Assembly: GCA_021604865.1 (NCBI GenBank)
Contig: BQJU01000028.1
Location: forward strand, 28,179-92,178
Reading direction: 5' to 3'
Source: Saprospiraceae bacterium
Lineage (GTDB): Bacteria; Bacteroidota; Bacteroidia; Chitinophagales; Saprospiraceae
DNA: 64,000 bases
A model generated the notes under the pieces. The model had not been told where the DNA came from. It saw only the letters and a program-made list of their open reading frames with translations, and did no database searches. This document shows, piece by piece, positions 1 to 64,000 of the stretch; position 1 is the stretch's first letter, and each line of letters starts with the position of its first letter. The translations under genes were made by a program, and so were the position numbers.

Positions 1-2265
1 TCCTTTGACAATTTCCATAAAAATGGCGACCGGATTTATCAGGTCTATAATGTTACGAATCATTCATCCGGCATTGCCAAGGGAGCCACACAGGCCAGTC
101 CATTAAAAGAGGCACTAGAAAGTGAAATGCCGGAATTGGAGCATGTCATGCGTTGGTCTAGTGGGCCTGCCTCCATTAAATATGAAGGCGATATAATAGA
201 ATCTAGTATCCGCTTTACCGATGCCAACTTTTTTGAAATGTTTTCTTTTCAGCTATTGGAAGGAACACCTAACCAGGTATTGGCCAATTTGAATACCGTA
301 GTCTTGTCTGAAAAGACCGCAGCCAAAGTATTCGGTGAGGAAAACCCTATAGGCAAAACCATTACCCTCAATATTGCTGGCAAAGCCTACCGGATGGAGG
401 TTAGTGGTTTGGTGGAAGATGAACCCAACAATTCTTCGCTGCATTACAACATGATTACCCGATTTGAAAATCACCCGGATTACCAGGATAATAAAGACAA
501 TTTTGACAATCAGTTCCTAGGCATGTTTGTGCAATTGCCGCCGACATTAAGCCAACAAGAAGCGGAAGAAAAACTAAAAGGAGTTGTACACAAATATAGG
601 AATGATGAAATTGAACAATTGCAAAAAGATGGCGCCCAGCCTGATGTGGAAGGAGAGGTTTACAGCTTAAAATTGCTCCCCCTAAACGATTTGCATTTTG
701 ATACTGAAATCACTGGAAATGGTATTAGTATTGCCCTGCCAATGGGTTTGTTGATTATTGCTTTTTTTATCCTTGTCATTGTCTGTATCAACTTCATCAA
801 CCTGACCATTGGTACTGCACTCACCCGAGCTAGGGAAGTAGGGGTGAGAAAAGTATTAGGAGCGACTAAACGACAACTGATCAGTCAATTTTTTGGAGAG
901 GTTAGCCTGTTGATTTTTGTCGCGCTGTTTTTAGGCCTTATTTTAGCCCAATTTGGCCTGGCAGATTATAACCAGCTCTTTCGGCAAAAGATTAGTTTGT
1001 ATAACCCTACGCTTATTTTTGCTATTGGATCTATCCTTGTTTTTGTCGGCCTTATTGGTGGCAGTTACCCGGCATTGGTACTCTCCCGGTTCCAACCGGC
1101 TTCAGTACTCAAAGGTAGCACCTCGGTACAAAAGCCGGGAAAATTGCGCAACATTCTGGTGTTGCTACAATTCACCCTATCTGTATTTCTGATCATTTGT
1201 ACGATGATTGTTTGGAATCAAATTGATTATTTGCGTTCTAAACCACTCGGCTATTCAAAAGAAGATGTGATCAGCATACCCATTGGCAATGAGTTGGACA
1301 GTTATCAGGTTTTGCAACGCATGCGCAATGAGCTGGCAGCTAATCCGAATGTGAAAAGCATTACCGGCAGTTATGGAAATCTGGGCATGGGAAAAGATGG
1401 TTCCCGGACTACCTCAATCATGGGCTTCTCACAAGGCGATCGTTTACTTAGGACGCATTGGGCTGTAGTTGATTACGATTATTTTGAAACCCTTAATATC
1501 CCCTTGGTGGAAGGCCGTAGTTTTTCACCTGAATTTCCAACGGACAGTAGTGAATCCATAATTATCAATGAGACTTTTGCCCGTCAATTGGGAGAAGATT
1601 CCCCCATTGGAACCGTATTAGATTTGGGGCCAGACCGCAAAGTCATTGGCGTCGTCAAAGATTATCACTTTTTACCGCTTGATAAAGCCATGGAGCCGCT
1701 TTCTTTGGTGCTGGCCAAACCCATTGATGACTTCCGGTTGGGCTACATTTTTGTTAGTGTGAGCAATCGTACGGCAATGAGCAACCTGGAAGAAACCTGG
1801 AAAAAGCTCTACCCGGAAACTATATTTCAGGCCACTTTTCTGGATGAAAATAATCAACGACAATACCAGGTTGAGGAGTCTATTGCCAAGTTGTTTACTA
1901 CTTCCGGACTTCTAGCCATTATACTCTCTTGTATGGGATTATTCGGCGTAGTCGTTTTGGTAACGAGCCAACGTACAAAAGAAATCGGTATCCGAAAAGT
2001 ACTTGGCGCATCGGTGCCTAGTATTGTCGGCCTTATCTCTAAAGAATTTATTCTGCTGGTTGCTATTGCCATAGTTATAGCAGCCCCAATGGGCTGGTGG
2101 CTGATGAAACAATGGCTGCAATCCTATGCTTATAGTATTGATTTTCCCTGGTGGAGTATCCCACTAGCCGGTATAATGGCGATTCTGATTGCCGTGGTTA
2201 CACTAGGTATACAATCCGTACGTGCCGCCCTCACTAACCCTATTGACGCATTGAGGGACGAGTAG
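1..2265 (+). CDS. FtsX/MacB-like ABC transporter permease, 5' end outside window
   Basis: This is the permease subunit of a MacB-type (type VII) ABC system in the inner membrane; the substrate is unknown. The reading frame is open from base 1, and the first residues (SFDNFHKNGDRIYQVYN) align with residues about 45-62 of the next gene, so roughly 45 N-terminal residues including TM1 lie upstream of the window. Seen in order: a periplasmic MacB-like core, a first FtsX block with three helices and the conserved REVGVRKVLGA segment, a fifth helix, a second periplasmic core, and a terminal FtsX block containing TKEIGIRKVLGA. It ends in NPIDALRDE, the usual tail of these proteins. A 63-bp gap precedes the next permease, so co-transcription is likely. 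The family is certain; the function is not. Confidence 0.93.
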   Translation, partial: SFDNFHKNGDRIYQVYNVTNHSSGIAKGATQASPLKEALESEMPELEHVMRWSSGPASIKYEGDIIESSIRFTDANFFEMFSFQLLEGTPNQVLANLNTVVLSEKTAAKVFGEENPIGKTITLNIAGKAYRMEVSGLVEDEPNNSSLHYNMITRFENHPDYQDNKDNFDNQFLGMFVQLPPTLSQQEAEEKLKGVVHKYRNDEIEQLQKDGAQPDVEGEVYSLKLLPLNDLHFDTEITGNGISIALPMGLLIIAFFILVIVCINFINLTIGTALTRAREVGVRKVLGATKRQLISQFFGEVSLLIFVALFLGLILAQFGLADYNQLFRQKISLYNPTLIFAIGSILVFVGLIGGSYPALVLSRFQPASVLKGSTSVQKPGKLRNILVLLQFTLSVFLIICTMIVWNQIDYLRSKPLGYSKEDVISIPIGNELDSYQVLQRMRNELAANPNVKSITGSYGNLGMGKDGSRTTSIMGFSQGDRLLRTHWAVVDYDYFETLNIPLVEGRSFSPEFPTDSSESIIINETFARQLGEDSPIGTVLDLGPDRKVIGVVKDYHFLPLDKAMEPLSLVLAKPIDDFRLGYIFVSVSNRTAMSNLEETWKKLYPETIFQATFLDENNQRQYQVEESIAKLFTTSGLLAIILSCMGLFGVVVLVTSQRTKEIGIRKVLGASVPSIVGLISKEFILLVAIAIVIAAPMGWWLMKQWLQSYAYSIDFPWWSIPLAGIMAILIAVVTLGIQSVRAALTNPIDALRDE

Positions 2266-2328
2266 AGGGAAGGAATTTTTCATGCTAAACCTGCTCTGAA
2301 TACAGCGTCATCTGATAAACCTCTAATT

Positions 2329-4683
2329 ATGCTAAGGAACTATTTATTGACAAGTTTGCGTAATCTATACAAAAACAAACTCTATACAATAGTCAATTTG
2401 TTAGGTCTGACTATAGGTTTGAGTTGTGTAATGTTGATCAGTCTATGGATTCTGGAGCAATATTCCTTTGATAATTTCCACCCCAATGGTGATCGAATCT
2501 ATCGAGTTTTGGAAAACCAATACTATTCAGATGGGTTTGTATTGACCACTTCAGCTACACCAGGACAGTTGGCCGCCTCACTAAAAACGAATTGGCCGGA
2601 AATTGCGCTTAGTTCCCGGGTTACCTGGGGTGACGAAAAGTTGTTTAAAGTAGACAACAAGGTGTTTAAAGAAAAAGGATATCACGCTGATCCTGATTTT
2701 TTGCGCATTTTCAATTTTCCGGTAATAGCCGGTGAAGGTGCAGATGCTTTGGAAGAACCCGGAAAGATTTTGATCACCACCAAAATGGCAGAAAAGTATT
2801 TTGGCCATACGGATGTGGTGGGGCAAATGATCAGAGTGGACAACGAAAGAGAGGTTCAGATAGCGGGGGTGATGGCTGATGTGCCGGACAATACTTCTTT
2901 TAAATTTGACTTTCTCTTACCCTTAAAGGATTACGAAAAAAATAATGATTGGCTAAAAAACTGGAATAGTAATGGCATCCGGACCTTCCTGATGACTACG
3001 CCCCAATCTCCCAACCTAAACGAGATCCCTGATTTAAAGGAATACCTCAAGACGGTGTCTGATCAGGATAATGCGGATTTATTATTCCAGGGATTGGCCG
3101 ATATGTATCTCCGGTACGACTACAAGGATGGTAAATATCAGGGTGGTGGACGTATTACCTATATCCGTCTTTTTGCTATTATCGCCTTGTTTATTATCCT
3201 TATTGCCTGCATTAATTTTATGAACTTATCCACGGCAAGAGCGAGTACCCGTACCAAAGAAGTGGGCATCCGCAGGGTGTCGGGAGCCACACGTGGTATG
3301 TTGATCCGACAGTTTCTGGGGGAGTCACTGTTGCTCAGCATTTTTGCCGGCGTTTTTGCGGTCGTCCTTGTGCAGCTCAGCTTACCAGCTTTTAATGAAC
3401 TTTTTGATGCACATATCTATCTCGATTTTTCAAAAGTCGGCGTATGGAGCCTATTGTTGGGCATCACCTTATTAGCCGGTTTTCTGGCGGGTAGTTACCC
3501 AGCATTTTTTCTGTCTCGTTTTCAGCCTATTGAAATTTTTAATAAGCTTGGCAAGCAAGGCAAAGGAGCCAACTGGTTTCGGAAAGGGCTGGTGGTTACC
3601 CAATTTGCCATAGCTACTTTCCTGATTGTTGGCACCATGGTGATTTATTTGCAAATGAATCATATTCGCCACCAGAATCTGGGTTTCCAGAAGGAGAACT
3701 TTATTTACATGCCTGTTAATGGTACATTATGGGATAAATATGACTTGGTGAAAACTGAGCTGACCAATTTACCCGGTGTTCAATCGGTTTCGGCCTCCAA
3801 TGGATTGATCTATCAATGGGGCAACAACACTTCTTCGGTAAGCTGGCCGGGCAAAGATCCGGAGGCGAGTATTTTGTTTCAAACCATTCCCGTAGAATTG
3901 GACTTTATGGAAACGATTGGGGCTGACTTGGTAGATGGCCGTGATTTTTCGGCTGCATTCCCTGCTGACTCCACCAATTTTATCGTCAATGAAAGAGCCG
4001 CAGAGATGATGGGCCTCCAACAAGCGGTCGGAGAAAGGATTACCGTACAAGGGGACGAAGGACAAATTATTGGCATGGTTAAAAATTTTAGAACCAATTC
4101 CCTGCATGTTGAACAGGAACCGGTCATTCTAATGCATCGCCCCTGGAAGAACTTTATTTTTGCCCGTTTGAATACTGATGATACCCAACAGACTCTAGGG
4201 CAAATTGAAAAGATACTGGCTACTCACAATCCAGCCTATCCCTTTGAATTTTCTTTTGTGGATAAAGAATACGAAAAACTATACCGCACGGAAGCTAGAG
4301 TAGGTACTTTGTCCCGGCTGTTTGCCATCCTTTCCATTTTTATTTCCTGTTTGGGTCTCTTTGGCCTGGCAACTTTTACAGCCCAGCAACGAACCAAAGA
4401 AATTGGCATTCGTAAAGTAATGGGTGCTTCCATTTCTCAGCTTTCTACTTTGCTCTCCGGAGAATTTTTAAAACTCGTCATCGTCGGGTTTGTTATTGCT
4501 GCTCCTGTGGCTTGGTTGGTGATGCATGATTGGCTGGAACGTTTCGTAAGTCACATTGAACTCTCGTGGTGGATTTTTATCATGGCAGCAGTTTTGTCCA
4601 TCAGTATTGCCTTACTGACCATCAGCCTGCAAACCATTCGTGCTGCTTCGATCAATCCGGTGAAAGCATTGCGCTATGAGTAA
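2329..4683 (+). CDS. FtsX/MacB-like ABC transporter permease (784 aa)
   Basis: Complete double-FtsX permease of the inner membrane. TM1 is at about 18-43 and is followed by a MacB-like periplasmic domain (about 50-245). Helices at about 278-300, 332-352 and 373-393 form the first FtsX unit with TKEVGIRRVSGA, and a helix lies at about 420-443. A second periplasmic domain and a last FtsX unit (about 664-784) with TKEIGIRKVMGA follow, ending NPVKALRYE. Eight predicted helices and about 785 residues are normal for the Bacteroidota form. MacB-type pumps work by mechanotransmission rather than by opening a channel, and they need a separate ATPase; the only one nearby is at 9815. The ATG start places the hydrophobic TM1 correctly. 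The substrate cannot be inferred. Confidence 0.95.
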   Translation: MLRNYLLTSLRNLYKNKLYTIVNLLGLTIGLSCVMLISLWILEQYSFDNFHPNGDRIYRVLENQYYSDGFVLTTSATPGQLAASLKTNWPEIALSSRVTWGDEKLFKVDNKVFKEKGYHADPDFLRIFNFPVIAGEGADALEEPGKILITTKMAEKYFGHTDVVGQMIRVDNEREVQIAGVMADVPDNTSFKFDFLLPLKDYEKNNDWLKNWNSNGIRTFLMTTPQSPNLNEIPDLKEYLKTVSDQDNADLLFQGLADMYLRYDYKDGKYQGGGRITYIRLFAIIALFIILIACINFMNLSTARASTRTKEVGIRRVSGATRGMLIRQFLGESLLLSIFAGVFAVVLVQLSLPAFNELFDAHIYLDFSKVGVWSLLLGITLLAGFLAGSYPAFFLSRFQPIEIFNKLGKQGKGANWFRKGLVVTQFAIATFLIVGTMVIYLQMNHIRHQNLGFQKENFIYMPVNGTLWDKYDLVKTELTNLPGVQSVSASNGLIYQWGNNTSSVSWPGKDPEASILFQTIPVELDFMETIGADLVDGRDFSAAFPADSTNFIVNERAAEMMGLQQAVGERITVQGDEGQIIGMVKNFRTNSLHVEQEPVILMHRPWKNFIFARLNTDDTQQTLGQIEKILATHNPAYPFEFSFVDKEYEKLYRTEARVGTLSRLFAILSIFISCLGLFGLATFTAQQRTKEIGIRKVMGASISQLSTLLSGEFLKLVIVGFVIAAPVAWLVMHDWLERFVSHIELSWWIFIMAAVLSISIALLTISLQTIRAASINPVKALRYE

Positions 4684-4693
4684 GTAGCACGGG

Positions 4694-4732
4694 CATATTT
4701 GGAGGCCAATTAAGCCCTGGCCTCCAAATATG
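4694..4732. terminator. Perfect 15-bp hairpin, terminator-like
   Basis: Two 15-base arms (4694-4708 and 4718-4732) are exact reverse complements around a 9-base loop, starting 10 bases after the permease stop codon. No clear T-run follows, so it may act as an mRNA 3'-end stabiliser or a repeat element rather than a classical intrinsic terminator. The arm core GGAGGCCA also occurs in other intergenic hairpins in this window. Confidence 0.55.
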
Positions 4733-4737
4733 GTATA

Positions 4738-4824
4738 AGAGTTGTTTCGCAGGGGCCACGACAGGGTTAAAACGGATGCCATAGTTTTTCCCATCGCCCT
4801 GCCCCTGCGTAACAACTCTATTAA
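4738..4824. repeat. Dispersed palindromic intergenic repeat, family A, copy 1
   Basis: An element of about 87 bp bounded by inverted arms: AGAGTTGTTTCGCAGGGGC on the left and its near complement on the right, GCCCCTGCGTAACAACTCT. The interior reads GACAGGGTTAAAACGGATG. Related copies lie at 17749, 41968 and 62430. The element ends 11 bases before the ATG of the next permease, so it lies in that gene's leader. Confidence 0.8.
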
Positions 4825-4834
4825 ATTCCCGACT

Positions 4835-7207
4835 ATGTTGCAAAATTATTTCAAGGTTGCTTACCGGCATTTCTGGAAGCACAAAGTACACCTCCTGATT
4901 AATGTGCTGGGGCTAGGCATAGCGCTGGCTAGTTGTGTTATTGCATACCTTAGCTGGAAGTTTGATCACGACTTTGATCATTTTCATACCCGAGGGGAAC
5001 AGATCTTCCGCGTGGTCAGTATCAAGAAGGATAATCTTCAGGCTTTTGGCGTTTGTCCGGCTCCCTTGGCGGCGGCAGCTAAGGCAGAAGTAAGTGGGGT
5101 ACAGGATGCCCTGATCCTGGAATTTCGCAATGCCGTCATCAGTAATGGTAAGGACACAGACCGGGAGCGTATCTCTTTTACAGAAAATGCTTTTTTTGAA
5201 TGGTTCGACTTCCCCTTGCTTAGTGGACAGATCAGGTTGGATGATGCGGCTACTGCGGTAATTTCTGAAGCACTGGCCATTAAATATTTCGGAACCTCCG
5301 ACCCAGTAGGTCAAATCTTGACCATCTATCCTGATCAGCCGTTCCAAAAACAGTTGCTGATCACGGGATTGCTCAAAGATACACCGGTCAATTCCAGCAT
5401 CCAATATGAGCTGTTGACCAGTGTAGAAAATATGTATAACCGGGATAATGCACAAGTCAATTTAAAAGATTGGACCTATCTGACCGATGCCACTTTCCTG
5501 ATGCTGAAAAACCCGGAAGACCAGGAACGCGTAAGTCGATATCTGGAAGCTTACCTACCTGTTCAAAATCAGATGCATAGCGATTGGCAGATTGAAAAAT
5601 TTGCACTGCAACCTCTAAATACGATGGCCCATCATGCGGATGATTTGCGCTGGAATGCCTTAGGGCAGAGCCTGCCACCATCAATGGTTTGGGGAATGAC
5701 CCTTATGGGTATTTTATTGCTACTGACTGCCAGCCTGAATTTTACCAATATGTCCATCAGCCTTTCCGGGCGCAGGCTAAAAGAAATAGGAGTCAGAAAG
5801 GTGATAGGCGGAAGTCGTAAGCAATTAATTTGGCAGCTTTTGATGGAGGGCTTGTTGATTAGTTTAATTGCGTTGGGTGTGGGTTTACTATTCACGGATT
5901 GGTTATTACCCAGGTACAACCAGATGTGGACTTTTGTTGACTTACACCTGGTTTTTACCCAAAACCTGCCTTTAGTTGCTTTCCTTATAGCGGTTTTATT
6001 GACGACCACATTTATTGCCGCAGCCTATCCCGCATTTTACATCAGTGGATTTAATCCTACAGGTATTTTCAGAGGCAAGGTTAAATTTGCCGGAGCCAAT
6101 CTTTTTTCCAAAATATTACTCGGCGCACAGGTGGGCATATCCACGATTGCCCTGGTGGCAGGTTTTGCTTTTACCCGGAATGCTGAATTTCAAAAAAATG
6201 CCGATATAGGATTTCAACGGGAAGGCATCCAGGCGATTCGCATACCGGACGAACAAACGTTTCGAGTGATGGAGGCTAATGCCCGTCAGCATCCGCAAGT
6301 GCAGGCTGTAGCCGGCGTCCGTTTTCATATCGGAGATTCCGCGCCACGCATTGAAGTGAAATTCAAGGATAAAAAACAAGAGGTAGAGTTTATGCCTGTC
6401 GGTGAAAACTACCTGGAGGTTATGGATATTCAACTGCTGAGCGGCAGGAGCTTTGATTACCAATTGTCTACCGACTTTACTGAAAGTATTTTGATCAATG
6501 AAAAATTTGCCGATCTCTATTTTCAGGATGGGGATCCTCTGGGCCAGCAATTGACCCTTTTTGATACCCTTCGATACAATGTTGTTGGCGTGGTCAAAAA
6601 TTTTATTCAGGATAATTTTCACGATCCGATCCGTCCTTTGGTGCTGACATTGACTAAGCCGGACCGTTTTGGTTATCTGGTCATCAAAACTCAGTCTGCC
6701 GATATGCTTGAGGTAAGGGATCATCTAAGTGTAGCCTGGAAAAAGGACTTTGCGCAAATGCCTTTTGAACATTACTTCCAGGATGATTTTTTGGCCAGTT
6801 CCCTGAAAACGAATACCAATATCCAGTATATTTTTTCTGTATTTGCACTTATCGCTTTGTTGTTGTCCATGACCGGTCTGAATTCACTGGTTTCTCTCAA
6901 CCTATTGAAACGACTCAAAGAAGTAACTATCCGACGCATTCTTGGTGCCCGTCCGTCGCAAATAGCTTATTTGTTGAGTGCTCACTTTTTAATTGTAGCC
7001 TTTATCGGTCTAGCTGTTGGCGGCTTAATTGGGCTAAAGCTTTCAGAGATGTTATTGAACAGCATTTATCAGGTGCACGTTGGGGTCACTTATTTTTCAC
7101 TTTTGGTAGCCGGGATCGTAGTGGTTATCGTTGCTTTTCTGACGATTAGCAGGAGCATTGTTCAGGCCATTACTGCCAATCCTTCGGATGCTTTAAATAA
7201 TGATTAA
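4835..7207 (+). CDS. FtsX/MacB-like ABC transporter permease, divergent paralogue (790 aa)
   Basis: Inner-membrane permease with the same eight-helix double-FtsX plan. I chose the ATG at 4835 (MLQNYFKVAYRHFWKHK), because a frame opening at 4742 would only translate the palindromic repeat just upstream. This is the most divergent member of the array. The first coupling segment is RLKEIGVRKVIGGS, the second is RLKEVTIRRILGAR, and the end is NPSDALNND rather than the usual ALRxE. The first FtsX unit starts near residue 285 and the last near 665. Only 11 bases separate it from the next permease, so the two are almost certainly co-transcribed. Its divergence could mean that it pairs with a particular sister permease; that is inference. 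Confidence 0.94.
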   Translation: MLQNYFKVAYRHFWKHKVHLLINVLGLGIALASCVIAYLSWKFDHDFDHFHTRGEQIFRVVSIKKDNLQAFGVCPAPLAAAAKAEVSGVQDALILEFRNAVISNGKDTDRERISFTENAFFEWFDFPLLSGQIRLDDAATAVISEALAIKYFGTSDPVGQILTIYPDQPFQKQLLITGLLKDTPVNSSIQYELLTSVENMYNRDNAQVNLKDWTYLTDATFLMLKNPEDQERVSRYLEAYLPVQNQMHSDWQIEKFALQPLNTMAHHADDLRWNALGQSLPPSMVWGMTLMGILLLLTASLNFTNMSISLSGRRLKEIGVRKVIGGSRKQLIWQLLMEGLLISLIALGVGLLFTDWLLPRYNQMWTFVDLHLVFTQNLPLVAFLIAVLLTTTFIAAAYPAFYISGFNPTGIFRGKVKFAGANLFSKILLGAQVGISTIALVAGFAFTRNAEFQKNADIGFQREGIQAIRIPDEQTFRVMEANARQHPQVQAVAGVRFHIGDSAPRIEVKFKDKKQEVEFMPVGENYLEVMDIQLLSGRSFDYQLSTDFTESILINEKFADLYFQDGDPLGQQLTLFDTLRYNVVGVVKNFIQDNFHDPIRPLVLTLTKPDRFGYLVIKTQSADMLEVRDHLSVAWKKDFAQMPFEHYFQDDFLASSLKTNTNIQYIFSVFALIALLLSMTGLNSLVSLNLLKRLKEVTIRRILGARPSQIAYLLSAHFLIVAFIGLAVGGLIGLKLSEMLLNSIYQVHVGVTYFSLLVAGIVVVIVAFLTISRSIVQAITANPSDALNND

Positions 7208-7218
7208 ATTTTTTACTC

Positions 7219-9672
7219 ATGTGGAAAAACTATCTAAAGATCGCCTTTCGGAATCTATTTAAGGAGAAGCTGAATAGCTTCATTAATTTATTTAATCTAT
7301 CAGTTGCCATTACTGTCGTTTTGCTCATTTTTTTATTTGTAAAAGACGAGTGGTCCTTTGACCATTTTCACAGCAAATCTGACCGGATTTACCGCAATTG
7401 GGTAAAGGAACACTACCAGGGAGAGGTTTTTTTTAATACTGTTACCCCCTTTATCCTTGGAGAGGAATTGAAGGAAAATCTTCCCGAGGTCGAATCGGTG
7501 GTGCAATACCTCACACAAACCAATGTTGTTCGGAAAGGCACTTTTAAAGATCAGGAAACCATTCATCTGGCTACTCCTTCCCTGTTAGAGGTGTTTGATT
7601 TTTCTTTGCTCAAGGGAGAACCAGACCAGGTGTTAGATAGCCCTAATAAAGTAGTGCTTAGTCCAGAAATTGCTCAAAAATATTTTGGTGATGCAGACCC
7701 CACAGGAGAGAGCCTTGATTTGCAGCTAGGTGGCGAGTGGCGGCAGTTTCAGGTCTCGGGCATCATTAAGCCGGCACCTCAGCATTCCAGTATTCAATAC
7801 GATATGCTCATTGCCTTTGAAAATGTCAAACAGCTGTTCCGGCCAGGAGCTCTAGTGAGCTGGACTACGGTTTATCCGGAAACTTATGTATTGCTTAGAC
7901 CGGGAACTGATTTGGCTTCGCTTAGCGCAAAAACAGCCAGCCTGATTGACTCCAAAGTCACCGAATCCTATGCACCGGGTGAATATATTGTTGGGTATCA
8001 ACCGCTGACTGACATTCATTTAAATAATGAAATTCCAGTAGGGATTGTGGCGGTCAGTGATTGGCGTTATCCCTATATTTTGGGAGCCATTGGCTTGTTA
8101 ATTCTGTTGCTGGCAGGTATCAATTATGTTTCTTTATCGGTTGGGCAGTCGTTGACCAGAGCCCGCGAAGTAGGGGTGCGCAAGGTAAATGGTGCCAACC
8201 GGATGCAATTGATGGTGCAATTTTGGAGCGAGACGATTTTTTTGACGGTCCTTGCTGTATTCATTGGTTTTATGTTGACTAATGTCGTTTTGCCCTATTT
8301 TAACCAACTGGCGGGTAAATCGTTAGTTTTAGAAATTGACTTTTCCATCTTTTTATTCATCGTATTGTTGACTATCGTATTGGGCCTAGCAGCAGGTTTG
8401 TACCCCGCTTTGGTATTATCCGGCTTCAGTCCATTGAAGACCCTTTACGGCAAGGTGAACAAACTTGGAACCAGCAAACATTTTTTACTGCGAACCTTAG
8501 TCGGTTTTCAGTTTGTATTGTCGGTCGGTTTGATTATTTGCACCTATATCATGCAGGAGCAAATGCAGTATTTACAAAATAAAAACCTGGGTTTTGACAA
8601 GGACCAGCTGATTAGCATTCCGTATCTGGCTACTCCAACCGCCGAAAAAGGACTGATATCGTTGTACAAAGAAGGTTACAAAAAAGGCCAGCTGTTGCAG
8701 AATGAGTTAGCGGATGAACGGGAAGTACTTGGTTTCGCAATAAGTTCACATACTTTTGGCACGCCAGGATGGGTGCAGGTTGGTTATACGGATGAAGCCA
8801 TTGATAAATACCGGGGATTTTATCTCTTGGCTACCGATTACAATTTCCTGCCGGTTATGGAGGTTGGTATGAAGCAAGGCCGTCATTTTAGTGAGGAGAC
8901 GGCTACCGATATTCAGGGAGGCGTTATCGTCAATGAAACAATGGCCAAAACTTTTGGTTGGGAAGATTATCTGGATACACCCTTACCCCCACCTTTTGAA
9001 GGCTTTCGACTAATCGGGATTACTGAGGATTTTAATTTTTCCTCTCTGCGCGAAGAAGTACAACCCCTTTTAATGACGTTGGACCCATTAGCCATCATTG
9101 GCTTAATGTCTGATATGAATTATGGGGATTTGCCGCTCCCCAAGTATACCCTAAAACTCGAAGGAGGGAATATTCCTTATACTTTGGGTAAGATAGAACA
9201 GGCCTGGCGCAAGTTAGCTCCAGACCAGCCATTTCAGTTTTCCTTTATTGATGAAGCTATTAATGCTCAATATCGGTCGGAACAATCACTCAGTAGCATT
9301 CTATCCTTTGCGACTTTACTGGCCATCGTTATTGCTGCACTTGGACTTTTTGGGATAGCTAGTATAACTGCTGCCCGCAGAACGAAGGAGATCGGTATCC
9401 GTAAAGTATTAGGGGCTTCTGTTTTGGATATTGTTTTGATGTTGAACCGTCATCTCACCGGATTGGTGGTGGTGGCAACCCTTATTGCTGCCCCATTATC
9501 CTGGCTGATTATGCGAAGCTGGTTGAAGGATTTTGCCTTTCAGGTGGGCATCAATCCGATTACCTTTGTTATTGCCGGCTTGTTGGCCCTTGCTATTGCC
9601 TGGGTGGCCGTAAGTTTCCAGGCTTTTCGTGCGGGCATGGCTAGTCCAGTGGATAGTTTGCGCAGTGAATAG
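7219..9672 (+). CDS. FtsX/MacB-like ABC transporter permease (817 aa)
   Basis: Inner-membrane double-FtsX permease. TM1 is at about 18-42 and is followed by the segment DEWSFDHFHSKSDRIYRNW, which is conserved in all the paralogues. The MacB-like periplasmic domain comes next, then the first FtsX unit (about 287-400) with AREVGVRKVNGANRMQL. The second periplasmic domain is somewhat longer than in its neighbours. The last FtsX unit (about 690-817) has TKEIGIRKVLGAS and the end is SPVDSLRSE. It starts 11 bases after the preceding gene. Its stop codon lies 2 bases from the first of two tandem dyads, which suggests that the transcription unit ends here and a new one begins with the ATPase. Confidence 0.95.
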   Translation: MWKNYLKIAFRNLFKEKLNSFINLFNLSVAITVVLLIFLFVKDEWSFDHFHSKSDRIYRNWVKEHYQGEVFFNTVTPFILGEELKENLPEVESVVQYLTQTNVVRKGTFKDQETIHLATPSLLEVFDFSLLKGEPDQVLDSPNKVVLSPEIAQKYFGDADPTGESLDLQLGGEWRQFQVSGIIKPAPQHSSIQYDMLIAFENVKQLFRPGALVSWTTVYPETYVLLRPGTDLASLSAKTASLIDSKVTESYAPGEYIVGYQPLTDIHLNNEIPVGIVAVSDWRYPYILGAIGLLILLLAGINYVSLSVGQSLTRAREVGVRKVNGANRMQLMVQFWSETIFLTVLAVFIGFMLTNVVLPYFNQLAGKSLVLEIDFSIFLFIVLLTIVLGLAAGLYPALVLSGFSPLKTLYGKVNKLGTSKHFLLRTLVGFQFVLSVGLIICTYIMQEQMQYLQNKNLGFDKDQLISIPYLATPTAEKGLISLYKEGYKKGQLLQNELADEREVLGFAISSHTFGTPGWVQVGYTDEAIDKYRGFYLLATDYNFLPVMEVGMKQGRHFSEETATDIQGGVIVNETMAKTFGWEDYLDTPLPPPFEGFRLIGITEDFNFSSLREEVQPLLMTLDPLAIIGLMSDMNYGDLPLPKYTLKLEGGNIPYTLGKIEQAWRKLAPDQPFQFSFIDEAINAQYRSEQSLSSILSFATLLAIVIAALGLFGIASITAARRTKEIGIRKVLGASVLDIVLMLNRHLTGLVVVATLIAAPLSWLIMRSWLKDFAFQVGINPITFVIAGLLALAIAWVAVSFQAFRAGMASPVDSLRSE

Positions 9673-9709
9673 TGTTCGATAATGAACACTTCCTGTTCAG
9701 AAATGGACA
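9671..9709. promoter_or_regulatory. Two tandem operator-like dyads before the ABC ATPase gene
   Basis: Two 16-bp dyads share the architecture TGTTC-N6-GRACA: 9673-9688 (TGTTC/GAACA, extendable to 7-bp arms at 9671-9690) and 9694-9709 (TGTTC/GGACA). Their centres are 21 bp apart, close to two helical turns, as expected for cooperative binding of a dimeric regulator on one DNA face. They lie 106-142 bp upstream of the ATPase start. The regulator is unknown. Confidence 0.55.
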
Positions 9710-9775
9710 AAAATAGCTAGGTGAATCATTTGGAAATTGTTTTTAAAACACTGATATTCAGTGGTGTATAATTAA

Positions 9776-9790
9776 TGGCATAGATATTGG
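9776..9790 (+). promoter_or_regulatory. Possible sigma-54-like -24/-12 element (weak)
   Basis: TGGCAT-N5-TTGG resembles the sigma-54 consensus TGGCAC-N5-TTGC. The spacing and the GG are right, but the near-invariant C of the -12 GC is a G. It lies 24 bases upstream of the ATPase ATG and downstream of the tandem dyads, which would fit an enhancer-binding regulator. A 6-bp dyad, CACTGA-TAT-TCAGTG, lies just upstream at 9749-9763. Confidence 0.25.
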
Positions 9791-9814
9791 TTTATTAGGT
9801 AAAAAAAGCAATCA

Positions 9815-10519
9815 ATGATAAAATTAATCGACCTCGAAAAATCTGTAAGGACTGGCTTGAATAGAGCCTGGATTCTCAATCAGGTCAATCTGGAAATTAA
9901 GGCCGGCGAATTTGTCACCATAATGGGGCCAAGTGGAGCAGGGAAAACGACTTTGCTAAATATCATCGGTATGCTGGAATCTCCTACGGGAGGCGAGTAT
10001 CACTTTCTTGACGAGCCGGTACACCGCCTCAATGAGCGTAAACGGCACGACATCCACAAACAATATATGGGTTTCGTTTTCCAGGCTTATCATCTGATTG
10101 ATGATTTGACGGTTTATGAAAACATTGAAACACCCCTGTTATACCGCAATGTAAAGGGGAAAGACCGGAAAAGCATCGTGGCAGATATTCTGGACCGATT
10201 CAGCATTGTCGCCAAAAAAGACCTGTTTCCCGATCAGTTGTCTGGTGGTCAACAGCAATTGGTTGGCGTGGCCCGGGCCGTGATCCACAAACCCAGACTA
10301 TTGCTGGCTGATGAGCCTACTGGCAACTTACATAGCAAACAAGGGGAAGAGATCATGGAATTATTCCGCGAACTCAATGAAGAAGGCGTGACCATCATCC
10401 AGGTAACCCATTCCGAAAAGAATGCTGAATATGGAAGCCGCATTATTGAAATCGTAGACGGGAATATCCGTACTGATGAACAAGTTCGAAAATCTGCCAG
10501 TGTTTACGGCACAAAATAA
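9815..10519 (+). CDS. ABC transporter ATP-binding protein, MacB/LolD type (234 aa)
   Basis: Cytoplasmic ATPase that drives MacB-type permeases. All motifs are intact: Walker A GPSGAGKT (38-45), Q-loop FQ (89-90), signature LSGGQQQ (142-148), Walker B LLLADEPTG (162-170) and the switch histidine in VTHS (H199). The length is normal for the LolD/MacB ATPase family, and the FVFQAYHLIDDLTVYENIE stretch is typical of it. It is the only ATPase in an array of six permeases, four upstream and two downstream on the same strand, so it probably serves several of them. Upstream dyads suggest it is regulated separately. Whether the system exports a lipoprotein, a lipid or a peptide cannot be read from sequence. 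Confidence 0.96.
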   Translation: MIKLIDLEKSVRTGLNRAWILNQVNLEIKAGEFVTIMGPSGAGKTTLLNIIGMLESPTGGEYHFLDEPVHRLNERKRHDIHKQYMGFVFQAYHLIDDLTVYENIETPLLYRNVKGKDRKSIVADILDRFSIVAKKDLFPDQLSGGQQQLVGVARAVIHKPRLLLADEPTGNLHSKQGEEIMELFRELNEEGVTIIQVTHSEKNAEYGSRIIEIVDGNIRTDEQVRKSASVYGTK

Positions 10520-10832
10520 AAACTGACCCGACAGTCACTAAAAGTAAAAAAAGAAATCACCGAATTTTTAAAATCAACCACCCGACAAAACCCATTTAAG
10601 GAAGGCTCAACAGTTTCGGTTTTATAATCATTCTATGAATCCGGGAACTGTTGAGGTAACCTTAAACAAGCGCTTAGCAATTGAAATTTTCCCGACTGTT
10701 TTTTTACCATCCGTGTATGATTGACAATGGACTTTGAGAGATGTTTGGCGGCCAATTTTTTGGCGGTAAAACCCGACCGACCTTCAAATATGATGATGCT
10801 CTGAACAAGTTCTTTAAGAATCAAATTAAATT
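10520..10832. other. Intergenic region with a spaced 10-bp inverted repeat
   Basis: This 313-base gap inside the transporter array holds no convincing gene. A perfect inverted repeat, CTCAACAGTT (10606-10615) and AACTGTTGAG (10646-10655), encloses 30 bases that also pair in part (CGG/CCG). A small dyad, GAAC-AA-GTTC, is at 10803-10812. A 63-codon frame on the minus strand (10633-10824) has no recognisable similarity. Confidence 0.5.
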
Positions 10833-13217
10833 ATGATACATCATTATTTAAAGACGGCTCTACGTGGGCTAAGTCGTCAAAAAGGTAATAGTTTTTTGAA
10901 TATTGCTGGCCTGGCTCTTGGCCTTTTAGTCAGCATGCTGATGTTTCTATGGGTGCAGGATGAATTGGGTTATGATCGTTTCCACAAAAACGAAGCCCGG
11001 ATTTTCCGCCTGCACAACCTGATGAACGAAGGTAATGGCGCTATTTCCAATTGGCAAGGCACCCCCGCTCCTTACGCAAATGTGTTGCGGGAAGCATTAC
11101 CTGAAATAGAAAACGTTACCGCTTTGGGTACCTGGAGCCATAAGCTAATAGTGGATGAAAAATCCTTCCTGGAGCACGGGGCTTATGCTTTTCCCTATAT
11201 ATTTGATGTGTTTAGTTTTGATTTTTTGGAAGGGGATCTGGGAAATGCATTTTCCGATCCCAATTCTATTGTTTTATCCGAAAAGCTGGCGGCTAAATTT
11301 TTTGGCATCAACTGGCGAGAGGAAGGCAGGACCATTGGGCAAAGTATCGCATTAGAGGATGGACAGCTTTTGAATGTGACCGGCGTTTTTGCAGATATTC
11401 CCAGACAATCGACCCTGAATTTTGACTACCTGATTCCCATCGATAATCTGGAGAAAAAATATCCCGGATCACTTACACAATGGGGCAGTTTTAATTTTGA
11501 TATGTACTTTTTGCTGTCTAAAGGGGCCGACCCTAAAAAGACTGCTGATAAAATGTACCAGATTATCAAGGATAATACCCAAGGAGGTTATCCCGAACAC
11601 GGTATGTTTCTTCAACCATTGAAAGACCAATACCTTTATTCCAAATTTGAAAATGGCAAACCTGTAGGTGGCAGAATTGATTATGTGCAGATATTTTTTC
11701 TGGCGGCACTTTTTGTGCTCTTTATTGCCTGCATCAATTATATGAACCTCACCACTGCCCGTTCTTCTCAGCGAGCCCGGGAAGTGGGCGTTCGCAAAGT
11801 AGTCGGGGCTCCCCGTAGTAAGTTGGTCAGCCAATTTATTACCGAGGCACTATTAACCACCTTTCTGGCTGGGGTATTGGCTTTGATTGGCGCCCAGTTT
11901 TTGTTGCCTTATTTTAATACCCTAACAGGAAAAGAAATTTTAATTGATTTTTTAGATCCGGGTAATCTCTTGTTATTTACCGGCTTTCTGACGGTAGTAG
12001 GCGTATTGGCCGGCAGTTATCCGGCGCTGATGATGTCTTCCTTTGATATCATCAAAATCCTCAAAGGCAAACTGACCAACAAATGGGGTGCCGTTCAATT
12101 GCGCAGGCTGATGGTCATTATGCAGTTTACCCTTTCCATGCTGTTGCTCATTGGTGCTATTGTGGTACGCGGACAAATCAATTACCTCAAATCTGCTGAT
12201 CTGGGCATGGATAAAAAAAATGTTGTGTTTTTTCCACTCTCTGAAACACAGAGAGAAAAATTAGACCTTTTTAAAAATGAACTAAGCCAACAACCCAACA
12301 TCGAAGTAGTGACGGGAAGTGATTCAAATCCACTGCGGATCAATAGTATGACCGGTGATCCAGTATGGGAAGGAATGACGGATGACCAAAGGGGGATTTT
12401 TAATATCATTATCACAGACCATCAATTTTTAAATATCCTGAAAGTCCCGCTGATAGCCGGTGAAAATTTCCGCAAAGAAATGACCGTTGACACAACTAAT
12501 ATGGCATACATCATCAACGAAGAAGCTGCCCGCACAATGGGACTGGAATCACCTATTGGGAAAAAACTGTCTTTTTGGGGAGACGAGGGGCGTATCATTG
12601 GCGTAGTAAAAGATTTTCATTTTTCTTCGCTCCACCAACCTATCAAGCCGCTGATTTTGCGGTATGATCCGGAAGGAGGGAATAACCTGATATTGATTCG
12701 CCCCAAGGATGGTCAGACGGAGGCTGCTCTTGCCGAACTTCAAACGACCTTTCAGAAGATCTCTGGTGGCGAAACGGTTGCCTACGAATTTCTGGATCAG
12801 CTATACGAAAAGATGTATAAAAGTGAGGAAACCACCAGTGATCTGGCCGATTTGTTTGCCGTCATTGCACTCATTATCTCCTGTTTGGGGTTGTTGGGCT
12901 TATCTGCCTTTTTAGCCGAAAGGCGCACCAAAGAAGTGGGGATTCGCAAAGTGCTGGGGGCCTCAGTGGGCAATATTCTCATGTTGCTCAATAAAGAATT
13001 CGGTCAGTTATTATTAATCGCCTTTCTCACAGCAGCCCCTTTGGCCTGGTATCTCCTGCGGGCTTGGTTGCAGAAGTTTGCCTATCACGTAGATATTGGA
13101 TGGCAAATGATCCTGGTGGCTGGGTTGATCATGGGGTTGACGGCGGCCCTGACCGTGAGCTTTTATACCCTACGTTCAGCATTGCGTAATCCGGTGAAGG
13201 CATTGCGGTATGAGTAA
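10833..13217 (+). CDS. FtsX/MacB-like ABC transporter permease (794 aa)
   Basis: Inner-membrane double-FtsX permease, the fifth of the array and the first after the ATPase. TM1 is at about 18-42 and is followed by QDELGYDRFHKNEARIFRL and the MacB-like periplasmic core. The first FtsX unit starts at about 287 and carries AREVGVRKVVGAPRSKL. A helix lies at about 430, then a second periplasmic core with the typical IIGVVKDFHFSSLHQPIKPL segment, and a last FtsX unit with TKEVGIRKVLGAS. It ends NPVKALRYE, the same tail as the permease at 2329, and the two are similar throughout, which suggests a relatively recent duplication. A 66-base gap precedes the next permease. Confidence 0.95.
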   Translation: MIHHYLKTALRGLSRQKGNSFLNIAGLALGLLVSMLMFLWVQDELGYDRFHKNEARIFRLHNLMNEGNGAISNWQGTPAPYANVLREALPEIENVTALGTWSHKLIVDEKSFLEHGAYAFPYIFDVFSFDFLEGDLGNAFSDPNSIVLSEKLAAKFFGINWREEGRTIGQSIALEDGQLLNVTGVFADIPRQSTLNFDYLIPIDNLEKKYPGSLTQWGSFNFDMYFLLSKGADPKKTADKMYQIIKDNTQGGYPEHGMFLQPLKDQYLYSKFENGKPVGGRIDYVQIFFLAALFVLFIACINYMNLTTARSSQRAREVGVRKVVGAPRSKLVSQFITEALLTTFLAGVLALIGAQFLLPYFNTLTGKEILIDFLDPGNLLLFTGFLTVVGVLAGSYPALMMSSFDIIKILKGKLTNKWGAVQLRRLMVIMQFTLSMLLLIGAIVVRGQINYLKSADLGMDKKNVVFFPLSETQREKLDLFKNELSQQPNIEVVTGSDSNPLRINSMTGDPVWEGMTDDQRGIFNIIITDHQFLNILKVPLIAGENFRKEMTVDTTNMAYIINEEAARTMGLESPIGKKLSFWGDEGRIIGVVKDFHFSSLHQPIKPLILRYDPEGGNNLILIRPKDGQTEAALAELQTTFQKISGGETVAYEFLDQLYEKMYKSEETTSDLADLFAVIALIISCLGLLGLSAFLAERRTKEVGIRKVLGASVGNILMLLNKEFGQLLLIAFLTAAPLAWYLLRAWLQKFAYHVDIGWQMILVAGLIMGLTAALTVSFYTLRSALRNPVKALRYE

Positions 13218-13283
13218 ATACTGGCCAACCCTGTAGCTGTTTTGAAAAATGAATAAAAAAGCCCATTTCAATAAGAGCGTACC

Positions 13284-15704
13284 ATGTGGAAAAATCATAT
13301 AAAAATAGCAGCTAGAAAACTGGCAAAGTCAAAATTGAATACGGCTATCCATGTTCTTGGATTATCGATTGGTATCGCCTGTTGTTTTGTCATTTTTTTG
13401 TTTGTCCAATACCACCTGCAGTTTGACACCCAATATCCTTATGCAGACCGGATATACCGGGTCGGCTTGATCAACCAGGAGCCGGAGGTACTGAACTACG
13501 GAGGCAATACCCCCTACGTCATGGGAGCCGCTATGCGTAATGAATTCCCCGATATGGAAAAAGTAGGGAGTCTGCATATCGATGGTGAAGCGACCATTCA
13601 AAAATCGGATGGCGAAAAATACAAAGCTGAGGTCTTATTTGCTGACGGCGATTTTTTCGACATCTTTGATTTTAAGGTATTGGAAGGTGATGCTTCTACT
13701 GCTTTAAACCTGCCGAATCAAGCGGTTATCACCAAGAGTCTGGCCGACAAAATCTATTCCGGCCAAAAAGCCATTGGGCAGACGATAAGCCTTGGCGGCA
13801 AATTGAATTTAACCATTGCTGCAATTATGGAGGATTTGCCAAAAACTTCCCATTTGCAGGGCGAACTGATTACCTCTTTTACTTCTTTTACAACGGACTA
13901 TTTCGGGATCGATGTAGATTCTTGGGGCACCACACTTTCGGGATGTACTTATGTCCGGCTGGGGCCAAATGAATCGCCAGACCGATACGAAGCCGGGCTT
14001 AAAGGTTTTGCTAAGAAATATTTGACCTCTGAAGAAGAAGAAACCAATATAGAACTCTACTTACAACCATTGGCTGATATCCATTTTGATCAGCGATATA
14101 CTGCTGGAGGAACCCGCCCTTCAATCAATCCGTTATACTTGTGGTTTTTTTCTGGATTGGGAGCTTTAATCCTACTGGTAGCCTGTATCAATTTTATCAA
14201 TCTTTCTACCGCACAGTCTGTGCAGCGGGCCCAGGAGATTGGTATTCGTAAAGTGGTTGGAGCACAACGCAGGCAACTGATTGGCCAATTTCTTGGGGAA
14301 ACCTTCCTGGTCACTGTTCTTTCCGTTTTCCTATCCGTTTTAATGGTGGAATTGATGTTGCCCTATTTTAATGCCTCTTTTGATTTGCCACTTCAGGTTG
14401 ATTATATAGCCAATCCGAGCCTGCTGGTATTTTTTCTATTATTGACTCTGTTTATAACCATTCTTGCCGGATTATATCCTGCGGTAGTTATTGCCCGATT
14501 CCGACCGGTGCTGGCTATTAAAACGGGTATGGCACAAATGGGACGGGGCAATAGCTGGATGAGAAAAGGTCTGGTCACTGTTCAGTTTTGCATATCAACC
14601 TTATTGGTGATCGGATCTTTGGCAATTGGTCAACAATTACATTTTGTTCAACAAAAAAGCCTTGGATTTGACCAGGATGCCATTCTGGTAATGGATATTT
14701 CGAATAGGGAAAAACTAGCATCTTTCCGGGAACAGTTGCTGGCAGATCCCAATATTAGTGCCGTTTCCTTTTCATTGGGCGCGCCAACTTCTTCGAATAA
14801 TATTAGTAGTAGTCTGTATCGTTCTCCTGAGGATAAGGCGGATTGGGTAAAAGTGGCACTTAAGACCGTTGATGGTAATTATTTTGAAACTTTTGGTTTG
14901 CAAATGGCAGCCGGGCGTCCACTCAACCCTGACGACCAAAGAAAAATGGATCAGGCTGGTGATGATGCCAAAGATTTTCCTTTTGTGATTAATGAAAAAT
15001 TGGCACAAAAGCTTGGATTTGCACAGGCTACTGATGCTTTGAATCAAACATATACCATAGGGGTTAATGACATTCGTGGAAGGATAGTGGGCGTTGTCAG
15101 GGACTTTAATATGCATTCCCTGCATCAGGAAATTATCCCCCTAATTATGTTTCCCTATAAAGACCTATATTTTCGAGCGGGTATTAAGGTTAAAACCAGT
15201 GACCTTGAATCTACATTGACACATATTGAGCAGAAATGGGAAAAATTTAACCCCGGACAGGTTTTTGAGTATGATTTTCTGGATGAAAATATCCGTCAGT
15301 TGTATGAATCCGAAACGCGATTGTTGTCCCTGTTTGGCGTTCTTTCTGGAATGGCCATATTGATTGCCTGTCTAGGTTTGTGGGGGTTGATTACTTATAT
15401 TACCCAACAGAAAACCAAGGAGATTGGGGTGCGTAAAGTATTGGGTGCTTCTGTGATGCAGATTATCAATTTGCTTTCCAGAGAATTTTCGGGGTTGGTG
15501 ATTTTGGGATTTCTGCTGGCAGCACCTATGGCCTATTTTGGGTTGAGTCGCTGGCTGGACAATTTTGCCTATCACATACAATTGAGTATAGGTTTATTCC
15601 TATTTGCGGGATTAATGGTTTATCTGCTTGCTTTATTGACCGTTAGTTATCAGTCTTACCGGGCGGCAATGGCGAATCCTGCAGAGGCTTTGAGAGCGGA
15701 GTGA
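13284..15704 (+). CDS. FtsX/MacB-like ABC transporter permease (806 aa)
   Basis: Last permease of the main array, with the same plan: TM1 at about 18-43, a MacB-like periplasmic domain, and an FtsX unit at about 285-400 with AQEIGIRKVVGAQRRQL. A helix follows, then a second periplasmic domain containing IVGVVRDFNMHSLHQEIIPL and a final FtsX unit with TKEIGVRKVLGAS. It ends NPAEALRAE. The ATG start (MWKNHIKIAARKLAKSKLN) parallels the starts of the sister genes. Its stop is followed by a hairpin shared with the convergent T9SS gene, which marks the end of the operon. The substrate is unknown. Confidence 0.95.
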   Translation: MWKNHIKIAARKLAKSKLNTAIHVLGLSIGIACCFVIFLFVQYHLQFDTQYPYADRIYRVGLINQEPEVLNYGGNTPYVMGAAMRNEFPDMEKVGSLHIDGEATIQKSDGEKYKAEVLFADGDFFDIFDFKVLEGDASTALNLPNQAVITKSLADKIYSGQKAIGQTISLGGKLNLTIAAIMEDLPKTSHLQGELITSFTSFTTDYFGIDVDSWGTTLSGCTYVRLGPNESPDRYEAGLKGFAKKYLTSEEEETNIELYLQPLADIHFDQRYTAGGTRPSINPLYLWFFSGLGALILLVACINFINLSTAQSVQRAQEIGIRKVVGAQRRQLIGQFLGETFLVTVLSVFLSVLMVELMLPYFNASFDLPLQVDYIANPSLLVFFLLLTLFITILAGLYPAVVIARFRPVLAIKTGMAQMGRGNSWMRKGLVTVQFCISTLLVIGSLAIGQQLHFVQQKSLGFDQDAILVMDISNREKLASFREQLLADPNISAVSFSLGAPTSSNNISSSLYRSPEDKADWVKVALKTVDGNYFETFGLQMAAGRPLNPDDQRKMDQAGDDAKDFPFVINEKLAQKLGFAQATDALNQTYTIGVNDIRGRIVGVVRDFNMHSLHQEIIPLIMFPYKDLYFRAGIKVKTSDLESTLTHIEQKWEKFNPGQVFEYDFLDENIRQLYESETRLLSLFGVLSGMAILIACLGLWGLITYITQQKTKEIGVRKVLGASVMQIINLLSREFSGLVILGFLLAAPMAYFGLSRWLDNFAYHIQLSIGLFLFAGLMVYLLALLTVSYQSYRAAMANPAEALRAE

Positions 15705-15744
15705 TGAAAACTGAGGACAAAATATGGGATTTAATGAGGATAAA

Positions 15745-15775
15745 TCCAGGAGCCAGTTTTTCGCTGGCCCCTGGA
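15745..15775. terminator. Bidirectional terminator-like hairpin
   Basis: Arms TCCAGGAGCCAG (15745-15756) and CTGGCCCCTGGA (15764-15775) pair with one mismatch around a 7-base loop. The hairpin lies between the convergent permease and T9SS genes. An A/T-rich stretch follows on the + side, so it could serve both genes. Confidence 0.6.
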
Positions 15776-15786
15776 ATGAAACATTT

Positions 15787-17469
15787 TTATTGTTTAATAA
15801 ATTTTAAATTTTGTTGCTGGCTACCATTGCTGATATTAAGCAGGTAGATGCCAGGTTGCAGATCATGCAGGTTCATTTCCAGGCTGTGTTGACCACTAGC
15901 CAGCTGGCCGTGATTAGCTGACCTCACCTCTTGTCCCAAAGTATTCATTATTCGGGTACTGACCATATTGCTTTCTTCGAGATTAAACCTTAGGGCAGCC
16001 ATTTCTGAAACCGGATTGGGGAAGAAAGACAGTTCCTTGAGAAAATCCAGGTCATTGACACCTGAAACGATATCTCCAATAATTTGGAGTCCAAAATCTC
16101 CCGGAGCATCAGAAGTCAAACGAGTTGTTACCCGGATAAATAACTGAGTGGGTTCAAGTGGCAAACCTGTCAGTGTATCCGTATCTAACTGAATATCCGC
16201 ATTAACATTCAAACAACTTCCCATTATTACAGAGGTGTCTACCATCATATCACAGGCTGCAAAAACATCCATGAAGAAGGCTGAGTTTTCAATGTCATTA
16301 GCCAGGAGTAGCCGTAATTCCAGGGTTTCATTTCCCAGCGTATTGAAGGTGTACCATACATCGGAAAATTCACCGCCATTTTGGTTGGTCAGGCAAATCG
16401 GATAGATGTAATTTTCTGATTCGAAAGTACCATCAGCCGTCGTTCCGGAAATGACGTCTTCAAAATTATCAGCTACTTCTCTGGTGATGATATAGGCTTC
16501 GCCGGGCGTGTCACACAGGTCATTGGCTGGAGGCATTGGAGCAGCAACTTCTATGAGGTCAAAAGTACCTTGACCCTGTTCGCCGTTCCAGCCGCCAATA
16601 CGCATGAGGTAGGTTTGGCCTTCATCCACAGTAAAGACCACGGAGGAAGAATAGTTTTCACAACCAGCACCATCGTCGTTGCAGGTGTACAAATCTTCAT
16701 CTGCTACCGGGCAATTTACGTTTGGACCATACACAGCAAGGCGAGAGTCGAAGTTGATCGAGTTGCAGGTAGCCCATTGCACAGCACCGGTAAAGTCTGG
16801 CGTAAAGGTATACCAGATATCATTAGTGGCTGTAATACTACCAAATCCGAAGCAGGGATTATCCGGATGGTCGGGCCCATCCGTGGTTGCATCAATCGTG
16901 GAAAACGCCTGATCTTCGCCCAAGGTAATGGCAATGGCGTTGCCACATTGGTTATTGTCTGGCCCACCTACCAATTCTTCCATAATAAAAGTACCAGTGC
17001 CTTCCGCTATGCCATCCGCGTCGGCATAACCGCCCACCCGTAGCAGGTAAGTCTGTCCGGAGGTCACCGGGAAGCTCACTTCAGAAGTAAAAAATGCAGC
17101 AGAACAACCAGCAGGTCCATCATCATTACAAGCCAGAAAATCATCTGGTCCGGGAGTACAGGCTATTCCAGCCTGATAAACTACAACCCGGGAATCGTAA
17201 TCGGCGGTACCGCAATTGGACCATTTTACTTCTCCTGTAATGGGCGAAGTAAAGGTGTACCACACATCATGTGGAATGGAATCATTGGTGCCAAAACAAC
17301 TCGCAGACGGATGTTTGGGACCGTCAGTAGTCGATTCCAGTGTGGTGAAATCATAGGTAATGTCGAGCATTACCTCGATGGCATCTGCACAGGCATCGTT
17401 AGCCGGTGCTTGTGCCTTGATGCCCGAAGTCAAGGCAAAAAAGCATAGTAATAGTAAATAACGCATCAT
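15787..17469 (-). CDS. Secreted protein with two tandem repeats and a T9SS type A sorting domain (~560 aa)
   Basis: Exported protein, probably attached to the cell surface by the type IX secretion system. A signal peptide (MMRYLLLLCFFALTSGIKAQ) is followed by two homologous units of about 150 residues. Each unit begins with NDACADAIEV or NNQCGNAIAI, contains DVWYTFTP/S, DSR and a V-Y motif, and a CNDDG cysteine motif; such units are common in Bacteroidota surface proteins. A third, less similar domain (DVWYTFNTLGNETLEL) precedes the C-terminal sorting domain, which runs from FFPNPVSE to FIKQ (about the last 80 residues). I start at the ATG at 17469; the frame opens at a GTG three codons earlier. 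The ligand is unknown. Confidence 0.85.
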   Translation of the reverse strand: MMRYLLLLCFFALTSGIKAQAPANDACADAIEVMLDITYDFTTLESTTDGPKHPSASCFGTNDSIPHDVWYTFTSPITGEVKWSNCGTADYDSRVVVYQAGIACTPGPDDFLACNDDGPAGCSAAFFTSEVSFPVTSGQTYLLRVGGYADADGIAEGTGTFIMEELVGGPDNNQCGNAIAITLGEDQAFSTIDATTDGPDHPDNPCFGFGSITATNDIWYTFTPDFTGAVQWATCNSINFDSRLAVYGPNVNCPVADEDLYTCNDDGAGCENYSSSVVFTVDEGQTYLMRIGGWNGEQGQGTFDLIEVAAPMPPANDLCDTPGEAYIITREVADNFEDVISGTTADGTFESENYIYPICLTNQNGGEFSDVWYTFNTLGNETLELRLLLANDIENSAFFMDVFAACDMMVDTSVIMGSCLNVNADIQLDTDTLTGLPLEPTQLFIRVTTRLTSDAPGDFGLQIIGDIVSGVNDLDFLKELSFFPNPVSEMAALRFNLEESNMVSTRIMNTLGQEVRSANHGQLASGQHSLEMNLHDLQPGIYLLNISNGSQQQNLKFIKQ

Positions 17470-17814
17470 AATTAACACTTGATTGGTTAATAAATAAAAA
17501 ATTAAATTTTAGTCGGTGTGAGAAGAGACTAGTGTGATTTGATCGAGATCATTGCCCCTTTTTCTTGCTCTTTTATTAGAGCTAAAGTGGCAGTTACTTC
17601 AGACCGTTTCCACTAGGCGATTTGATGATAGGTTGATGGGGAAATTCCCCTAGGAATGTTTTTTCCATTGGTTAAAATAGAAAATATGTTAGGACTTTTT
17701 CAAATAATTAGAAAGAAAGTCCGCCTTTCTACAGAAATGATAACTGTAGCGTTGTTGCGCTGGGGCCATGATGAGGTTAAAACTACCCATGCAATGCCGT
17801 GCGCAAGCATGCAC
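17470..17814. other. Intergenic region with degenerate family A repeat
   Basis: A 345-base leader region of the T9SS gene, which reads on the minus strand. It holds a short palindrome, GGGGAAATTCCCC, near 17637-17649 and, at its far end, the degraded palindromic repeat described separately. No gene is evident. Confidence 0.5.
17749..17812. repeat. Dispersed palindromic intergenic repeat, family A, degenerate copy
   Basis: The left half (AGCGTTGTTGCGCTGGGGCC, then GATGAGGTTAAAAC) matches copy 1 at 4738 with several substitutions. The right arm is largely eroded. It abuts the end of the small membrane protein gene at 17815. Confidence 0.55.
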
Positions 17815-18201
17815 TTAAATAAGCACAAAAACCAGAACTAAGAACAAAAGAATCAGCAAAGAAGATAGCAATAAAAAGACCCTCGTCTCGGCACTGAATA
17901 CACGAATCAATGGCATCTGCGCGGCCAGCCGATCTATTGGTTGCAAGATGCCTAACGTTTTGATACGATCGTGTTCAGCGGATAGAATGCCCGCTTCTTC
18001 CAGCATCTTCCTGACGGTTTCCAAATGGGAAGGGGGAACCTGTAATTTAGCACCACCATAAGCAAATGATTCCATAGGATCGACCTGTAAAATGCGCTCA
18101 TCTCTGACAAAAAATGGGATGTCCTCAGCCTGAAGCTGACTTTTGACCAGATCCAGCTGATAGCTGTTGTGGAAAGTGGCAATGGTGATGTAGTCTTTCA
18201 T
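17815..18201 (-). CDS. DUF2007-like small protein with C-terminal membrane anchor (128 aa)
   Basis: The N-terminal about 70 residues (MKDYITIATFHNSYQLDLVKSQLQ, then IPFFVRDE) have the fold pattern of the DUF2007 family, also called putative prokaryotic signal-transducing proteins, a ferredoxin-like domain of unknown ligand. A single strongly hydrophobic helix (VFLLLSSLLILLFLVLVFVLI) forms the extreme C-terminus, so the domain probably faces the cytoplasm as a tail-anchored protein. I chose the ATG at 18201. An upstream extension to 18276 would add a segment of poor composition and moves away from the family's usual start. It lies downstream of the GPH transporter on the same strand, 96 bases away. 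Confidence 0.75.
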   Translation of the reverse strand: MKDYITIATFHNSYQLDLVKSQLQAEDIPFFVRDERILQVDPMESFAYGGAKLQVPPSHLETVRKMLEEAGILSAEHDRIKTLGILQPIDRLAAQMPLIRVFSAETRVFLLLSSLLILLFLVLVFVLI

Positions 18202-18297
18202 AAGAAAATAAAGATAACTTAAATTGTTAGCGCTTGTATCTATTTGCAGGCAAGTAATGGAATTTGTAACATACACTTTATAGCAAGAGTTGAATTT

Positions 18298-19677
18298 TTA
18301 GCTGGTTTTTGTCTGGGGTTGTCTAATAGAGGACTCTTTGAATTGTGTAAAAACGATTGCCGCCATGATACACAACACACTGGCAAAAACACCTGCCAGG
18401 CGAATGCCCAGGTCATTGCCAGGATCTTTACCAAATATGGTGAGTATGGCAAAGATCATAATGCCAATGGTTTGGCCTAACTTGGTAGAAAAATTGCGGA
18501 CAGCAAAAAACAAAGCTTCCTTTTGCTGTCCGGTACGTTCCGTATCTGTTCTCGCCAATTCGGCAATAATGGCAAAGGGCAGAATACCCAGAAAAGCAGC
18601 TGGCAAGGCGCTTAAAATGGCAAACCCGAAAATCTGGGTTTCTGCTGATATTGGTAATCGTCCAAAAAAATAAATGGAGGCGAGTAAAAATCCCTGCATG
18701 AGTAGTGAACCGAAAATTAACCACTTCATGCCCCAGTGACGGGCCATACGTACAACTAAAGGGTAAAATAACAGGGACACCAGCACCATAACACCCATCA
18801 CTTTCCCTCCTATATATTCTTCCAACCCGAGCAATACCCGAAGGAGATACAACAAGCTACTGCTAACAATCGTGAGCGAAACGAAATAGGCAAAATCAGC
18901 CAGGATAAAGAGGAGGAAATTTCGATTGGTTAGTATTTGCCGCAAGGCTAATGAAAGCGGAATGGTGGTAGGGCGCCCAACACAATATCTTTTTTCATTG
19001 ATTGTGAGCAAAGGAATCAGTAAAAACACGCCGCCTAGTAGCACCTGTATGATGATCGCCCACTGCATCGCTTCTCCCCGACCAGTCAAGAAAAATTGGT
19101 TTTGTAAAACATCTGCCAGACCAGGTGTTTGAGAAGATATGATCATACCCAATACAAAGGCCAGCGATAAATAGGTTGATAATTTTACCTTAGCCTCACT
19201 ATCTGGAGCAAGCTCGGGCAGCATGGCATTAAAAGGTACAATATATGCGGTCATAAAGAGGTAAAAACCTATCTGCATGAAGGCTAGCCACCATACATTG
19301 GCATAACTTTCCGATTGAACTAGCGGAATAAACATGCCAATACAAAAACCAATACTAGGAAATATAGCTATAGCCATAAATGGCGTACGGCGCCCTTTCG
19401 GGTGGTTTAGTTTATCACTCCAAAAAGCGATTAATGGATCGGTAAATGCATCCAGCAAGCGACCACTGGCAACGATCAATGACATCAGGGTGAAAACACC
19501 CCATACCGTGATTTGAGGTACTAACGGAGTCAAATTTGAATTATTGGGAGGCAGGTAGAGATAGATGAGCATAACCGCAATGATATTGGTCATTATAGAC
19601 CAACCCAGCATACCACAGGCATAGGCTATCTGTATACGGATGGGTAGTATATGGCTTTTAGCTATGGTATGTTCCAA
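18298..19677 (-). CDS. MFS transporter of the glycoside-pentoside-hexuronide:cation symporter (GPH) type (459 aa)
   Basis: Integral membrane symporter, probably importing a sugar or glycoside with Na+ or H+. Twelve hydrophobic segments are visible. The diagnostic MelB-like segment GRLLDAFTDPLIAFWSDKL-N-GRRTPFM lies between TM2 and TM3 (about residues 65-100) and carries the conserved aspartates of this family. The frame has no ATG before TM1. The first usable codon is TTG at 19677, and the next methionine (residue 23) would cut into TM1, so a TTG start is the best reading. There is no sugar-catabolic gene next to it, so the substrate stays open. Confidence 0.8.
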   Translation of the reverse strand: MEHTIAKSHILPIRIQIAYACGMLGWSIMTNIIAVMLIYLYLPPNNSNLTPLVPQITVWGVFTLMSLIVASGRLLDAFTDPLIAFWSDKLNHPKGRRTPFMAIAIFPSIGFCIGMFIPLVQSESYANVWWLAFMQIGFYLFMTAYIVPFNAMLPELAPDSEAKVKLSTYLSLAFVLGMIISSQTPGLADVLQNQFFLTGRGEAMQWAIIIQVLLGGVFLLIPLLTINEKRYCVGRPTTIPLSLALRQILTNRNFLLFILADFAYFVSLTIVSSSLLYLLRVLLGLEEYIGGKVMGVMVLVSLLFYPLVVRMARHWGMKWLIFGSLLMQGFLLASIYFFGRLPISAETQIFGFAILSALPAAFLGILPFAIIAELARTDTERTGQQKEALFFAVRNFSTKLGQTIGIMIFAILTIFGKDPGNDLGIRLAGVFASVLCIMAAIVFTQFKESSIRQPQTKTS

Positions 19678-19868
19678 ATAATATGGGTTCTTGCTACTCC
19701 TTAAGTAACCGTTTTCTTTTGAAAAAGATTCGTTGCAATAGATAGTCTGTTGTAATTTATTGGAATTGGGACGAATTTATATAGTGAGAAATTAGAAAGA
19801 GAGAGGTGAAAAGTGAGAAAGTGGTTATTTCGTGGGGCCAACAATGCTTCCATCTTTCACACCCCCCA

Positions 19869-20828
19869 CTAATTAGCCAGATGAAACAGCGCATCCCCCT
19901 GGCTGATCACCGGGGCATTGTTTTGGCCAATGATAAACCCATTGTGGGGAGCATAAATCCGGCTTGGTGGTTTTTGGGCCTGTGGGTCTTTAATAATGCC
20001 GATGGGTTCTCCTTTTTGTACCTGATTGCCGGAACATTTGGTCCATTCAAATAAGCCTGCCCGGTCCGCTCTGACCCAGCTTGACTTGGCGAATATCCGA
20101 CTATCAGCAGGTGCAGGGGTACCGAGTATCATTTTTTTATCCTGCATCACCCGTTTGATACCCTCCAATCCTTTTTGGATGGCAAATCCATCGTAGCGCA
20201 GGCTTTCGCCACCTTCAAATACGACTATAGGTTTTCCATTTTCCAGGGCTACTTTGCGCAATGATTTAGGAATAGGGCGGGAAGCAATAAGGCACGGAGC
20301 ACCAACGGCTTTCGCCAAAGATTCACTCGGAGCATGCCCTGCTGAAAAACGGACCTGGGGATAATTGTACAAGCTTCGCCCTCCGGTATGGAAATCAATT
20401 CCAAAATCTACAAAAGGCAATATTTTTTTTGTCAGGGTTCGGGCTACCCGTGAAGCAAGAGAACCCTTAAAGTTTCCGGGAAAGCTGCGGTTTACATCTT
20501 TGCCATCTGGTACATCGCGGGAAAAATTGATAAAACCATAAATATTTAAGATCGGGATAGCAATGACACAGCCCAATTGAAGTTGGTTGAAAAAGCCACG
20601 CTCAATAGCTCTACGCACGATCTCCACGCCATTGATTTCATCACCGTGCACACCACCCATTACCAGCATTACCGGGCCGGGGCATTCACTGCGAAATACA
20701 TGAGCACGGATGCTGATTTGCCCTCCTGCAGGTAATTGCCCTACCGGTATACGGATCACCTCTTTCTGACCGGGCAGTATGGAAATATTGTGAATTAAAA
20801 AGGGTTTATTATCCTCTGTAATGGCCAT
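19869..20828 (-). CDS. Succinylglutamate desuccinylase/aspartoacylase-family zinc hydrolase (319 aa)
   Basis: Carboxypeptidase-like zinc enzyme of the AstE/AspA family. Zinc ligands are visible as H61 and E64 in GGVHGDE and H147 in DFHTGG, and the substrate-binding DVNRSFPG motif is at 111-118. The length of 319 aa is usual. It begins 11 bases after the RimK-like ligase on the same strand. This pairing of an ATP-grasp glutamate ligase and an AspA-like hydrolase recurs in many bacteria and may modify, or remove modifications from, peptide or protein C-termini. The exact substrate is not known. Catalytic residues appear intact. Confidence 0.87.
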   Translation of the reverse strand: MAITEDNKPFLIHNISILPGQKEVIRIPVGQLPAGGQISIRAHVFRSECPGPVMLVMGGVHGDEINGVEIVRRAIERGFFNQLQLGCVIAIPILNIYGFINFSRDVPDGKDVNRSFPGNFKGSLASRVARTLTKKILPFVDFGIDFHTGGRSLYNYPQVRFSAGHAPSESLAKAVGAPCLIASRPIPKSLRKVALENGKPIVVFEGGESLRYDGFAIQKGLEGIKRVMQDKKMILGTPAPADSRIFAKSSWVRADRAGLFEWTKCSGNQVQKGEPIGIIKDPQAQKPPSRIYAPHNGFIIGQNNAPVISQGDALFHLAN

Positions 20829-20839
20829 GTGATGAATGG

Positions 20840-21733
20840 TTATTGTTCAATTTTTGGTTTTTTTACCTGCTTTTCAATAAAGCTGATAATTTTTACCGCT
20901 ATATCTACTTTGGTAATCGTTTCGATACCCTCCAGTCCAGGTGACGCATTGACTTCCATGATTAGCGGACCGCGGCTTGAGCGCAGGATGTCAACACCAG
21001 CTACGTCCAAACCCATGACCCGAACAGCTCGGAGCGCCAAGGCTTCTTCTCTGGGGCTCAGTACGGCTACGGTTGCCGAGGCACCCCGGTGTAGATTGGA
21101 ACGAAATTCTCCAGCTCTTGCCTGCCGTTTCATGACAGCAATGACCTCTCCAGCTACCACCAATACCCGGATATCGGCACCATTTGATTCTTTTATGTAT
21201 TCCTGGATAATCACCTTTTCGCGCAAGCGATGAAAAGCTTCAATCGTAGATTCAACACTTCGTACTGTTTCGGCAAGGATGACGCCAATCCCGTGAGTGC
21301 TTTCCAGCAATTTGATCACTACCGGTAGCCCGCCCACTGTATCTATCATGGGGCCGACGGCCTGTCCTGACCCTGGAAAAACAGTGCAGGGAATGGGAAT
21401 GCCAAAATGTGCAAGACGCTGCAAACAACGCAATTTGTCCCTGCATTCCAGCAGGGCATCTGCCTTGGTAGTTGTGAATACTTTCATGGACTGAAATTGA
21501 TTGATGACTGCTGCCCCCTGAGAAGTGACAGAAGCACCGATCCGTGGAATGATGGCATCCAGATGCTGCAAAGGAACATCGTCACACAAGACTGTTGGGC
21601 GTCCTTCGTTTAATAAAAGATTGCAACGGATATGATCTACAATGTACATGGTATGTCCACGACGTAAACCAGCTTGGTAAATACTCTGTGTAGAGTAAAG
21701 TTGTGGTCCACGGGAAAGAATCCCTATTCTCAT
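20840..21733 (-). CDS. rimK: RimK-family ATP-grasp alpha-L-glutamate ligase (297 aa)
   Basis: ATP-grasp ligase related to RimK, which adds glutamate residues to the C-terminus of ribosomal protein S6; related enzymes make other glutamylated products. It starts MRIGILSRGPQLYSTQ. The preATP-grasp domain contains DAIIPRIGASVT, and the ATP-grasp domain has VVIKLLESTHGIGV, the glycine-rich loop, IIQEYIKES and the metal-binding MEVNASPGLEGIE near residues 262-274. Length and motifs match RimK closely. The downstream partner is an AspA-like hydrolase. The S6 gene is not in the window, so the RimK substrate assignment is by family only. Confidence 0.88.
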   Translation of the reverse strand: MRIGILSRGPQLYSTQSIYQAGLRRGHTMYIVDHIRCNLLLNEGRPTVLCDDVPLQHLDAIIPRIGASVTSQGAAVINQFQSMKVFTTTKADALLECRDKLRCLQRLAHFGIPIPCTVFPGSGQAVGPMIDTVGGLPVVIKLLESTHGIGVILAETVRSVESTIEAFHRLREKVIIQEYIKESNGADIRVLVVAGEVIAVMKRQARAGEFRSNLHRGASATVAVLSPREEALALRAVRVMGLDVAGVDILRSSRGPLIMEVNASPGLEGIETITKVDIAVKIISFIEKQVKKPKIEQ

Positions 21734-21818
21734 GCTCCAAACAGTTTTTTAACAATTCCCATGGCTCATTACCCTTGATCAGCCATACGGTCTTCTCGAT
21801 TTTGAAACCTAGTAGTAA

Positions 21819-21854
21819 ATCGCAATATACAAACAACTTTATCTATATTGCGAT
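21819..21854. promoter_or_regulatory. 11-bp inverted repeat between divergent rimK and MFS genes
   Basis: Arms ATCGCAATATA (21819-21829) and TATATTGCGAT (21844-21854) are perfect complements around 14 bases. The repeat ends 19 bases before the ATG of the MFS gene and starts 86 bases from the rimK start. Its position fits an operator; it could also be an RNA hairpin in the MFS leader. Confidence 0.5.
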
Positions 21855-21873
21855 CTATAAGTCATACATTCTT

Positions 21874-23208
21874 ATGGAGATTCTTAACGATACGGCGCCT
21901 AAATCATCACCAAAGCCACTCAATGATAAAAAGGTGATCAACGCCTGGGCACTGTTTGATTGGGCCAATTCTGCCTTTGCACTTGTGATTACGGTAGCGA
22001 TTTTTCCCGGTTACTTTGTAAAGATTACAGATGAACAGATCAATATATTTGGCCTGGAGGTGACCAATAGTAGTTTATATGCTTTTTCTATCTCGGCAGC
22101 TTATCTGATTATAGCTATTGCATCTCCCTTTTTGTCAGGTATTGCGGATTATGGAGGGAAAAAGAAGTTTTTCCTTAAATTTTTTACCACTTTCGGCGCT
22201 ATCGGCTGTATCTCACTCTTCTTTTTTACCGATGCTTCTCAATGGCTGATTGGCACCATTGGATTTATTATGGGCATGATTGGTTTTGCAGGGGGATTGG
22301 TGTTTTACAATGCCTATCTGCCGCTCATTGTTACGGAAGATCGCTACGATAGTGTTAGTGCCCGTGGTTTTGCTTTTGGGTATATTGGAAGCATCCTTTT
22401 GTTGTGTATCAACCTGGCTATTATTCTAAATCCTGGTTGGTTGGGCATCTCAGAAGAAAGTACGCTGGCTGTACGCATCTCATTTTTGATGGTTGGTTTA
22501 TGGTGGATTGGTTTTGCTATGATCTCATTCCGATTTTTGCCGGAAGATGACAAAGGCAAACCCAGTGGAAAATTGATTGGTAAAGGCTTTAAAGAATTGC
22601 AGAAAGTATGGGGTGCATTAAAATACCAAACCAATATCAAGTCCTTTTTGATCTCCTTTTTTTGTTACAGCGCCGGTGTACAAACGGTTTTGTACCTCGC
22701 TTCTACCTTTGCTGAAAAGGAATTGCATTTTGAGACCAGTGAATTGATTATGGTGGTCCTTTTGTTACAGGTGGTAGCGATTGGTGGCGCTTACCTTTTT
22801 GCCAAAATTTCTGAATGGAAGGGCAATAAACTTTCCCTGATAATAATGTTGATCATTTGGACTGCTATCTGTTTTGTGGCTTATTTGGTGCAAAACAAAA
22901 TTCAGTTTTATGGTGTCGCGGCTGCAGTTGGTGTGGTCATGGGGGGCATTCAATCACTTTCTCGTTCTACCTATTCTAAATTGCTTCCTCCAAATACTGA
23001 GGACACGACTTCCTACTTCAGTTTCTATGATGTATTGGAAAAAACAGCCATTATCCTTGGTACTTTCACTTTTGGTTATCTTGACCTGATTACCGGCAGC
23101 ATGAGAAACAGTGTGTTGATATTGGCTGTTTTTTTTGTGATCAGCTTGATTTTGCTAACGCGGGTCAAAGTGGTGCCCGCAGAGGTGAAAGAGATGGAGA
23201 TGGGCTGA
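21874..23208 (+). CDS. UMF1-type MFS transporter (444 aa)
   Basis: Membrane transporter of the UMF1/Atg22-like branch of the major facilitator superfamily. The family hallmark INAWALFDWANSAFALVITVAIFPGYF lies near the N-terminus (about residues 20-45), and about twelve hydrophobic segments follow. GGIQSLSRSTYSKLLPPNTEDTTSYFSFYD, near residue 350, is also characteristic. I chose the ATG at 21874, because a frame opening at 21703 would run through the divergent intergenic region with its inverted repeat. It is divergent from the rimK pair. Members are usually annotated as MFS transporters without known substrate, and none is suggested here. Confidence 0.87.
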   Translation: MEILNDTAPKSSPKPLNDKKVINAWALFDWANSAFALVITVAIFPGYFVKITDEQINIFGLEVTNSSLYAFSISAAYLIIAIASPFLSGIADYGGKKKFFLKFFTTFGAIGCISLFFFTDASQWLIGTIGFIMGMIGFAGGLVFYNAYLPLIVTEDRYDSVSARGFAFGYIGSILLLCINLAIILNPGWLGISEESTLAVRISFLMVGLWWIGFAMISFRFLPEDDKGKPSGKLIGKGFKELQKVWGALKYQTNIKSFLISFFCYSAGVQTVLYLASTFAEKELHFETSELIMVVLLLQVVAIGGAYLFAKISEWKGNKLSLIIMLIIWTAICFVAYLVQNKIQFYGVAAAVGVVMGGIQSLSRSTYSKLLPPNTEDTTSYFSFYDVLEKTAIILGTFTFGYLDLITGSMRNSVLILAVFFVISLILLTRVKVVPAEVKEMEMG

Positions 23209-23332
23209 TAAGGAAACCAAACATTTCTTCCATCTTTCCAATAGTGATGGGTAGTGGGTGAGGCCAACTATTCATACATTTTCCATTTCTCCAATCCCTC
23301 CATTTCGTCCATTTCTTCCTGCAAATCATCCA

Positions 23333-23379
23333 TTACATTTGCAAAAGTGAAAGATACCCATTACTTTTACATTTGTAAA
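23333..23379. promoter_or_regulatory. Probable PadR autoregulatory operators with -7-like boxes
   Basis: The perfect dyad TTTACA-TT-TGTAAA (23366-23379) lies 10 bases before the padR ATG. A near copy, TTACA-TT-TGCAA (23333-23344), lies 34 bp upstream, centre to centre. Each contains TACATTTG, matching the Bacteroidota -7 box TAnnTTTG, so binding would occlude the promoter. PadR repressors commonly control their own operon. Confidence 0.6.
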
Positions 23380-23389
23380 TCATATAGTA

Positions 23390-23728
23390 ATGGAAAGAAT
23401 TTACCTTGGAGAGTTTGAAGAATTAGTCCTGCTGGTTGTAGCTGCCTTACAGGGGGAAGCCTATGGTGTAGGTGTAATGGAGGCACTTGAAAAACAGGCA
23501 AACAGATCTGTAAATATTAGTGCCGTGCATGCCGCTCTCCGCAGGTTGGAGGCAAAAGGTTTTGTCCAATCGGAATGGAGTGAGGCCACTGCGGAGCGGG
23601 GAGGTAGACGGAAGCGTCTTTTTAGTATTACCCAGGAAGGAAGTCTGGCGCTTGCTCAAGTCCGTGATGTACGGTTTAATTTATGGAAACAGATTCCAGG
23701 TTTTACGTCAAACCTTTCCTTTTCATGA
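23390..23728 (+). CDS. PadR-family transcriptional regulator (112 aa)
   Basis: Cytoplasmic winged-helix repressor, as a dimer. It has the PadR core: LGEFEELVLLVVAAL (helix 1), EAYGVGVMEALE, the recognition region NISAVHAALRRLEAKGFV, and the wing with RGGRRKRLFSITQEG, followed by a short C-terminal helix. The length is typical of subfamily 2. The stop codon overlaps the start of the next permease gene in ATGA (23725-23728), so the two are translationally coupled. Dyads immediately upstream are probable operators. It likely represses this two-gene operon in response to an unknown ligand or stress. Confidence 0.92.
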   Translation: MERIYLGEFEELVLLVVAALQGEAYGVGVMEALEKQANRSVNISAVHAALRRLEAKGFVQSEWSEATAERGGRRKRLFSITQEGSLALAQVRDVRFNLWKQIPGFTSNLSFS

Positions 23729-26379
23729 AAAAGACCAATAATCACCCTCCCAAATGGGCAGATAAATTTCTGGAATGGTATTGCAAGCCTGAATTGCTGG
23801 AAGAGATCCAGGGCGACATTTATGAATTGTTTTATAATAGAATTGAGGAAGGTGATTCTAAGGAAGCCCGTCGCCGTTTCGCCTGGGATGTTTTACGTTC
23901 TTTAAGATTGTCTACAATCAAAAATTTCAACTTAAAGTTATCACCCATCATGTTAAGAAGTAATGTCAAAATTGCTTTCCGCCATTTGCTGAAGCAAAAA
24001 CAATATTCTTTTATTAAAATTGGCGGTTTTGCTCTGGGCATTGCCGCTTGTTTATTGATTTCTCTCTTTATCAGGGACGAGCTCAGTTATGACCTTCAAT
24101 ATCCGGATGTTGATCGCATTTATAGGGTTATTGGACAATTTAATGATGATGGAAAAATAGAAAAAGGCGTTCATTTTCCTGCGCCTTTCGGCGATGTATT
24201 AGAATCCGATTATCCGGAAGTAGAGTTGTCGGGGCGCTTTAATTCCAGCGAACTTTTTGGAGCGGGTGCCAATGAGTTGAGGGTAGAAGGTGAAATGCAA
24301 AATTTCCACGAAGATGGGTTCGTTTTTGCTGACCAGGAATTTATGGAACTATTGGACATACCTATGGTATATGGAGATGTAAAACACGCGCTAGCTCAAC
24401 CCCATTCCATTGTCATTTCCAAAAGTAAAGCCGATAAATATTTTCCCAATGAGAATCCCGTGGGGAAACATTTAATTTTAAATAATGATGAAGAAAATGC
24501 TTATAAGATTGGTGGAGTAATGGAAGATTTTCCAGCCACATCTCACCTTCATTTTGACTTTTTGATGACCATGACCCAAGTGGAATTCTGGCCAGGAGAA
24601 CAGACTTTTTGGCAAGCAAACAATTACCACACTTATATCAAGGTACGCCCTGGTGTTGATGCGGCTCAGCTTGAGAAAAAGATGCTGGCCATTATTGATG
24701 ATTATATCATTCCGAGTGAGATAGAAGCGGGTTCAACAAATATCGAAGAAAATGCCAGAAAAGCAAGTTTTTACTTGCAGCCATTGCGCGATATTCACCT
24801 TAGATCCGAGGGGATATTTGACCGTTTAAACCATGGAGATATCCGTTTTGTTTGGTTGTTTGGTGCCATAGCGATCTTTATTTTGCTTATTGCCTGTATC
24901 AATTTTATCAACCTTTCCACGGCTAAATCAGCTAACCGTGCCAAAGAAGTTGGTCTGCGCAAAGTTCTGGGATCTGTTCGAGGTCACCTGGTCAATCAAT
25001 TCCTGATCGAATCTGTATTATTTAGTTTGTTTTCCTTTATTATAGGTGTGCTATTGGCTGGTCTGGTGCTTCCGTTTTTTAATCAATTAGCAGACAAATC
25101 GTTAAGCTTTCCATGGCATGAATGGTGGTTTGTTCCCCTGCTTTTGGTGTCAACGTTAGTCGTGGGGCTTTTTGCAGGATTATACCCCTCCTTTTATTTG
25201 TCGGCATTTAGACCGATTGATGTGTTGAAAGGAGACCTCAGTAGAGGAAGCAAAAGTTCAGGTATGCGTAATGCACTTGTCGTTTTCCAATTTACCACTT
25301 CTATCATCCTGATTATCGGTACGTTTATCATCTATCGTCAGATGGATTTTATTCTCAACAAAAAACTGGGGTATGAAAAAGAACAGGTGTTGATCCTTGG
25401 AGGAGCTAATACCCTGGCAGAAAAGGAGTCCACCTTTAAGCAGGCTTTATTACAATTGCCACAAGTGAAAAGTGCTTCTCTAAGTGATTTTTTGCCCATT
25501 CCCGGTACAAAAAGAAATGGCAATGTTTTTTGGCGGGAAGGAAAAACTAAAGAAGAAGATCCTATCTCTGGCCAGATCTGGCAAGTCGATCATGATTACC
25601 TCAAGACTATGGGTATGAATATTGTAGAAGGAAGAGATTTTTCTGTTGATTTGGCTTTGGATTCACAAGCGGTTATTATCAATCAGGACATGGCAAAGAG
25701 ATTGGCCCTGGATGAACCTATTGGCAAACGTATCACCAATTCTTCGAACGTCTGGGAAATCATTGGAGTCGTTGAAGATTTTCATTCAGAATCGATAAGA
25801 GATGATATTCGACCACTTTGCATGGTTATTGGCAATAACACGACTTCCCACATTGCTGTCAAAGTAAATACCACTGACATGCCGGGATTGATTAAGAGTG
25901 TTGAGGGTATCTGGGATAGATTTTCTCCAAATCAGAATATCAGGTATACTTTCCTGGACGAGAGTTTTGCTACCATGTACGCCGATGTACAGCGGATGGG
26001 GCGAATTTTTACGAGCTTTGCTATCCTGGCTATCATTGTTGCCTGTTTAGGTTTATTTGGGCTTTCTGCTTTTATGGCTGAGCAGCGAAGTAAAGAAATC
26101 AGTATCCGTAAAGTATTGGGGGCCTCTGTGAAAAGTATTATCCGTTTGTTGACACAAAGTTTTCTGACGTTGGTCTTAATATCCCTGCTTATTGCGATAC
26201 CACTGGCCTGGTACGTTATGCAAAAGTGGTTGGAGGATTTCGCCTACCACATCACGATTAGTTGGGATGTGTTTGTTCTGGCAGGATTAATTGCTATTGT
26301 GATTGCTTTAGCGACCATCAGTTTTCAGGCTATACGTACAGCGACGGCTAATCCGGTAGAGGCTTTACGGAAGGAGTGA
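23725..26379 (+). CDS. FtsX/MacB-like ABC permease with N-terminal prefix domain (884 aa)
   Basis: The seventh double-FtsX permease of the window, separate from the main array. It differs by an N-terminal soluble prefix of about 70 residues (PPKWADKFLEWYCKPELLEEIQGDIYELF, then ARRRFAWDVLR), known as a permease prefix domain in PadR-linked transporters. TM1 follows, then a MacB-like periplasmic core, FtsX unit one with AKEVGLRKVLGS, a second core, and FtsX unit two with SKEISIRKVLGAS. It ends NPVEALRKE. I start at the ATG at 23725, inside the ATGA overlap with padR, because an upstream alternative at 23683 would lie deep in padR. There is no dedicated ATPase beside it; it may borrow the one at 9815 or another encoded elsewhere. 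Confidence 0.92.
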   Translation: MKKTNNHPPKWADKFLEWYCKPELLEEIQGDIYELFYNRIEEGDSKEARRRFAWDVLRSLRLSTIKNFNLKLSPIMLRSNVKIAFRHLLKQKQYSFIKIGGFALGIAACLLISLFIRDELSYDLQYPDVDRIYRVIGQFNDDGKIEKGVHFPAPFGDVLESDYPEVELSGRFNSSELFGAGANELRVEGEMQNFHEDGFVFADQEFMELLDIPMVYGDVKHALAQPHSIVISKSKADKYFPNENPVGKHLILNNDEENAYKIGGVMEDFPATSHLHFDFLMTMTQVEFWPGEQTFWQANNYHTYIKVRPGVDAAQLEKKMLAIIDDYIIPSEIEAGSTNIEENARKASFYLQPLRDIHLRSEGIFDRLNHGDIRFVWLFGAIAIFILLIACINFINLSTAKSANRAKEVGLRKVLGSVRGHLVNQFLIESVLFSLFSFIIGVLLAGLVLPFFNQLADKSLSFPWHEWWFVPLLLVSTLVVGLFAGLYPSFYLSAFRPIDVLKGDLSRGSKSSGMRNALVVFQFTTSIILIIGTFIIYRQMDFILNKKLGYEKEQVLILGGANTLAEKESTFKQALLQLPQVKSASLSDFLPIPGTKRNGNVFWREGKTKEEDPISGQIWQVDHDYLKTMGMNIVEGRDFSVDLALDSQAVIINQDMAKRLALDEPIGKRITNSSNVWEIIGVVEDFHSESIRDDIRPLCMVIGNNTTSHIAVKVNTTDMPGLIKSVEGIWDRFSPNQNIRYTFLDESFATMYADVQRMGRIFTSFAILAIIVACLGLFGLSAFMAEQRSKEISIRKVLGASVKSIIRLLTQSFLTLVLISLLIAIPLAWYVMQKWLEDFAYHITISWDVFVLAGLIAIVIALATISFQAIRTATANPVEALRKE

Positions 26380-26380
26380 G

Positions 26381-26446
26381 GATTCAGGAGTCAGGTGCCA
26401 GGTGCCAGGAGTCAGGAGTCAGGAGTCAGGATTCAGGGGGCAGGCA
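26381..26446. repeat. Short tandem heptamer array (GTCAGGA-like)
   Basis: About nine imperfect heptamers of the form GTCAGGA/GCCAGGT/TTCAGGA follow directly after the permease stop codon. Such slippage-prone heptamers are common in intergenic DNA of some phyla and carry no coding signal. Confidence 0.75.
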
Positions 26447-26545
26447 GCTGCAAAAATGAGGTGAAGAAAAATTCCCGACAAAGGTTCAGTGGGAAATACT
26501 ATTGATATTGGTTAACTTTACTGGCGTCATACAGAATGATAAGCT

Positions 26546-27712
26546 ATGGAAACCATTAACCCGTCTTTTGACACCTGGACCTCACTTTTTCTTATTGCTG
26601 TAGGTCAAGGGCTCTTTTTAACGCTGGTAATTATTTTAAAAGGCTGGCGCAAGGCCAATATTTTGCTAGGAGCCCTCTTTTTTGTTTTTTCACTGATGTT
26701 ATTGCAGTATGTACTGTTTTGGACCAACTATGTTCAGGTTTTTCCCCACTTTTTGGGCATTGTAGTTTTGGCCATGTATTTACTGACGCCTTTGCTTTAT
26801 CTTTACCTCAAAGTAGTCAAAAATAATGGCCACCTCGCTGCTTATAATTATGTGCACTTCCTTCCGGCATTATTGCTCTTTACACTATTGGCACCAAACC
26901 TACTTTTAGATGCATCAGCAAAAGCCAATTTGCTTCAGGAAGGCAGCGTTTTTTATTCTGATATTCCCCTTTTAAATCAGGTCGGATTTTTAGCCCTGCC
27001 CAAGGTTCAGATAGTCTATCAATTGGTGTATCAGGTCTTTTTTATTGTTCTGGTATTTGGCCAAAATAGAGGAGTACCCTCTGACCAGTTTGTCAACATT
27101 CGCAACAGGTGGCTTCGAACCCTTTTCTTCCTGTATCTGGGCTTTATTCTTAGTTATATCGGTTATTATGTGATGATATTTACCGGCAATTATAAGAAGA
27201 ATTGGGATTATTTGATTTCGGCATTTATGTGTCTGTTCATTTACACTGTAGGGTGGTTGGGGTACCGCCAGCCGGAAATATTTGAAGGACAAATCCTCAA
27301 AAACTCCTTTTTATCTAAAAAATACCGTAGTTCAACGCTGACTCCTGGGGCGAGCAAGTCCATTCTGAAAAAACTCAACCAGATCATGCGCGATGAAAAA
27401 CCATTCCTGGATTCCGGCTTAAGACTGGATGATTTGGCTGACCTTGTGCATTGCAACCGGCATCAGTTGTCGCAGGTCCTCAATCAGGAAATTGGCAAGA
27501 ACTTTCCAGAATATATCAACGATTTTCGCTTCGAAACAGCCCGGCAATTCTTGCTTGATCCTGGCCAATCACACCTTCCTGTCAGAGAAATCGGCTATAC
27601 TGCCGGCTTTAATAATCCAACGACTTTTACCAAAGTATTTAAGGAGAAAACTGGCTTTACACCAAAGGCTTTTCAGGTGCAGCATTTGCAGGAGCGAGCG
27701 GGGAAGGAATGA
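26546..27712 (+). CDS. Membrane-bound AraC-family regulator, 7TM-type (388 aa)
   Basis: Transmembrane one-component regulator. Seven hydrophobic segments (about residues 13-235; examples are LFLIAVGQGLFLTLVIIL and FFLYLGFILSYIGYYVMIF) precede a cytoplasmic linker and an AraC DNA-binding domain (about 275-385). The first HTH includes LDDLADLVHCNRHQLSQVLN, and the second contains VREIGYTAGFNNPTTFTKVF followed by GFTPKAF. The layout is frequent in Bacteroidota, where the membrane part presumably senses a ligand or membrane state. It starts 166 bases after the permease operon and is followed by a long non-coding repeat. The target genes are not evident. Confidence 0.9.
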   Translation: METINPSFDTWTSLFLIAVGQGLFLTLVIILKGWRKANILLGALFFVFSLMLLQYVLFWTNYVQVFPHFLGIVVLAMYLLTPLLYLYLKVVKNNGHLAAYNYVHFLPALLLFTLLAPNLLLDASAKANLLQEGSVFYSDIPLLNQVGFLALPKVQIVYQLVYQVFFIVLVFGQNRGVPSDQFVNIRNRWLRTLFFLYLGFILSYIGYYVMIFTGNYKKNWDYLISAFMCLFIYTVGWLGYRQPEIFEGQILKNSFLSKKYRSSTLTPGASKSILKKLNQIMRDEKPFLDSGLRLDDLADLVHCNRHQLSQVLNQEIGKNFPEYINDFRFETARQFLLDPGQSHLPVREIGYTAGFNNPTTFTKVFKEKTGFTPKAFQVQHLQERAGKE

Positions 27713-27730
27713 GGAGGGAAGAGGACTTGG

Positions 27731-28250
27731 TTTTAGGAGGGTTTAGGAGGGTTTAGGGGTAGCAGAGGTGGTTTAGATTGGCGTAACTCTTTCCAGTTCT
27801 TCTGGGGAAAGCAGGTTTAGGGTGGTTTAGGAAGGTTTAGGGGCAAATTGGTGGTATAGTACGGCGTAACTCTTTCCAATTCTTCCGGGGAAGGCAGGTT
27901 TAGGATGGTTTAGAAGGTTTAGGTCAGCAGAGGTGGTTTAGATTGGCGTAACTCTTTCCAGTTCTTCTGGGGAAAGCAGGTTTAGGATGGTTTAGCAGGT
28001 TTAGGGGCGGCAGAGGTGGTTGAAAACGGGGTAGTTCTTTCCAGTTCTTTCATTTTTTCCTGTTCTTCTGGGGAAAGCAGGTTTAGGGTGGTTTAGCAGG
28101 TTTAGGGGCAGCATAGGTGGTTTAGATCGGCGTAACTCTATGCAATTCGTACATTTTTTCCAGTCCTTCAGGGAAAGCAGGTTTAGGAAGGTTTAGGAGG
28201 TTTAGGGCGGCAGAGGTGGTTTAGATCGGGGTAACGCTTTCCAGTTCTTG
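27731..28250. repeat. Nested tandem repeat: six ~82-101-bp units rich in GGTTTAG
   Basis: Six units each contain a CTTTCCAGTTCTT-like block, GGGGAAAGCAGG, then two to four GGTTTAG heptamers and GCAGAGGTGG. The 'gcgtaactc' landmark falls at about 27781, 27864, 27946, 28029, 28130 and 28230. That gives three intervals of about 82 bp and two of about 100 bp, the longer ones carrying an inserted CATTTTTTCC stretch. GTTTAG occurs about 20 times. The array fills the space between convergent genes. Confidence 0.85.
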
Positions 28251-28404
28251 GGAGTGTCCAGCAAAGTGTGTCTACCTCAAAATCTTCAATTTCCAGTTTA
28301 GGGTATAAAGAATTGCATTTCAATAAATTACGGTGCGAAACTCCGCGTTCTCCGTGTCTTTGCGGTGAAAAAAGCACACTTTCTCGCACACGCCCACTAA
28401 GCCC
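28251..28404. other. Non-coding 3' flank with copy of a 25-bp direct repeat
   Basis: No gene is seen. It carries CTCCGCGTTCTCCGTGTCTT followed by a 25-bp segment (28362-28386) that recurs exactly at 30118-30142, on the other side of the lectin-like gene. The phrase resembles an intergenic repeat that I recall from many environmental genomes. Confidence 0.55.
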
Positions 28405-30036
28405 CTATCTCAGCAAATACACTATTCCACTAAAAGACCGGCTATTGCCGTTTCGGAAATCTACTTCCAACACATATAGGTAGGCCCCAGGGTCGAGTGG
28501 TTTGTTGTCGGCTTTTCCATTCCAGGCTTTGGCATATTCTTCGGGTAAAAAATCATGGGTTTCGTATAGAAGGCCACCCCAGCGGTTGAAGATGCGCATG
28601 ACCCGGATGTTGACAATATCGGCTTGGTGAAATGGGCGAAAGACATCATTTACACCGTCATCATTAGGCGAAAAGGCGTTGGGGATATAGATTTTCTCGC
28701 AGTCTTCATAGCTTATATTGATATTGTCATTGGCGGTGCCGCAATAATTGGTGGCTATGATTGAGTACTGGCCTGGGGCATTGACCTGTAGGCTGTCGAG
28801 GTGGGAGCCATTTGACCAAAGGTAGGTGGCATTGGGGTCGGAGGCATGCAGGGTAATCGTTTCTTTTAGACAAAGGCTGGTATCCGGACCAAGTTCGATA
28901 AAGGGAAGATGTAGTTGATTCACATCAATAAAATCAACCGAGGTACAAAACGTATCTGTTCGGGTAACGGTAACGCCATAAAGACCCGAATTATTGACCG
29001 TTAGGGTAGGGGTGGTGGCTCCGGTCGACCAATTGTAAATGGCTGTTGGCGTTGTGACATCCAGGAATAAAGGATTGTCTTTGCAAATGGTGGTATCCGG
29101 GCCAAGGTCGAAAAAAACAGAATCACCAGCTACTTCAACTAGAATATCATCATAAAAAGGAAAATTACAAACATCCAAAACTTCCAATTGATAGAGCGTA
29201 GTCTGAGCTGGTGCCACAATGGGATTAGGCGAAAAAGGATCATCAATGCCCGCCTCGGGTGTCCAATGGTAACTTTGACCGCCCCGGGCATGTAGTTGGG
29301 CTTGTCCACCCGGACACATCACAATATCTTCTTGTTCATCGAGAAAGGAAGTATAACTCAAACATACCTGATGTATATTGTTGGCAGCTCCCGTGCCAGC
29401 GGTAAATCCCCAATAAACGAGCGGATCACCGGCAAAAATAGTATTGACAATGTCGCCTTCATAACTAAGGCGCAGATCACAATCAAAATAGACATGCAAT
29501 TGGTGCAATCCGGCATCCCAGCTCACCCGCAGATCGTGGAATTCACAATCTTCGATATTGGGTGAGGAGGTGCTGGCCTGAATCGGCCCTGCCAGCAAAT
29601 TGGGTGAATTGTGGTTAACTGTGCCGTTTTTTTCAATGGCGATGTGGTCATAAGCAGGATCGTTTAACATCACATTCTGCCAGGTGTCAATCTCGATGCC
29701 CAATGCGGGGTTTACATTCAGAAAACCAATACCTCCACCGCCCACACCTATGGTTGTGCTGACGGGTTGAAAGCCAAAAACAAGGCCATCGGCACCCCAA
29801 TCATCTGTACACCCCAGATTTACCTGAACCACTACATCAAAGGATTCATTGAGGCTGATTTTATCTGGATTCCAGATAGAACCCACCTTGTTATTGACTG
29901 CCGGGGTCAATTGATAGCAGGTGTCATTGAGCTGTACAGCATCACCATTAAGGAAAAACTGTGCTGAAACATTTGGCGAAAGCCAGAAAAAAAGGATAGT
30001 GAACAACCCAAGCAGTTTAAGCGCAAATTGGGGCAT
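28405..30036 (-). CDS. Secreted lectin-like protein with gliding-motility-type (T9SS type B) C-terminal domain (543 aa)
   Basis: Exported surface or secreted protein. A signal peptide (MPQFALKLLGLFTILFFWLS, then NVSAQ) precedes an L-type lectin-like domain at about 24-235. The domain has the typical DGLVFGFQ, GIEIDTWQN and HDLRVSWDAGLHQLHVYFD strands, and it probably binds glycans. Three Ig/PKD-like segments follow (each with YxWxxG-type strands), and the last about 95 residues are the CHU_C/type B sorting domain: IPNAFSPNDDGVNDVFRP, then FNRWGGLLYE and WNGKADNKPLDPGAYLYVL. I start at 30036, because the frame runs 52 codons further upstream without a signal-like sequence and through a direct repeat. 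It is convergent with the AraC gene. Confidence 0.87.
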   Translation of the reverse strand: MPQFALKLLGLFTILFFWLSPNVSAQFFLNGDAVQLNDTCYQLTPAVNNKVGSIWNPDKISLNESFDVVVQVNLGCTDDWGADGLVFGFQPVSTTIGVGGGGIGFLNVNPALGIEIDTWQNVMLNDPAYDHIAIEKNGTVNHNSPNLLAGPIQASTSSPNIEDCEFHDLRVSWDAGLHQLHVYFDCDLRLSYEGDIVNTIFAGDPLVYWGFTAGTGAANNIHQVCLSYTSFLDEQEDIVMCPGGQAQLHARGGQSYHWTPEAGIDDPFSPNPIVAPAQTTLYQLEVLDVCNFPFYDDILVEVAGDSVFFDLGPDTTICKDNPLFLDVTTPTAIYNWSTGATTPTLTVNNSGLYGVTVTRTDTFCTSVDFIDVNQLHLPFIELGPDTSLCLKETITLHASDPNATYLWSNGSHLDSLQVNAPGQYSIIATNYCGTANDNINISYEDCEKIYIPNAFSPNDDGVNDVFRPFHQADIVNIRVMRIFNRWGGLLYETHDFLPEEYAKAWNGKADNKPLDPGAYLYVLEVDFRNGNSRSFSGIVYLLR

Positions 30037-30117
30037 AGGTCTAAAATATTGTTTGAATTGAAAAAAGGACAGAAAACAGCCATTAATACCTTTACTTCCA
30101 TCAAAGATAAGGAGATA

Positions 30118-30142
30118 GCGGTGAAAAAAGCACACTTTCTCG
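30118..30142. repeat. 25-bp direct repeat, second copy
   Basis: Identical over 25 bases to 28362-28386, with a loosely similar continuation. The pair brackets the lectin-like gene. Confidence 0.8.
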
Positions 30143-30284
30143 TACACCCCCTTCCTTTCGGTGACGAAGCCCTGCGTAGTCGACCAATCCACTCATTTCA
30201 ACAAAACATTCCGCCTCAATTTCTTATATTAATTTTTTTTACCGTTAATTCGTATTTTAAATACATTCTTAAACTATATTTTCC

Positions 30285-30905
30285 ATGCCTTCATCTACAA
30301 CTGATACGATTATTTTCGACCTTGGTGGTGTACTTATTGATTGGAATCCGCGCTATTTGTACCGGAAAATATTTGAAGAAGAGGAAATGGAATATTTCCT
30401 TACGGAAATTTGCAATCCGGAATGGAATGAGCAGCAGGATGCTGGCCGGTTGTGGAAGGAGGCTATCGCATTATTGGTGGCACAGCATCCCAAATATGAA
30501 GAAGCTATTGTGGCCTATTATGGCCGCTGGCGGGAAATGGTAGGTGGCGCGGTGGAGGGCACGGTTGATATCCTAACGGGATTGTACGAAAATAAAAATT
30601 ATCGCTTGTATGCTTTAACCAATTGGTCGGCAGAAACCTGGCCGATTGCCTTGGAGTTATTTCCATTTTTAAGCTATTTTGAAGGCATTCTTGTATCGGG
30701 ACAAGAAATGATGAAAAAACCCGATCATAGGATATATAACCTAATGCTTGACCGCTTTAATATCGACCCGACAAAAGCCGTTTTTATTGATGATGTCATA
30801 AAGAATGTTAAAGGCGCAGAAGCGGTAGGCTTATCAGCCATCCATTTTCAGTCACCAGAACAATTAAGTCAGAACTTAAAAATAATTGGTGTGAATCAAA
30901 TTTAA
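30285..30905 (+). CDS. HAD-superfamily phosphatase, subfamily IA (206 aa)
   Basis: Cytoplasmic haloacid-dehalogenase-like hydrolase. Motif I IIFDLGGVLIDWNP has the nucleophile D12. The cap is alpha-helical (about 20-90). Motif II is ALTNWS, motif III is the lysine region KKPDHRIY, and motif IV is FIDDVIKNVKGA with the acidic pair. The DLGG form of motif I is the one found in YihX-like sugar-phosphate phosphatases and related enzymes. The substrate cannot be predicted. It lies 23 bases upstream of the exported protein gene, perhaps co-transcribed. Confidence 0.88.
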   Translation: MPSSTTDTIIFDLGGVLIDWNPRYLYRKIFEEEEMEYFLTEICNPEWNEQQDAGRLWKEAIALLVAQHPKYEEAIVAYYGRWREMVGGAVEGTVDILTGLYENKNYRLYALTNWSAETWPIALELFPFLSYFEGILVSGQEMMKKPDHRIYNLMLDRFNIDPTKAVFIDDVIKNVKGAEAVGLSAIHFQSPEQLSQNLKIIGVNQI

Positions 30906-30928
30906 TCAACTAAAAAACGACGCGTTCT

Positions 30929-31981
30929 ATGAAAAAATTAATTTGTGTGATATTGGCTACCGCCCTTTTTACTGGGCTGGGAGCGCAGGATTTTTTGATA
31001 ACCTTGGCAGGGGATACTTTGCGCGGAGCTATTTTTGAAATCCCTAAGCCTAATGGTATGGAAATAACCATTAAAATGCCTGATGGCAAAAAAAGGATTT
31101 TGACTCCTGAAGAGATAATCGCTTATTCCATTGAAGGCAAACGATACGAACCCTTTTCCATTGAAGGTAAAAACCTCCCTAAACAAGTCTTCTTTCAATG
31201 TCACCTCAAAGGAGAGGTAAGCTTTTATTCCAGTTATGATGTAAAAGGTGCTGTAAATCAATTTTACCTACGCATGGAAGAAGGGGACCTGGAAGAGTTG
31301 AAGCCGGAGGAAGCCGTCGTGAAAAACACTTGGGAGGATAGTGGATATAAAGGCCTGGCCCAAGTTTATTACAATGTTTTGCGCAGAGGGTTTAAAGCCT
31401 GCCCGACCATACTGCCCACCCTGCCTGACTATCAATATTCGCTTAGGAGTTTTACAAAAGCCTTCCTGGCCTATTATGAGTGTGTGAATCAGTCATATCA
31501 GGATTTTAGTGTAAAGAAAACCTCGAAACGCCCGGAATTGGCCATCTATGCTTCGCTGCACCAACCTTTGTTAGCTGAAGCGGAAAGAGATCTTGGATTT
31601 TCAGCGAATATTGGGTTTGATATTGGGGCTTATGCCAATTTTTTTATTTTGGGAAGCCAAAACAAACTCATTTTTCAATTAAATGTGGTGTATACTTCTT
31701 TATCATTTAAAAATGCAGACAGCAGAATAACTGCCGCAGACTTCCTCAACGAAAAATATGTCCACTTTCCCATCTTAATGCTTAAATATTTTCAAATTGG
31801 AAGCCTTAATGTCCACACCGGAGCAGGGGTAGATATTATTGCCAAGAAAGAAGTGCTTAATGGATTGATGGTTTCTACAGGAATAGATTTTGAACTGAAG
31901 ACTATTAAAATGGTCTCCTTTATAAGAGCCAGATTTTTGAGCGGCGCTAGTTTACATTTTGGATTGGGGGCAGCATTTTAG
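30929..31981 (+). CDS. Exported protein with putative outer-membrane beta-barrel C-terminus (350 aa)
   Basis: I do not recognise a named family. A signal peptide (MKKLICVILATALFTGLGAQ) is followed by a beta-rich domain (DFLITLAGDTLRGAIFE, then KMPDGKKRILTPEEIIAYSI) of a type seen at the N-terminus of Bacteroidota outer-membrane proteins. A cysteine pair lies in the middle. The C-terminal about 140 residues alternate hydrophobic and polar residues, with glycines and a terminal aromatic (FGLGAAF), which fits a small barrel inserted in the outer membrane. Its last codons overlap the formal start of the RHS fragment by 23 bases; that overlap probably reflects a recombination junction rather than a designed operon. 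Confidence 0.7.
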   Translation: MKKLICVILATALFTGLGAQDFLITLAGDTLRGAIFEIPKPNGMEITIKMPDGKKRILTPEEIIAYSIEGKRYEPFSIEGKNLPKQVFFQCHLKGEVSFYSSYDVKGAVNQFYLRMEEGDLEELKPEEAVVKNTWEDSGYKGLAQVYYNVLRRGFKACPTILPTLPDYQYSLRSFTKAFLAYYECVNQSYQDFSVKKTSKRPELAIYASLHQPLLAEAERDLGFSANIGFDIGAYANFFILGSQNKLIFQLNVVYTSLSFKNADSRITAADFLNEKYVHFPILMLKYFQIGSLNVHTGAGVDIIAKKEVLNGLMVSTGIDFELKTIKMVSFIRARFLSGASLHFGLGAAF

Positions 31982-33083
31982 TACTTGTTTGTCATCAAAT
32001 CCGACCTCCAAACAAGCACTGAGACTTGCATCAGCCCCTGGGCCACGTTACGAATTTGCGCTGAGAGATCACTTAGGGAATACCCGAATGGTGTTTTCCG
32101 ATCTGAATGGTGATGGAGGTATTCGGGTATCTGTCAACCCTGAAGTGAATGAATTGATTCAGGAGCACCATTATTATCCATTTGGAATGGAGTTTGAGGG
32201 GCCTTGGACGGTGCATCTGCAAAAGGAACTTGCTTACCAGTATAATGGCAAGGAATTGAATGAGGACTTGGAGTTGGGGTGGTTGGATTATGGGGCGCGG
32301 TGGTATGATCCGGCGGTTGGACGGTGGAATGCGGTCGATGCTTTAGCTGATGATCCAAATCAAGTTGATAAATCTCCTTACGCTTATGCTTGGAATAATC
32401 CTGTTAACTTGACAGACCCTGATGGTAATTGTCCTTCATGTCTTATAGGAGCGATTGTTGGAGCCGGCTTGGATTATTCAATTCAAGTAGCTATTAATCG
32501 TGCTGAGGGACAAAGTTGGGGGGATTCCTTTACTAAGGTAGATGGCAAATCAATAGCAATCTCGGCTATTGCAGGAGCGACAGGAGCTGGTTTATTAGGT
32601 AAGACTTCTAAATTGTTAGACCCTAAAACAAGACGAGCTGCCGAAATGGCTATTGATGCCTCTGTGAATGTAGGAACACAGATTGCTCAGAATGGTGAAG
32701 TCGATTTAAGAGAGACAGGATTAGCTGTGCTTACAGGGCAAGCTGTTAGGACTCCTTCCAGAGATAAAATAAAGGAAGTTGCTCAAGAAACGACAGAACA
32801 ACTCAATCAAAAAGTTGATGATGCTGGCAAAGCATTGAGCGCTGCCCAGAGAAAAAACAGGCCCGGTTTAGATCCCGCAAAAGCTGAAGCACGAACGGCT
32901 CCTCAAAAGCAGAGGTTAAAAAATGCACAGGGAGCAAGAGTCTCTCATATAAGGGCTACTAATGCAAATGCCGCAGCTGTTGGCGCGTCTTCTTCAGGAG
33001 TAACACAACGTTTAATTAATAGTCTACTTCCAAATGCTGGACCAACTTACAATTTCTCTGAACATCCTTATGTAAAAAAATGA
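31959..33083 (+). CDS. Orphan RHS-core C-terminal tip, 5'-truncated, candidate polymorphic toxin (374 aa)
   Basis: The conserved RHS/YD-repeat-associated core is present only from ALRDHLGNTRMVFSDLNGDG onward, with HHYYPFGMEFEG, YNGKELNEDL, GWLDYGARWYDPAVGRW and NPVNLTDPDGN. The hundreds of residues of YD repeats and any signal peptide expected upstream are missing. After the core comes a glycine/alanine-rich hydrophobic linker (GAIVGAGLDYSIQVAINRA) and a variable C-terminal region (about 250-374) with no recognised fold, in the place where polymorphic toxins sit. The formal ATG at 31959 lies inside the previous gene, and a start at 32089 (MVFSDLNG) is also possible. The stop overlaps the next start codon in ATGA. 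Probably a displaced tip rather than an autonomous secreted protein. Confidence 0.7.
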   Translation: MDWGQHFSTCLSSNPTSKQALRLASAPGPRYEFALRDHLGNTRMVFSDLNGDGGIRVSVNPEVNELIQEHHYYPFGMEFEGPWTVHLQKELAYQYNGKELNEDLELGWLDYGARWYDPAVGRWNAVDALADDPNQVDKSPYAYAWNNPVNLTDPDGNCPSCLIGAIVGAGLDYSIQVAINRAEGQSWGDSFTKVDGKSIAISAIAGATGAGLLGKTSKLLDPKTRRAAEMAIDASVNVGTQIAQNGEVDLRETGLAVLTGQAVRTPSRDKIKEVAQETTEQLNQKVDDAGKALSAAQRKNRPGLDPAKAEARTAPQKQRLKNAQGARVSHIRATNANAAAVGASSSGVTQRLINSLLPNAGPTYNFSEHPYVKK

Positions 33084-33433
33084 GTAGTTTAAATATGTAC
33101 ATTAATAAAAAGTGGCTTTTTTGGATAATACTTTTGGGAGTATTCTCTTCTATCTTTTATGGGGTAGATAAAGGGTTATATTGGACTACTATTTTTGCTG
33201 TTGGTTCAGTCTTTTTGTACACCTCATATAAAATTGCTGATCGTTTTTTCTTTGAACAGACAAATTGGAGGTTCAAGGCCACTAAGTATGAGCTCTTTTT
33301 GTTATTTATTTCAATTGGAACTTCATTCGTAATTGGAGAGAGCGTTCTAGTTGTAGGGTATCTATTATTGAGCGGCTTATTGTTAATATTAATAATTAAT
33401 TTGATTAGTTTTATTCAAGCAAGATACTTTTAG
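33080..33433 (+). CDS. Small membrane protein, candidate immunity protein (117 aa)
   Basis: Four predicted helices (LFWIILLGVFSSIFYGV; TIFAVGSVFLYTSYKIA; LFLLFISIGTSFVIGES; VVGYLLLSGLLLILIINLISFI) with a basic segment, RFKATKYE, between the second and third. There is no known domain. The ATG overlaps the RHS tip stop codon by four bases, so the two are translationally coupled. Immunity genes of polymorphic toxins typically sit in this position, and membrane immunity proteins usually counter toxins that act on or cross the inner membrane. The role is inferred from context only. Confidence 0.65.
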   Translation: MSSLNMYINKKWLFWIILLGVFSSIFYGVDKGLYWTTIFAVGSVFLYTSYKIADRFFFEQTNWRFKATKYELFLLFISIGTSFVIGESVLVVGYLLLSGLLLILIINLISFIQARYF

Positions 33434-33519
33434 GAAAAGATGCCTACTTGTGGAGTCAGCGTGGTTCGTCTTACAACCTAGCTCGTGAGATTAAACCTTC
33501 AGAGTCTTCTATGAAATAG
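33434..33519 (+). pseudogene. Possible leftover C-terminal coding fragment of a displaced tip
   Basis: Directly after the small membrane gene, the frame reading GKDAYLWSQRGSSYNLARE ... SSMK ends in TAG at 33519. It has protein-like composition and no start codon, and an in-frame stop lies a few codons upstream. It may be the tail of an older tip left by recombination. Weak evidence. Confidence 0.25.
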
Positions 33520-33526
33520 TAATAAA

Positions 33527-33607
33527 AAAGCCACCTGTCCAAGTCCCGGTCAGGTGATTTTGAGCATATCAGGCATAAGCCTGTCGAGTTTTAGCATCCC
33601 GAATATA
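33527..33607. repeat. 81-bp direct repeat flanking the second RHS unit, copy 1
   Basis: Matches 35123-35203 at 74 of 81 positions without gaps. It contains CACCTG/CAGGTG arms around TCCAAGTCCCGGT, which pair in this copy but not in the other, and CAGGC-ATAA-GCCTG. Confidence 0.85.
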
Positions 33608-33678
33608 AGTATCAATCAAGTCGTAGAGAATTTTCCCTGCTGTCGGTAGTATGACTGAGCACATGTCGATCGATACCG

Positions 33679-33705
33679 CACTTCGGCGTTGGTAACGCCG
33701 AAGTG
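33679..33705. terminator. Perfect 12-bp hairpin with 3-base loop
   Basis: CACTTCGGCGTT and AACGCCGAAGTG pair perfectly around GGT. GC-rich and followed by GGGACTTTCG. It could be a terminator or an element end. It lies between the 81-bp repeat and the point (about 33776) where RHS-core homology resumes. Confidence 0.5.
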
Positions 33706-33821
33706 GGACTTTCGCTCCCGAGTTGTGGTGTAGTGGTCCCTCAATTTAAATCTTTATATTTTTGTAGGGTCCCCGCCTGGTTTTCTCCGATCTGAATGGC
33801 GATGGAGGTATTCGAGTATCT

Positions 33822-34760
33822 GTGAATCCTGAAGTAAATGAAGTGATTCAAGAACACCATTATTATCCATTTGGGATGGAATTTGAGGGGCCTTGGACAG
33901 TGCATCCTCAAAAGGAGATGGCCTACCTGTTTAATGGCAATGAAGCAATGAATGAAGTTGGTAATAGAGTTTATGATTTCAATTTCCGAACCTACGATGG
34001 GGCCATAGGACGGTATTATCAGACTGACTTATTATCAGAGTGGGCTTCGAGTTGGACGCCGTATAGATTTGGATTTAATAACCCTATAAATTATTGGGAT
34101 CCATTGGGTCTTTTTGAATCAAGACGGGACGCAAGACGACATAGAAGATCTGAAGGCGTAAAAGGGAGAGTGAGGAAGCAGGAGGATGGAAGTTTTGCAA
34201 TTGTCCATAAAGGTAGTGATGGTAAAATCAAGACGTATAATGATGAAGAATTTGGTGTTGTAACAGAATTTACCTACTCTCAAATACAATATCCTCAAGG
34301 CACAATCAAATCGCGTGAGCCCAATTTTTTTGAGAAAGTAAAGGATCGCGGTTTTTTAGGTCTTATGACTTATAATATAGCCAATGATGCCTGGTTAACA
34401 GCTCAGAGATTTAACCCTTTCGATACGCATACTACTCATTTATCTGGGGATTATGCTTCCAAAAATGAATATACTATGAGTTTTGTTAACACCGTTGCAA
34501 CAGTGGTTCCAATAGGACGTGCTACTTCAACTGTTAGGGTTGTTGCGCCTCAAGGGTTAACTATTGCACAAAGGCTAAATGCTGCTCAGTATAGTAAATT
34601 CTTTAAAGGTACTTCTTTGGCAAGAATGCATCCCAAAACTAGAGGGCGTTTAAATCGTTTGATGAATACGGGAATCGACAATGTTAATAAGAACGTAGAG
34701 ACAGGTAATATTCTTTTCACGCCCGTCAAATCAGCGGGTAAAGCAGTAAATAAGGAGTAA
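33822..34760 (+). CDS. Second orphan RHS-core C-terminal tip, candidate polymorphic toxin (312 aa)
   Basis: Homology to the first tip starts abruptly near 33776 (CTCCGATCTGAATGG), and the DNA is nearly identical for about 150 bases through PFGMEFEGPWTVH. It then diverges: YLFNGNEAMNEVGNRVYDFNF, YDGAIGRYYQTD and GFNNPINYWDPLG complete a different core subtype. The C-terminal about 215 residues (ESRRDARRHRRSEGVKGRVR onward) are unrelated to the first tip, as expected for polymorphic toxin ends. No YD repeats or signal peptide remain. It ends in TAATG, overlapping the start of another small membrane protein. The formal ATG at 33822 is probably not a native start. Confidence 0.7.
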   Translation: MNPEVNEVIQEHHYYPFGMEFEGPWTVHPQKEMAYLFNGNEAMNEVGNRVYDFNFRTYDGAIGRYYQTDLLSEWASSWTPYRFGFNNPINYWDPLGLFESRRDARRHRRSEGVKGRVRKQEDGSFAIVHKGSDGKIKTYNDEEFGVVTEFTYSQIQYPQGTIKSREPNFFEKVKDRGFLGLMTYNIANDAWLTAQRFNPFDTHTTHLSGDYASKNEYTMSFVNTVATVVPIGRATSTVRVVAPQGLTIAQRLNAAQYSKFFKGTSLARMHPKTRGRLNRLMNTGIDNVNKNVETGNILFTPVKSAGKAVNKE

Positions 34761-35014
34761 TGGATTTAATAACAGAATTCTTTGTAGAAATATTTTTCCG
34801 TAGACTTATAGTTGGCTTTTTTGGGTATTATACTTTATTTTTTATCTATAAACTCTTCAGACACAAAAGAGGATTAGAATGGTTAGAGGCTATTAATAAT
34901 AGTGAAGGAGAAGAGTTTGGCAAAGGATGTTTAGTAGCAATCATCGGACTTATTTCTTTCAGTTCACTTTTTATACTGATAGGAGTATTATATGGCTTGA
35001 TCTTCAATCAATAA
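34760..35014 (+). CDS. Small membrane protein, second candidate immunity protein (84 aa)
   Basis: Two or three hydrophobic helices (RRLIVGFFGYYTLFFIYKLF and VAIIGLISFSSLFILIGVLYGL) are separated by an acidic loop, LEAINNSEGEEFGKG. Its start overlaps the stop of the second RHS tip by one base (TAATG). It is not similar to the 117-aa protein after the first tip, which fits specific toxin-immunity pairing. No database family is recognised. The role is inferred from position. Confidence 0.6.
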   Translation: MDLITEFFVEIFFRRLIVGFFGYYTLFFIYKLFRHKRGLEWLEAINNSEGEEFGKGCLVAIIGLISFSSLFILIGVLYGLIFNQ

Positions 35015-35320
35015 TCACAAAAAGCCTCTCTCGCTGGCCCCATGTCTTCCCCCCACCGTTTCGCTCGTGAGGTTTTCCAAACCGACACGCAATGGCTGCA
35101 AATCTCCAGATTTGCATATCTCAAAGCCACCTGTCCAAGTCCCGGTCAAATGCCTTTGAGCCTATCAGGCATAAGCCTGTCGGGTTTTAGCATCACGAAT
35201 ATAGGTAAGACTTTTGATTATCAGGTAGTTATCGCGAAACAACGCTATTAGACTAGGATTGAGGTTACGACCTCGCCAACCGTGGGTATTGGGGCCGCAA
35301 CCTCCTTCATTTATCACCCC
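35015..35320. other. Intergenic end of the RHS island
   Basis: Contains an 8-bp hairpin, GCAAATCT-CC-AGATTTGC (35098-35115), and the second copy of the 81-bp repeat. A 69-codon frame at 35042-35251 runs through both and looks spurious. It ends at the convergent PfpI-like gene. Confidence 0.55.
35123..35203. repeat. 81-bp direct repeat flanking the second RHS unit, copy 2
   Basis: Ungapped partner of 33527-33607 (7 differences). The two copies bracket the segment that contains the second tip and its small membrane gene. Confidence 0.85.
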
Positions 35321-36589
35321 TTATTTCGACTTCTTTCCCATGCCCTCTTTTTCATTCAACTTTTTCAACATCTTCACCCCATTCTCATTATTGGGATTCA
35401 ACGCTAACGATTTTTTATAATTTTTGATCGCCAGGTCTTTTTTTCCAGCCAGCATATAGGCTTCGCCCAGGCTATCGTAGGTATTGAAACTATTCGGATA
35501 AGCCTCTACATTCAGTTGGAATACACCTATGGCATTATCCCAGTCTTGTTTACCCAAGTATTGGTAACCCAGGACATTGATTCTCCACTCTCTGAAAATC
35601 TGCCAATTGGGTGTGTTGATTTTTGTTTGTTCTAAAATACTGCGTGCTTTTTGCATATTGTCATTTTCGATCATGGCAAAAAACTCCGCTTCACTGGGCG
35701 GCGTTTCTCGACCACTGGCTGCAAAGACTTTTCTAATTGTGGAACAATCAATAGCTGAAAGCGGGTATTTTTCGAGCATATAATCAAAAACGGCAAGTGC
35801 CTTTTCCTGTTGTTTTTTTGCCCACAGGCTATTACCTAGATTCAATAATTCTCCTTTGAAAACAATGTTTTTTTCGTCGGCAGCTTTTAGCGCGGCCTCT
35901 ATTCCCTTCTCCTGGATATTTTGAATAAATGGATTGTCAAAAACCAAACCTTTTTCCGGCTCCCAACCAAAGTATTCCATGTTGTCGGCTACTGATTGGG
36001 CGAAGTCCTTGCCATGAATTTTTGAAACCAGGTGCAACGCCCCATCGATGCCGGCAGAGATGCCCGCAGTGGTGATGACTAGGCCATTGTCTACAAAACG
36101 CACATCATCACGGACGGTAGCTTTAGGGAAACGCTCCTGTAAATGGGGGATGGCAGAATGAAAGGTAGTCGCAGTTTTGCCATCGAGCAGGCCTACCTCT
36201 CCAAGAAAGAAGGCACCAGTACACACGGAAAACTGAATATCCGTATTTTCTACCTGTTTTTTAGTCCAGGCCTTTAGGTTGTCCTGCTGGGATTTGTGCG
36301 TTGCTCCGCCGCCACCAAAAAAGGCGACCATATCTGCTTTGGGAGCATCATCAATAGAATAATCAGGTACAACGGTTAACACCCTCATTGCTTTGATGGG
36401 GTCCTTGGTTTCGGCCACTGTAAAAACATTAAATCCAGCAGAGGTAAATACCTCCATCGGACCGGCAAAGTCGAGAATTTCAACGCCATCTTGCAAGAAA
36501 AAAGCAATGCTTTTAATGTCAGGACTGGTCTGTGCCCAGGTATTTGCAGTTAACATAAGTAAGATTGGAAGGAACAATAATTTTTTCAT
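35321..36589 (-). CDS. Exported DJ-1/PfpI-family protein with TPR C-terminus (422 aa)
   Basis: A signal peptide (MKKLLFLPILLMLTANTWAQ) is followed by a DJ-1/PfpI domain (about 25-215) of the type found at the N-terminus of AraC-GlxA regulators and isonitrile hydratases. It has ILDFAGPMEVF with the conserved acidic E46 and the nucleophile-elbow cysteine C123 in SVCTGAFFLG. The rest (about 250-415) contains TPR-like helices, including FNTYDSLGEAYMLAGKKDLA and IKNYKKSLALNPNNENGVK. An exported PfpI domain fused to TPRs is unusual. It is divergent from a membrane AraC regulator, 214 bases away, so the two may be functionally linked. Confidence 0.85.
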   Translation of the reverse strand: MKKLLFLPILLMLTANTWAQTSPDIKSIAFFLQDGVEILDFAGPMEVFTSAGFNVFTVAETKDPIKAMRVLTVVPDYSIDDAPKADMVAFFGGGGATHKSQQDNLKAWTKKQVENTDIQFSVCTGAFFLGEVGLLDGKTATTFHSAIPHLQERFPKATVRDDVRFVDNGLVITTAGISAGIDGALHLVSKIHGKDFAQSVADNMEYFGWEPEKGLVFDNPFIQNIQEKGIEAALKAADEKNIVFKGELLNLGNSLWAKKQQEKALAVFDYMLEKYPLSAIDCSTIRKVFAASGRETPPSEAEFFAMIENDNMQKARSILEQTKINTPNWQIFREWRINVLGYQYLGKQDWDNAIGVFQLNVEAYPNSFNTYDSLGEAYMLAGKKDLAIKNYKKSLALNPNNENGVKMLKKLNEKEGMGKKSK

Positions 36590-36803
36590 AATAAAGCTGT
36601 TTAGCAGGTTCGGATAATTTCATATTAATAACCAAATTCCTAAAAATCATCGTTCTATGCTCAGTTTTCAACGCCAGAAAGGTACAGCTGCTTCCAGATA
36701 GACCTTTTTTTTAAAGAAAGGAAAGAAAGCAAATACTTCAGGTGTCCCAAACACTATTTTGAACAAACGCTGGGGACAAAATAAATCGCTAAATTTGCAA
36801 AGC

Positions 36804-38147
36804 ATGTTTGATCATCCTGGAATATATTTATCACTTTGTTTAGCGGCCATCATTACATTTAGTGTATGGCAGGTTCCACATTTGTCTTATCCTGAAAAGA
36901 TTAATCCGAATGGTTATGTTTGTCCTCCGTGCGGCTGCTCAGCACATGGCAGGGTATTTAAATTACCAGGGCGTTGTGCCTCTTGCGATATGCCACTTAT
37001 TGGCCTGGATTATCCTTCTGTTGGAATAGTGGAATATATATTTATGAATGAAGGTTCTGTTTCTTTTTATCACCAAAAAGTCCTCTATCCGGCCTATTTT
37101 CTGGCTATCTTTATTGGTTTGTTAACCCTCTTCAAATTCTGGCGGGAACCCCAGGCCATTTTTTTCCTGATCTTTTTTCTAAGCCAGGTCCTTTTTGCCT
37201 TTAAAAACCAGTTGAGCGGCACTTCTTATTCCATGCGCTTGCCCTTGAAGTGGCTGTTCTTTCCGGCTACCTTCTTATTGGTGGCCAGTCCTGCCTTGTA
37301 TTTATACTTCCGTCAATATCAATACAAAAAATGGAAATTTGAATCTAGGGATTGGCTACATTTCCTCCCGGGGTTACTGATCATTATCCTCCACGCTGTT
37401 TTTTTCTTTGGTCCAGAGCCATGGCGGCACCTGGGGCGGTACAATGGTTATGATCATTACCCGGGATTGGCGGAGCAGGTGGTTTTTGTTATTTCGGGTA
37501 TCTATTACTGGTGGCTTTGTAAAATGATATTAAAAGAAAGAGATGACCTGGAACAAACCGGCAAAACCTGGCTGAGTCGGTTGCTTATCCTCCAACTATT
37601 TCTAGTTGGCCTATGGGCATTGATGTTGTGCATTAATTTTGCATTATACAGTTTAATGTCAACTAGCCTGGACTACCATCTGATTTGGTTGGTTGTAGCC
37701 GTTTTTTCCCTATGGGGAGCCTATTGTATGCTTTTTAAAAAAGAAATCGTTTTCCCGAATGGAAGTAAAAAAGAAAACCGGATTGCTTCAGCCGAATTGG
37801 GACAGCTTAAAACAAAATTGGAACGGTTGATGCAAGATGAAAAGCCGTATTTACATGCCGACCTAACTTTGCAAATGTTAGCCGATCAGCTAGGCATCAA
37901 GGAAAAGGAATTGTCAGAATTGCTCAATACCGGATTTTCAAGCAATTTTTACAATTATGTCAATCAATACCGTATCGATGCCGTCAAAACCTTATTGCTG
38001 GACCCCGAAAAACAACACCTCTCCAATTACGGCATTGCACAAGAAGCTGGTTTTTCCTCTAAATCTACCTTTTTCAACTTATTTAAGAAACATGTAGGTA
38101 TGACACCGGGAGCCTTTAAGAAGCTGAGGGATCACCGTGCTTCGTAA
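36804..38147 (+). CDS. Membrane AraC-family regulator with N-terminal metal-binding-like cysteine cluster (447 aa)
   Basis: A first helix (about 5-27) is followed by an extracytoplasmic segment with C40-x2-C43-x-C45, H48 and C58-x2-C61, ending CASCDMPLIGLDYP. This resembles the heavy-metal-binding domains found in Bacteroidota metal-resistance proteins (CPMHP...CPxCGMxL). Several helices follow (about 90-325), then a cytoplasmic AraC domain (about 345-445) with LQMLADQLGIKEKELSELLN and GIAQEAGFSSKSTFFNLFKK. I chose the ATG at 36804; a TTG at 36759 would add a non-hydrophobic stretch. It plausibly senses a metal or redox state outside the cell. Targets may include the divergent PfpI protein and the lipoprotein downstream. 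Confidence 0.82.
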   Translation: MFDHPGIYLSLCLAAIITFSVWQVPHLSYPEKINPNGYVCPPCGCSAHGRVFKLPGRCASCDMPLIGLDYPSVGIVEYIFMNEGSVSFYHQKVLYPAYFLAIFIGLLTLFKFWREPQAIFFLIFFLSQVLFAFKNQLSGTSYSMRLPLKWLFFPATFLLVASPALYLYFRQYQYKKWKFESRDWLHFLPGLLIIILHAVFFFGPEPWRHLGRYNGYDHYPGLAEQVVFVISGIYYWWLCKMILKERDDLEQTGKTWLSRLLILQLFLVGLWALMLCINFALYSLMSTSLDYHLIWLVVAVFSLWGAYCMLFKKEIVFPNGSKKENRIASAELGQLKTKLERLMQDEKPYLHADLTLQMLADQLGIKEKELSELLNTGFSSNFYNYVNQYRIDAVKTLLLDPEKQHLSNYGIAQEAGFSSKSTFFNLFKKHVGMTPGAFKKLRDHRAS

Positions 38148-38189
38148 TTATTGAAACAATAATCATTTTATAACCTTTTTTAACTAAGT

Positions 38190-38720
38190 ATGATGAAACA
38201 ATTTATTTATTACTCGTTTATTGGACTGCTCTCTGTGACTATGATGCTACAATCCTGTAAAAAGGATGATGATTCTGGCACTCCCAAAAATGAATTTACC
38301 CTGAATGGCGAATCTTTTGAATTGGGGAAAGGTTTTCTTGCCGAATATGGAGAAAACGGAAACGGCAGTTATGATTTTGATGTTACCCTGACTTCTTCTT
38401 CAATCACTTATAATGAAATTAGCCAGGAGTTTAATGGTCAAGGGGATGTGATTTATCTGGACTTAAACACTTCATCTGAATCGGGTTTGGTCGATGGGAC
38501 ATACAATTTTTCAAGCGATCGGGAAGCGTTCACGATGGTTTATGGAGAAATTGGCGTAGACGTAGATGCAATGACTGGCGCAGGCGACGTTTATGAAGTG
38601 ATAGGCGGAACCGTTACCATTGAAGTTGATGGAAATGAAACGTTGGTAGAATTTGATTTAACACTTTCAGACAATACCAAGGTAACAGGCCGGTTTAAAG
38701 GTGTATTACGCCCTGCTTAA
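38190..38720 (+). CDS. Predicted lipoprotein of unknown function (176 aa)
   Basis: The lipoprotein signal MKQFIYYSFIGLLSVTMMLQS is followed by C23 and KKDDD, the acidic sequence that in Bacteroidota favours surface export of lipoproteins. The mature part is beta-rich (FTLNGESFELGKGFLAEYGE; YDFDVTLTSSS; GGTVTIEVDGNETLVEFDL) and resembles small lipoproteins with a single beta-sandwich. Two ATG codons lie in tandem at the start, and either may be used. It begins 42 bases after the AraC regulator and is probably co-transcribed with it. No specific function is recognisable. Confidence 0.8.
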   Translation: MMKQFIYYSFIGLLSVTMMLQSCKKDDDSGTPKNEFTLNGESFELGKGFLAEYGENGNGSYDFDVTLTSSSITYNEISQEFNGQGDVIYLDLNTSSESGLVDGTYNFSSDREAFTMVYGEIGVDVDAMTGAGDVYEVIGGTVTIEVDGNETLVEFDLTLSDNTKVTGRFKGVLRPA

Positions 38721-38733
38721 CATTTATTTGGAG

Positions 38734-38761
38734 GTCGGCTTTGCTCCAAGGCAAAGCCGAC
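38734..38761. terminator. Bidirectional terminator-like hairpin
   Basis: Perfect 11-bp arms, GTCGGCTTTGC and GCAAAGCCGAC, around TCCAAG, in the 47-base gap between the convergent lipoprotein and PKD-protein genes. It is preceded by TTTGGAG, a motif shared with other hairpins here. Confidence 0.65.
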
Positions 38762-38767
38762 TCATCC

Positions 38768-41700
38768 CTATTCCCTAGCTCCCCGTACCACCTTCACCAC
38801 CACCTCCGTTTCTCCAAACATTCTCAGTACATATACACCAGCAGGCAAGGTTGTGGTAGGCAATAGGCCTTGTCCAATGAAGCTTCCTTCTCGAACCAGT
38901 TGTCCTTGTAGGGTATACAATTGGCAATTAAAATGTCCGTAGTTATATTCCAGTTTTAACTCATTTTCAAAAGGATTTGGGAACACCTGCCAGCCCCCTG
39001 AAATTAGCTCTTCCGTGGAAGTCGTCAGGAAAATGGTCTGACTGGAGGATACGCCGCAATAGGCATTTTGTGCATTGAGGCTGACTTCATAAGTTCCTGG
39101 CTGAGTATAGGTATAAGTAGGATTGGTCTGGTTACTGGTATTATCATCGCCAAAATTCCAGGAGAAGAAAGTCGCATCTACTGAAAGGTTGTTAAAAGTA
39201 ACGGTCAAACCATCTACGGTAAAGTTAAAATCTGGTTGGGGTACCGGCAATATTTCTATGGCTTCGGTCTGTGTCAATGTAGTAGGGCCCAAAGGACTGC
39301 TGAGTTCAAGCGTTACGTCATAAAGCCCTATTGTATTGTAGGTGACCATGACTGAGGCAGCAGTAGAAGTCGCCGGATCACCACCAGGAAAACTCCAGGT
39401 TTGACTATCAAAAGTCCCCGTCGAAGTATTTGTAAACAGGATAGCTCTGGGCACACAGCCTCCTTCCGGGGCAGCGGTAAAGGCTGCCTGCGGGGCCATG
39501 CCTATCTGGATTGTTTGTACTTGGGTACTCGTTCCACAGGCATTAGTGGCCAGCAGTGTAACTTCATACACACCAGGCATTGTATAAGTATGGCTCGGCG
39601 ATTCCTGGGTCGACTCCTGGCTATCACCAAACAGCCATTGATAGCTATCTGCATTTACTGAGTTATTGGTAAAATTGGCTTGCAGCGCATTCAAAGTGTA
39701 ACTAAAAGCGCCCGACGGTAAATCATTTACTTCAATGAAATCGGTCAGGATCAGAGAGTCTACTCCTTGAGCATTGGTCACTATGAGTGTGGCATCATAG
39801 GTGCCCGTATTATTGTAGGTAACTATTGGGTTTTCCATGCTGGAAAAGGCCGGGCTTCCTCCGGGGAATAACCATGTATAACCAGTAGGAACACCTGTGC
39901 TTTGGCTGGTGAATTGTACTTCCAGAGGTAGGCAACCTGCCGTCGGATTCGCCGTAAATGCCGCTGTAGGTGCCGACATTTCTTCCAGGACGATGGGAAT
40001 ATCTATGGTTTCCGTTCCACAGGCATTGGTAGCACTTAAACTCACCATATAAGTGCCTGGTCCATCATAGGTATGTAGGGGATTTACCTCGGTAGTTTGC
40101 TGGCTGTCGCCAAAATCCCATAGATAGGTAGTCGCGTTTTGGGAGTTGTTGGTGAATTGCACCTCGTTGCCATTAATTACAAAAGAAAAATCCGGTTCCG
40201 GCTGGGGAATTACTTCCAGTAATATAGGTTGGGAGATCAGCGTATCCATGCTACAATTAGAAAGGATAAAGAGGCGATATCGATTATTGTGAAAGTTTTC
40301 TGGTATTGGATTGATGATTAAACTAGGACTCTGGGTACCCGAGTAGGGTGGTGCCGACACCAGAGCAGCAAAACCAGAACCGGTATCAATTTGCCATTGA
40401 AAATTCAGGTATAAACCTTGCATTTCTATAGCAATACCCAGCGAATCATCGGTGCAGGCTGTAATGGCCGTGGGTTGGTCTAGAATTGCCGGTTGCAATG
40501 CAGATTGGCGGCCGGACAATAGGCTATCCAAAATCTCAAAACCACCAGCTGCTCCATTTTGGGCATTGTTGGTGCCATCGGGGCAACCGCTATCTGAAGA
40601 GTTGATACTCATTCCAGCGGTACCAGGGAGGAAGGTGATTATTGGCACAAGGAGTGGCAGATTACTCAAAATCCGGCCACCGCCACCACCACCGCCCGGC
40701 CCAATACAGCGATTAGCATTGCCATTGTTTATAAACCCTCCATTACCCCCATTTGCTTCCAGGTGTAGGCCAAGAGCCGTTTCTGCCAATAAAACAACGG
40801 TGCCTGCACCACCGCCACCACCGGCACCATCACCGGCCGTATCATTGCCATCGATGCCATTAGCCTTTACCATATACCCATTACCCAAATACTCTTTAGC
40901 AATAATGATGGCGATTCCACCTCCTCGGCCACCAGCAGTACTAACATTGTTGTTTTCGTGCCCTGCTCCACCGCCACCGCCCATGAAAAAGCGTTCATCA
41001 AGATCGGATAATGCCTTGCCACCCAAACCAGGATAAAGACCATCACATCCAAAGAAGGTAGGCTCCCTGTTTTCTCCACCCTGGCCGCCCATACCTATCT
41101 GGCTACCGCCACCGCCACCGGAGTTGTGGTCATTGCCACCGCCACCACCATTTGCCTGTGCACCTCGTCCGGTCGACTGATGGATCGGTACAATGCCAAT
41201 GCCTTCCCCTTTATGTGCTCCCCGCCAGTCGGTTGGGCTATAACCATAATTGTTGGCATTGGTTGTAAAAGCGCAATTGTTTTCCGGTATGACGTCCGCA
41301 CTTCCTCCACGGAATCCCAGACCACTCACATCAATATTGCTATCGAGAATCAGCATGTTATTCACTTCCAGGATGAGTACGCCACCGGTTTGCCCGTTCC
41401 AGGGCTGCGCAGTAAGAAGCGCATCAACAAAGGCATCTTCATAGGTGGGAATCGAGATCAATTGAAGCTTCCCGGCCGGATCGTAAGGATGTATCAGTTG
41501 ATTCCCCAAGGTTACCACATTCCCGGCAATTGACACTATTTCGTTTCTTTCATACCAGCCCGCTCCTTTTGGGTCGAGCACACGACCAAACTCGGCATTG
41601 TTGACTGTACTCAATGTAGCACCTTGCATCTGCATCAGCAATACTGGCATACCTTCCTGGAAGACACTTGCATCATCTAGTGTCAGGGTATTGGTACAAC

Positions 41701-41812
41701 TATCCAGTTCGCTGACCGCTGCATATTCATTGATGATTCCGGAAATGACTTCTTGTGCTGAGAGTAGAAATGGGCAAAACAATAGCGTAAGCAAATAGAG
41801 GCAAATTCTCAT
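38768..41812 (-). CDS. Large secreted glycine-rich, multi-PKD protein with T9SS sorting domain (1014 aa)
   Basis: A signal peptide (MRICLYLLTLLFCPFLLSAQ) is followed by an N-terminal domain of about 170 residues. A glycine-rich middle comes next (about 175-400, with runs such as GGGGGNDHNSGGGGGSQ). Five PKD-type domains lie at about 540-930, each with a YLWDFGD, YTWLFPGG or FSWNFGD strand and a PGTYxVxL end. The C-terminal sorting domain begins VFPNPFENELKLEY and ends VVVKVVRGARE. PKD domains usually act as spacers or glycan-binding modules in surface proteins. The signal and sorting domain together indicate T9SS export. No catalytic motif is visible. Confidence 0.88.
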   Translation of the reverse strand: MRICLYLLTLLFCPFLLSAQEVISGIINEYAAVSELDSCTNTLTLDDASVFQEGMPVLLMQMQGATLSTVNNAEFGRVLDPKGAGWYERNEIVSIAGNVVTLGNQLIHPYDPAGKLQLISIPTYEDAFVDALLTAQPWNGQTGGVLILEVNNMLILDSNIDVSGLGFRGGSADVIPENNCAFTTNANNYGYSPTDWRGAHKGEGIGIVPIHQSTGRGAQANGGGGGNDHNSGGGGGSQIGMGGQGGENREPTFFGCDGLYPGLGGKALSDLDERFFMGGGGGAGHENNNVSTAGGRGGGIAIIIAKEYLGNGYMVKANGIDGNDTAGDGAGGGGGAGTVVLLAETALGLHLEANGGNGGFINNGNANRCIGPGGGGGGGRILSNLPLLVPIITFLPGTAGMSINSSDSGCPDGTNNAQNGAAGGFEILDSLLSGRQSALQPAILDQPTAITACTDDSLGIAIEMQGLYLNFQWQIDTGSGFAALVSAPPYSGTQSPSLIINPIPENFHNNRYRLFILSNCSMDTLISQPILLEVIPQPEPDFSFVINGNEVQFTNNSQNATTYLWDFGDSQQTTEVNPLHTYDGPGTYMVSLSATNACGTETIDIPIVLEEMSAPTAAFTANPTAGCLPLEVQFTSQSTGVPTGYTWLFPGGSPAFSSMENPIVTYNNTGTYDATLIVTNAQGVDSLILTDFIEVNDLPSGAFSYTLNALQANFTNNSVNADSYQWLFGDSQESTQESPSHTYTMPGVYEVTLLATNACGTSTQVQTIQIGMAPQAAFTAAPEGGCVPRAILFTNTSTGTFDSQTWSFPGGDPATSTAASVMVTYNTIGLYDVTLELSSPLGPTTLTQTEAIEILPVPQPDFNFTVDGLTVTFNNLSVDATFFSWNFGDDNTSNQTNPTYTYTQPGTYEVSLNAQNAYCGVSSSQTIFLTTSTEELISGGWQVFPNPFENELKLEYNYGHFNCQLYTLQGQLVREGSFIGQGLLPTTTLPAGVYVLRMFGETEVVVKVVRGARE

Positions 41813-41903
41813 AGGGATGTTTTTGGAATAATAGATGACAGGTCAAATTTACGAAAATTAGAAGAGCGGGAGAAGAGGAGAAATCCGAGATATTTGGGTT
41901 CTA

Positions 41904-41946
41904 TGAAAAATCCCGTGATTTGACGCCAATCGAAACCACGGGATTT
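41904..41946 (-). terminator. Intrinsic terminator of the downstream T9SS gene
   Basis: Arms AAATCCCGTG (41908-41917) and CACGGGATTT (41937-41946). Read on the minus strand, the stem is followed directly by TTTT. It lies beyond the 3' end of the gene at 42061. Confidence 0.7.
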
Positions 41947-41967
41947 GTCAGAGAACGGATCTTTGTT

Positions 41968-42047
41968 AGAGTTGTTTCGTAGGGGAAGGGTGATGGGTAG
42001 CCATCCGTTTTAACTCTGTCATGGCCCCTGCGAAACAACTCTATTAA
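41968..42047. repeat. Dispersed palindromic intergenic repeat, family A, inverted copy
   Basis: About 80 bp. Arms AGAGTTGTTTCGTAGGGG and CCCCTGCGAAACAACTCT match at 17 of 18 positions. The interior GGGTAGCCATCCGTTTTAAC is the reverse complement of the interior of copy 1. It lies 14 bases after the stop codon of the gene at 42061. Confidence 0.85.
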
Positions 42048-42060
42048 GATTAAAGTAACG

Positions 42061-44625
42061 CTACTGTTTCACGAATCGAATCGTTTCCTTTTGATTGCCT
42101 TGGGTCCATACCAGCAGATAATTATTAGCAGGCAATTGTTGTAGTGGAATTTCATAGGTGTCTCTGTCTCGCGGTATCTGGTAAGTGGCCATAAGCTGAC
42201 CTGTCAGGTTAAATATTTGAATCAAACCAACTTCTCTGGTTTCCGTATTCCAGGAGACGCTTATCTGTTCATTTGCCGGGTTGGGATAAACCTGGATTGA
42301 AATGCCAGGTTGTTTGTCTGCAAAGTCGACATTTATCACCTTGTGGTATTGTGCCCTTCCATCAAAATCAACTTGACGCAAGCGGTAGTAATTGGCACCC
42401 CGTACCGGAGTCTCATCGATAAAGGAATAATTTTGCCGTTCATGGGTGGTACCAGCCCCTTTTATGGTACCAATTTCTTTAAATCGAAGGCCATCCTCCG
42501 AGCGTTCTACGGCCATGAAGTCATTGTTAAGCTCCGAAGCTGTTGCCCATTCTAGCGCTATGGTCTGATGCACTCGTTTGCCTGTGAAGGAGATCAATTC
42601 GATAGGCAGTGGGGTGGCACTGGAGTAAACCAGAGAAAGTTGATTGATATTATAGATCGGGGATGGCATCCAATTCATTGCACCTCCCGGTAAATTAACC
42701 GTGGCAAATGAACCTACCAAGGAGGTCCAGGTTATGGCATTATAAGCATCCCCTAGGTCTATGGTCCCACCTATTTGTACCACATTCAGTGTACCATCCA
42801 GATTAGCCTCGCCACTCACTACAAGCACATCATTATCACCCGATGTTCCGGTCAGTTCGATTTCTACGGTCCCTGCAGCCTCATTGGTGAAATCCCCATT
42901 TATGGTGAGTGTGCCAATGGAGTTACCGGGTGCAACAGTGCCATTATTTACAAGCGCTGCCGTTCCTCCGGTAGGGATGGTCAGGGTACCTTCGCCCATC
43001 AGCGTACCATTATTGACAAAGGTGCCATCCGAAGCACTTAAATCTGCGGTTGCAAAAGACATCGTTGCACCAGCATTGATGTCGTAATTGATGGTACTAC
43101 TAGCCGTAATAGTACCACCACCTAGATAGGCTCCGTTACCAGTGAAGTTGATAACCCCGGTACCATTGCCAGTGACGACTAATGTGCCTGCGGTATGGGA
43201 AAAATCACCTGCCACATTTAGGGTGCCCAGGTCATTAGCATTACCGCCTGAACTCATATCCAACATGCCGCCGCTTAATGAAAAGTCGCCCGAAACAGTT
43301 ATCGTCCGATTTGTATTATTTCCAAGCCTGAAATTTCCTCCACCTTGGTTGAAATTTCCTCCAATCGTCAATAAAGTTTGATTCAGCTGTATCTGATTGG
43401 CACCTCCACCTGTACTGATAATGTCAAAATCACCGGCAATGACCATGTTATTATACGGAAAGTTTAAATTCGAGGTCATGTCGGGGCAATTCCAGATTAC
43501 GTTTCCAAACGTCTGGTTCGTATTTCCGGGTCTGTTTCCGATGATGCCGGTAATATTACAGGTGGAAGCTGCATCCCAGGTTGCAATGGGTAAATTGTTT
43601 CCATTCCTATCGTGAATGTAGGTGCCATCGGAGCCAAAAGACAAGGTTCCTGTTGTTGTCAATACCCCGGCATTGCGAAGAATGCCATTAACTGTAAGAT
43701 CAGTACCGGTACCATCTTCAATGGTGAGTGTCTGGCCACTATTTACATTCACTTGCCCGCCCGAATTTATGATAACTTCATCGATAGCTGCATCAGCCGT
43801 GACCGTGACCATGTGGCTATTTTGAATAGTAATGGTATGGTCGTGAATAGTAGGTGGATTCGTGGCATCATTCCAGGTCATCTCATCCGGGGAGCTTTCC
43901 CAGGTGGTGGCCATATTCCAATCTCCGGAAGCTTTTGACCGAAAAAAGGAAGGACTGTACACAAACCCACTCACCACGACGGATCGAAGGATTAAATCGC
44001 CAGTTCCATCGGTTCCGCCATTAAAACCATAGATTCGAAAGATCACGGCATCGGAGGTGCTAATTTCAGTAAAACCATTCCAGTTCCGGTTCCCTCCGGT
44101 ATTGGTACAGTTTGTATTTGCCCCTGGCGTACGGTTGCTACTTTCCGTAAAGGTTGCCCCGTCAGTACTGTAAGCATAACGAACTATAGTAGGCCCATCC
44201 GCAGTAATTCCAGCAGGATTACTCCGGCGAAGCATTGCTGTGAAGCCAGTAATGTTGAAAAAGTATCCGACATCTGGCGTAATGGTAAATTCAATATAGT
44301 CTCCATTGGTATTAGACAAAGCAATATCCACACCCGTGGTAGGCCATTCATCTGCGGCAAAACCATCGTTTAGGCCTATACAATTCGCAGTTGCGCCCAA
44401 TCCTGTACCACGGCTCAATGCGGTAGCCGTCATATTGGTTGAAATAGAGCTATAACTCCCATCGCTAGCATCGGTGTAGGTATAAATTTGCCCCCAACCG
44501 CTAAAACTTCCTAGTAGACCAGCAATAAAAAATACGATTTTAAAGGGATTGTGACCACACTTTGACCACGGTGTCGATAAATCTGTGCATAGGTGTTCTT
44601 TCAAAGTAAAAAGTCTCTTTTTCAT
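42061..44625 (-). CDS. Secreted autotransporter-like beta-helix protein with T9SS sorting domain (854 aa)
   Basis: I start at the ATG at 44625 (MKKRLFTLKEHLCTDLS); the hydrophobic segment PFKIVFFIAGLLGSFSGWGQ about 30 residues later is the signal peptide. An N-terminal beta domain (about 45-215) precedes a long stretch of short repeated strands typical of a right-handed beta-helix (VNGILRNAGVLTTTGTLSF, FVNNGTLMGEGTLTIPTGG), and then GDNDVLVVSGEANLDGTLNV, as in autotransporter-associated repeats. The last about 180 residues are a fibronectin-like segment (LPIELISFTGKRVHQTIALEW) plus sorting domain (VYPNPANEQISVSW to RFVKQ). The neighbouring gene at 45064 shares this module and leader. Likely a surface adhesin; the ligand is unknown. 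Confidence 0.85.
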   Translation of the reverse strand: MKKRLFTLKEHLCTDLSTPWSKCGHNPFKIVFFIAGLLGSFSGWGQIYTYTDASDGSYSSISTNMTATALSRGTGLGATANCIGLNDGFAADEWPTTGVDIALSNTNGDYIEFTITPDVGYFFNITGFTAMLRRSNPAGITADGPTIVRYAYSTDGATFTESSNRTPGANTNCTNTGGNRNWNGFTEISTSDAVIFRIYGFNGGTDGTGDLILRSVVVSGFVYSPSFFRSKASGDWNMATTWESSPDEMTWNDATNPPTIHDHTITIQNSHMVTVTADAAIDEVIINSGGQVNVNSGQTLTIEDGTGTDLTVNGILRNAGVLTTTGTLSFGSDGTYIHDRNGNNLPIATWDAASTCNITGIIGNRPGNTNQTFGNVIWNCPDMTSNLNFPYNNMVIAGDFDIISTGGGANQIQLNQTLLTIGGNFNQGGGNFRLGNNTNRTITVSGDFSLSGGMLDMSSGGNANDLGTLNVAGDFSHTAGTLVVTGNGTGVINFTGNGAYLGGGTITASSTINYDINAGATMSFATADLSASDGTFVNNGTLMGEGTLTIPTGGTAALVNNGTVAPGNSIGTLTINGDFTNEAAGTVEIELTGTSGDNDVLVVSGEANLDGTLNVVQIGGTIDLGDAYNAITWTSLVGSFATVNLPGGAMNWMPSPIYNINQLSLVYSSATPLPIELISFTGKRVHQTIALEWATASELNNDFMAVERSEDGLRFKEIGTIKGAGTTHERQNYSFIDETPVRGANYYRLRQVDFDGRAQYHKVINVDFADKQPGISIQVYPNPANEQISVSWNTETREVGLIQIFNLTGQLMATYQIPRDRDTYEIPLQQLPANNYLLVWTQGNQKETIRFVKQ

Positions 44626-44715
44626 AGGAAAATTTAATTTTAAGTAGCCTGTATCTTGCCGAACCAGGGCGAACAAAACACGGTTGCTAAAATCGGTTAA
44701 ACAATTTTGGAATTT
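44626..44715 (-). promoter_or_regulatory. Conserved leader/promoter region shared with the 47529 gene
   Basis: Read on the minus strand, blocks TGTTTAA, TAGCAAC, GTGTTTTGT and GCTACTTAAAAT, then AATTTTCC just before the ATG, occur in the same order and at nearly the same spacing upstream of the gene starting at 47529. GTGTTTTG is a plausible, imperfect -7 box. Confidence 0.6.
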
Positions 44716-45000
44716 ATACTCAATGCCATACCTGGATGTAATCCAAGAATGTGCATATAGCTCACTTTTGACTCCTATGGTGGGTATAGATGTTTTTACG
44801 ACACTTCGGAATTGTGCCAATCCATTTCTTCTACTAAGAACTTATTTGTATGTACCTAAATAGCAAGTGAAGGTATATGTTTTTTTTGATTATAGATGGA
44901 AAGTCTTCTGAAAAAAGACAATCAATACTCCCAGACTTGTCAGCTGGAAATCAAAAACTTAGAAGCTTATGTGTTGGATGGAGAAATAGATAGGTAAAAA
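44716..45000. other. Intergenic stretch without recognised features
   Basis: Lies between the conserved leader of one T9SS gene and the terminator of the next. No gene, repeat or hairpin of note was seen. A reading frame on the minus strand extends part of the way in from the downstream gene but lacks a signal peptide. Confidence 0.5.
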
Positions 45001-45039
45001 GTAGGTTACCCACCAGGACCATAACGCTCCTGGTGGGTA
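45001..45039 (-). terminator. Intrinsic terminator of the glycine-rich T9SS gene
   Basis: Perfect 12-bp arms TACCCACCAGGA (45007-45018) and TCCTGGTGGGTA (45028-45039) with a 9-base loop. On the minus strand a TTTTT follows after a short spacer. It lies 25 bases past the stop codon. Confidence 0.7.
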
Positions 45040-45063
45040 GAAAAGAAAGTAAGAAATACTAAA

Positions 45064-47529
45064 TTACTGCTTTATAAATCGAAGGGTTTTCTGTTGATTG
45101 CCCTGTATCCACACCAGTATATAATTCCCAGCAGGCAGTTGGGTAAGCGGCAGCTCAAAAGAGCCATTTCCCTTATTTATAACGTAAGTTCCCATAAGCT
45201 GCCCTGAGATATTAAACACTTTCAGTGTCGTGATTGCGTTGTTGTCAATAACCCAGCTGACGTTTGTTTTTTCTCCAGCCGGATTGGGATATACCTGCAC
45301 GGAATCATCAGAAGGTTTATCCGTAGTAAAGTCGATATTAATCACCTTGTGGTATTGCATTCGACCATCAAAATCTACCTGGCGCAAGCGGTAGTAGTTG
45401 GCACCTGAAAGCGGAGATGCATCGATTAGGGAATAGGATTGAAGTTTAGTGGTCGTGCCAGCACCTTGTACCCGGCCGATTTCCACAAAACGAATGCCAT
45501 CAGCTGAGCGCTCTACGGCCATGAAGTCATTATTTTCTTCGGTAGCGGTTTGCCAATTGAGTTCGATGGTTTTGTCGATTTGTTTTCCGGTGAAGGAGAG
45601 AAGTTGTATCGGGAGGACTGCGGATACCTCTATAGTACCAGTAAGTAAAGGGTCTGTACAACCTGAACCTGTCGCCGAAACCATATAATTAAAAGTACCT
45701 GTGGCTGTAGGAGCACCGCTAATGGTTAAAACACCGGCATTAAAACTTCCGGATACACCCGCAGGTAAACCAGAGACGGTTGCGCCAGTAGCGCCAACCC
45801 CAACCTGATAGGTAATATTCGTTAAAGCGCTATTGTTAATGGTTTGATTATCTGTTCCGGAACCGGATGTTAAGGTAAGGGTTGCGCAGGTGTAGGTAAC
45901 AATGACCTGTCCTGCCGCACCTGCCCCGGATGCGCCACCAGAACCGCCTCTTCCACCGCCGCCGCCACCTGGGGCTATACCATTGCTACCGGAGCCATTT
46001 GAACCGCTACCACCCATTCCACCGGTACCTTCTCCGGTGCCTCCGCTTCCTCCAGTATCGCCAGATCCATTTCCTCCGGGATTGCCTACTGCGCCAGAAG
46101 TGGCAGAGCCACCACCACCGCCACCTGCATCATTGCTGCCACCTGAAGCTACATTACCTCCACTACCTCCGGATTGGGCTCCTGTGGTTGGTGTACATGC
46201 CGCAGCTTGTCCACCCACAGCACCAGCATTGCCATCACCACTTGCACCCCCTACAGCTATTACTAATGCAGGCGCTGTGGTTCCAAATTGGGAATTCCCT
46301 CCGGGATTGCCAGGGTTTGGGCCACCGGCCCCAACAGTTACAGGGTACATTTGCCCGGATGAGACAGAGATGACCCTGGTGGCAAACGCACCACCACCTC
46401 CGCCGCCATTTTTACCTCCGCCGCCTCTCCCTGCGCCTCCGCCACCCCAGGCCTGTACCGTAATGCTGGTCACTCCTGCCGGTACAGTAAAAATACTATT
46501 AGAACCATAAGTGGTAGAGCCATTAGTAGCTGCAAAACTAAAACTGGAAGCATTATTAGCACTAACAGTACTACTGCAACTTTGTGGTGCCGTTCCATTA
46601 GTCAGGTCAGTAATCGTCACGGTAGTTGTACCGGAATTTGTAATGGCAATCGTTTGGAAAGTACCTGAACCACCACTAAATATGAGAGAGGCCGTTTGCC
46701 CCGAAGCTGTATTATCACCACTGAGATCGTAGGTAACAATATAAGTGGCATCCGCCAGAGAACCTGAAGTTATCTGTATAGAGGCACTATTGCCAAGTAC
46801 AGCAGGTACTGTGACAACTACTGCATTGATGCTATAAGTTGGGCAGGTCCAGGAAAGAACAACGCGGCCATTTGCTCCATTACTGCCGGTCTGAGAGCCA
46901 GCATCGCTTGAGGCACCACCACCACCTCCTCCCGGAATAGAGCCACCAGTCCCTTGAGAATTAATCCCTCCAAAACCGCCATTTCCCCCTCCTGTTGGAG
47001 CACCTCCTCCCAAGAAACCAAAACCATTTGCGCCATTTGCAGCAGTACCCGCTGAAGATCCGCCGCCGCCGCCGTAATCAACGAAGAAATTACCGCCGTC
47101 TGCCCCATTACCACCACTGTATTTGGTATCTCCAATACCACTTGCACTAGCGCCGCCTGTAGCCCCTGTAGCCGTATTGTTGGCAACACTATTCCCTCCT
47201 TTTGCCAAAACCGTTGTATTGTTTATAAACCAGGAATCTCCTGCTGCTGATGTGGTTGAACTACCCATTCCAACACTTACATTGTAAGTGGTTCCAGGTA
47301 TAACTGTGACTGCTTTCAGGGAGTATGCTCCACCCCCGCCGCCACCAGCAATACCTGTAGAGGTCCTGGTCCCACCTTTTCCGCCACCACCCCAGCATTG
47401 TGCATTTACCGAGGTCACTCCTGCGGGTACCGTAAATGTACCACTGGCAGAAAAAGTCTGCATTTGGGCCTGAACGCCCGCCAAAAATAAGAGCAAAAGC
47501 GCGCTTAGTGTAGTTATTTCTTTTCTCAT
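45064..47529 (-). CDS. Secreted glycine-rich protein with T9SS sorting domain (821 aa)
   Basis: A signal peptide (MRKEITTLSALLLLFLAGVQAQ) is followed by two copies of a glycine-rich domain of about 210 residues. Each starts FTVPAGVTSVNAQCWGGGG or FTVPAGVTSITVQAWGGGG and runs through long glycine/serine stretches to VVLSWTC or VIVTYTC. An Ig-like region lies between them, and a cadherin/putative-Ig-like segment (GLPAGVSGSFNAGVLTISG) follows. The C-terminal module (LPIQLLSFTGKQIDKTIELNW, then VYPNPAGEKTNVSW to RFIKQ) is closely similar to that of the gene at 42061. Export by T9SS is expected. Likely structural or adhesive; there are no catalytic motifs. Confidence 0.86.
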   Translation of the reverse strand: MRKEITTLSALLLLFLAGVQAQMQTFSASGTFTVPAGVTSVNAQCWGGGGKGGTRTSTGIAGGGGGGAYSLKAVTVIPGTTYNVSVGMGSSTTSAAGDSWFINNTTVLAKGGNSVANNTATGATGGASASGIGDTKYSGGNGADGGNFFVDYGGGGGSSAGTAANGANGFGFLGGGAPTGGGNGGFGGINSQGTGGSIPGGGGGGASSDAGSQTGSNGANGRVVLSWTCPTYSINAVVVTVPAVLGNSASIQITSGSLADATYIVTYDLSGDNTASGQTASLIFSGGSGTFQTIAITNSGTTTVTITDLTNGTAPQSCSSTVSANNASSFSFAATNGSTTYGSNSIFTVPAGVTSITVQAWGGGGAGRGGGGKNGGGGGGAFATRVISVSSGQMYPVTVGAGGPNPGNPGGNSQFGTTAPALVIAVGGASGDGNAGAVGGQAAACTPTTGAQSGGSGGNVASGGSNDAGGGGGGSATSGAVGNPGGNGSGDTGGSGGTGEGTGGMGGSGSNGSGSNGIAPGGGGGGRGGSGGASGAGAAGQVIVTYTCATLTLTSGSGTDNQTINNSALTNITYQVGVGATGATVSGLPAGVSGSFNAGVLTISGAPTATGTFNYMVSATGSGCTDPLLTGTIEVSAVLPIQLLSFTGKQIDKTIELNWQTATEENNDFMAVERSADGIRFVEIGRVQGAGTTTKLQSYSLIDASPLSGANYYRLRQVDFDGRMQYHKVINIDFTTDKPSDDSVQVYPNPAGEKTNVSWVIDNNAITTLKVFNISGQLMGTYVINKGNGSFELPLTQLPAGNYILVWIQGNQQKTLRFIKQ

Positions 47530-47615
47530 GGGAAATTCATTTTAAGTAGCGTGTGTTGTGCCTGCTATTTTGACAAAACACCCGTTGCTAGATTAGTTTA
47601 AACAGTTTTAAATTC
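47530..47615 (-). promoter_or_regulatory. Conserved leader/promoter region, second copy
   Basis: The same ordered blocks as at 44626-44715. GCTACTTAAAAT lies on the complement of 47539-47550, GTGTTTTGT on the complement of 47573-47581, and TAGCAAC on that of 47584-47590. Confidence 0.6.
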
Positions 47616-48328
47616 CACGCTTGTTGGATCAGGATACCACATCCTGCTTATCCACATATAATACATAAGTTGAGCGTCAACAGGTAGGTTGGTAGAGCTA
47701 TTTCGCAGAGTAGTTAAGTAGGAAAGAACTCTACTCTTCAGCGTCGCATAAGTATGCCTGAACAAGTGTAGGCCAAATGATCAGATATTCCGTCAGCGCT
47801 TGTTTGCAGCCCAAAGGATTACTGCTTTACAAACGCTTTGACAAACTGTATTAGTAAGGAGGAGGGGCTGAAATTGGGAAAAGCTAAAATATGCTTATCC
47901 GATACTTTTGAATCCCATCATCAATTGCCCTGTAGTTTAGAAAGAGTGTGTTTTTTGATTCTCATAATATAAGGTTTTTGTGAAAAAAATAGCTATAACA
48001 TAGTCGTTTATTATTAATGTGTTGTGCGTAGCTTTAGAACTTTAGTTAAAGATAAATATATTTTTTGTAGTAGCCATAACAACAGCACCAGAAATCAGCA
48101 GTTATATGACTTTTTGCTTGAAAACGAGTGCTTTATCTGGTTTTTGTAGGAGGATTTATTGGAGGGAGGTGTTTTTTTAGTATTGTATTTAGACCGAAGA
48201 TGGATTAAATGTAGGAAGTCACCTGAAAACAATCTGCAAGCTGTTTAAAACTTGTTTCTAACACTTCCTCCTATTCAGGATTATCTGATTACCTTTGGGA
48301 TTTTCTTGAAATACATCACCTGTTTAGC
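47616..48328. other. Long A/T-rich divergent intergenic region
   Basis: About 710 bases between divergent T9SS genes. Near 47707 a 7-bp stem, AGAGTAG/CTACTCT, can form. TACCTTTG at 48290-48297 fits the Bacteroidota -7 box and lies 32 bases before the ATG of the next gene, but a matching -33 box at the right spacing is not seen. No gene or RNA is recognised. Confidence 0.45.
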
Positions 48329-49402
48329 ATGAAATTAATTTTCACCTCGTTTTTTATTTGCGTTTCTTCTCTACTTTTTGCTCAGAGCTATGAAAACGCT
48401 GAAAGTGTCACCTACGACTCCATCCAGAATCGATGGTTAATCTCTAATGGTAATAATATCCTACAACGCGCGAGCAACGGTATTTTGAGTTTTTTTGGAA
48501 ATGGTAGCGCATCCTATGGAATGGAAGTGATGGGCGAAATGGTATTTGCGCTTGATGATGGTAAAGTCAGAGGATTCAACCTGGCATCGGGAATGGAAGA
48601 AATGACATTGACAATTGAGGGAGCCAGTTTCTTGAATGGCCTCACTAATGATGGTGCTGGTATTTTATATGCAACAGATTTTTCGGCACGGAAAATTTAT
48701 AAAATAGATGTAACGGATATTGATAACCCTAGCTATGAGGTGATTGTCGAAAATACGGTCAAAACACCAAATGGTATTTTATTCGATGGCGAAAAAAATC
48801 GGCTTTTATGGGTGACATGGGGGAGTAGCGCTTCCATTCGTGCCGTTGATTTATCGGATTTTTCCTTATCGACCATTCAAACAACATCCTTGAGTAATAT
48901 AGATGGTATTGATGAAGACAATGATCAAAATTATTATATCTCTTCCTGGTTACCTGCTCGAATTACAAAATACGACAAGGATTTTATCAATGATCCTGAA
49001 ATAGTGACCACTCCGATGCTAAGCAACCCTGCTGATATTGGTTACAGTAAAGTAACGGATACCTTGGCCATCCCAATGGGTGTTAATGTGATTTATGTGG
49101 GCTTAGCACCGGTGACAAGTATGCCCGAATTCAATATTGGTGATTATGGCTTATCTGTTTTCCCAAATCCTGTGTCAGAAAGTAGTTTTATTCAATTTGA
49201 GTTGCCAGTTTCTCAAACCCTCGAACTGGCGATTTACGATATGAAAGGCGCCCTGATACAAAACTTGCTGACTGGAAAACAACCTATGGGATTACACAAA
49301 GTGGTATTGGCGGGAATTTCTCTGGTTGATGGTACTTATTTATGTAAACTGATGACGAAAGAGGGAGAACATGTTTTGAAGTTTGTGGTGGGAAAGTCGT
49401 AG
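48329..49402 (+). CDS. Secreted SMP-30-like beta-propeller protein with T9SS sorting domain (357 aa)
   Basis: A signal peptide (MKLIFTSFFICVSSLLFAQ) is followed by about 250 residues of repeated blades resembling SMP-30/gluconolactonase/NHL propellers: ESVTYDSIQNRWLISNG, FLNGLTNDGAGILYATDFSA, TPNGILFDGEKNRLLWVTWG and IDGIDEDNDQNYYISSW. The C-terminal sorting domain starts FPNPVSESSFIQFELP and ends LKFVVGKS. Such proteins may bind a ligand or hydrolyse a lactone, but metal ligands cannot be confirmed by eye. It is a single gene, divergent from the glycine-rich T9SS gene. Confidence 0.84.
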   Translation: MKLIFTSFFICVSSLLFAQSYENAESVTYDSIQNRWLISNGNNILQRASNGILSFFGNGSASYGMEVMGEMVFALDDGKVRGFNLASGMEEMTLTIEGASFLNGLTNDGAGILYATDFSARKIYKIDVTDIDNPSYEVIVENTVKTPNGILFDGEKNRLLWVTWGSSASIRAVDLSDFSLSTIQTTSLSNIDGIDEDNDQNYYISSWLPARITKYDKDFINDPEIVTTPMLSNPADIGYSKVTDTLAIPMGVNVIYVGLAPVTSMPEFNIGDYGLSVFPNPVSESSFIQFELPVSQTLELAIYDMKGALIQNLLTGKQPMGLHKVVLAGISLVDGTYLCKLMTKEGEHVLKFVVGKS

Positions 49403-49867
49403 AAATAATTGAAGATGTAAAGAATTCCTATCCAACATATAGTTTTGAAAATCGTAAGTGCTTTAGAATACCCAAGACGGACGAAAAAAGTAACGAAGCA
49501 TCATCATAAAAGTGATCTTTTCCAGCCCATGCTCCTACGCTGCCTTCGCGAAGCTACGGCGAAGCAAGGCGCTGAGTCCTTCGCCAAAGGCTACGGCCGC
49601 GCGCCGTCGTAGAAGCCTTTCGCTTGCGCCGAAGCTTCAGCGAAGGAGCATGGCGCAGACGCCCGGAGAAAGCTTCAGCGCAAGCGTAAGGTTGGCCTCC
49701 AAACTTGCTCTAAATGGGAACAACGCTGTTCGTATTTAGAAAAATGCCCTCAGCATAGGTGAGTCTATCCCTAAAATTCATCTTACTAACGAATAGGTAA
49801 GAGAAGGAAGCAAACTTTATTTCAACTAAGGTAACAACCTAAGTCTGCAAGAATGGGTTAATAAATT
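49403..49867. other. Intergenic region with GC-rich inverted block
   Basis: An A/T-rich gap interrupted by the GC-rich repeat described separately (49524-49710). The remaining about 160 bases before the next ATG show no clear promoter box. Confidence 0.5.
49524..49710. repeat. GC-rich inverted-repeat element, family B related
   Basis: Outer arms CCATGCTCCTACGCTG (49527-49542) and CAGCGAAGGAGCATGG (49638-49653) pair with one mismatch, and the interior holds further nested pairs (GCGAAGC, GGCTACGGCC). Two segments, 49570-49586 (17 bp) and 49683-49704 (22 bp), recur exactly near 56574-56608, the longer one in reverse complement and the shorter in direct orientation. Confidence 0.75.
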
Positions 49868-52168
49868 ATGAGCAATAAAGAAAGACACCGACTGTACACA
49901 AACTTTCGCTCCAATACCACCGGCAATTTTCAATTAAAATGGTTAACCATTTTGATAGCTATCCTATTGACCGGAACAATGGGCTGCTTTTTTTCTGATG
50001 CCAACGAATTGGGTAAAGACCAAATTCTTCCTAAAAAAATTAAAGATACCTACATTGCCGTTTTACCCTTTAAAAATAATACCGGAAAAGCAGATCTGTC
50101 CGTGATTGGTGAAATGGCAGCCGATTGGATTACCTCGGGGTTGCATGAAGCGGGAGAAGGGAAAATATTGTCGGTCGGAGAGGTCAACCGCGTAATAGAA
50201 AGGGCAAAACTGCAAAAAGATTCTGTTGATCAGTCTATTTCCCAACAGGAAGGAGTGCATTACCTGATCGAAGGGACCTATTATAAGGTTGAGGAGGAAC
50301 TGCTATTTTCGAGTACGATAAAGGATGTAGAAAATGGAGAGATTGTTTTTTCTTTCCCGGTGATTTCCGGAACAGAACAAGACCCGTTGGCAGCTATAGA
50401 AATTCTGAAACAACGGATTTTGGGTTATTGGGTCACCAAAGACCGGGCTGGTTATGAACGCCGCCCTCCCGTTTATGAAGCCTATCAGGCCTATCTAGAG
50501 GCTGGAAAAATCTGGTACTTTAATCCGGAAAAGGCAGGCAGATTATTGGAAAAAGCGATTGAATTGGATTCCAATTTCCACTACGCTGTCATAGGGTATG
50601 CACACAACTTGCTCAATACAGGGAAAGCAGAAAAAGCAGATTCTATTATCGAGTCATTCCACCAAAAGAAAGAGCAATTAAACCGAATGGAGTTGGAGTT
50701 ATTTAACGAGTTGAATGCCAGGATCTCCAGAAATTTTGATCAATTATGGAATGGTTGGCAGTCTCCTTATATGGCTGCGTATTGGGGAAAAACTCACGTG
50801 ATAAACCAAAAAGCGAGTTCGCTCCTATACAATTATAACCAACCGCAGATGGTGCTTGATCTATTTAAAGATATTGATTTCTCAAGATTGGATTATAATG
50901 AGGATACACCGACAAGATCCATGTATTTTAAAAAAATTGAGGCCTTCTTCCATTTGGGACGGTATGAAGAAGTAAAAGAGATGTTGATGAATCCGCCTTT
51001 TGAAATTCAGAGGCTCTCTTTTATTGCCAAGAAAGTATTTTTATTGGCCAATATGAAGGCTTATGACGAATTGGATCTGGCGCTCGATTATCACATCAAA
51101 ACAACGCCACTTGAATTTGCACCAGCACATTATTTACGTGCGTTTGCCATTCTCGGTTTATTGGCAACAGACGACCGGGAAAAGGCATCAGCAATAGCAC
51201 ATACTTATTTGCAGTTTTTGGAAACAGCAAGCAACGATTTCATCCCTCGCCCCATTAAAAATAGCCCCGGCATTACAATCCAGGAAGCGAAAGTCCATTG
51301 CTATCTGGCGCTAAATGAACCCGAAAAAGCGAAACCCCTATTTGAAAAGGGAGTGGGGTTGGACGAATCTCAGGCTGATATTTTAACCCTTAAAGGAATT
51401 TTTTATGCCCAAATGAATGACGAAGCTGCCGCTCGCGATGTAATGAACCAGCTGAACCAGCGTAGAGAGAAATTTGATTTTGGGACTACTGAAATAGGAA
51501 TGGCCGCCATAGAGGCGTGGTTGGGTAATGATGATATTGCCATTTCGTTATTAGTTGAATCTCGGTTAAAGGGTAGTAGAGTTAGCTTTTTGAAATACGA
51601 TACCGATTGGAAATTAAAACCATTATTTAACCATCCGGATTTTAAAAACAAAGTACTGGCACCTTTCCCTTTACCTACATTGGAAAGTAGTTCAAATGAA
51701 CACTTTATTGCCTCCATCAGCCCTTGGCCTTTTATTTTTGGGGCGATAATACTAGGGCTCGGCTTTTATCTTTTTCTGCGAAATCGCCAATCCAAACGAG
51801 AAAAACACCAAATACCAGCATCCGAAAATATAACGACTCCAACCGCTGATTCGGAAGACGCCTTTTTAATACAACTAAAAGAAGTCATCGAAGCCAATAG
51901 GAGTAACACGGATTTTAATTTGCCACAGCTTTGCAAAGCGATGGGCGTCAGCCGGGCACAGATTTATCGCAAAATAAAAGAACTTACTGGCAAGTCGCCC
52001 TCCATTTATGTTAGAAGTTTACGACTTCAAAAAGCCATGGAATTATTAGAATCCACCGACCTCAACATTTCAGAAATTGCTTTTGAGGTTGGATTTAAAG
52101 ACCTTTCCTATTTTTCTCGCTCTTTTTCTGAAGAATTTGGATTTTCACCTAGTGAGACACGTAAGTAA
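49868..52168 (+). CDS. Membrane one-component regulator: TolB-like domain, TPRs, TM and AraC DNA-binding domain (766 aa)
   Basis: A first hydrophobic segment (about 24-42) precedes a domain starting YIAVLPFKNNTGKADLSVIG, with GEMAADWITSGL and HYLIEGTYYKVEEELLFSS. This resembles the TolB-like/CsgG-like domain often found next to TPRs in signalling proteins. TPR-like helices fill about 195-600. A second helix (FIFGAIILGLGFYLFLRN, about 620-638) leads into a cytoplasmic AraC domain (about 665-766) with LPQLCKAMGVSRAQIYRKIK and ISEIAFEVGFKDLSYFSRSF. The topology puts the sensor part in the periplasm. The aspartyl protease gene downstream, 186 bases away, is a possible target. The ligand is unknown. 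Confidence 0.83.
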   Translation: MSNKERHRLYTNFRSNTTGNFQLKWLTILIAILLTGTMGCFFSDANELGKDQILPKKIKDTYIAVLPFKNNTGKADLSVIGEMAADWITSGLHEAGEGKILSVGEVNRVIERAKLQKDSVDQSISQQEGVHYLIEGTYYKVEEELLFSSTIKDVENGEIVFSFPVISGTEQDPLAAIEILKQRILGYWVTKDRAGYERRPPVYEAYQAYLEAGKIWYFNPEKAGRLLEKAIELDSNFHYAVIGYAHNLLNTGKAEKADSIIESFHQKKEQLNRMELELFNELNARISRNFDQLWNGWQSPYMAAYWGKTHVINQKASSLLYNYNQPQMVLDLFKDIDFSRLDYNEDTPTRSMYFKKIEAFFHLGRYEEVKEMLMNPPFEIQRLSFIAKKVFLLANMKAYDELDLALDYHIKTTPLEFAPAHYLRAFAILGLLATDDREKASAIAHTYLQFLETASNDFIPRPIKNSPGITIQEAKVHCYLALNEPEKAKPLFEKGVGLDESQADILTLKGIFYAQMNDEAAARDVMNQLNQRREKFDFGTTEIGMAAIEAWLGNDDIAISLLVESRLKGSRVSFLKYDTDWKLKPLFNHPDFKNKVLAPFPLPTLESSSNEHFIASISPWPFIFGAIILGLGFYLFLRNRQSKREKHQIPASENITTPTADSEDAFLIQLKEVIEANRSNTDFNLPQLCKAMGVSRAQIYRKIKELTGKSPSIYVRSLRLQKAMELLESTDLNISEIAFEVGFKDLSYFSRSFSEEFGFSPSETRK

Positions 52169-52354
52169 CTTGTAGTCAATTTATTGTGTCGGATTTCCTT
52201 CCCTCTGTGAATCAATAGTTCAAATCTTTTCCCGCTTTTCCTTTTTGAATACAAACATTAGAATATTTAGTGAAACACCTTTGCGTGTTTGTAGCCACAT
52301 ATTTGGGAAACGATCATCGATGATGGTCAATTTTTCACCCGAAATAAAACAACC

Positions 52355-53389
52355 ATGGCTACGCTAACCCGCATTGTTATTTGTACCGTTCTAGGGCTGT
52401 TCATTATCTTCACAAAAGACGCCAAAGCAGCAGATCATTCCCTCCGTCTTTCTACTACTCCGCTTTCTGAATTCGTCCTTCCTTTTCAATTGTTTAAAAA
52501 CCTGATTGTCGTAAAAGCCTATGCAGATGGTCAGCAAGGATCATTTATCATTGATACAGGCGCTAGCTCTACAATACTCAATGCCACCTATTTCACAGGT
52601 TTAATCAACCGGGACCAACAATCAACCGATTTTGCCGGTTCGTTTACCACCTTTCGCGAAAAAGTAATCCAGTTTAATTGGGGCCATGGGCAGACAACAT
52701 CAGTTCGGGCCATGATCACTAATTTTGATGCCTTGAAAAAGTTATTTGGCGTAGACATCATGGGCTATATTGGGTATGATATCCTTCAAGATTATGAAAT
52801 TGTTTTTGATTACCAACGAAGGGAAATCACCCTCTTCGAACTGAACAACAAAGGGTGGCGGAAATATGACAGCCCTATACATGCTGATGCGACGGACTCT
52901 ATTACATTAGGACGAAATGATTATTTACCTTACCTGACCTTAGAGGTGGGAGGTAAAAAGCTTAAACTAGGCATCGACAGCGGAGCCGCTTTCAACCTCC
53001 TACGAACCGGATTGACAAAAAAGATAGACAGGCATTTCCAAAAAGACGGATTTGTTAAGATCGCAGGGTATAGTGGAAAAGTGGCATTATGTCAAAAAGG
53101 GATTTTACAAAAAATGAACCTGAATAATATACCTTGGGCCCCGATGAATTGTGTGATCCAGGATATAGACCATATCAATACAACACTTGATACACAGCTG
53201 GATGGCCTGCTTGGATTTGAATTTTTGAAGCAATATAAAGTTGCTATTAATTATCGAAAGAACCGGCTTTATATCTGGCAACCAGATGAATTTTCTCCAG
53301 ACTATCCTGAGACGAAACTTTTGTTGACTGAATCTCAAAATCCAATATCCAAATCCAATCTAATCCTATTACCTGATTCCAAAAATTGA
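52355..53389 (+). CDS. Exported retropepsin-like aspartyl protease (344 aa)
   Basis: A signal peptide (MATLTRIVICTVLGLFIIFT) precedes two retropepsin-like lobes. Each has a catalytic aspartate motif: FIIDTGASSTIL (D67) and LGIDSGAAFNLL (D near 206). Each lobe also has a downstream hydrophobic-GYDIL or LLGFEFL segment (IGYIGYDILQDYEIVFDY and LDGLLGFEFLKQYKVAINY) matching the conserved end of the fold. Two DT/SGA motifs in one chain suggest an internally paired, pepsin-like active site instead of a homodimer. It probably acts in the periplasm or on the surface. Its last 55 bases overlap the convergent porin gene. Confidence 0.87.
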   Translation: MATLTRIVICTVLGLFIIFTKDAKAADHSLRLSTTPLSEFVLPFQLFKNLIVVKAYADGQQGSFIIDTGASSTILNATYFTGLINRDQQSTDFAGSFTTFREKVIQFNWGHGQTTSVRAMITNFDALKKLFGVDIMGYIGYDILQDYEIVFDYQRREITLFELNNKGWRKYDSPIHADATDSITLGRNDYLPYLTLEVGGKKLKLGIDSGAAFNLLRTGLTKKIDRHFQKDGFVKIAGYSGKVALCQKGILQKMNLNNIPWAPMNCVIQDIDHINTTLDTQLDGLLGFEFLKQYKVAINYRKNRLYIWQPDEFSPDYPETKLLLTESQNPISKSNLILLPDSKN

Positions 53390-54495
53390 CCCTCCGCAAT
53401 CAATTGTTCCACACTATAAGCCCTTAAAATCAGGTTGAAATTTTTGCCGAAAGCATAACCAAGTCTGAGTTCAACACCCTGGAAATTGGTCAAACGAGAA
53501 CCCGTTGCCCCCTGCCCGGAATAATCCCATCGTGCCCAATCATTTTGAGCAAAATAATCCACTACAGCATATTTTTTCAAATGGGCATAATATAAATGGG
53601 CCAGCCAATCTCCCCGTTTTTTTAGGTCACCCAATTTCAAACCCAATACAATTCCTTCATGCTGATTGATCCATTCCTTTTGATTTTCATCGGTGATGGA
53701 CTTGCCTTCAAAATTGTTATAATAGTCGATGCCAAAGACAAGGTTGGGCTGTTGCAACACCTTCAGGGTACCTCCCAAATGTAAAATGCCATAAGTGACC
53801 AGATTTGTACTTTTTCCATCGGGAATAGTGGGCACCTGGTTGAAATAATAGAAGGCCGGAAATAGTTTCAATCTGGAGCCCCAATGCTCTGTGACGAATT
53901 GGATGCCTTGAAAATAGTTATCTTTTCCAAAAGTCTGGTTGTTGGCGGTTATGATAAAATGGCTGGCTCCAATAGTTACTGAGTTAATCCAATTGCTTGC
54001 AATCGGAAAATTCCATTTTACAAATGCACCTTCCGGAAAAACATTATCATTCCAAAACAATTCATTTTGTTTTTCAAAAGGAAAGGTATTTTTACCCAAC
54101 CAGCCAGAAAGTCCCTTGTGTTTAGCTTTAAAATAGGCTTTTTCCAATCCAATTTGCAGGGTGGAAAATTCGCCGCCGTTGCCTCCCAAGGTCAAGTGAG
54201 GGCCTTGTTGATCATTCAGATTACCTGTTCTGATTCTTAACCCAAAAGAGGCCCATTTATTATACTGGTACGTTGCACCAAAACGATTGCGAAACCTCAA
54301 CCGGCTACGGTCATCCCTGAAGGTTCCATTCGGTCGGCGGGAATGCCAATCGTGTTCTATTCTAAAGCGAAAATCTCCGGTGATGGTAAGTTTTTTTTGC
54401 GCCAGTGAATCTTGTGCTTGTAATACGGAGGTTTGGAAGACGTTAAAGAGTAAGCAGCAAAGAAAAATGAGTATGGGTTTCTGATAAAAAGACAT
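53335..54495 (-). CDS. Putative outer-membrane porin (386 aa)
   Basis: A signal peptide (MSFYQKPILIFLCCLLFNVF, then LQAQ) is followed by a strand-rich protein without cysteines or catalytic motifs. It has amphipathic strands such as KLTITGDFRFRIEHDW, SRLRFRNRFGATYQY and ASFGLRIRTGN, and a C-terminal aromatic (LDLDIGF) expected for BAM-inserted barrels. It resembles the alginate-export/putative-porin group. I chose the ATG at 54495; a TTG at 54516 opens the frame slightly earlier. The 3' end overlaps the aspartyl protease gene by 55 bases on the opposite strand. The substrate is unknown. Confidence 0.8.
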   Translation of the reverse strand: MSFYQKPILIFLCCLLFNVFQTSVLQAQDSLAQKKLTITGDFRFRIEHDWHSRRPNGTFRDDRSRLRFRNRFGATYQYNKWASFGLRIRTGNLNDQQGPHLTLGGNGGEFSTLQIGLEKAYFKAKHKGLSGWLGKNTFPFEKQNELFWNDNVFPEGAFVKWNFPIASNWINSVTIGASHFIITANNQTFGKDNYFQGIQFVTEHWGSRLKLFPAFYYFNQVPTIPDGKSTNLVTYGILHLGGTLKVLQQPNLVFGIDYYNNFEGKSITDENQKEWINQHEGIVLGLKLGDLKKRGDWLAHLYYAHLKKYAVVDYFAQNDWARWDYSGQGATGSRLTNFQGVELRLGYAFGKNFNLILRAYSVEQLIAEGQFLESGNRIRLDLDIGF

Positions 54496-54697
54496 TGTGA
54501 TTAAATTTTTACTCAAACATAATCAATTTTGTTCTTTTTGCATCGCTCCAAACAAACCTTCTACAATTGCCGCTAGGAAAGAGTCTGTAACTGTTCCTGA
54601 TGAGGGATTGGCAGATCAGAAAACGATGATGAACTACCTGATGAAAAGTTATGCTTATATTTGTTTTTCAGGCCTTGAAAACTTAGCTTCAAAATAT

Positions 54698-55651
54698 ATG
54701 AGAATAAAATACCTAGCCACAATCACATTCTTTTTATGTGTCAATGTAGTGAATGGCCAGGAATGGTTTCCATTAAATGCGGAGTGGAAGTATACGAGTT
54801 ATGGGCTATTTCGAGATTCCATAATTAATACTTATGTATGCCAAAAAGATACGATTATAGAAAATCAAATTTGCAAAATAGTAGCCAGAACAATTTCTAC
54901 TTGTGATGAAGCAAGCACGGGAGGAATTAGGGTGATTGTTAAAGAAAAACAGGGGGAAGTATATTTTTATCACCCGGATACAAAAATGTTTAAGAAAGTC
55001 TATGATTTTAATAAAGATGAAGGAGAAACCTGGGATATTCCCATTAGTTATGAATATTTCGGAACAATTTATGATTATGGTCGAATTGAAGTCACAGTAG
55101 ATTCTGTAAAAATTGTAAACATTTCAGGCTATAATATAAAAAAGCAGTATGTAACTTATCGACATTATTATGATGACGATGAAAGGTGTAATAAAGAAGA
55201 GAAAAGAGAAATTTTGCAATACATAGGAGATACGGATAACCTATTTCCCAATATTAGAACCTGTTTTTGTGATTTATATGCAGATAAAAAACTGAGGTGT
55301 TACCAAGATGGTATTTTTGGGCAAATAAAGTTTATAGACAATGATTGTGACTCCCTGGTAATAAAACCCATTCCTGAAGAAGAGGATGAAGAGGAGAGTG
55401 TAGGCCTGAATTGTAAGAATATCCTGCTTTACCCAAACCCCTTTAGTTCAGTAATAAAGATAGATCCACAAAAAGCAGAAATAAAGTCCATAAAAGTATA
55501 CGATTCAATTGGCAGAGAAGCAATGGGAGAAATAGAATGGAAGCAGAATGAAGACATCAATTTAAAAAACATGCCAAGCGGGCTTTATTTATTTGAAATA
55601 AGTGGAAATAATGGAGCCAATTGTGTCCTGAAAATGATAAAAAATTTCTGA
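54698..55651 (+). CDS. Secreted protein with T9SS sorting domain (317 aa)
   Basis: A signal peptide (MRIKYLATITFFLCVNVVNG) is followed by a beta-rich domain of about 200 residues, beginning EWFPLNAEWKYTSYG, with several cysteines (CQKDTIIENQICKI; STCDEAS; CFCDLYADKKLRC). An acidic linker (PEEEDEEESVG) comes next, then a short T9SS type A sorting domain (YPNPFSSVIKI ... VLKMIKNF). I start at 54698, because the open frame extends upstream to a GTG at 54497 without a signal sequence. The N-terminal domain type (about 'FPLNAEWKY') recurs in Bacteroidota secreted proteins, but I know no function for it. Confidence 0.8.
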   Translation: MRIKYLATITFFLCVNVVNGQEWFPLNAEWKYTSYGLFRDSIINTYVCQKDTIIENQICKIVARTISTCDEASTGGIRVIVKEKQGEVYFYHPDTKMFKKVYDFNKDEGETWDIPISYEYFGTIYDYGRIEVTVDSVKIVNISGYNIKKQYVTYRHYYDDDERCNKEEKREILQYIGDTDNLFPNIRTCFCDLYADKKLRCYQDGIFGQIKFIDNDCDSLVIKPIPEEEDEEESVGLNCKNILLYPNPFSSVIKIDPQKAEIKSIKVYDSIGREAMGEIEWKQNEDINLKNMPSGLYLFEISGNNGANCVLKMIKNF

Positions 55652-55720
55652 CAGCGAAGTGATCTGACAATGGAATGGTCTCACCTCTGGCCCCTAAGCA
55701 AACAATTTCCCTGCCGCCCC

Positions 55721-55751
55721 TTGGTAGTTTCAATTAAAACCCATACATTTG
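55721..55751 (+). promoter_or_regulatory. Bacteroidota-type promoter of rpsP
   Basis: TTG (55721-55723), 20 bases, then TACATTTG (55744-55751) fits the TTTG-N19-20-TAnnTTTG consensus of the primary sigma factor in this phylum. Transcription would start near 55757, giving a leader of about 60 bases. Confidence 0.6.
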
Positions 55752-55818
55752 CGCCGTTAAAAACCCACCGTCCCTTAGGGGGAGTAAGTGGGTTAGGTTA
55801 AACCAAAGAAATTTTAAC

Positions 55819-56472
55819 ATGTCAGTCAAAATTAGATTACAGAGAAAAGGCCGTAAGCAGCGCCCATTTTACCACATCGTTATCGCTGATGCCCGTGCTA
55901 AGCGGGACGGACGCTATATCGAGCGGATTGGGATGTACAACCCAATGACTAAGCCTGCTACTATTGACCTCGATCGCGAGAAGGCTTTCGATTGGTTGAT
56001 GAAAGGTGCACAGCCAACGGATACGGCCCGTGCAATTTTGCGTTTCAAAGGTGTTTATTACAAAAAACACCTGATGCGCGGTGTGAAAAAAGGTGCGCTG
56101 ACACAGGAAGAAGCAGATGTGAAATACCAGGAGTGGATTGACATCAAAGATGCCAAGGTTGCTGCGCGTATTGCCAAAAGTGCTGAAGAGACTGCTGCTT
56201 ATCTGGAAGAATTGTCTGGAACACCTCCTCCTCCACCAAAAGTAGAAATACCCGAGGTAGAAGAAGCACCTGCTGAAGAGGCCGCTGCTACTGATGAAGC
56301 ACCTGCAGTTGAAGAAACGGCACCAGTAGCTGAAGCACCTGCTGAAGAAGCAACATCTACTGATGCACCCGCTGAAGAAGCACCTGCTGAAGTAGAAGCT
56401 ACAGAACCTGCTGCCGAGACTCCGGTTGAAGCAGAAGCCGATTCTGAAGCACCTGCTGAAGAAGAAAAGTAG
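55819..56472 (+). CDS. rpsP: 30S ribosomal protein S16 with long acidic C-terminal extension (217 aa)
   Basis: A structural protein of the small ribosomal subunit. Residues 1-85 are a typical S16: [20 protein letters not shown], then [22 protein letters not shown] and [18 protein letters not shown]. Bacterial S16 is usually 80-90 residues. Here a helical segment (about 90-135) and a low-complexity tail (about 140-217) built on PAEEA-like units with many E, A, T and P extend it to 217. Extended S16 forms are known in Bacteroidota, and the tail is probably disordered. It stands alone, without rimM or trmD next to it, with its own promoter and terminator. Confidence 0.96.
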
Positions 56473-56522
56473 TCTTTATTCGCCACATTTTTCTAATCGA
56501 GAATTGTGTAATAAATACTATT

Positions 56523-56559
56523 GAAGGCGCTTGTCCAGTTATTATGGGCAAGCGCCTTC
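56523..56559 (+). terminator. Terminator hairpin after rpsP
   Basis: Arms GAAGGCGCTTG (56523-56533) and CAAGCGCCTTC (56549-56559) are perfect complements, and the stem extends inward by three more pairs (one G-U). Located 50 bases after the stop codon. The following T-rich tract is weak. Confidence 0.7.
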
Positions 56560-56570
56560 TGATTTGAGAG

Positions 56571-56660
56571 CATGTTTGGAGGCCAACCTTACGCTGAGTC
56601 CTTCGCCATAGGCTTGCCGACGGCGATGCAATGCCGACCTCTAAACAAGTTCCTAACACT
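56571..56660. repeat. Palindromic intergenic repeat, family B
   Basis: Outer parts TGTTTGGAGGCC and GCCGACCTCTAAACA form imperfect inverted arms. Bases 56574-56595 and 56592-56608 match the GC-rich element at 49524-49710 exactly (22 bp inverted, 17 bp direct). A shorter relative, GGCCAACCTTAC, follows near 56736. Confidence 0.7.
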
Positions 56661-56802
56661 TTTCTGAAATCGTTTTGATAAAAATTTATCCTTCTTTAAT
56701 AGAAATATTATATTTGCATTGAAAGAAGGGATGAAGGCCAACCTTACACTTGGCTATCATACTCTGACAAATTTGGCTATACTTTAATTTCTAATATATT
56801 AA

Positions 56803-56842
56803 GTGAACCTGGTAGTGCTTTAAATTGCACTATCAGGTTCAC
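56803..56842 (+). promoter_or_regulatory. Long leader hairpin just upstream of the 56863 gene
   Basis: Arms GTGAACCTGGTAGTGC (56803-56818) and GCACTATCAGGTTCAC (56827-56842) pair in 16 positions with one G-U, around TTTAAATT. The hairpin ends 20 bases before the ATG, an odd place for a terminator, so it may be a structured 5' leader. Confidence 0.5.
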
Positions 56843-56862
56843 CTTTAAATAATAGAGGCTTT

Positions 56863-58254
56863 ATGCACGAATTGGACCCAAAGTACCTTGAGCAAATGGA
56901 GCAGATTGCTCAGGATATCCAGGAATCAGATGAACTAGCTCAATATCTGGAAGAGGAGGAGGAAGAATTATATACTCGCCTGAAAGAGATGTTTGAACCC
57001 CGAATCGCAGCGCTGCACGAACAGGTTGCGGATGAGACGCCACTCCAGCTGGTTTCTTTTGAAGTGGTTATGCTTGATCCGGCCTTCGAAGGCCTTTATT
57101 TGCCCAAAATTCTGGGCTATTCAGTCCTTCGTGGAGAATACAATCGCGATTATAAATACGTGCGTCCACAGGAACACTTCAAGGATGTACTTTTAGCGAT
57201 CTGCAATTCTGCCAATTTTGATATCCTGAAAAAACGCATTGGCCAATCCATTCAGATGGGGGTCGCCTTTAGTAGTGATATCTGGGTAACCAACCTGATC
57301 AATGCCATTGAAAATAAACGAGTACGGTATTATCTGCAAAGCCAGAAACTGGATCGTTTCCGCATGCCGGAAGAGCGTGCAATCGGACTAGCTCGTTATA
57401 AGCGTCAATTTCAAAATGAAAATTACCAGTCAGCTGAGTTTCCAGTAGATATCTCTGGGCTCAAAGTGCTTTTCTCACAGCTGAAAAGTTTCCTGATCTA
57501 CCGCATCAATCGCAATGGAAACAATAGCTCCCTGATCGAACCGCTGAAAACCTTCATCAACCGGAAGGAATTTCAGGGAACGGAAGAACACATGCAAACC
57601 ATGGTGCTCTTTGGTGGTTTCTTTGAACTGGAAAAAGAGGATAAAGCGAATTTGATTACGGTTTTTAATAAAGTCCGTAAAGATGACCCTGAATTCGCAC
57701 AAAAATACTTCCGCTTTTTACTGGAATTGCACCACAACAAAACACTGGACTTAAGCCCCAGTGCCGATCAGCGCCTTTCTCTCATCATGGACCGTAGTGT
57801 CAAAGACCAACTCAGTAATTTTTACGACGTAGTAGATACCATCCATGAGCGGGGATACGTCAATGATGAAGTACATCAGACCATCAAATTGTACTACAAC
57901 CAGAATAAAGGGGTATCCTTGGTTAATGAGTGCATCCGGCAGATTATCTTCCATTACTTTGCCCGCAATTTTAAGAACATGGATGCGAGTGCCTATCCCG
58001 AATTCTTCGAAATCAACAAACATTTTCCCGTTTATATGGGCATCTTTGCCAACCAGAAGTTTAACCAAAACATTAAAGACCTTTTCATGACTTATGTGAA
58101 GTCTTTATTGAAGAAGTACACGGACAAACGGGGCAAAGATTACCAGGATATCAAGAAATTTGTCTCCACCGCTTTTGTCGATTTTGGTTTCTTAACCGAA
58201 AAAGAAGTTATCGAACTGTTCAAGACCAGAAGAAAGCGTAAAAAGGGGGAATAA
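56863..58254 (+). CDS. Conserved-looking cytoplasmic protein of unknown function (463 aa)
   Basis: I do not recognise this family. The protein is soluble, without a signal peptide or membrane segment, acidic at the N-terminus (MHELDPKYLEQMEQIAQDIQ, then LAQYLEEEEEELYTRLKEMF, probably a coiled coil) and basic at the extreme C-terminus (KTRRKRKKGE). The middle is mostly alpha-helical with charged surfaces (RYKRQFQNENYQ; FFELEKEDKANLITVFNKV; QRLSLIMDRSVKDQLSNFYD). Nine bases separate it from the EI24-type membrane protein, so the two form an operon. Codon use and length look like a genuine house gene. The function is open. Confidence 0.75.
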   Translation: MHELDPKYLEQMEQIAQDIQESDELAQYLEEEEEELYTRLKEMFEPRIAALHEQVADETPLQLVSFEVVMLDPAFEGLYLPKILGYSVLRGEYNRDYKYVRPQEHFKDVLLAICNSANFDILKKRIGQSIQMGVAFSSDIWVTNLINAIENKRVRYYLQSQKLDRFRMPEERAIGLARYKRQFQNENYQSAEFPVDISGLKVLFSQLKSFLIYRINRNGNNSSLIEPLKTFINRKEFQGTEEHMQTMVLFGGFFELEKEDKANLITVFNKVRKDDPEFAQKYFRFLLELHHNKTLDLSPSADQRLSLIMDRSVKDQLSNFYDVVDTIHERGYVNDEVHQTIKLYYNQNKGVSLVNECIRQIIFHYFARNFKNMDASAYPEFFEINKHFPVYMGIFANQKFNQNIKDLFMTYVKSLLKKYTDKRGKDYQDIKKFVSTAFVDFGFLTEKEVIELFKTRRKRKKGE

Positions 58255-58263
58255 TAGCAAAAA

Positions 58264-58992
58264 ATGATCGCAGGTTTTATCGATGGATTTACCGCTTATT
58301 TCAAAGCATTTGGCATCATCAGTCGGTATCGCTTATGGTCTTATATGGTCATCCCTGCTGTGCTGGCTGTTGTTTTAGCCGTACTCATCTTTCGTTTTGC
58401 CTGGGGCATTTCCGATGATCTGGGAGGCTGGTTGATCTCTTTTTATCCTTTCGATTGGGGGCGTACCTGGCTGGTAAAGGTGGCTAATGTATTTAGTGGA
58501 TTGATGATTATTGCGTTTAGCATCCTCTTCTTCAAAAACCTGATCCTGGCCATTGCATCTCCCTTCATGAGTTTCCTCTCCGAAAATGTAGAAAAACAAA
58601 TAAAGGGACTGCCGGAGGTTCCCTTTAGCCTGTCGAAAATGGGGAGCGACTTCCTGCGTGGCATCACTATCGCCTTTCGTAATATCATACGGGAGCTGTT
58701 TTTTACCCTGATTATCCTGCTCATTGGTTTGATCCCACCTTTTGGATTATTAGCACCTATTGCGATCTTCCTCGTGCAAGCCTATTACGCTGGTTTTGGC
58801 AATCTGGATTTTACATTGGAGCGCCATTTTCGGGTAGGCGAAAGTGTACGTTTTGTCCGCAAAAATAAAGGACTGGCCCTTGGTAATGGCACTGCATTCC
58901 TTTTGCTTTTTTTTACCGGTATTGGCTTTGTATTTGCGTTGCCATTGGGTGCCGTGGCAGGCACTACTGAGGTATTGAAACGACTGGAATGA
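58264..58992 (+). CDS. EI24-domain membrane protein, CysZ-like (242 aa)
   Basis: Inner-membrane protein of the EI24 family, which includes the bacterial sulfate transporter CysZ. It has four to five hydrophobic segments (LWSYMVIPAVLAVVLAVLIF; VFSGLMIIAFSILFFKNLIL; IIRELFFTLIILLIGLIPPF; TAFLLLFFTGIGFVFALPLG). Also seen are the family-typical N-terminal GFIDGFTAYFKAFGIISRYR and the segment AIASPFMSFLSENVEKQIKG. No sulfate-assimilation genes are near, so a sulfate role is not supported here. It shares an operon with the unknown protein upstream. Confidence 0.82.
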   Translation: MIAGFIDGFTAYFKAFGIISRYRLWSYMVIPAVLAVVLAVLIFRFAWGISDDLGGWLISFYPFDWGRTWLVKVANVFSGLMIIAFSILFFKNLILAIASPFMSFLSENVEKQIKGLPEVPFSLSKMGSDFLRGITIAFRNIIRELFFTLIILLIGLIPPFGLLAPIAIFLVQAYYAGFGNLDFTLERHFRVGESVRFVRKNKGLALGNGTAFLLLFFTGIGFVFALPLGAVAGTTEVLKRLE

Positions 58993-59154
58993 TTTATCGG
59001 GAGTCTGATCGCTTCCCTCTAAGATTGGAACACCTCTCCATTCAAAATCTGCTTCATTCCTGCACCTCCGCCAGTGGAGGATAGCCTGTGCTCAATTTTG
59101 GGATAATATTCCCGGTCAGCATTTATCCTTCCTGGTTTGGTCGAAACACGGATA

Positions 59155-59172
59155 TTTTCCCCTGGGGGAAAA
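59155..59172. terminator. Short GC-rich hairpin between convergent genes
   Basis: TTTTCCCC and GGGGAAAA pair perfectly across a 2-base loop, in the 245-base gap between the EI24 gene and the response regulator. A possible bidirectional terminator; the stem is short and the loop tight. Confidence 0.4.
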
Positions 59173-59237
59173 ACAAAGGGGGAAGACAAGGGGATAGTCG
59201 ATTTCTTCTCGAAGCCGAAGCGAATTCGGCCCAATTC

Positions 59238-59921
59238 CTAATCCAAAAACTTATACCCCACGCCTCGAATAGAAAGGAAATACTTCGGATGTTTAGGATC
59301 TTCTTCAAAATATTTCCGAAAGGAAAGAATAAAATTGTCGATAGTGCGGGTAGAAGGGTATACATCATACCCCCAGACTGATTGCAGGATTTGCTGGCGG
59401 GATACCACCTCATTTTTACGGTCGATCAGCAGTTTGAGCAGCATGGCTTCTTTTTTGGTCAAGGTGAAGGTGCCCGGATTGCCTTTTGCTTCGAAGGTTA
59501 CAAAATTGACCTCATTATTTCCGAAGTGATAAACTTCAGGGGTGTTATCCGGCGCTTTGCTGGTGCGTTTAATCAGATTGCCGACACGCAGTAGAAGTTC
59601 TTCCAGGTTGAAGGGTTTGGTGAGGTAATCGTCGGCGCCTCTTTTCAAACCGGCAATACGATCCATGGAAGTATCTTTGGCCGTCAGGAAGATGATGGGC
59701 ACATCAAGATTGGTCAGCCTGACCTGTTCACAAATTTGAAAACCGTCAATTTCGGGCAGCATAACATCTAAGATCAACAGGTCAAAATGTTGCTCCCTGA
59801 AGTGTTTGAGCGCATCTTTGCCATTGCTATCGGCAACGACTTCATAACCTTCCAATTCCAGATTGAGCTTGACGACATCCCGGATATTTACTTCATCTTC
59901 AACCAGCAAAATTCTCATCAT
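59238..59921 (-). CDS. OmpR/PhoB-family response regulator (227 aa)
   Basis: Cytoplasmic transcription factor of a two-component pair. The receiver domain (1-120) has the acidic pair E8/D9, phospho-acceptor D52 in LLILDVMLPEIDG, T80 and K102 (LTKPF). The DNA-binding winged helix (about 130-227) has FTLTKKEAMLLKLLIDRKNE and the recognition region TRTIDNFILSFRKYFEEDP, ending VGYKFLD. The gene starts inside the last 23 bases of the histidine kinase gene, so the two are translationally coupled. The target genes are unknown. Confidence 0.94.
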   Translation of the reverse strand: MMRILLVEDEVNIRDVVKLNLELEGYEVVADSNGKDALKHFREQHFDLLILDVMLPEIDGFQICEQVRLTNLDVPIIFLTAKDTSMDRIAGLKRGADDYLTKPFNLEELLLRVGNLIKRTSKAPDNTPEVYHFGNNEVNFVTFEAKGNPGTFTLTKKEAMLLKLLIDRKNEVVSRQQILQSVWGYDVYPSTRTIDNFILSFRKYFEEDPKHPKYFLSIRGVGYKFLD

Positions 59922-60960
59922 GGGTGTTTAATTTCGGTTTATTGCCTTTTGTTCCGTTGATAGGCAGCTTAATGGTAAAAACAGTACCTCTTGGTTGGTT
60001 ATCGCTGACCTTTATTGTTCCCTTATGGGCTTTTACAATCTGATCTACGATAAACAACCCCAAACCCGTTCCTTTTGTTTTCCGGGTATCTTCACTGCCC
60101 ACCCGGTAAAACTTTTCGAAAATCATTTTTTTCTCCTTTTCCTCAATGCCAATGCCATTATCTGCAATGCGAATCACCATGCAGGCATTTTCGCATTGTA
60201 TGGAAGTATGGATTTTTGCATCACTGTTTTGGGCATATTTCACCGCATTTTCCAGTAAATTTAAAAAAACGGAGGTTAAACCCACACTATCTCCCTGAAT
60301 GAACATGATTTCGCCACTTTCCTGAAAAGTAAAATGCGCCTGGGGATGATCATGCTCCATTTTTTGGATCAATTCCATCAGCAAAGCGGAGAGATCGATA
60401 GGCTCAAGGTAAGGTTCATAAAGCGTTTCCAGTTTGGCGGACAACAATAAGTTGTTGACCAGGTTATTCAGTCGGTCGGTTTCCTGTAGGGCACTTTGGT
60501 TGAGTTTGGTCATCTGCTCCGGGCGCAGCTGGTTGTGACGCAAAAAGGTTTCCAGCACCAGACGGATAGAAGCAATGGGGGATTTGAGTTCGTGGGTAAT
60601 GGATAAGAGAAAATTGCGGCGTTGTTTGGCCGCCATCACCTCCCGGTTGTATCCACGGTTGATCATCCAAATACCAATGACCAGAATGAGTACAAAGAAG
60701 GTCGCTTCGCCAACGATCATCCATTCCTGCCGACCGTATTGTTTGGCCAGGACTTTGTATTCCTCGGATTCGTAATATTCCTTCTGGGTTTTGATCTCCT
60801 TTTCGGCTACCATCCGAATCTGCTGCAATTCCCGTTTGGCTTCAAAAGCATCCTTGTTTTTCACAAACAAAAACACGGACCACCAGGCAAAAGCCAGCAT
60901 CATGTATGCTATGATTAAGTACGATAGCATCCGCAACTTTATGTTTTGTCCTTCTGCCAT
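59899..60960 (-). CDS. Membrane histidine kinase (353 aa)
   Basis: Partner of the response regulator. Two helices, TM1 (about 11-32) and TM2 (about 81-101), enclose a small periplasmic or coiled region of about 48 residues with no known sensor fold. The HisKA helix carries the phospho-accepting H123 in SITHELKSPIASIRL. The ATPase domain has the N box LLENAVKYA, the G1 box DNGIGIE, the F box FYRVG and the G2 box GTGLGLF. I chose the ATG at 60960 over a TTG at 60993 that would abut hemL. It follows hemL on the same strand by 33 bases, and the signal sensed is unknown. Confidence 0.92.
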   Translation of the reverse strand: MAEGQNIKLRMLSYLIIAYMMLAFAWWSVFLFVKNKDAFEAKRELQQIRMVAEKEIKTQKEYYESEEYKVLAKQYGRQEWMIVGEATFFVLILVIGIWMINRGYNREVMAAKQRRNFLLSITHELKSPIASIRLVLETFLRHNQLRPEQMTKLNQSALQETDRLNNLVNNLLLSAKLETLYEPYLEPIDLSALLMELIQKMEHDHPQAHFTFQESGEIMFIQGDSVGLTSVFLNLLENAVKYAQNSDAKIHTSIQCENACMVIRIADNGIGIEEKEKKMIFEKFYRVGSEDTRKTKGTGLGLFIVDQIVKAHKGTIKVSDNQPRGTVFTIKLPINGTKGNKPKLNTHDENFAG

Positions 60961-60993
60961 GTTTTGCCTGTTTTGTATAAAATCGCCATCCAA

Positions 60994-62304
60994 TTATCCG
61001 GCAAACACCACATCCATCGCTTCTCCAATCAAGCCCGCCGCTTCATTCAGGTCAGCTTCGGTATGGGCCGCAGAAACAAAACCGACTTCATAACCGGAAG
61101 GGCCCAGATAAATGCCTCTTTGTAACAATTCGTGATGTAGGATCTTAAATTTTTGCATACTGTCTGCTTCAATCTGATCGGCACGGGTAATGCGCTTATG
61201 GGAGAAGGCCAACCAGAAAATAGAGCCGATTGTTGGAATGCTCACTTCGTAACCCCGCTGGTCGCAATGCTGCTGTATCTTTTGCACAAAGTTTTGGGTC
61301 TTTTCAGCCATTTTATTGTAAAAACCGGGTTCCAGCAACTGTTTCAAGGCGGCATAACCTGCTGCCATCGCTACGGGATTGGCCGATAAGGTGCCCGCTT
61401 GGTAGACCGGACCGTCGGGAGCAACATGGGCCATGATTTCTGCACTGGCACCGTAAGCACCTACGGGCATGCCACCACCGATAATCTTGCCGTAAGTAGC
61501 AATATCGGGCTGAATACCATAATGGCCCGAGGCACCCTCAAAACCGACCCGGAAACCAGAAATTACTTCATCCAAAATAAGCAATATCCCGTATTCTTCA
61601 GATCGCTTACGCAAATGTTTCAAAAAGGCCTCGTCCTGGAGTAATAAACCATTATTGGCCGGTACTGGTTCGATGATGATACAGGCGATATCTTCGCCAT
61701 GTTGTTGTAAGGTTTGATCGAGTAAATCCGGTTTGTCTAGAGGCAAAACCAGCGTTTCTTTAATAAATGCTGGGGGAATACCTGCTGAAGTGCTCTCGCC
61801 AAAAGTCACCAATCCTGATCCGGCCTTGACCAGCAAAGAATCCACATGGCCATGGTAACAACCCTCAAACTTTATTACTTTATTGCGGCCAGTAACGCCT
61901 CTCGCCAGCCGGATGGCCGACATCACGGCCTCCGTGCCGGAGCTGACAAAACGCAATTTTTCAATCACCTTGTTATTGTCCAAAATCAACTTGCCCAATT
62001 GGTTACCCAGCCGGTTGGGGGTACCAAAAGAAGTGCCTTTGGCAACGGTTGCTATCACCAGCTCCCGGATTTGATCATTATTATGCCCCAGGATCAATGG
62101 CCCCCAGGAACCACAAAAATCCAGAAAGCGATTGTCGTCTTCGTCGATGATATGTGCCCCCTTGCCTTCCTTAATAAAAAGCGGTGGACCCGATACCGAT
62201 TTAAAGGCACGGACCGGAGAGTTGACTCCTCCAGGGAAATATTTTTTGGCTTCTGCAAACAGGGCTGCTGATTTCTCGCGGCTGATCTTGTTGATTAATT
62301 CCAT
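60994..62304 (-). CDS. hemL: Glutamate-1-semialdehyde 2,1-aminomutase (436 aa)
   Basis: PLP-dependent enzyme that converts glutamate-1-semialdehyde to 5-aminolevulinate, the common precursor of haem and other tetrapyrroles in the C5 pathway. It begins MELINKISREKSAALFAEAK with FPGGVNSPVRAFKSV. The cofactor region is DEVISGFRVG, and the PLP lysine is in YGKIIGGGMPVGAYG (K273). The length of 436 aa is usual. I start at the ATG at 62304; the frame opens eight codons earlier. A TACTTTTG box (complement of 62326-62333) matches the -7 consensus, 22 bases upstream. Two-component genes follow closely, an unexpected pairing. Confidence 0.95.
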   Translation of the reverse strand: MELINKISREKSAALFAEAKKYFPGGVNSPVRAFKSVSGPPLFIKEGKGAHIIDEDDNRFLDFCGSWGPLILGHNNDQIRELVIATVAKGTSFGTPNRLGNQLGKLILDNNKVIEKLRFVSSGTEAVMSAIRLARGVTGRNKVIKFEGCYHGHVDSLLVKAGSGLVTFGESTSAGIPPAFIKETLVLPLDKPDLLDQTLQQHGEDIACIIIEPVPANNGLLLQDEAFLKHLRKRSEEYGILLILDEVISGFRVGFEGASGHYGIQPDIATYGKIIGGGMPVGAYGASAEIMAHVAPDGPVYQAGTLSANPVAMAAGYAALKQLLEPGFYNKMAEKTQNFVQKIQQHCDQRGYEVSIPTIGSIFWLAFSHKRITRADQIEADSMQKFKILHHELLQRGIYLGPSGYEVGFVSAAHTEADLNEAAGLIGEAMDVVFAG

Positions 62305-62429
62305 TTTTTTTAGATTGGCTAATCGCAAAAGTAAGGAAACTATAAGTGATTGGTTCCTTGTTGGCTGTCAATTGTAGGTCAAATACTGTCGGATGGTGAA
62401 ATTTCATAAAAACCCTTACCTTTATCATT

Positions 62430-62513
62430 AAAATTGTTTCGCAAGGGCAGGACGGTGGGAGAAAAAAATCTATTTTAACCCAGTCATGGGCCCCACAAAA
62501 CAATTCTATTAAA
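62430..62513. repeat. Dispersed palindromic intergenic repeat, family A, copy at the SPOR gene leader
   Basis: Left arm AAATTGTTTCGCAAGGGCAG and right arm GGGCCCCACAAAACAATTCT; the interior TATTTTAACCCAGTCATGG matches the inverted copy at 41968. It ends 11-12 bases before the ATG of the next gene, the same spacing as the copy before the permease at 4835. Confidence 0.75.
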
Positions 62514-62523
62514 TCAGGCAGCA

Positions 62524-63534
62524 ATGAAAATAGACGTTAATACCTCCATTTACGAATTGTTATACGAGAAAGACGAGGTAAACATTCCTGGACTGGGAGG
62601 GTTTTCTGCTCATTATAAACCGGCAGTAGTAGACCAGATTCAGGGGCAACTACATCCACCGGCTAAAGAATTGCAGTTCAATGGTAACCTTGTAGTCGAT
62701 GATGGTTTTTTGGTTCAGTATATTCAGGAAAAATATCAGGTTTCGCCGGTTGATGCACAAACTGCCATCCGGGAATACGTGCGTGGTGTAAAAGCGGCAC
62801 TGGAACGCCAGGAAATTGTTGCCTTTCCACGTTTGGGGCGGTTATATCTCGATTACGAACACACCTATAAATTTTTACCGGACACCACTAATTTTAATAC
62901 CGATTCTTTTGGCCTGCCAAAAGTGGAAGCCTATCCGATTGCACACAACAACAAGCCCAATTACACCCAGGCTACGCCGGTATCTGAAACGCCATCCTGG
63001 AGAAAAAGACTGGAAGACATTCACCTGGGGAATTGGGTGCAAAACAACCTGATCTGGTTGACGACCGGTGCATTCTTATTGCTTTTGGCTATCGTTTATT
63101 TTGGGTTTCTTCGCAATGATGATCCAGTCACGCCACCCGTTGCCGGTATCCCTGACGAAAGGGTGAATATCAGCCCTTCGATGTCGACAACAGAGGAAGA
63201 AGAAGATGCTGCTCTGCTGGATACAAACAATGAAGAAACGGTCATCGAGGCGGAGCCGGAATCGGAAGAAGAAAACCTGGATACAGAAGGGCCAACCAGA
63301 TTGCCCGATGAAAAATTCTGTATCATTTCCATTGGTTCTTTTGGCAATGAAGACAATGTACGCAAGCTCGTTGAAAAAATTTACAAGGAGGGTTACGAAC
63401 CCTATACCGAAAAGAAAGGTCGACTTACCATGGTTGGTGTTCAGATGCGCTACAACAATGAATCAGATATCAAAAACGCCCTGAGTACCATCCGCAAAAA
63501 GTTTGAAGCCGGTGCTAAGGTGGTGAAGAAGTAA
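62524..63534 (+). CDS. HU-CCDC81/SPOR cell-envelope protein (336 aa)
   Basis: The N-terminus is an HU/CCDC81-like pair of domains (MKIDVNTSIYELLYEKDEVN with IPGLGGFSAHYK, then about 60-125 with VVDDGFLVQYIQEKY and IVAFPRLGRLYLD), which in eukaryotic relatives binds nucleic acid or other partners. A single helix (LIWLTTGAFLLLLAIVYFGF, about 174-196) follows. An acidic linker (TEEEEDAALLDTNNEE) precedes a C-terminal SPOR domain (about 262-333; KFCIISIGSFGNEDNVRKLV), which binds denuded peptidoglycan at division sites. Expected topology: HU-like part in the cytoplasm, SPOR in the periplasm. Common in Bacteroidota; it probably links septal wall to the cell interior. Confidence 0.88.
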   Translation: MKIDVNTSIYELLYEKDEVNIPGLGGFSAHYKPAVVDQIQGQLHPPAKELQFNGNLVVDDGFLVQYIQEKYQVSPVDAQTAIREYVRGVKAALERQEIVAFPRLGRLYLDYEHTYKFLPDTTNFNTDSFGLPKVEAYPIAHNNKPNYTQATPVSETPSWRKRLEDIHLGNWVQNNLIWLTTGAFLLLLAIVYFGFLRNDDPVTPPVAGIPDERVNISPSMSTTEEEEDAALLDTNNEETVIEAEPESEEENLDTEGPTRLPDEKFCIISIGSFGNEDNVRKLVEKIYKEGYEPYTEKKGRLTMVGVQMRYNNESDIKNALSTIRKKFEAGAKVVKK

Positions 63535-63933
63535 TAGGAGTCATACCGAATTTTATTAGAGCTATAGAGACCAGAAAATTTTGCTGAAAGTCACCCCAAA
63601 TGTAAACGCTAACTTCGAATAGCCGAATCAAAATCATTGGGATTGCTTTTTTTAGGTCAATCCTCCAGCCGAGCGACTTTTTTGGTCCGTTTTTTCGTCG
63701 TGGAAAAAATGGACGAAAGATTATTTAAAGCTCCAAATCTCAAACCTACTTCCAAAAATCAAACAAAAGCCTTGACTGCATAATGCCAATCTTTATCTAT
63801 GGCTTTTGCAACCCCTCTGGCGGCAGACCGAAAGACTATAAGAAAACCAATTCAAAACCTAAAAGTGGCAAATAAATTAGCCTTGCAGGTTATGTTTTGA
63901 CCTACTTGAATTAATTGGACAGATAAATGCAGC
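63535..63933. other. Non-coding stretch after the SPOR gene
   Basis: No gene is evident over about 400 bases. GTCCGTTTTTT (63685-63695) and AAAAAATGGAC (63704-63714) form an imperfect terminator-like stem around a short loop. Confidence 0.5.
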
Positions 63934-64000
63934 ATGGAAGAAAGCTGGCTTTCAGCGCTTTGCGGTCAACCAAATGAATTTGGTTGGTACGAAGGGCTAT
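63934..64000 (+). CDS. Possible start of a gene running off the window
   Basis: An ATG opens a frame of 22 codons with no stop before the window edge (MEESWLSALCGQPNEFGWYE...). A 9-bp palindrome, CAACCAAAT-GA-ATTTGGTTG (63967-63986), lies within it, which could argue against coding. Not recognised; only a longer sequence can decide. Confidence 0.3.
   Translation, partial: MEESWLSALCGQPNEFGWYEGL

Follow-up and report, generated by a model that had tools for sequence, protein, structure and literature searches.

A window of 64,000 nt from a Saprospiraceae bacterium (contig BQJU01000028.1) contains two displaced C-terminal Rhs ends, the tips T1 and T2, each overlapping a gene for a small predicted membrane protein, I1 and I2 respectively (Table 1). 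We think it reasonably likely that T1/I1 and T2/I2 are silent orphan toxin-immunity cassettes that would be fused by shared-core recombination onto a full-length Rhs, and that their candidate toxins would target the inner membrane of a neighboring cell. Recombination within the common Rhs core would join a silent cassette to a full-length Rhs gene, whose product would then carry one of the candidate toxins CT1 and CT2 (the ends of T1 and T2), predicted to be toxic at that membrane. I1 and I2 would be translated from the silent cassettes but the tips would not, and each small protein would protect against its own tip.

Two tips and their small neighbors

T1 and T2 both exceed the cut-off of the core profile TIGR03696 (60.8 and 43.1 bits versus 32.5), and the T1 core closes in DPDGN. 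The protein alignment between them is confined to residues 59-156 of T1 and 1-96 of T2, and therefore their ends are unrelated, which bears out an earlier note on this DNA that had described two orphan tips keeping the end of the core before diverging, each paired with a small gene. The open reading frames and the stop-start overlaps at 33080 and 34760 agree with that description. TTG 31959 and GTG 33822 are merely the first possible starts of T1 and T2, the first in-frame ATG codons (32088 and 33876) lie inside the core DNA, and we saw no signal-like N-terminus in either tip when inspecting them by eye.

I1 and I2 are unrelated to each other, as had been claimed, with just short hydrophobic matches between them (best E-value 0.44 in a 9-sequence set). 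The description of both as multi-helix proteins is weak for I2, because a single hydropathy segment exceeds the threshold; I1 has two. Phaeodactylibacter xiamenensis retains the T1-I1 pair, with an I1 homolog (35% identity over 110 residues) following a CT1 relative. Relatives L091 and L092 of T2 have small membrane proteins at the position equivalent to I2, with only 28% and 17% identity to it, and L097, whose end is of the CT2 type, is not followed by a small gene. A search of 5.8 billion proteins with I1 found only I1 itself and is little informative, because it missed the known P. xiamenensis homolog. Four of eight rows of I1 hits (E-values 5e-4 to 9e-4) were dropped before counting, three lying in frames of 424-463 residues and one containing stops. 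Small proteins do occur without tips in one genome, G468, in which two I1 homologs have no Rhs within about 6 kb (inspected by eye); the earlier note had named this as evidence against the cassettes, and it counts in part against them.

These tip-less I1-type genes fit a reading in which only immunity matters: the small membrane proteins guard against neighbors' Rhs toxins, while the tips persist as passengers of no further importance. It also fits the difference between the tips, which lack an evident start, and I2, which has AAGGAG immediately 5' of its ATG, as well as the report on Escherichia coli EC93 of an orphan immunity protein that is produced and an orphan toxin that apparently is not (PMC3150448). 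CT1, however, is under purifying selection (codon differences of 0.277, 0.197 and 0.643 at positions 1, 2 and 3), a pattern that would soon fade in a passenger, and ends of both types are also found on long Rhs frames: a CT1-like end on a 1322-residue frame in Pleomorphovibrio marinus, where the next protein has four hydrophobic segments, and a CT2-type end on a 2742-residue frame in genome G664. We consider this reading unlikely.

Table 1. Features of the two tip regions, in window coordinates.
Feature	Position	Strand	Basis or remark
T1, orphan Rhs C-terminal fragment	31959..33083	+	Frame open from 31941, without evident start
Dispersed short repeat just 3' of upstream gene	31983..32026		Rhs-derived DNA starts shortly after
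Core DNA common to both tips, 173 bp, 86%	32083..32255 / 33772..33944	+	DNA comparison
T1 Rhs-associated core, residues 72-156	32172..32426	+	TIGR03696 Rhs_assc_core, 60.8 bits
T1 prefix, about residues 157-230	32427..32648	+	Common to L084, which carries another end
T1 own end (candidate toxin), about residues 231-374	32649..33080	+	Shuffle test
I1, 117 aa predicted membrane protein, candidate immunity for T1	33080..33433	+	ATGA overlap with T1
Flank element, block B, after first pair	33527..33634		Three copies on C34 and one on C32, at 90-92% identity
Leader before T2	33672..33818	+	99.3% identical to C32:3425-3571
T2, orphan Rhs C-terminal fragment	33822..34760	+	Frame open from 33768, without evident start
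T2 Rhs-associated core, residues 14-97, closing DPLGL	33861..34112	+	TIGR03696, 43.1 bits
T2 prefix, about residues 98-239	34113..34538	+	Partly common to tips with other ends
T2 own end (candidate toxin), about residues 240-312	34539..34757	+	Shuffle test
I2, 84 aa predicted membrane protein, candidate immunity for T2	34760..35014	+	TAATG overlap with T2
Flank element 3' of second pair, blocks A and B	35026..35207		Two copies on C34 are 90% identical (182 and 177 bp)

Candidate toxin ends and the type of neighbor

The T1 own end beat 200 of 200 shuffles against each of L069, L070, L071, L072 and L073; shuffles were not beaten against L084 (reached by 52 of 200) or L074 (13 of 200), and the gapped T1-L084 alignment continues to residue 323 at low identity. 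The T2 own end likewise beat all 200 shuffles against L091, L092 and L097 but failed to do so against ten sequences (tips or proteins) whose ends differ; the gapped T2-L101 alignment runs to residue 277 at low identity, and when the ends alone are compared 123 of 200 shuffles reach L101. The resulting borders are approximate, close to the residues 250-374 given earlier for the T1 domain and narrower than the 95-312 given for T2. There are 11 CT2 homologs, at 48-59% identity; none was found in viral contigs and plasmids, searched with CT2 as the only query.

We found that the type of neighbor tracks the end and not the prefix. With classes assigned by the shuffle test, which places L074 among tips with another end, 9 of 10 neighbors of tips with the same end have a hydrophobic segment beyond residue 25, versus none of 10 for tips sharing only the prefix (P = 0.0001); a laxer rule accepting any segment gives 9 of 10 versus 2 of 10 (P = 0.005), and our earlier hand-set classes, with L074 as same end, gave 9 of 11 versus 0 of 9 (P = 0.0003), all of these P values being a rough guide only because the rows, being related, are not independent. 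The count omits L090, whose contig breaks off within the tip. This pattern of predicted segments supports the earlier suggestion of toxins acting at the membrane, and CT1 and CT2 probably do so.

Searches of Pfam, NCBIfam, Rfam and solved structures gave no confident family for either end, I1 or I2, consistent with the claim that the C-terminal domains match no recognized toxin; matches to XopAE, ATP synthase b, acylphosphatase and 6-phosphogluconolactonase were far below cut-offs and were rejected. Judged by sequence, CT1 and CT2 are probably new toxin families, a suggestion of the earlier note that agrees with the lack of a catalogued match; the orphan module kind itself is already in print. 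A CT1 profile gave a borderline match (E = 0.0026) to the C-terminal chain of Tse5, which weakened to E = 0.048 when a CT-only profile including L084 was used; a search with T1 alone missed Tse5 at E = 10, and the region resembling Tse5 belongs to the T1 prefix and not to its own end.

That region is also present in L084, whose end and neighbor differ, and it would suit a different target, with the pairs looking membrane-bound through their prefixes or small proteins and the ends being enzymes with a cytoplasmic or envelope target. No fold was obtained for the ends that could speak to this, the two structure models (mean pLDDT 39.8 and 42.5) being too poor for fold comparison. Such a target is nevertheless quite improbable, since all 10 of the prefix-sharing tips with other ends have neighbors lacking a hydrophobic segment beyond residue 25.

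Shared core DNA and the flank element

The proposal that the core is a recombination platform is supported by many core copies, by junctions shared across different ends, and by a relative, G018, in which four tips follow a full-length gene (a 2218-residue Rhs frame). Orphan copies of the core number eight in this genome and are spread over five contigs; the earlier note does not mention the six beyond T1 and T2. The first tip on C32 matches Toxin-JAB1 at 27.5 bits (cut-off 21). The DNA that T1 and T2 share, described earlier as about 150 nearly identical bases, is longer and less similar (Table 1), and the T1 core DNA is 86-93% identical to copies on C32, C34 and C133. Junctions common to sites with different ends are stretches of 147 bp (99.3% identity) and 334 bp (89%); the leader before T2 includes the initial 47 bases of the core DNA as well as a 12-bp stem. 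The dispersed repeat upstream of the T1 core has at least 24 matches (of 41 matches listed, 24 fall on this stretch, query 12-68; a lower bound with 40 of 228 candidates scored). No relative matched both flanks in a check for empty sites. The assembly yielded no full-length Rhs carrying this core, but Rhs DNA runs to the edge of contigs C28, C32 and C103.

Among 37 surveyed tips, 25 are followed by an ORF of ≥60 residues starting between -45 and +30; of the other 12, six have no following ORF and six have one starting farther off. Core fragments on C103 and C133 without a proper C-terminal end could suggest that the pairs are functionless Rhs debris with chance small ORFs, but this is very improbable given that the frames are open, in the window as in the CT1 and CT2 relatives examined, that CT1 is selected and the T1-I1 pair conserved, and that CT2 has so many homologs.

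A hairpin-rich element of about 180 nt lies 3' of both pairs, and copies of it also bracket ordinary toxin-antitoxin genes. Its segment 35060-35209 folds as single-stranded DNA (z = -4.2 and -6.0 for the two strands). The element, which the earlier note does not mention, is a new observation beyond the known module kind. In the plainer reading, it may be a hitchhiking remnant of an Rhs operon, namely its former 3' end with the terminator. A bolder one, which we find doubtful, makes it a cassette boundary that together with the core would allow the pairs and ordinary toxin-antitoxin modules to be gained, exchanged and lost as interchangeable cassettes of headless series without a resident full-length Rhs, both pairs being new membrane-toxin families. 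We did not adopt an integron reading, because the three tyrosine recombinases found (on C36, C29 and C132) are on none of the five orphan-core contigs and no integron-type core motif was seen by eye.

Relation to known systems

T1/I1 and T2/I2 likely belong to the kind of orphan rhs-CT/rhsI and cdiA-CT/cdiI modules described in the available parts of PMC3150448 and PMC3967940: displaced C-termini with some core DNA and no evident start, an adjoining small gene, unrelated ends, several modules per genome, and ends found on full-length proteins elsewhere. T1 and T2 each have a core remnant with a DPxG-type motif, an immediate small gene, no evident translation start and, by eye, no export signal. 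They differ from the modules in those accounts in their Saprospirales host, in that the assembly, with three contigs ending in Rhs DNA, yielded no main Rhs with this core (a full-length Rhs with homologous core in the locus is there usual, not required), in ends that match no catalogued toxin, and in the repeated flank element after the pairs.

As far as the partial sources go, there are resemblances to three other systems. Tse5-CT/Tsi5, from a type VI Rhs effector (PMC9637101), also combines an Rhs C-terminus lacking a recognized enzyme motif with a membrane-embedded immunity protein, and the borderline CT1 match has motifs in the same order; hydropathy predicts integral membrane proteins for I1 and the same-end neighbors. 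However, the match to the pore-forming Tse5 is weak and within the prefix, and the type VI protein VipB was found in none of three genomes, a search of uncertain sensitivity for Bacteroidota systems because its control was detected in E. coli only. CDI ionophore toxins (PMC11630599) likewise have an entry part and a membrane-acting part, the latter a predicted five-helix ionophore domain, and their immunity proteins are about 30% identical within a group, compared with 35% between I1 and its relative; their carrier is CdiA and not Rhs. Rhs tips serving as internal toxin-antitoxin modules (PMC7043789) resemble these candidate pairs in having an orphan Rhs toxin with an adjoining antitoxin.

Orphan Rhs modules, in print mainly from enterobacteria as far as these sources show, are now extended to long tip series in Saprospirales. 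The two small candidate membrane toxins, with their adjoining candidate immunity genes, are simple to assay, and the flank element offers a concrete handle on how tip series grow. If it is indeed a cassette boundary, Rhs tips and toxin-antitoxin genes would be linked in one collecting mechanism.

Two Rhs tips and their small genes

Both T1 and T2, the two orphan Rhs C-terminal fragments (tips), match TIGR03696, the Rhs-associated core, with 60.8 and 43.1 bits respectively (cut-off 32.5). Downstream of the core, their C-termini (CT1 and CT2) do not match each other, and each tip runs into a small gene, I1 or I2 (see table). The earlier note's picture of two tips that keep the Rhs core, with unrelated C-termini and an overlapping small gene each, is borne out by the core matches and the overlaps; the near-identical DNA that it described in both tips proved less alike, the common core DNA being 173 bp at 86%. 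An evident start is absent in T1 and T2, whose earliest in-frame ATGs (32088 and 33876) fall within core DNA, and AAGGAG precedes the ATG of I2.

Features of the tip cassettes and of related loci (window coordinates unless a locus or contig is named)
Feature	Location	Size	Strand	Remark
T1	31959-33083		+	tip one
I1	33080-33433	117 aa	+	directly after T1, ATGA overlap
Block B	33527-33634			after I1; ~90% to C34 and C32 copies
T2	33822-34760		+	tip two
I2	34760-35014	84 aa	+	directly after T2, TAATG overlap
Blocks A + B	35026-35207			after I2; ~90% to C34 and C32 copies
Orphan core copies	contigs C28 (two: T1, T2), C32 (two), C34 (two), C103 (one), C133 (one)			core model
I1-type membrane protein	L132, 6728-7084			genome G468, no tip
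I1-type membrane protein	L133, 5847-6272			genome G468, no tip

Just past the upstream gene, window positions 31983-32026 hold a short repeat, itself containing a short inverted repeat (by eye), with near-identical copies across the genome (at least 24 of the 41 matches listed). Judged by eye from ORF starts only, window positions 1-15704 carry six long consecutive ORFs (~750-820 aa) resembling FtsX/MacB-type permeases, interspersed with one ABC ATPase-like ORF; positions 23351-26379 carry a PadR-like ORF and, after it, a further long ORF.

The assembly holding the window comprises 7.97 Mb in 161 contigs. The core model found nine places in it: eight orphan copies on five contigs, and one, absent from the DNA search matches, within a 2849-aa Rhs frame on contig C18. 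C32 also carries a third tip-like frame; of the core DNA, that frame keeps the first 47 bases only. The earlier note had proposed a search for full-length Rhs genes sharing the core; the body of a long Pleomorphovibrio marinus Rhs frame gave no match in the window's genome, as against 18 in G018 (same family) and one in G646. This absence is unsafe: the start of C32 and the end of C103 fall inside tips, and the opening 300 bases of C28, the contig of the window, resemble Rhs repeats (by eye). On one contig of G018, four tips come after a 2218-aa Rhs frame whose N-terminus looks signal-like by eye. Its tip series are long: L117 comprises the 2218-aa frame and four further cores, L118 has nine matches to the core spread over eight or nine frames, and L119 has four.

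A common prefix, an own end, and the neighbouring protein

From late core to end, T1 shares 65% identity over 281 aa with an orphan tip of Phaeodactylibacter xiamenensis (Saprospirales); after that tip comes a homologue of I1 (35% identity over 110 aa). G646, a genome of the same family as the window's, has the same sequence at this tip and, besides the window's genome, is alone among 298 family genomes in matching nearly the whole CT1 query; CT1 is present in seven of them, its own included. Remoter relatives occur in Geofilum, Aquiflexum, Pleomorphovibrio and two metagenome assemblies; the Pleomorphovibrio locus L073 has a CT1-like end on a 1322-aa Rhs frame, then a protein with four hydrophobic segments, then more tips. 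For CT2, 11 of 14 matches are homologues at 48-59% identity (P0002-P0012), the other three being one self match and two matches to the prefix only; P0013 and P0014 align to T2 only up to residues 154 and 152. CT2 was found in 11 of 398 family genomes including its own (several by prefix only) and in two of 395 phylum genomes, its own and one matching 33 residues. In G664 a CT2-type end is carried by a 2742-aa frame.

Other ends are found on L084, which has the T1 prefix in common, and on L100, whose end resembles GIY-YIG (17.8 bits, below the cut-off of 22.6). We compared ends alone (T1 231-374, T2 240-312) using 200 shuffles per comparison. The T1 end beats all 200 against five of seven CT1 relatives (L069-L073) and fails against L074 (13 shuffles reach its score) and L084 (52). 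The T2 end beats all 200 against L091, L092 and L097; none of the nine tips or proteins in the same set that have other ends gives this result. From these outcomes we infer that the C-termini are built of a common prefix and an own end.

If the own end dictates the neighbour's task, the same prefix with another end should bring another kind of neighbour. For 20 tips, with ends classed by the shuffle test, we took as neighbour the longest ORF of at least 55 aa starting from -45 to +150 after the tip. A hydrophobic segment beyond residue 25 is present in 9/10 neighbours of tips with the same end (the tenth, L097, is without a small gene) and 0/10 with another end (Fisher p 0.0001, a guide only, since the tips are related); for a segment at any position the counts among these related tips are 9/10 and 2/10 (L074, L098; p 0.005). 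According to PMC9637101, Tse5 is a pore former, and its immunity protein reportedly resides in the membrane. The CT1-family profile matches the Tse5 C-terminal chain (E 0.0026), mainly in the prefix, and a CT-only profile including L084 does so at E 0.048; T1 alone does not recover Tse5 at E 10. The split between neighbours supports the suggestion that these candidate toxins act at the membrane, and the Tse5 match counts as a hint.

CT1 and its P. xiamenensis relative differ by 0.277/0.197/0.643 at codon positions 1/2/3 (213 codons), a pattern that fits purifying selection; for I1 and its homologue there the values are 0.451/0.354/0.646 (113 codons). Small proteins occurring without tips would, in the earlier note's terms, speak against toxin-immunity pairs. 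At E < 1e-10, four I1-type loci occur in 398 genomes: those of G000 and G646, from which the query was made, come after a tip, and the two in G468 have no adjoining tip and no Rhs within ~6 kb (by eye), which argues against strict coupling of I1 to tips. The L133 protein matches DUF2985 at 20.8 bits, just under the cut-off of 22. L091 and L092 are followed by small proteins that resemble I2 in size and place but share only 28% and 17% identity with it.

The flank element and possible cassette movement

A hairpin-rich repeat of blocks A and B, the flank element, follows tip/small-gene pairs. Two of the C34 copies, which align over 384 bp at 88%, enclose a gene for a ParE-type toxin (24.6 bits against a cut-off of 23) and an unassigned neighbour, and the next copies enclose a DUF4160 and a DUF2442 gene; these bracketed genes lie between and beside Rhs tips (L044, C34:34000-50000, at 5199-8787). 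A ParE gene also adjoins the P. xiamenensis tip (35.0 bits), and by eye one lies beside a tip in G793. On C103 (L045, 6784-7070) the core passes straight into block A with the C-terminal end missing, as if C-terminus and neighbour had been lost between them, and C6 has block A alone amid unrelated genes. Folded as ssDNA, the copy at 35060-35209 gives z -4.2 on one strand and -6.0 on the other (other tested copies -1.5 to -4.2). The leader before T2 has a perfect 12-bp stem, CACTTCGGCGTT/AACGCCGAAGTG, within 33672-33770, and 33660-33770 folds as ssDNA with z -5.1.

Window positions 33672-33818 match C32:3425-3571 over 147 bp at 99.3%, and C32:1490-1823 matches C34 over 334 bp at 89%. Such junctions, common to places with different ends, suggest that some cassettes were already cut down to tips when they moved. 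The flank element may be a participant in recombination, or else the former 3' terminus of an Rhs operon.

PMC3150448 and PMC3967940 describe enterobacterial orphan rhs-CT/rhsI modules, including series, absent starts and fusion to the main gene, and PMC7043789 reports Rhs tips acting as toxin-antitoxin inside the cell. Our literature search, aimed at Rhs tips in Bacteroidetes or Saprospiraceae, listed no paper whose title names this group. Orphan modules of this kind are therefore known; the novelty lies in the ends, in the host group and in the flank element.
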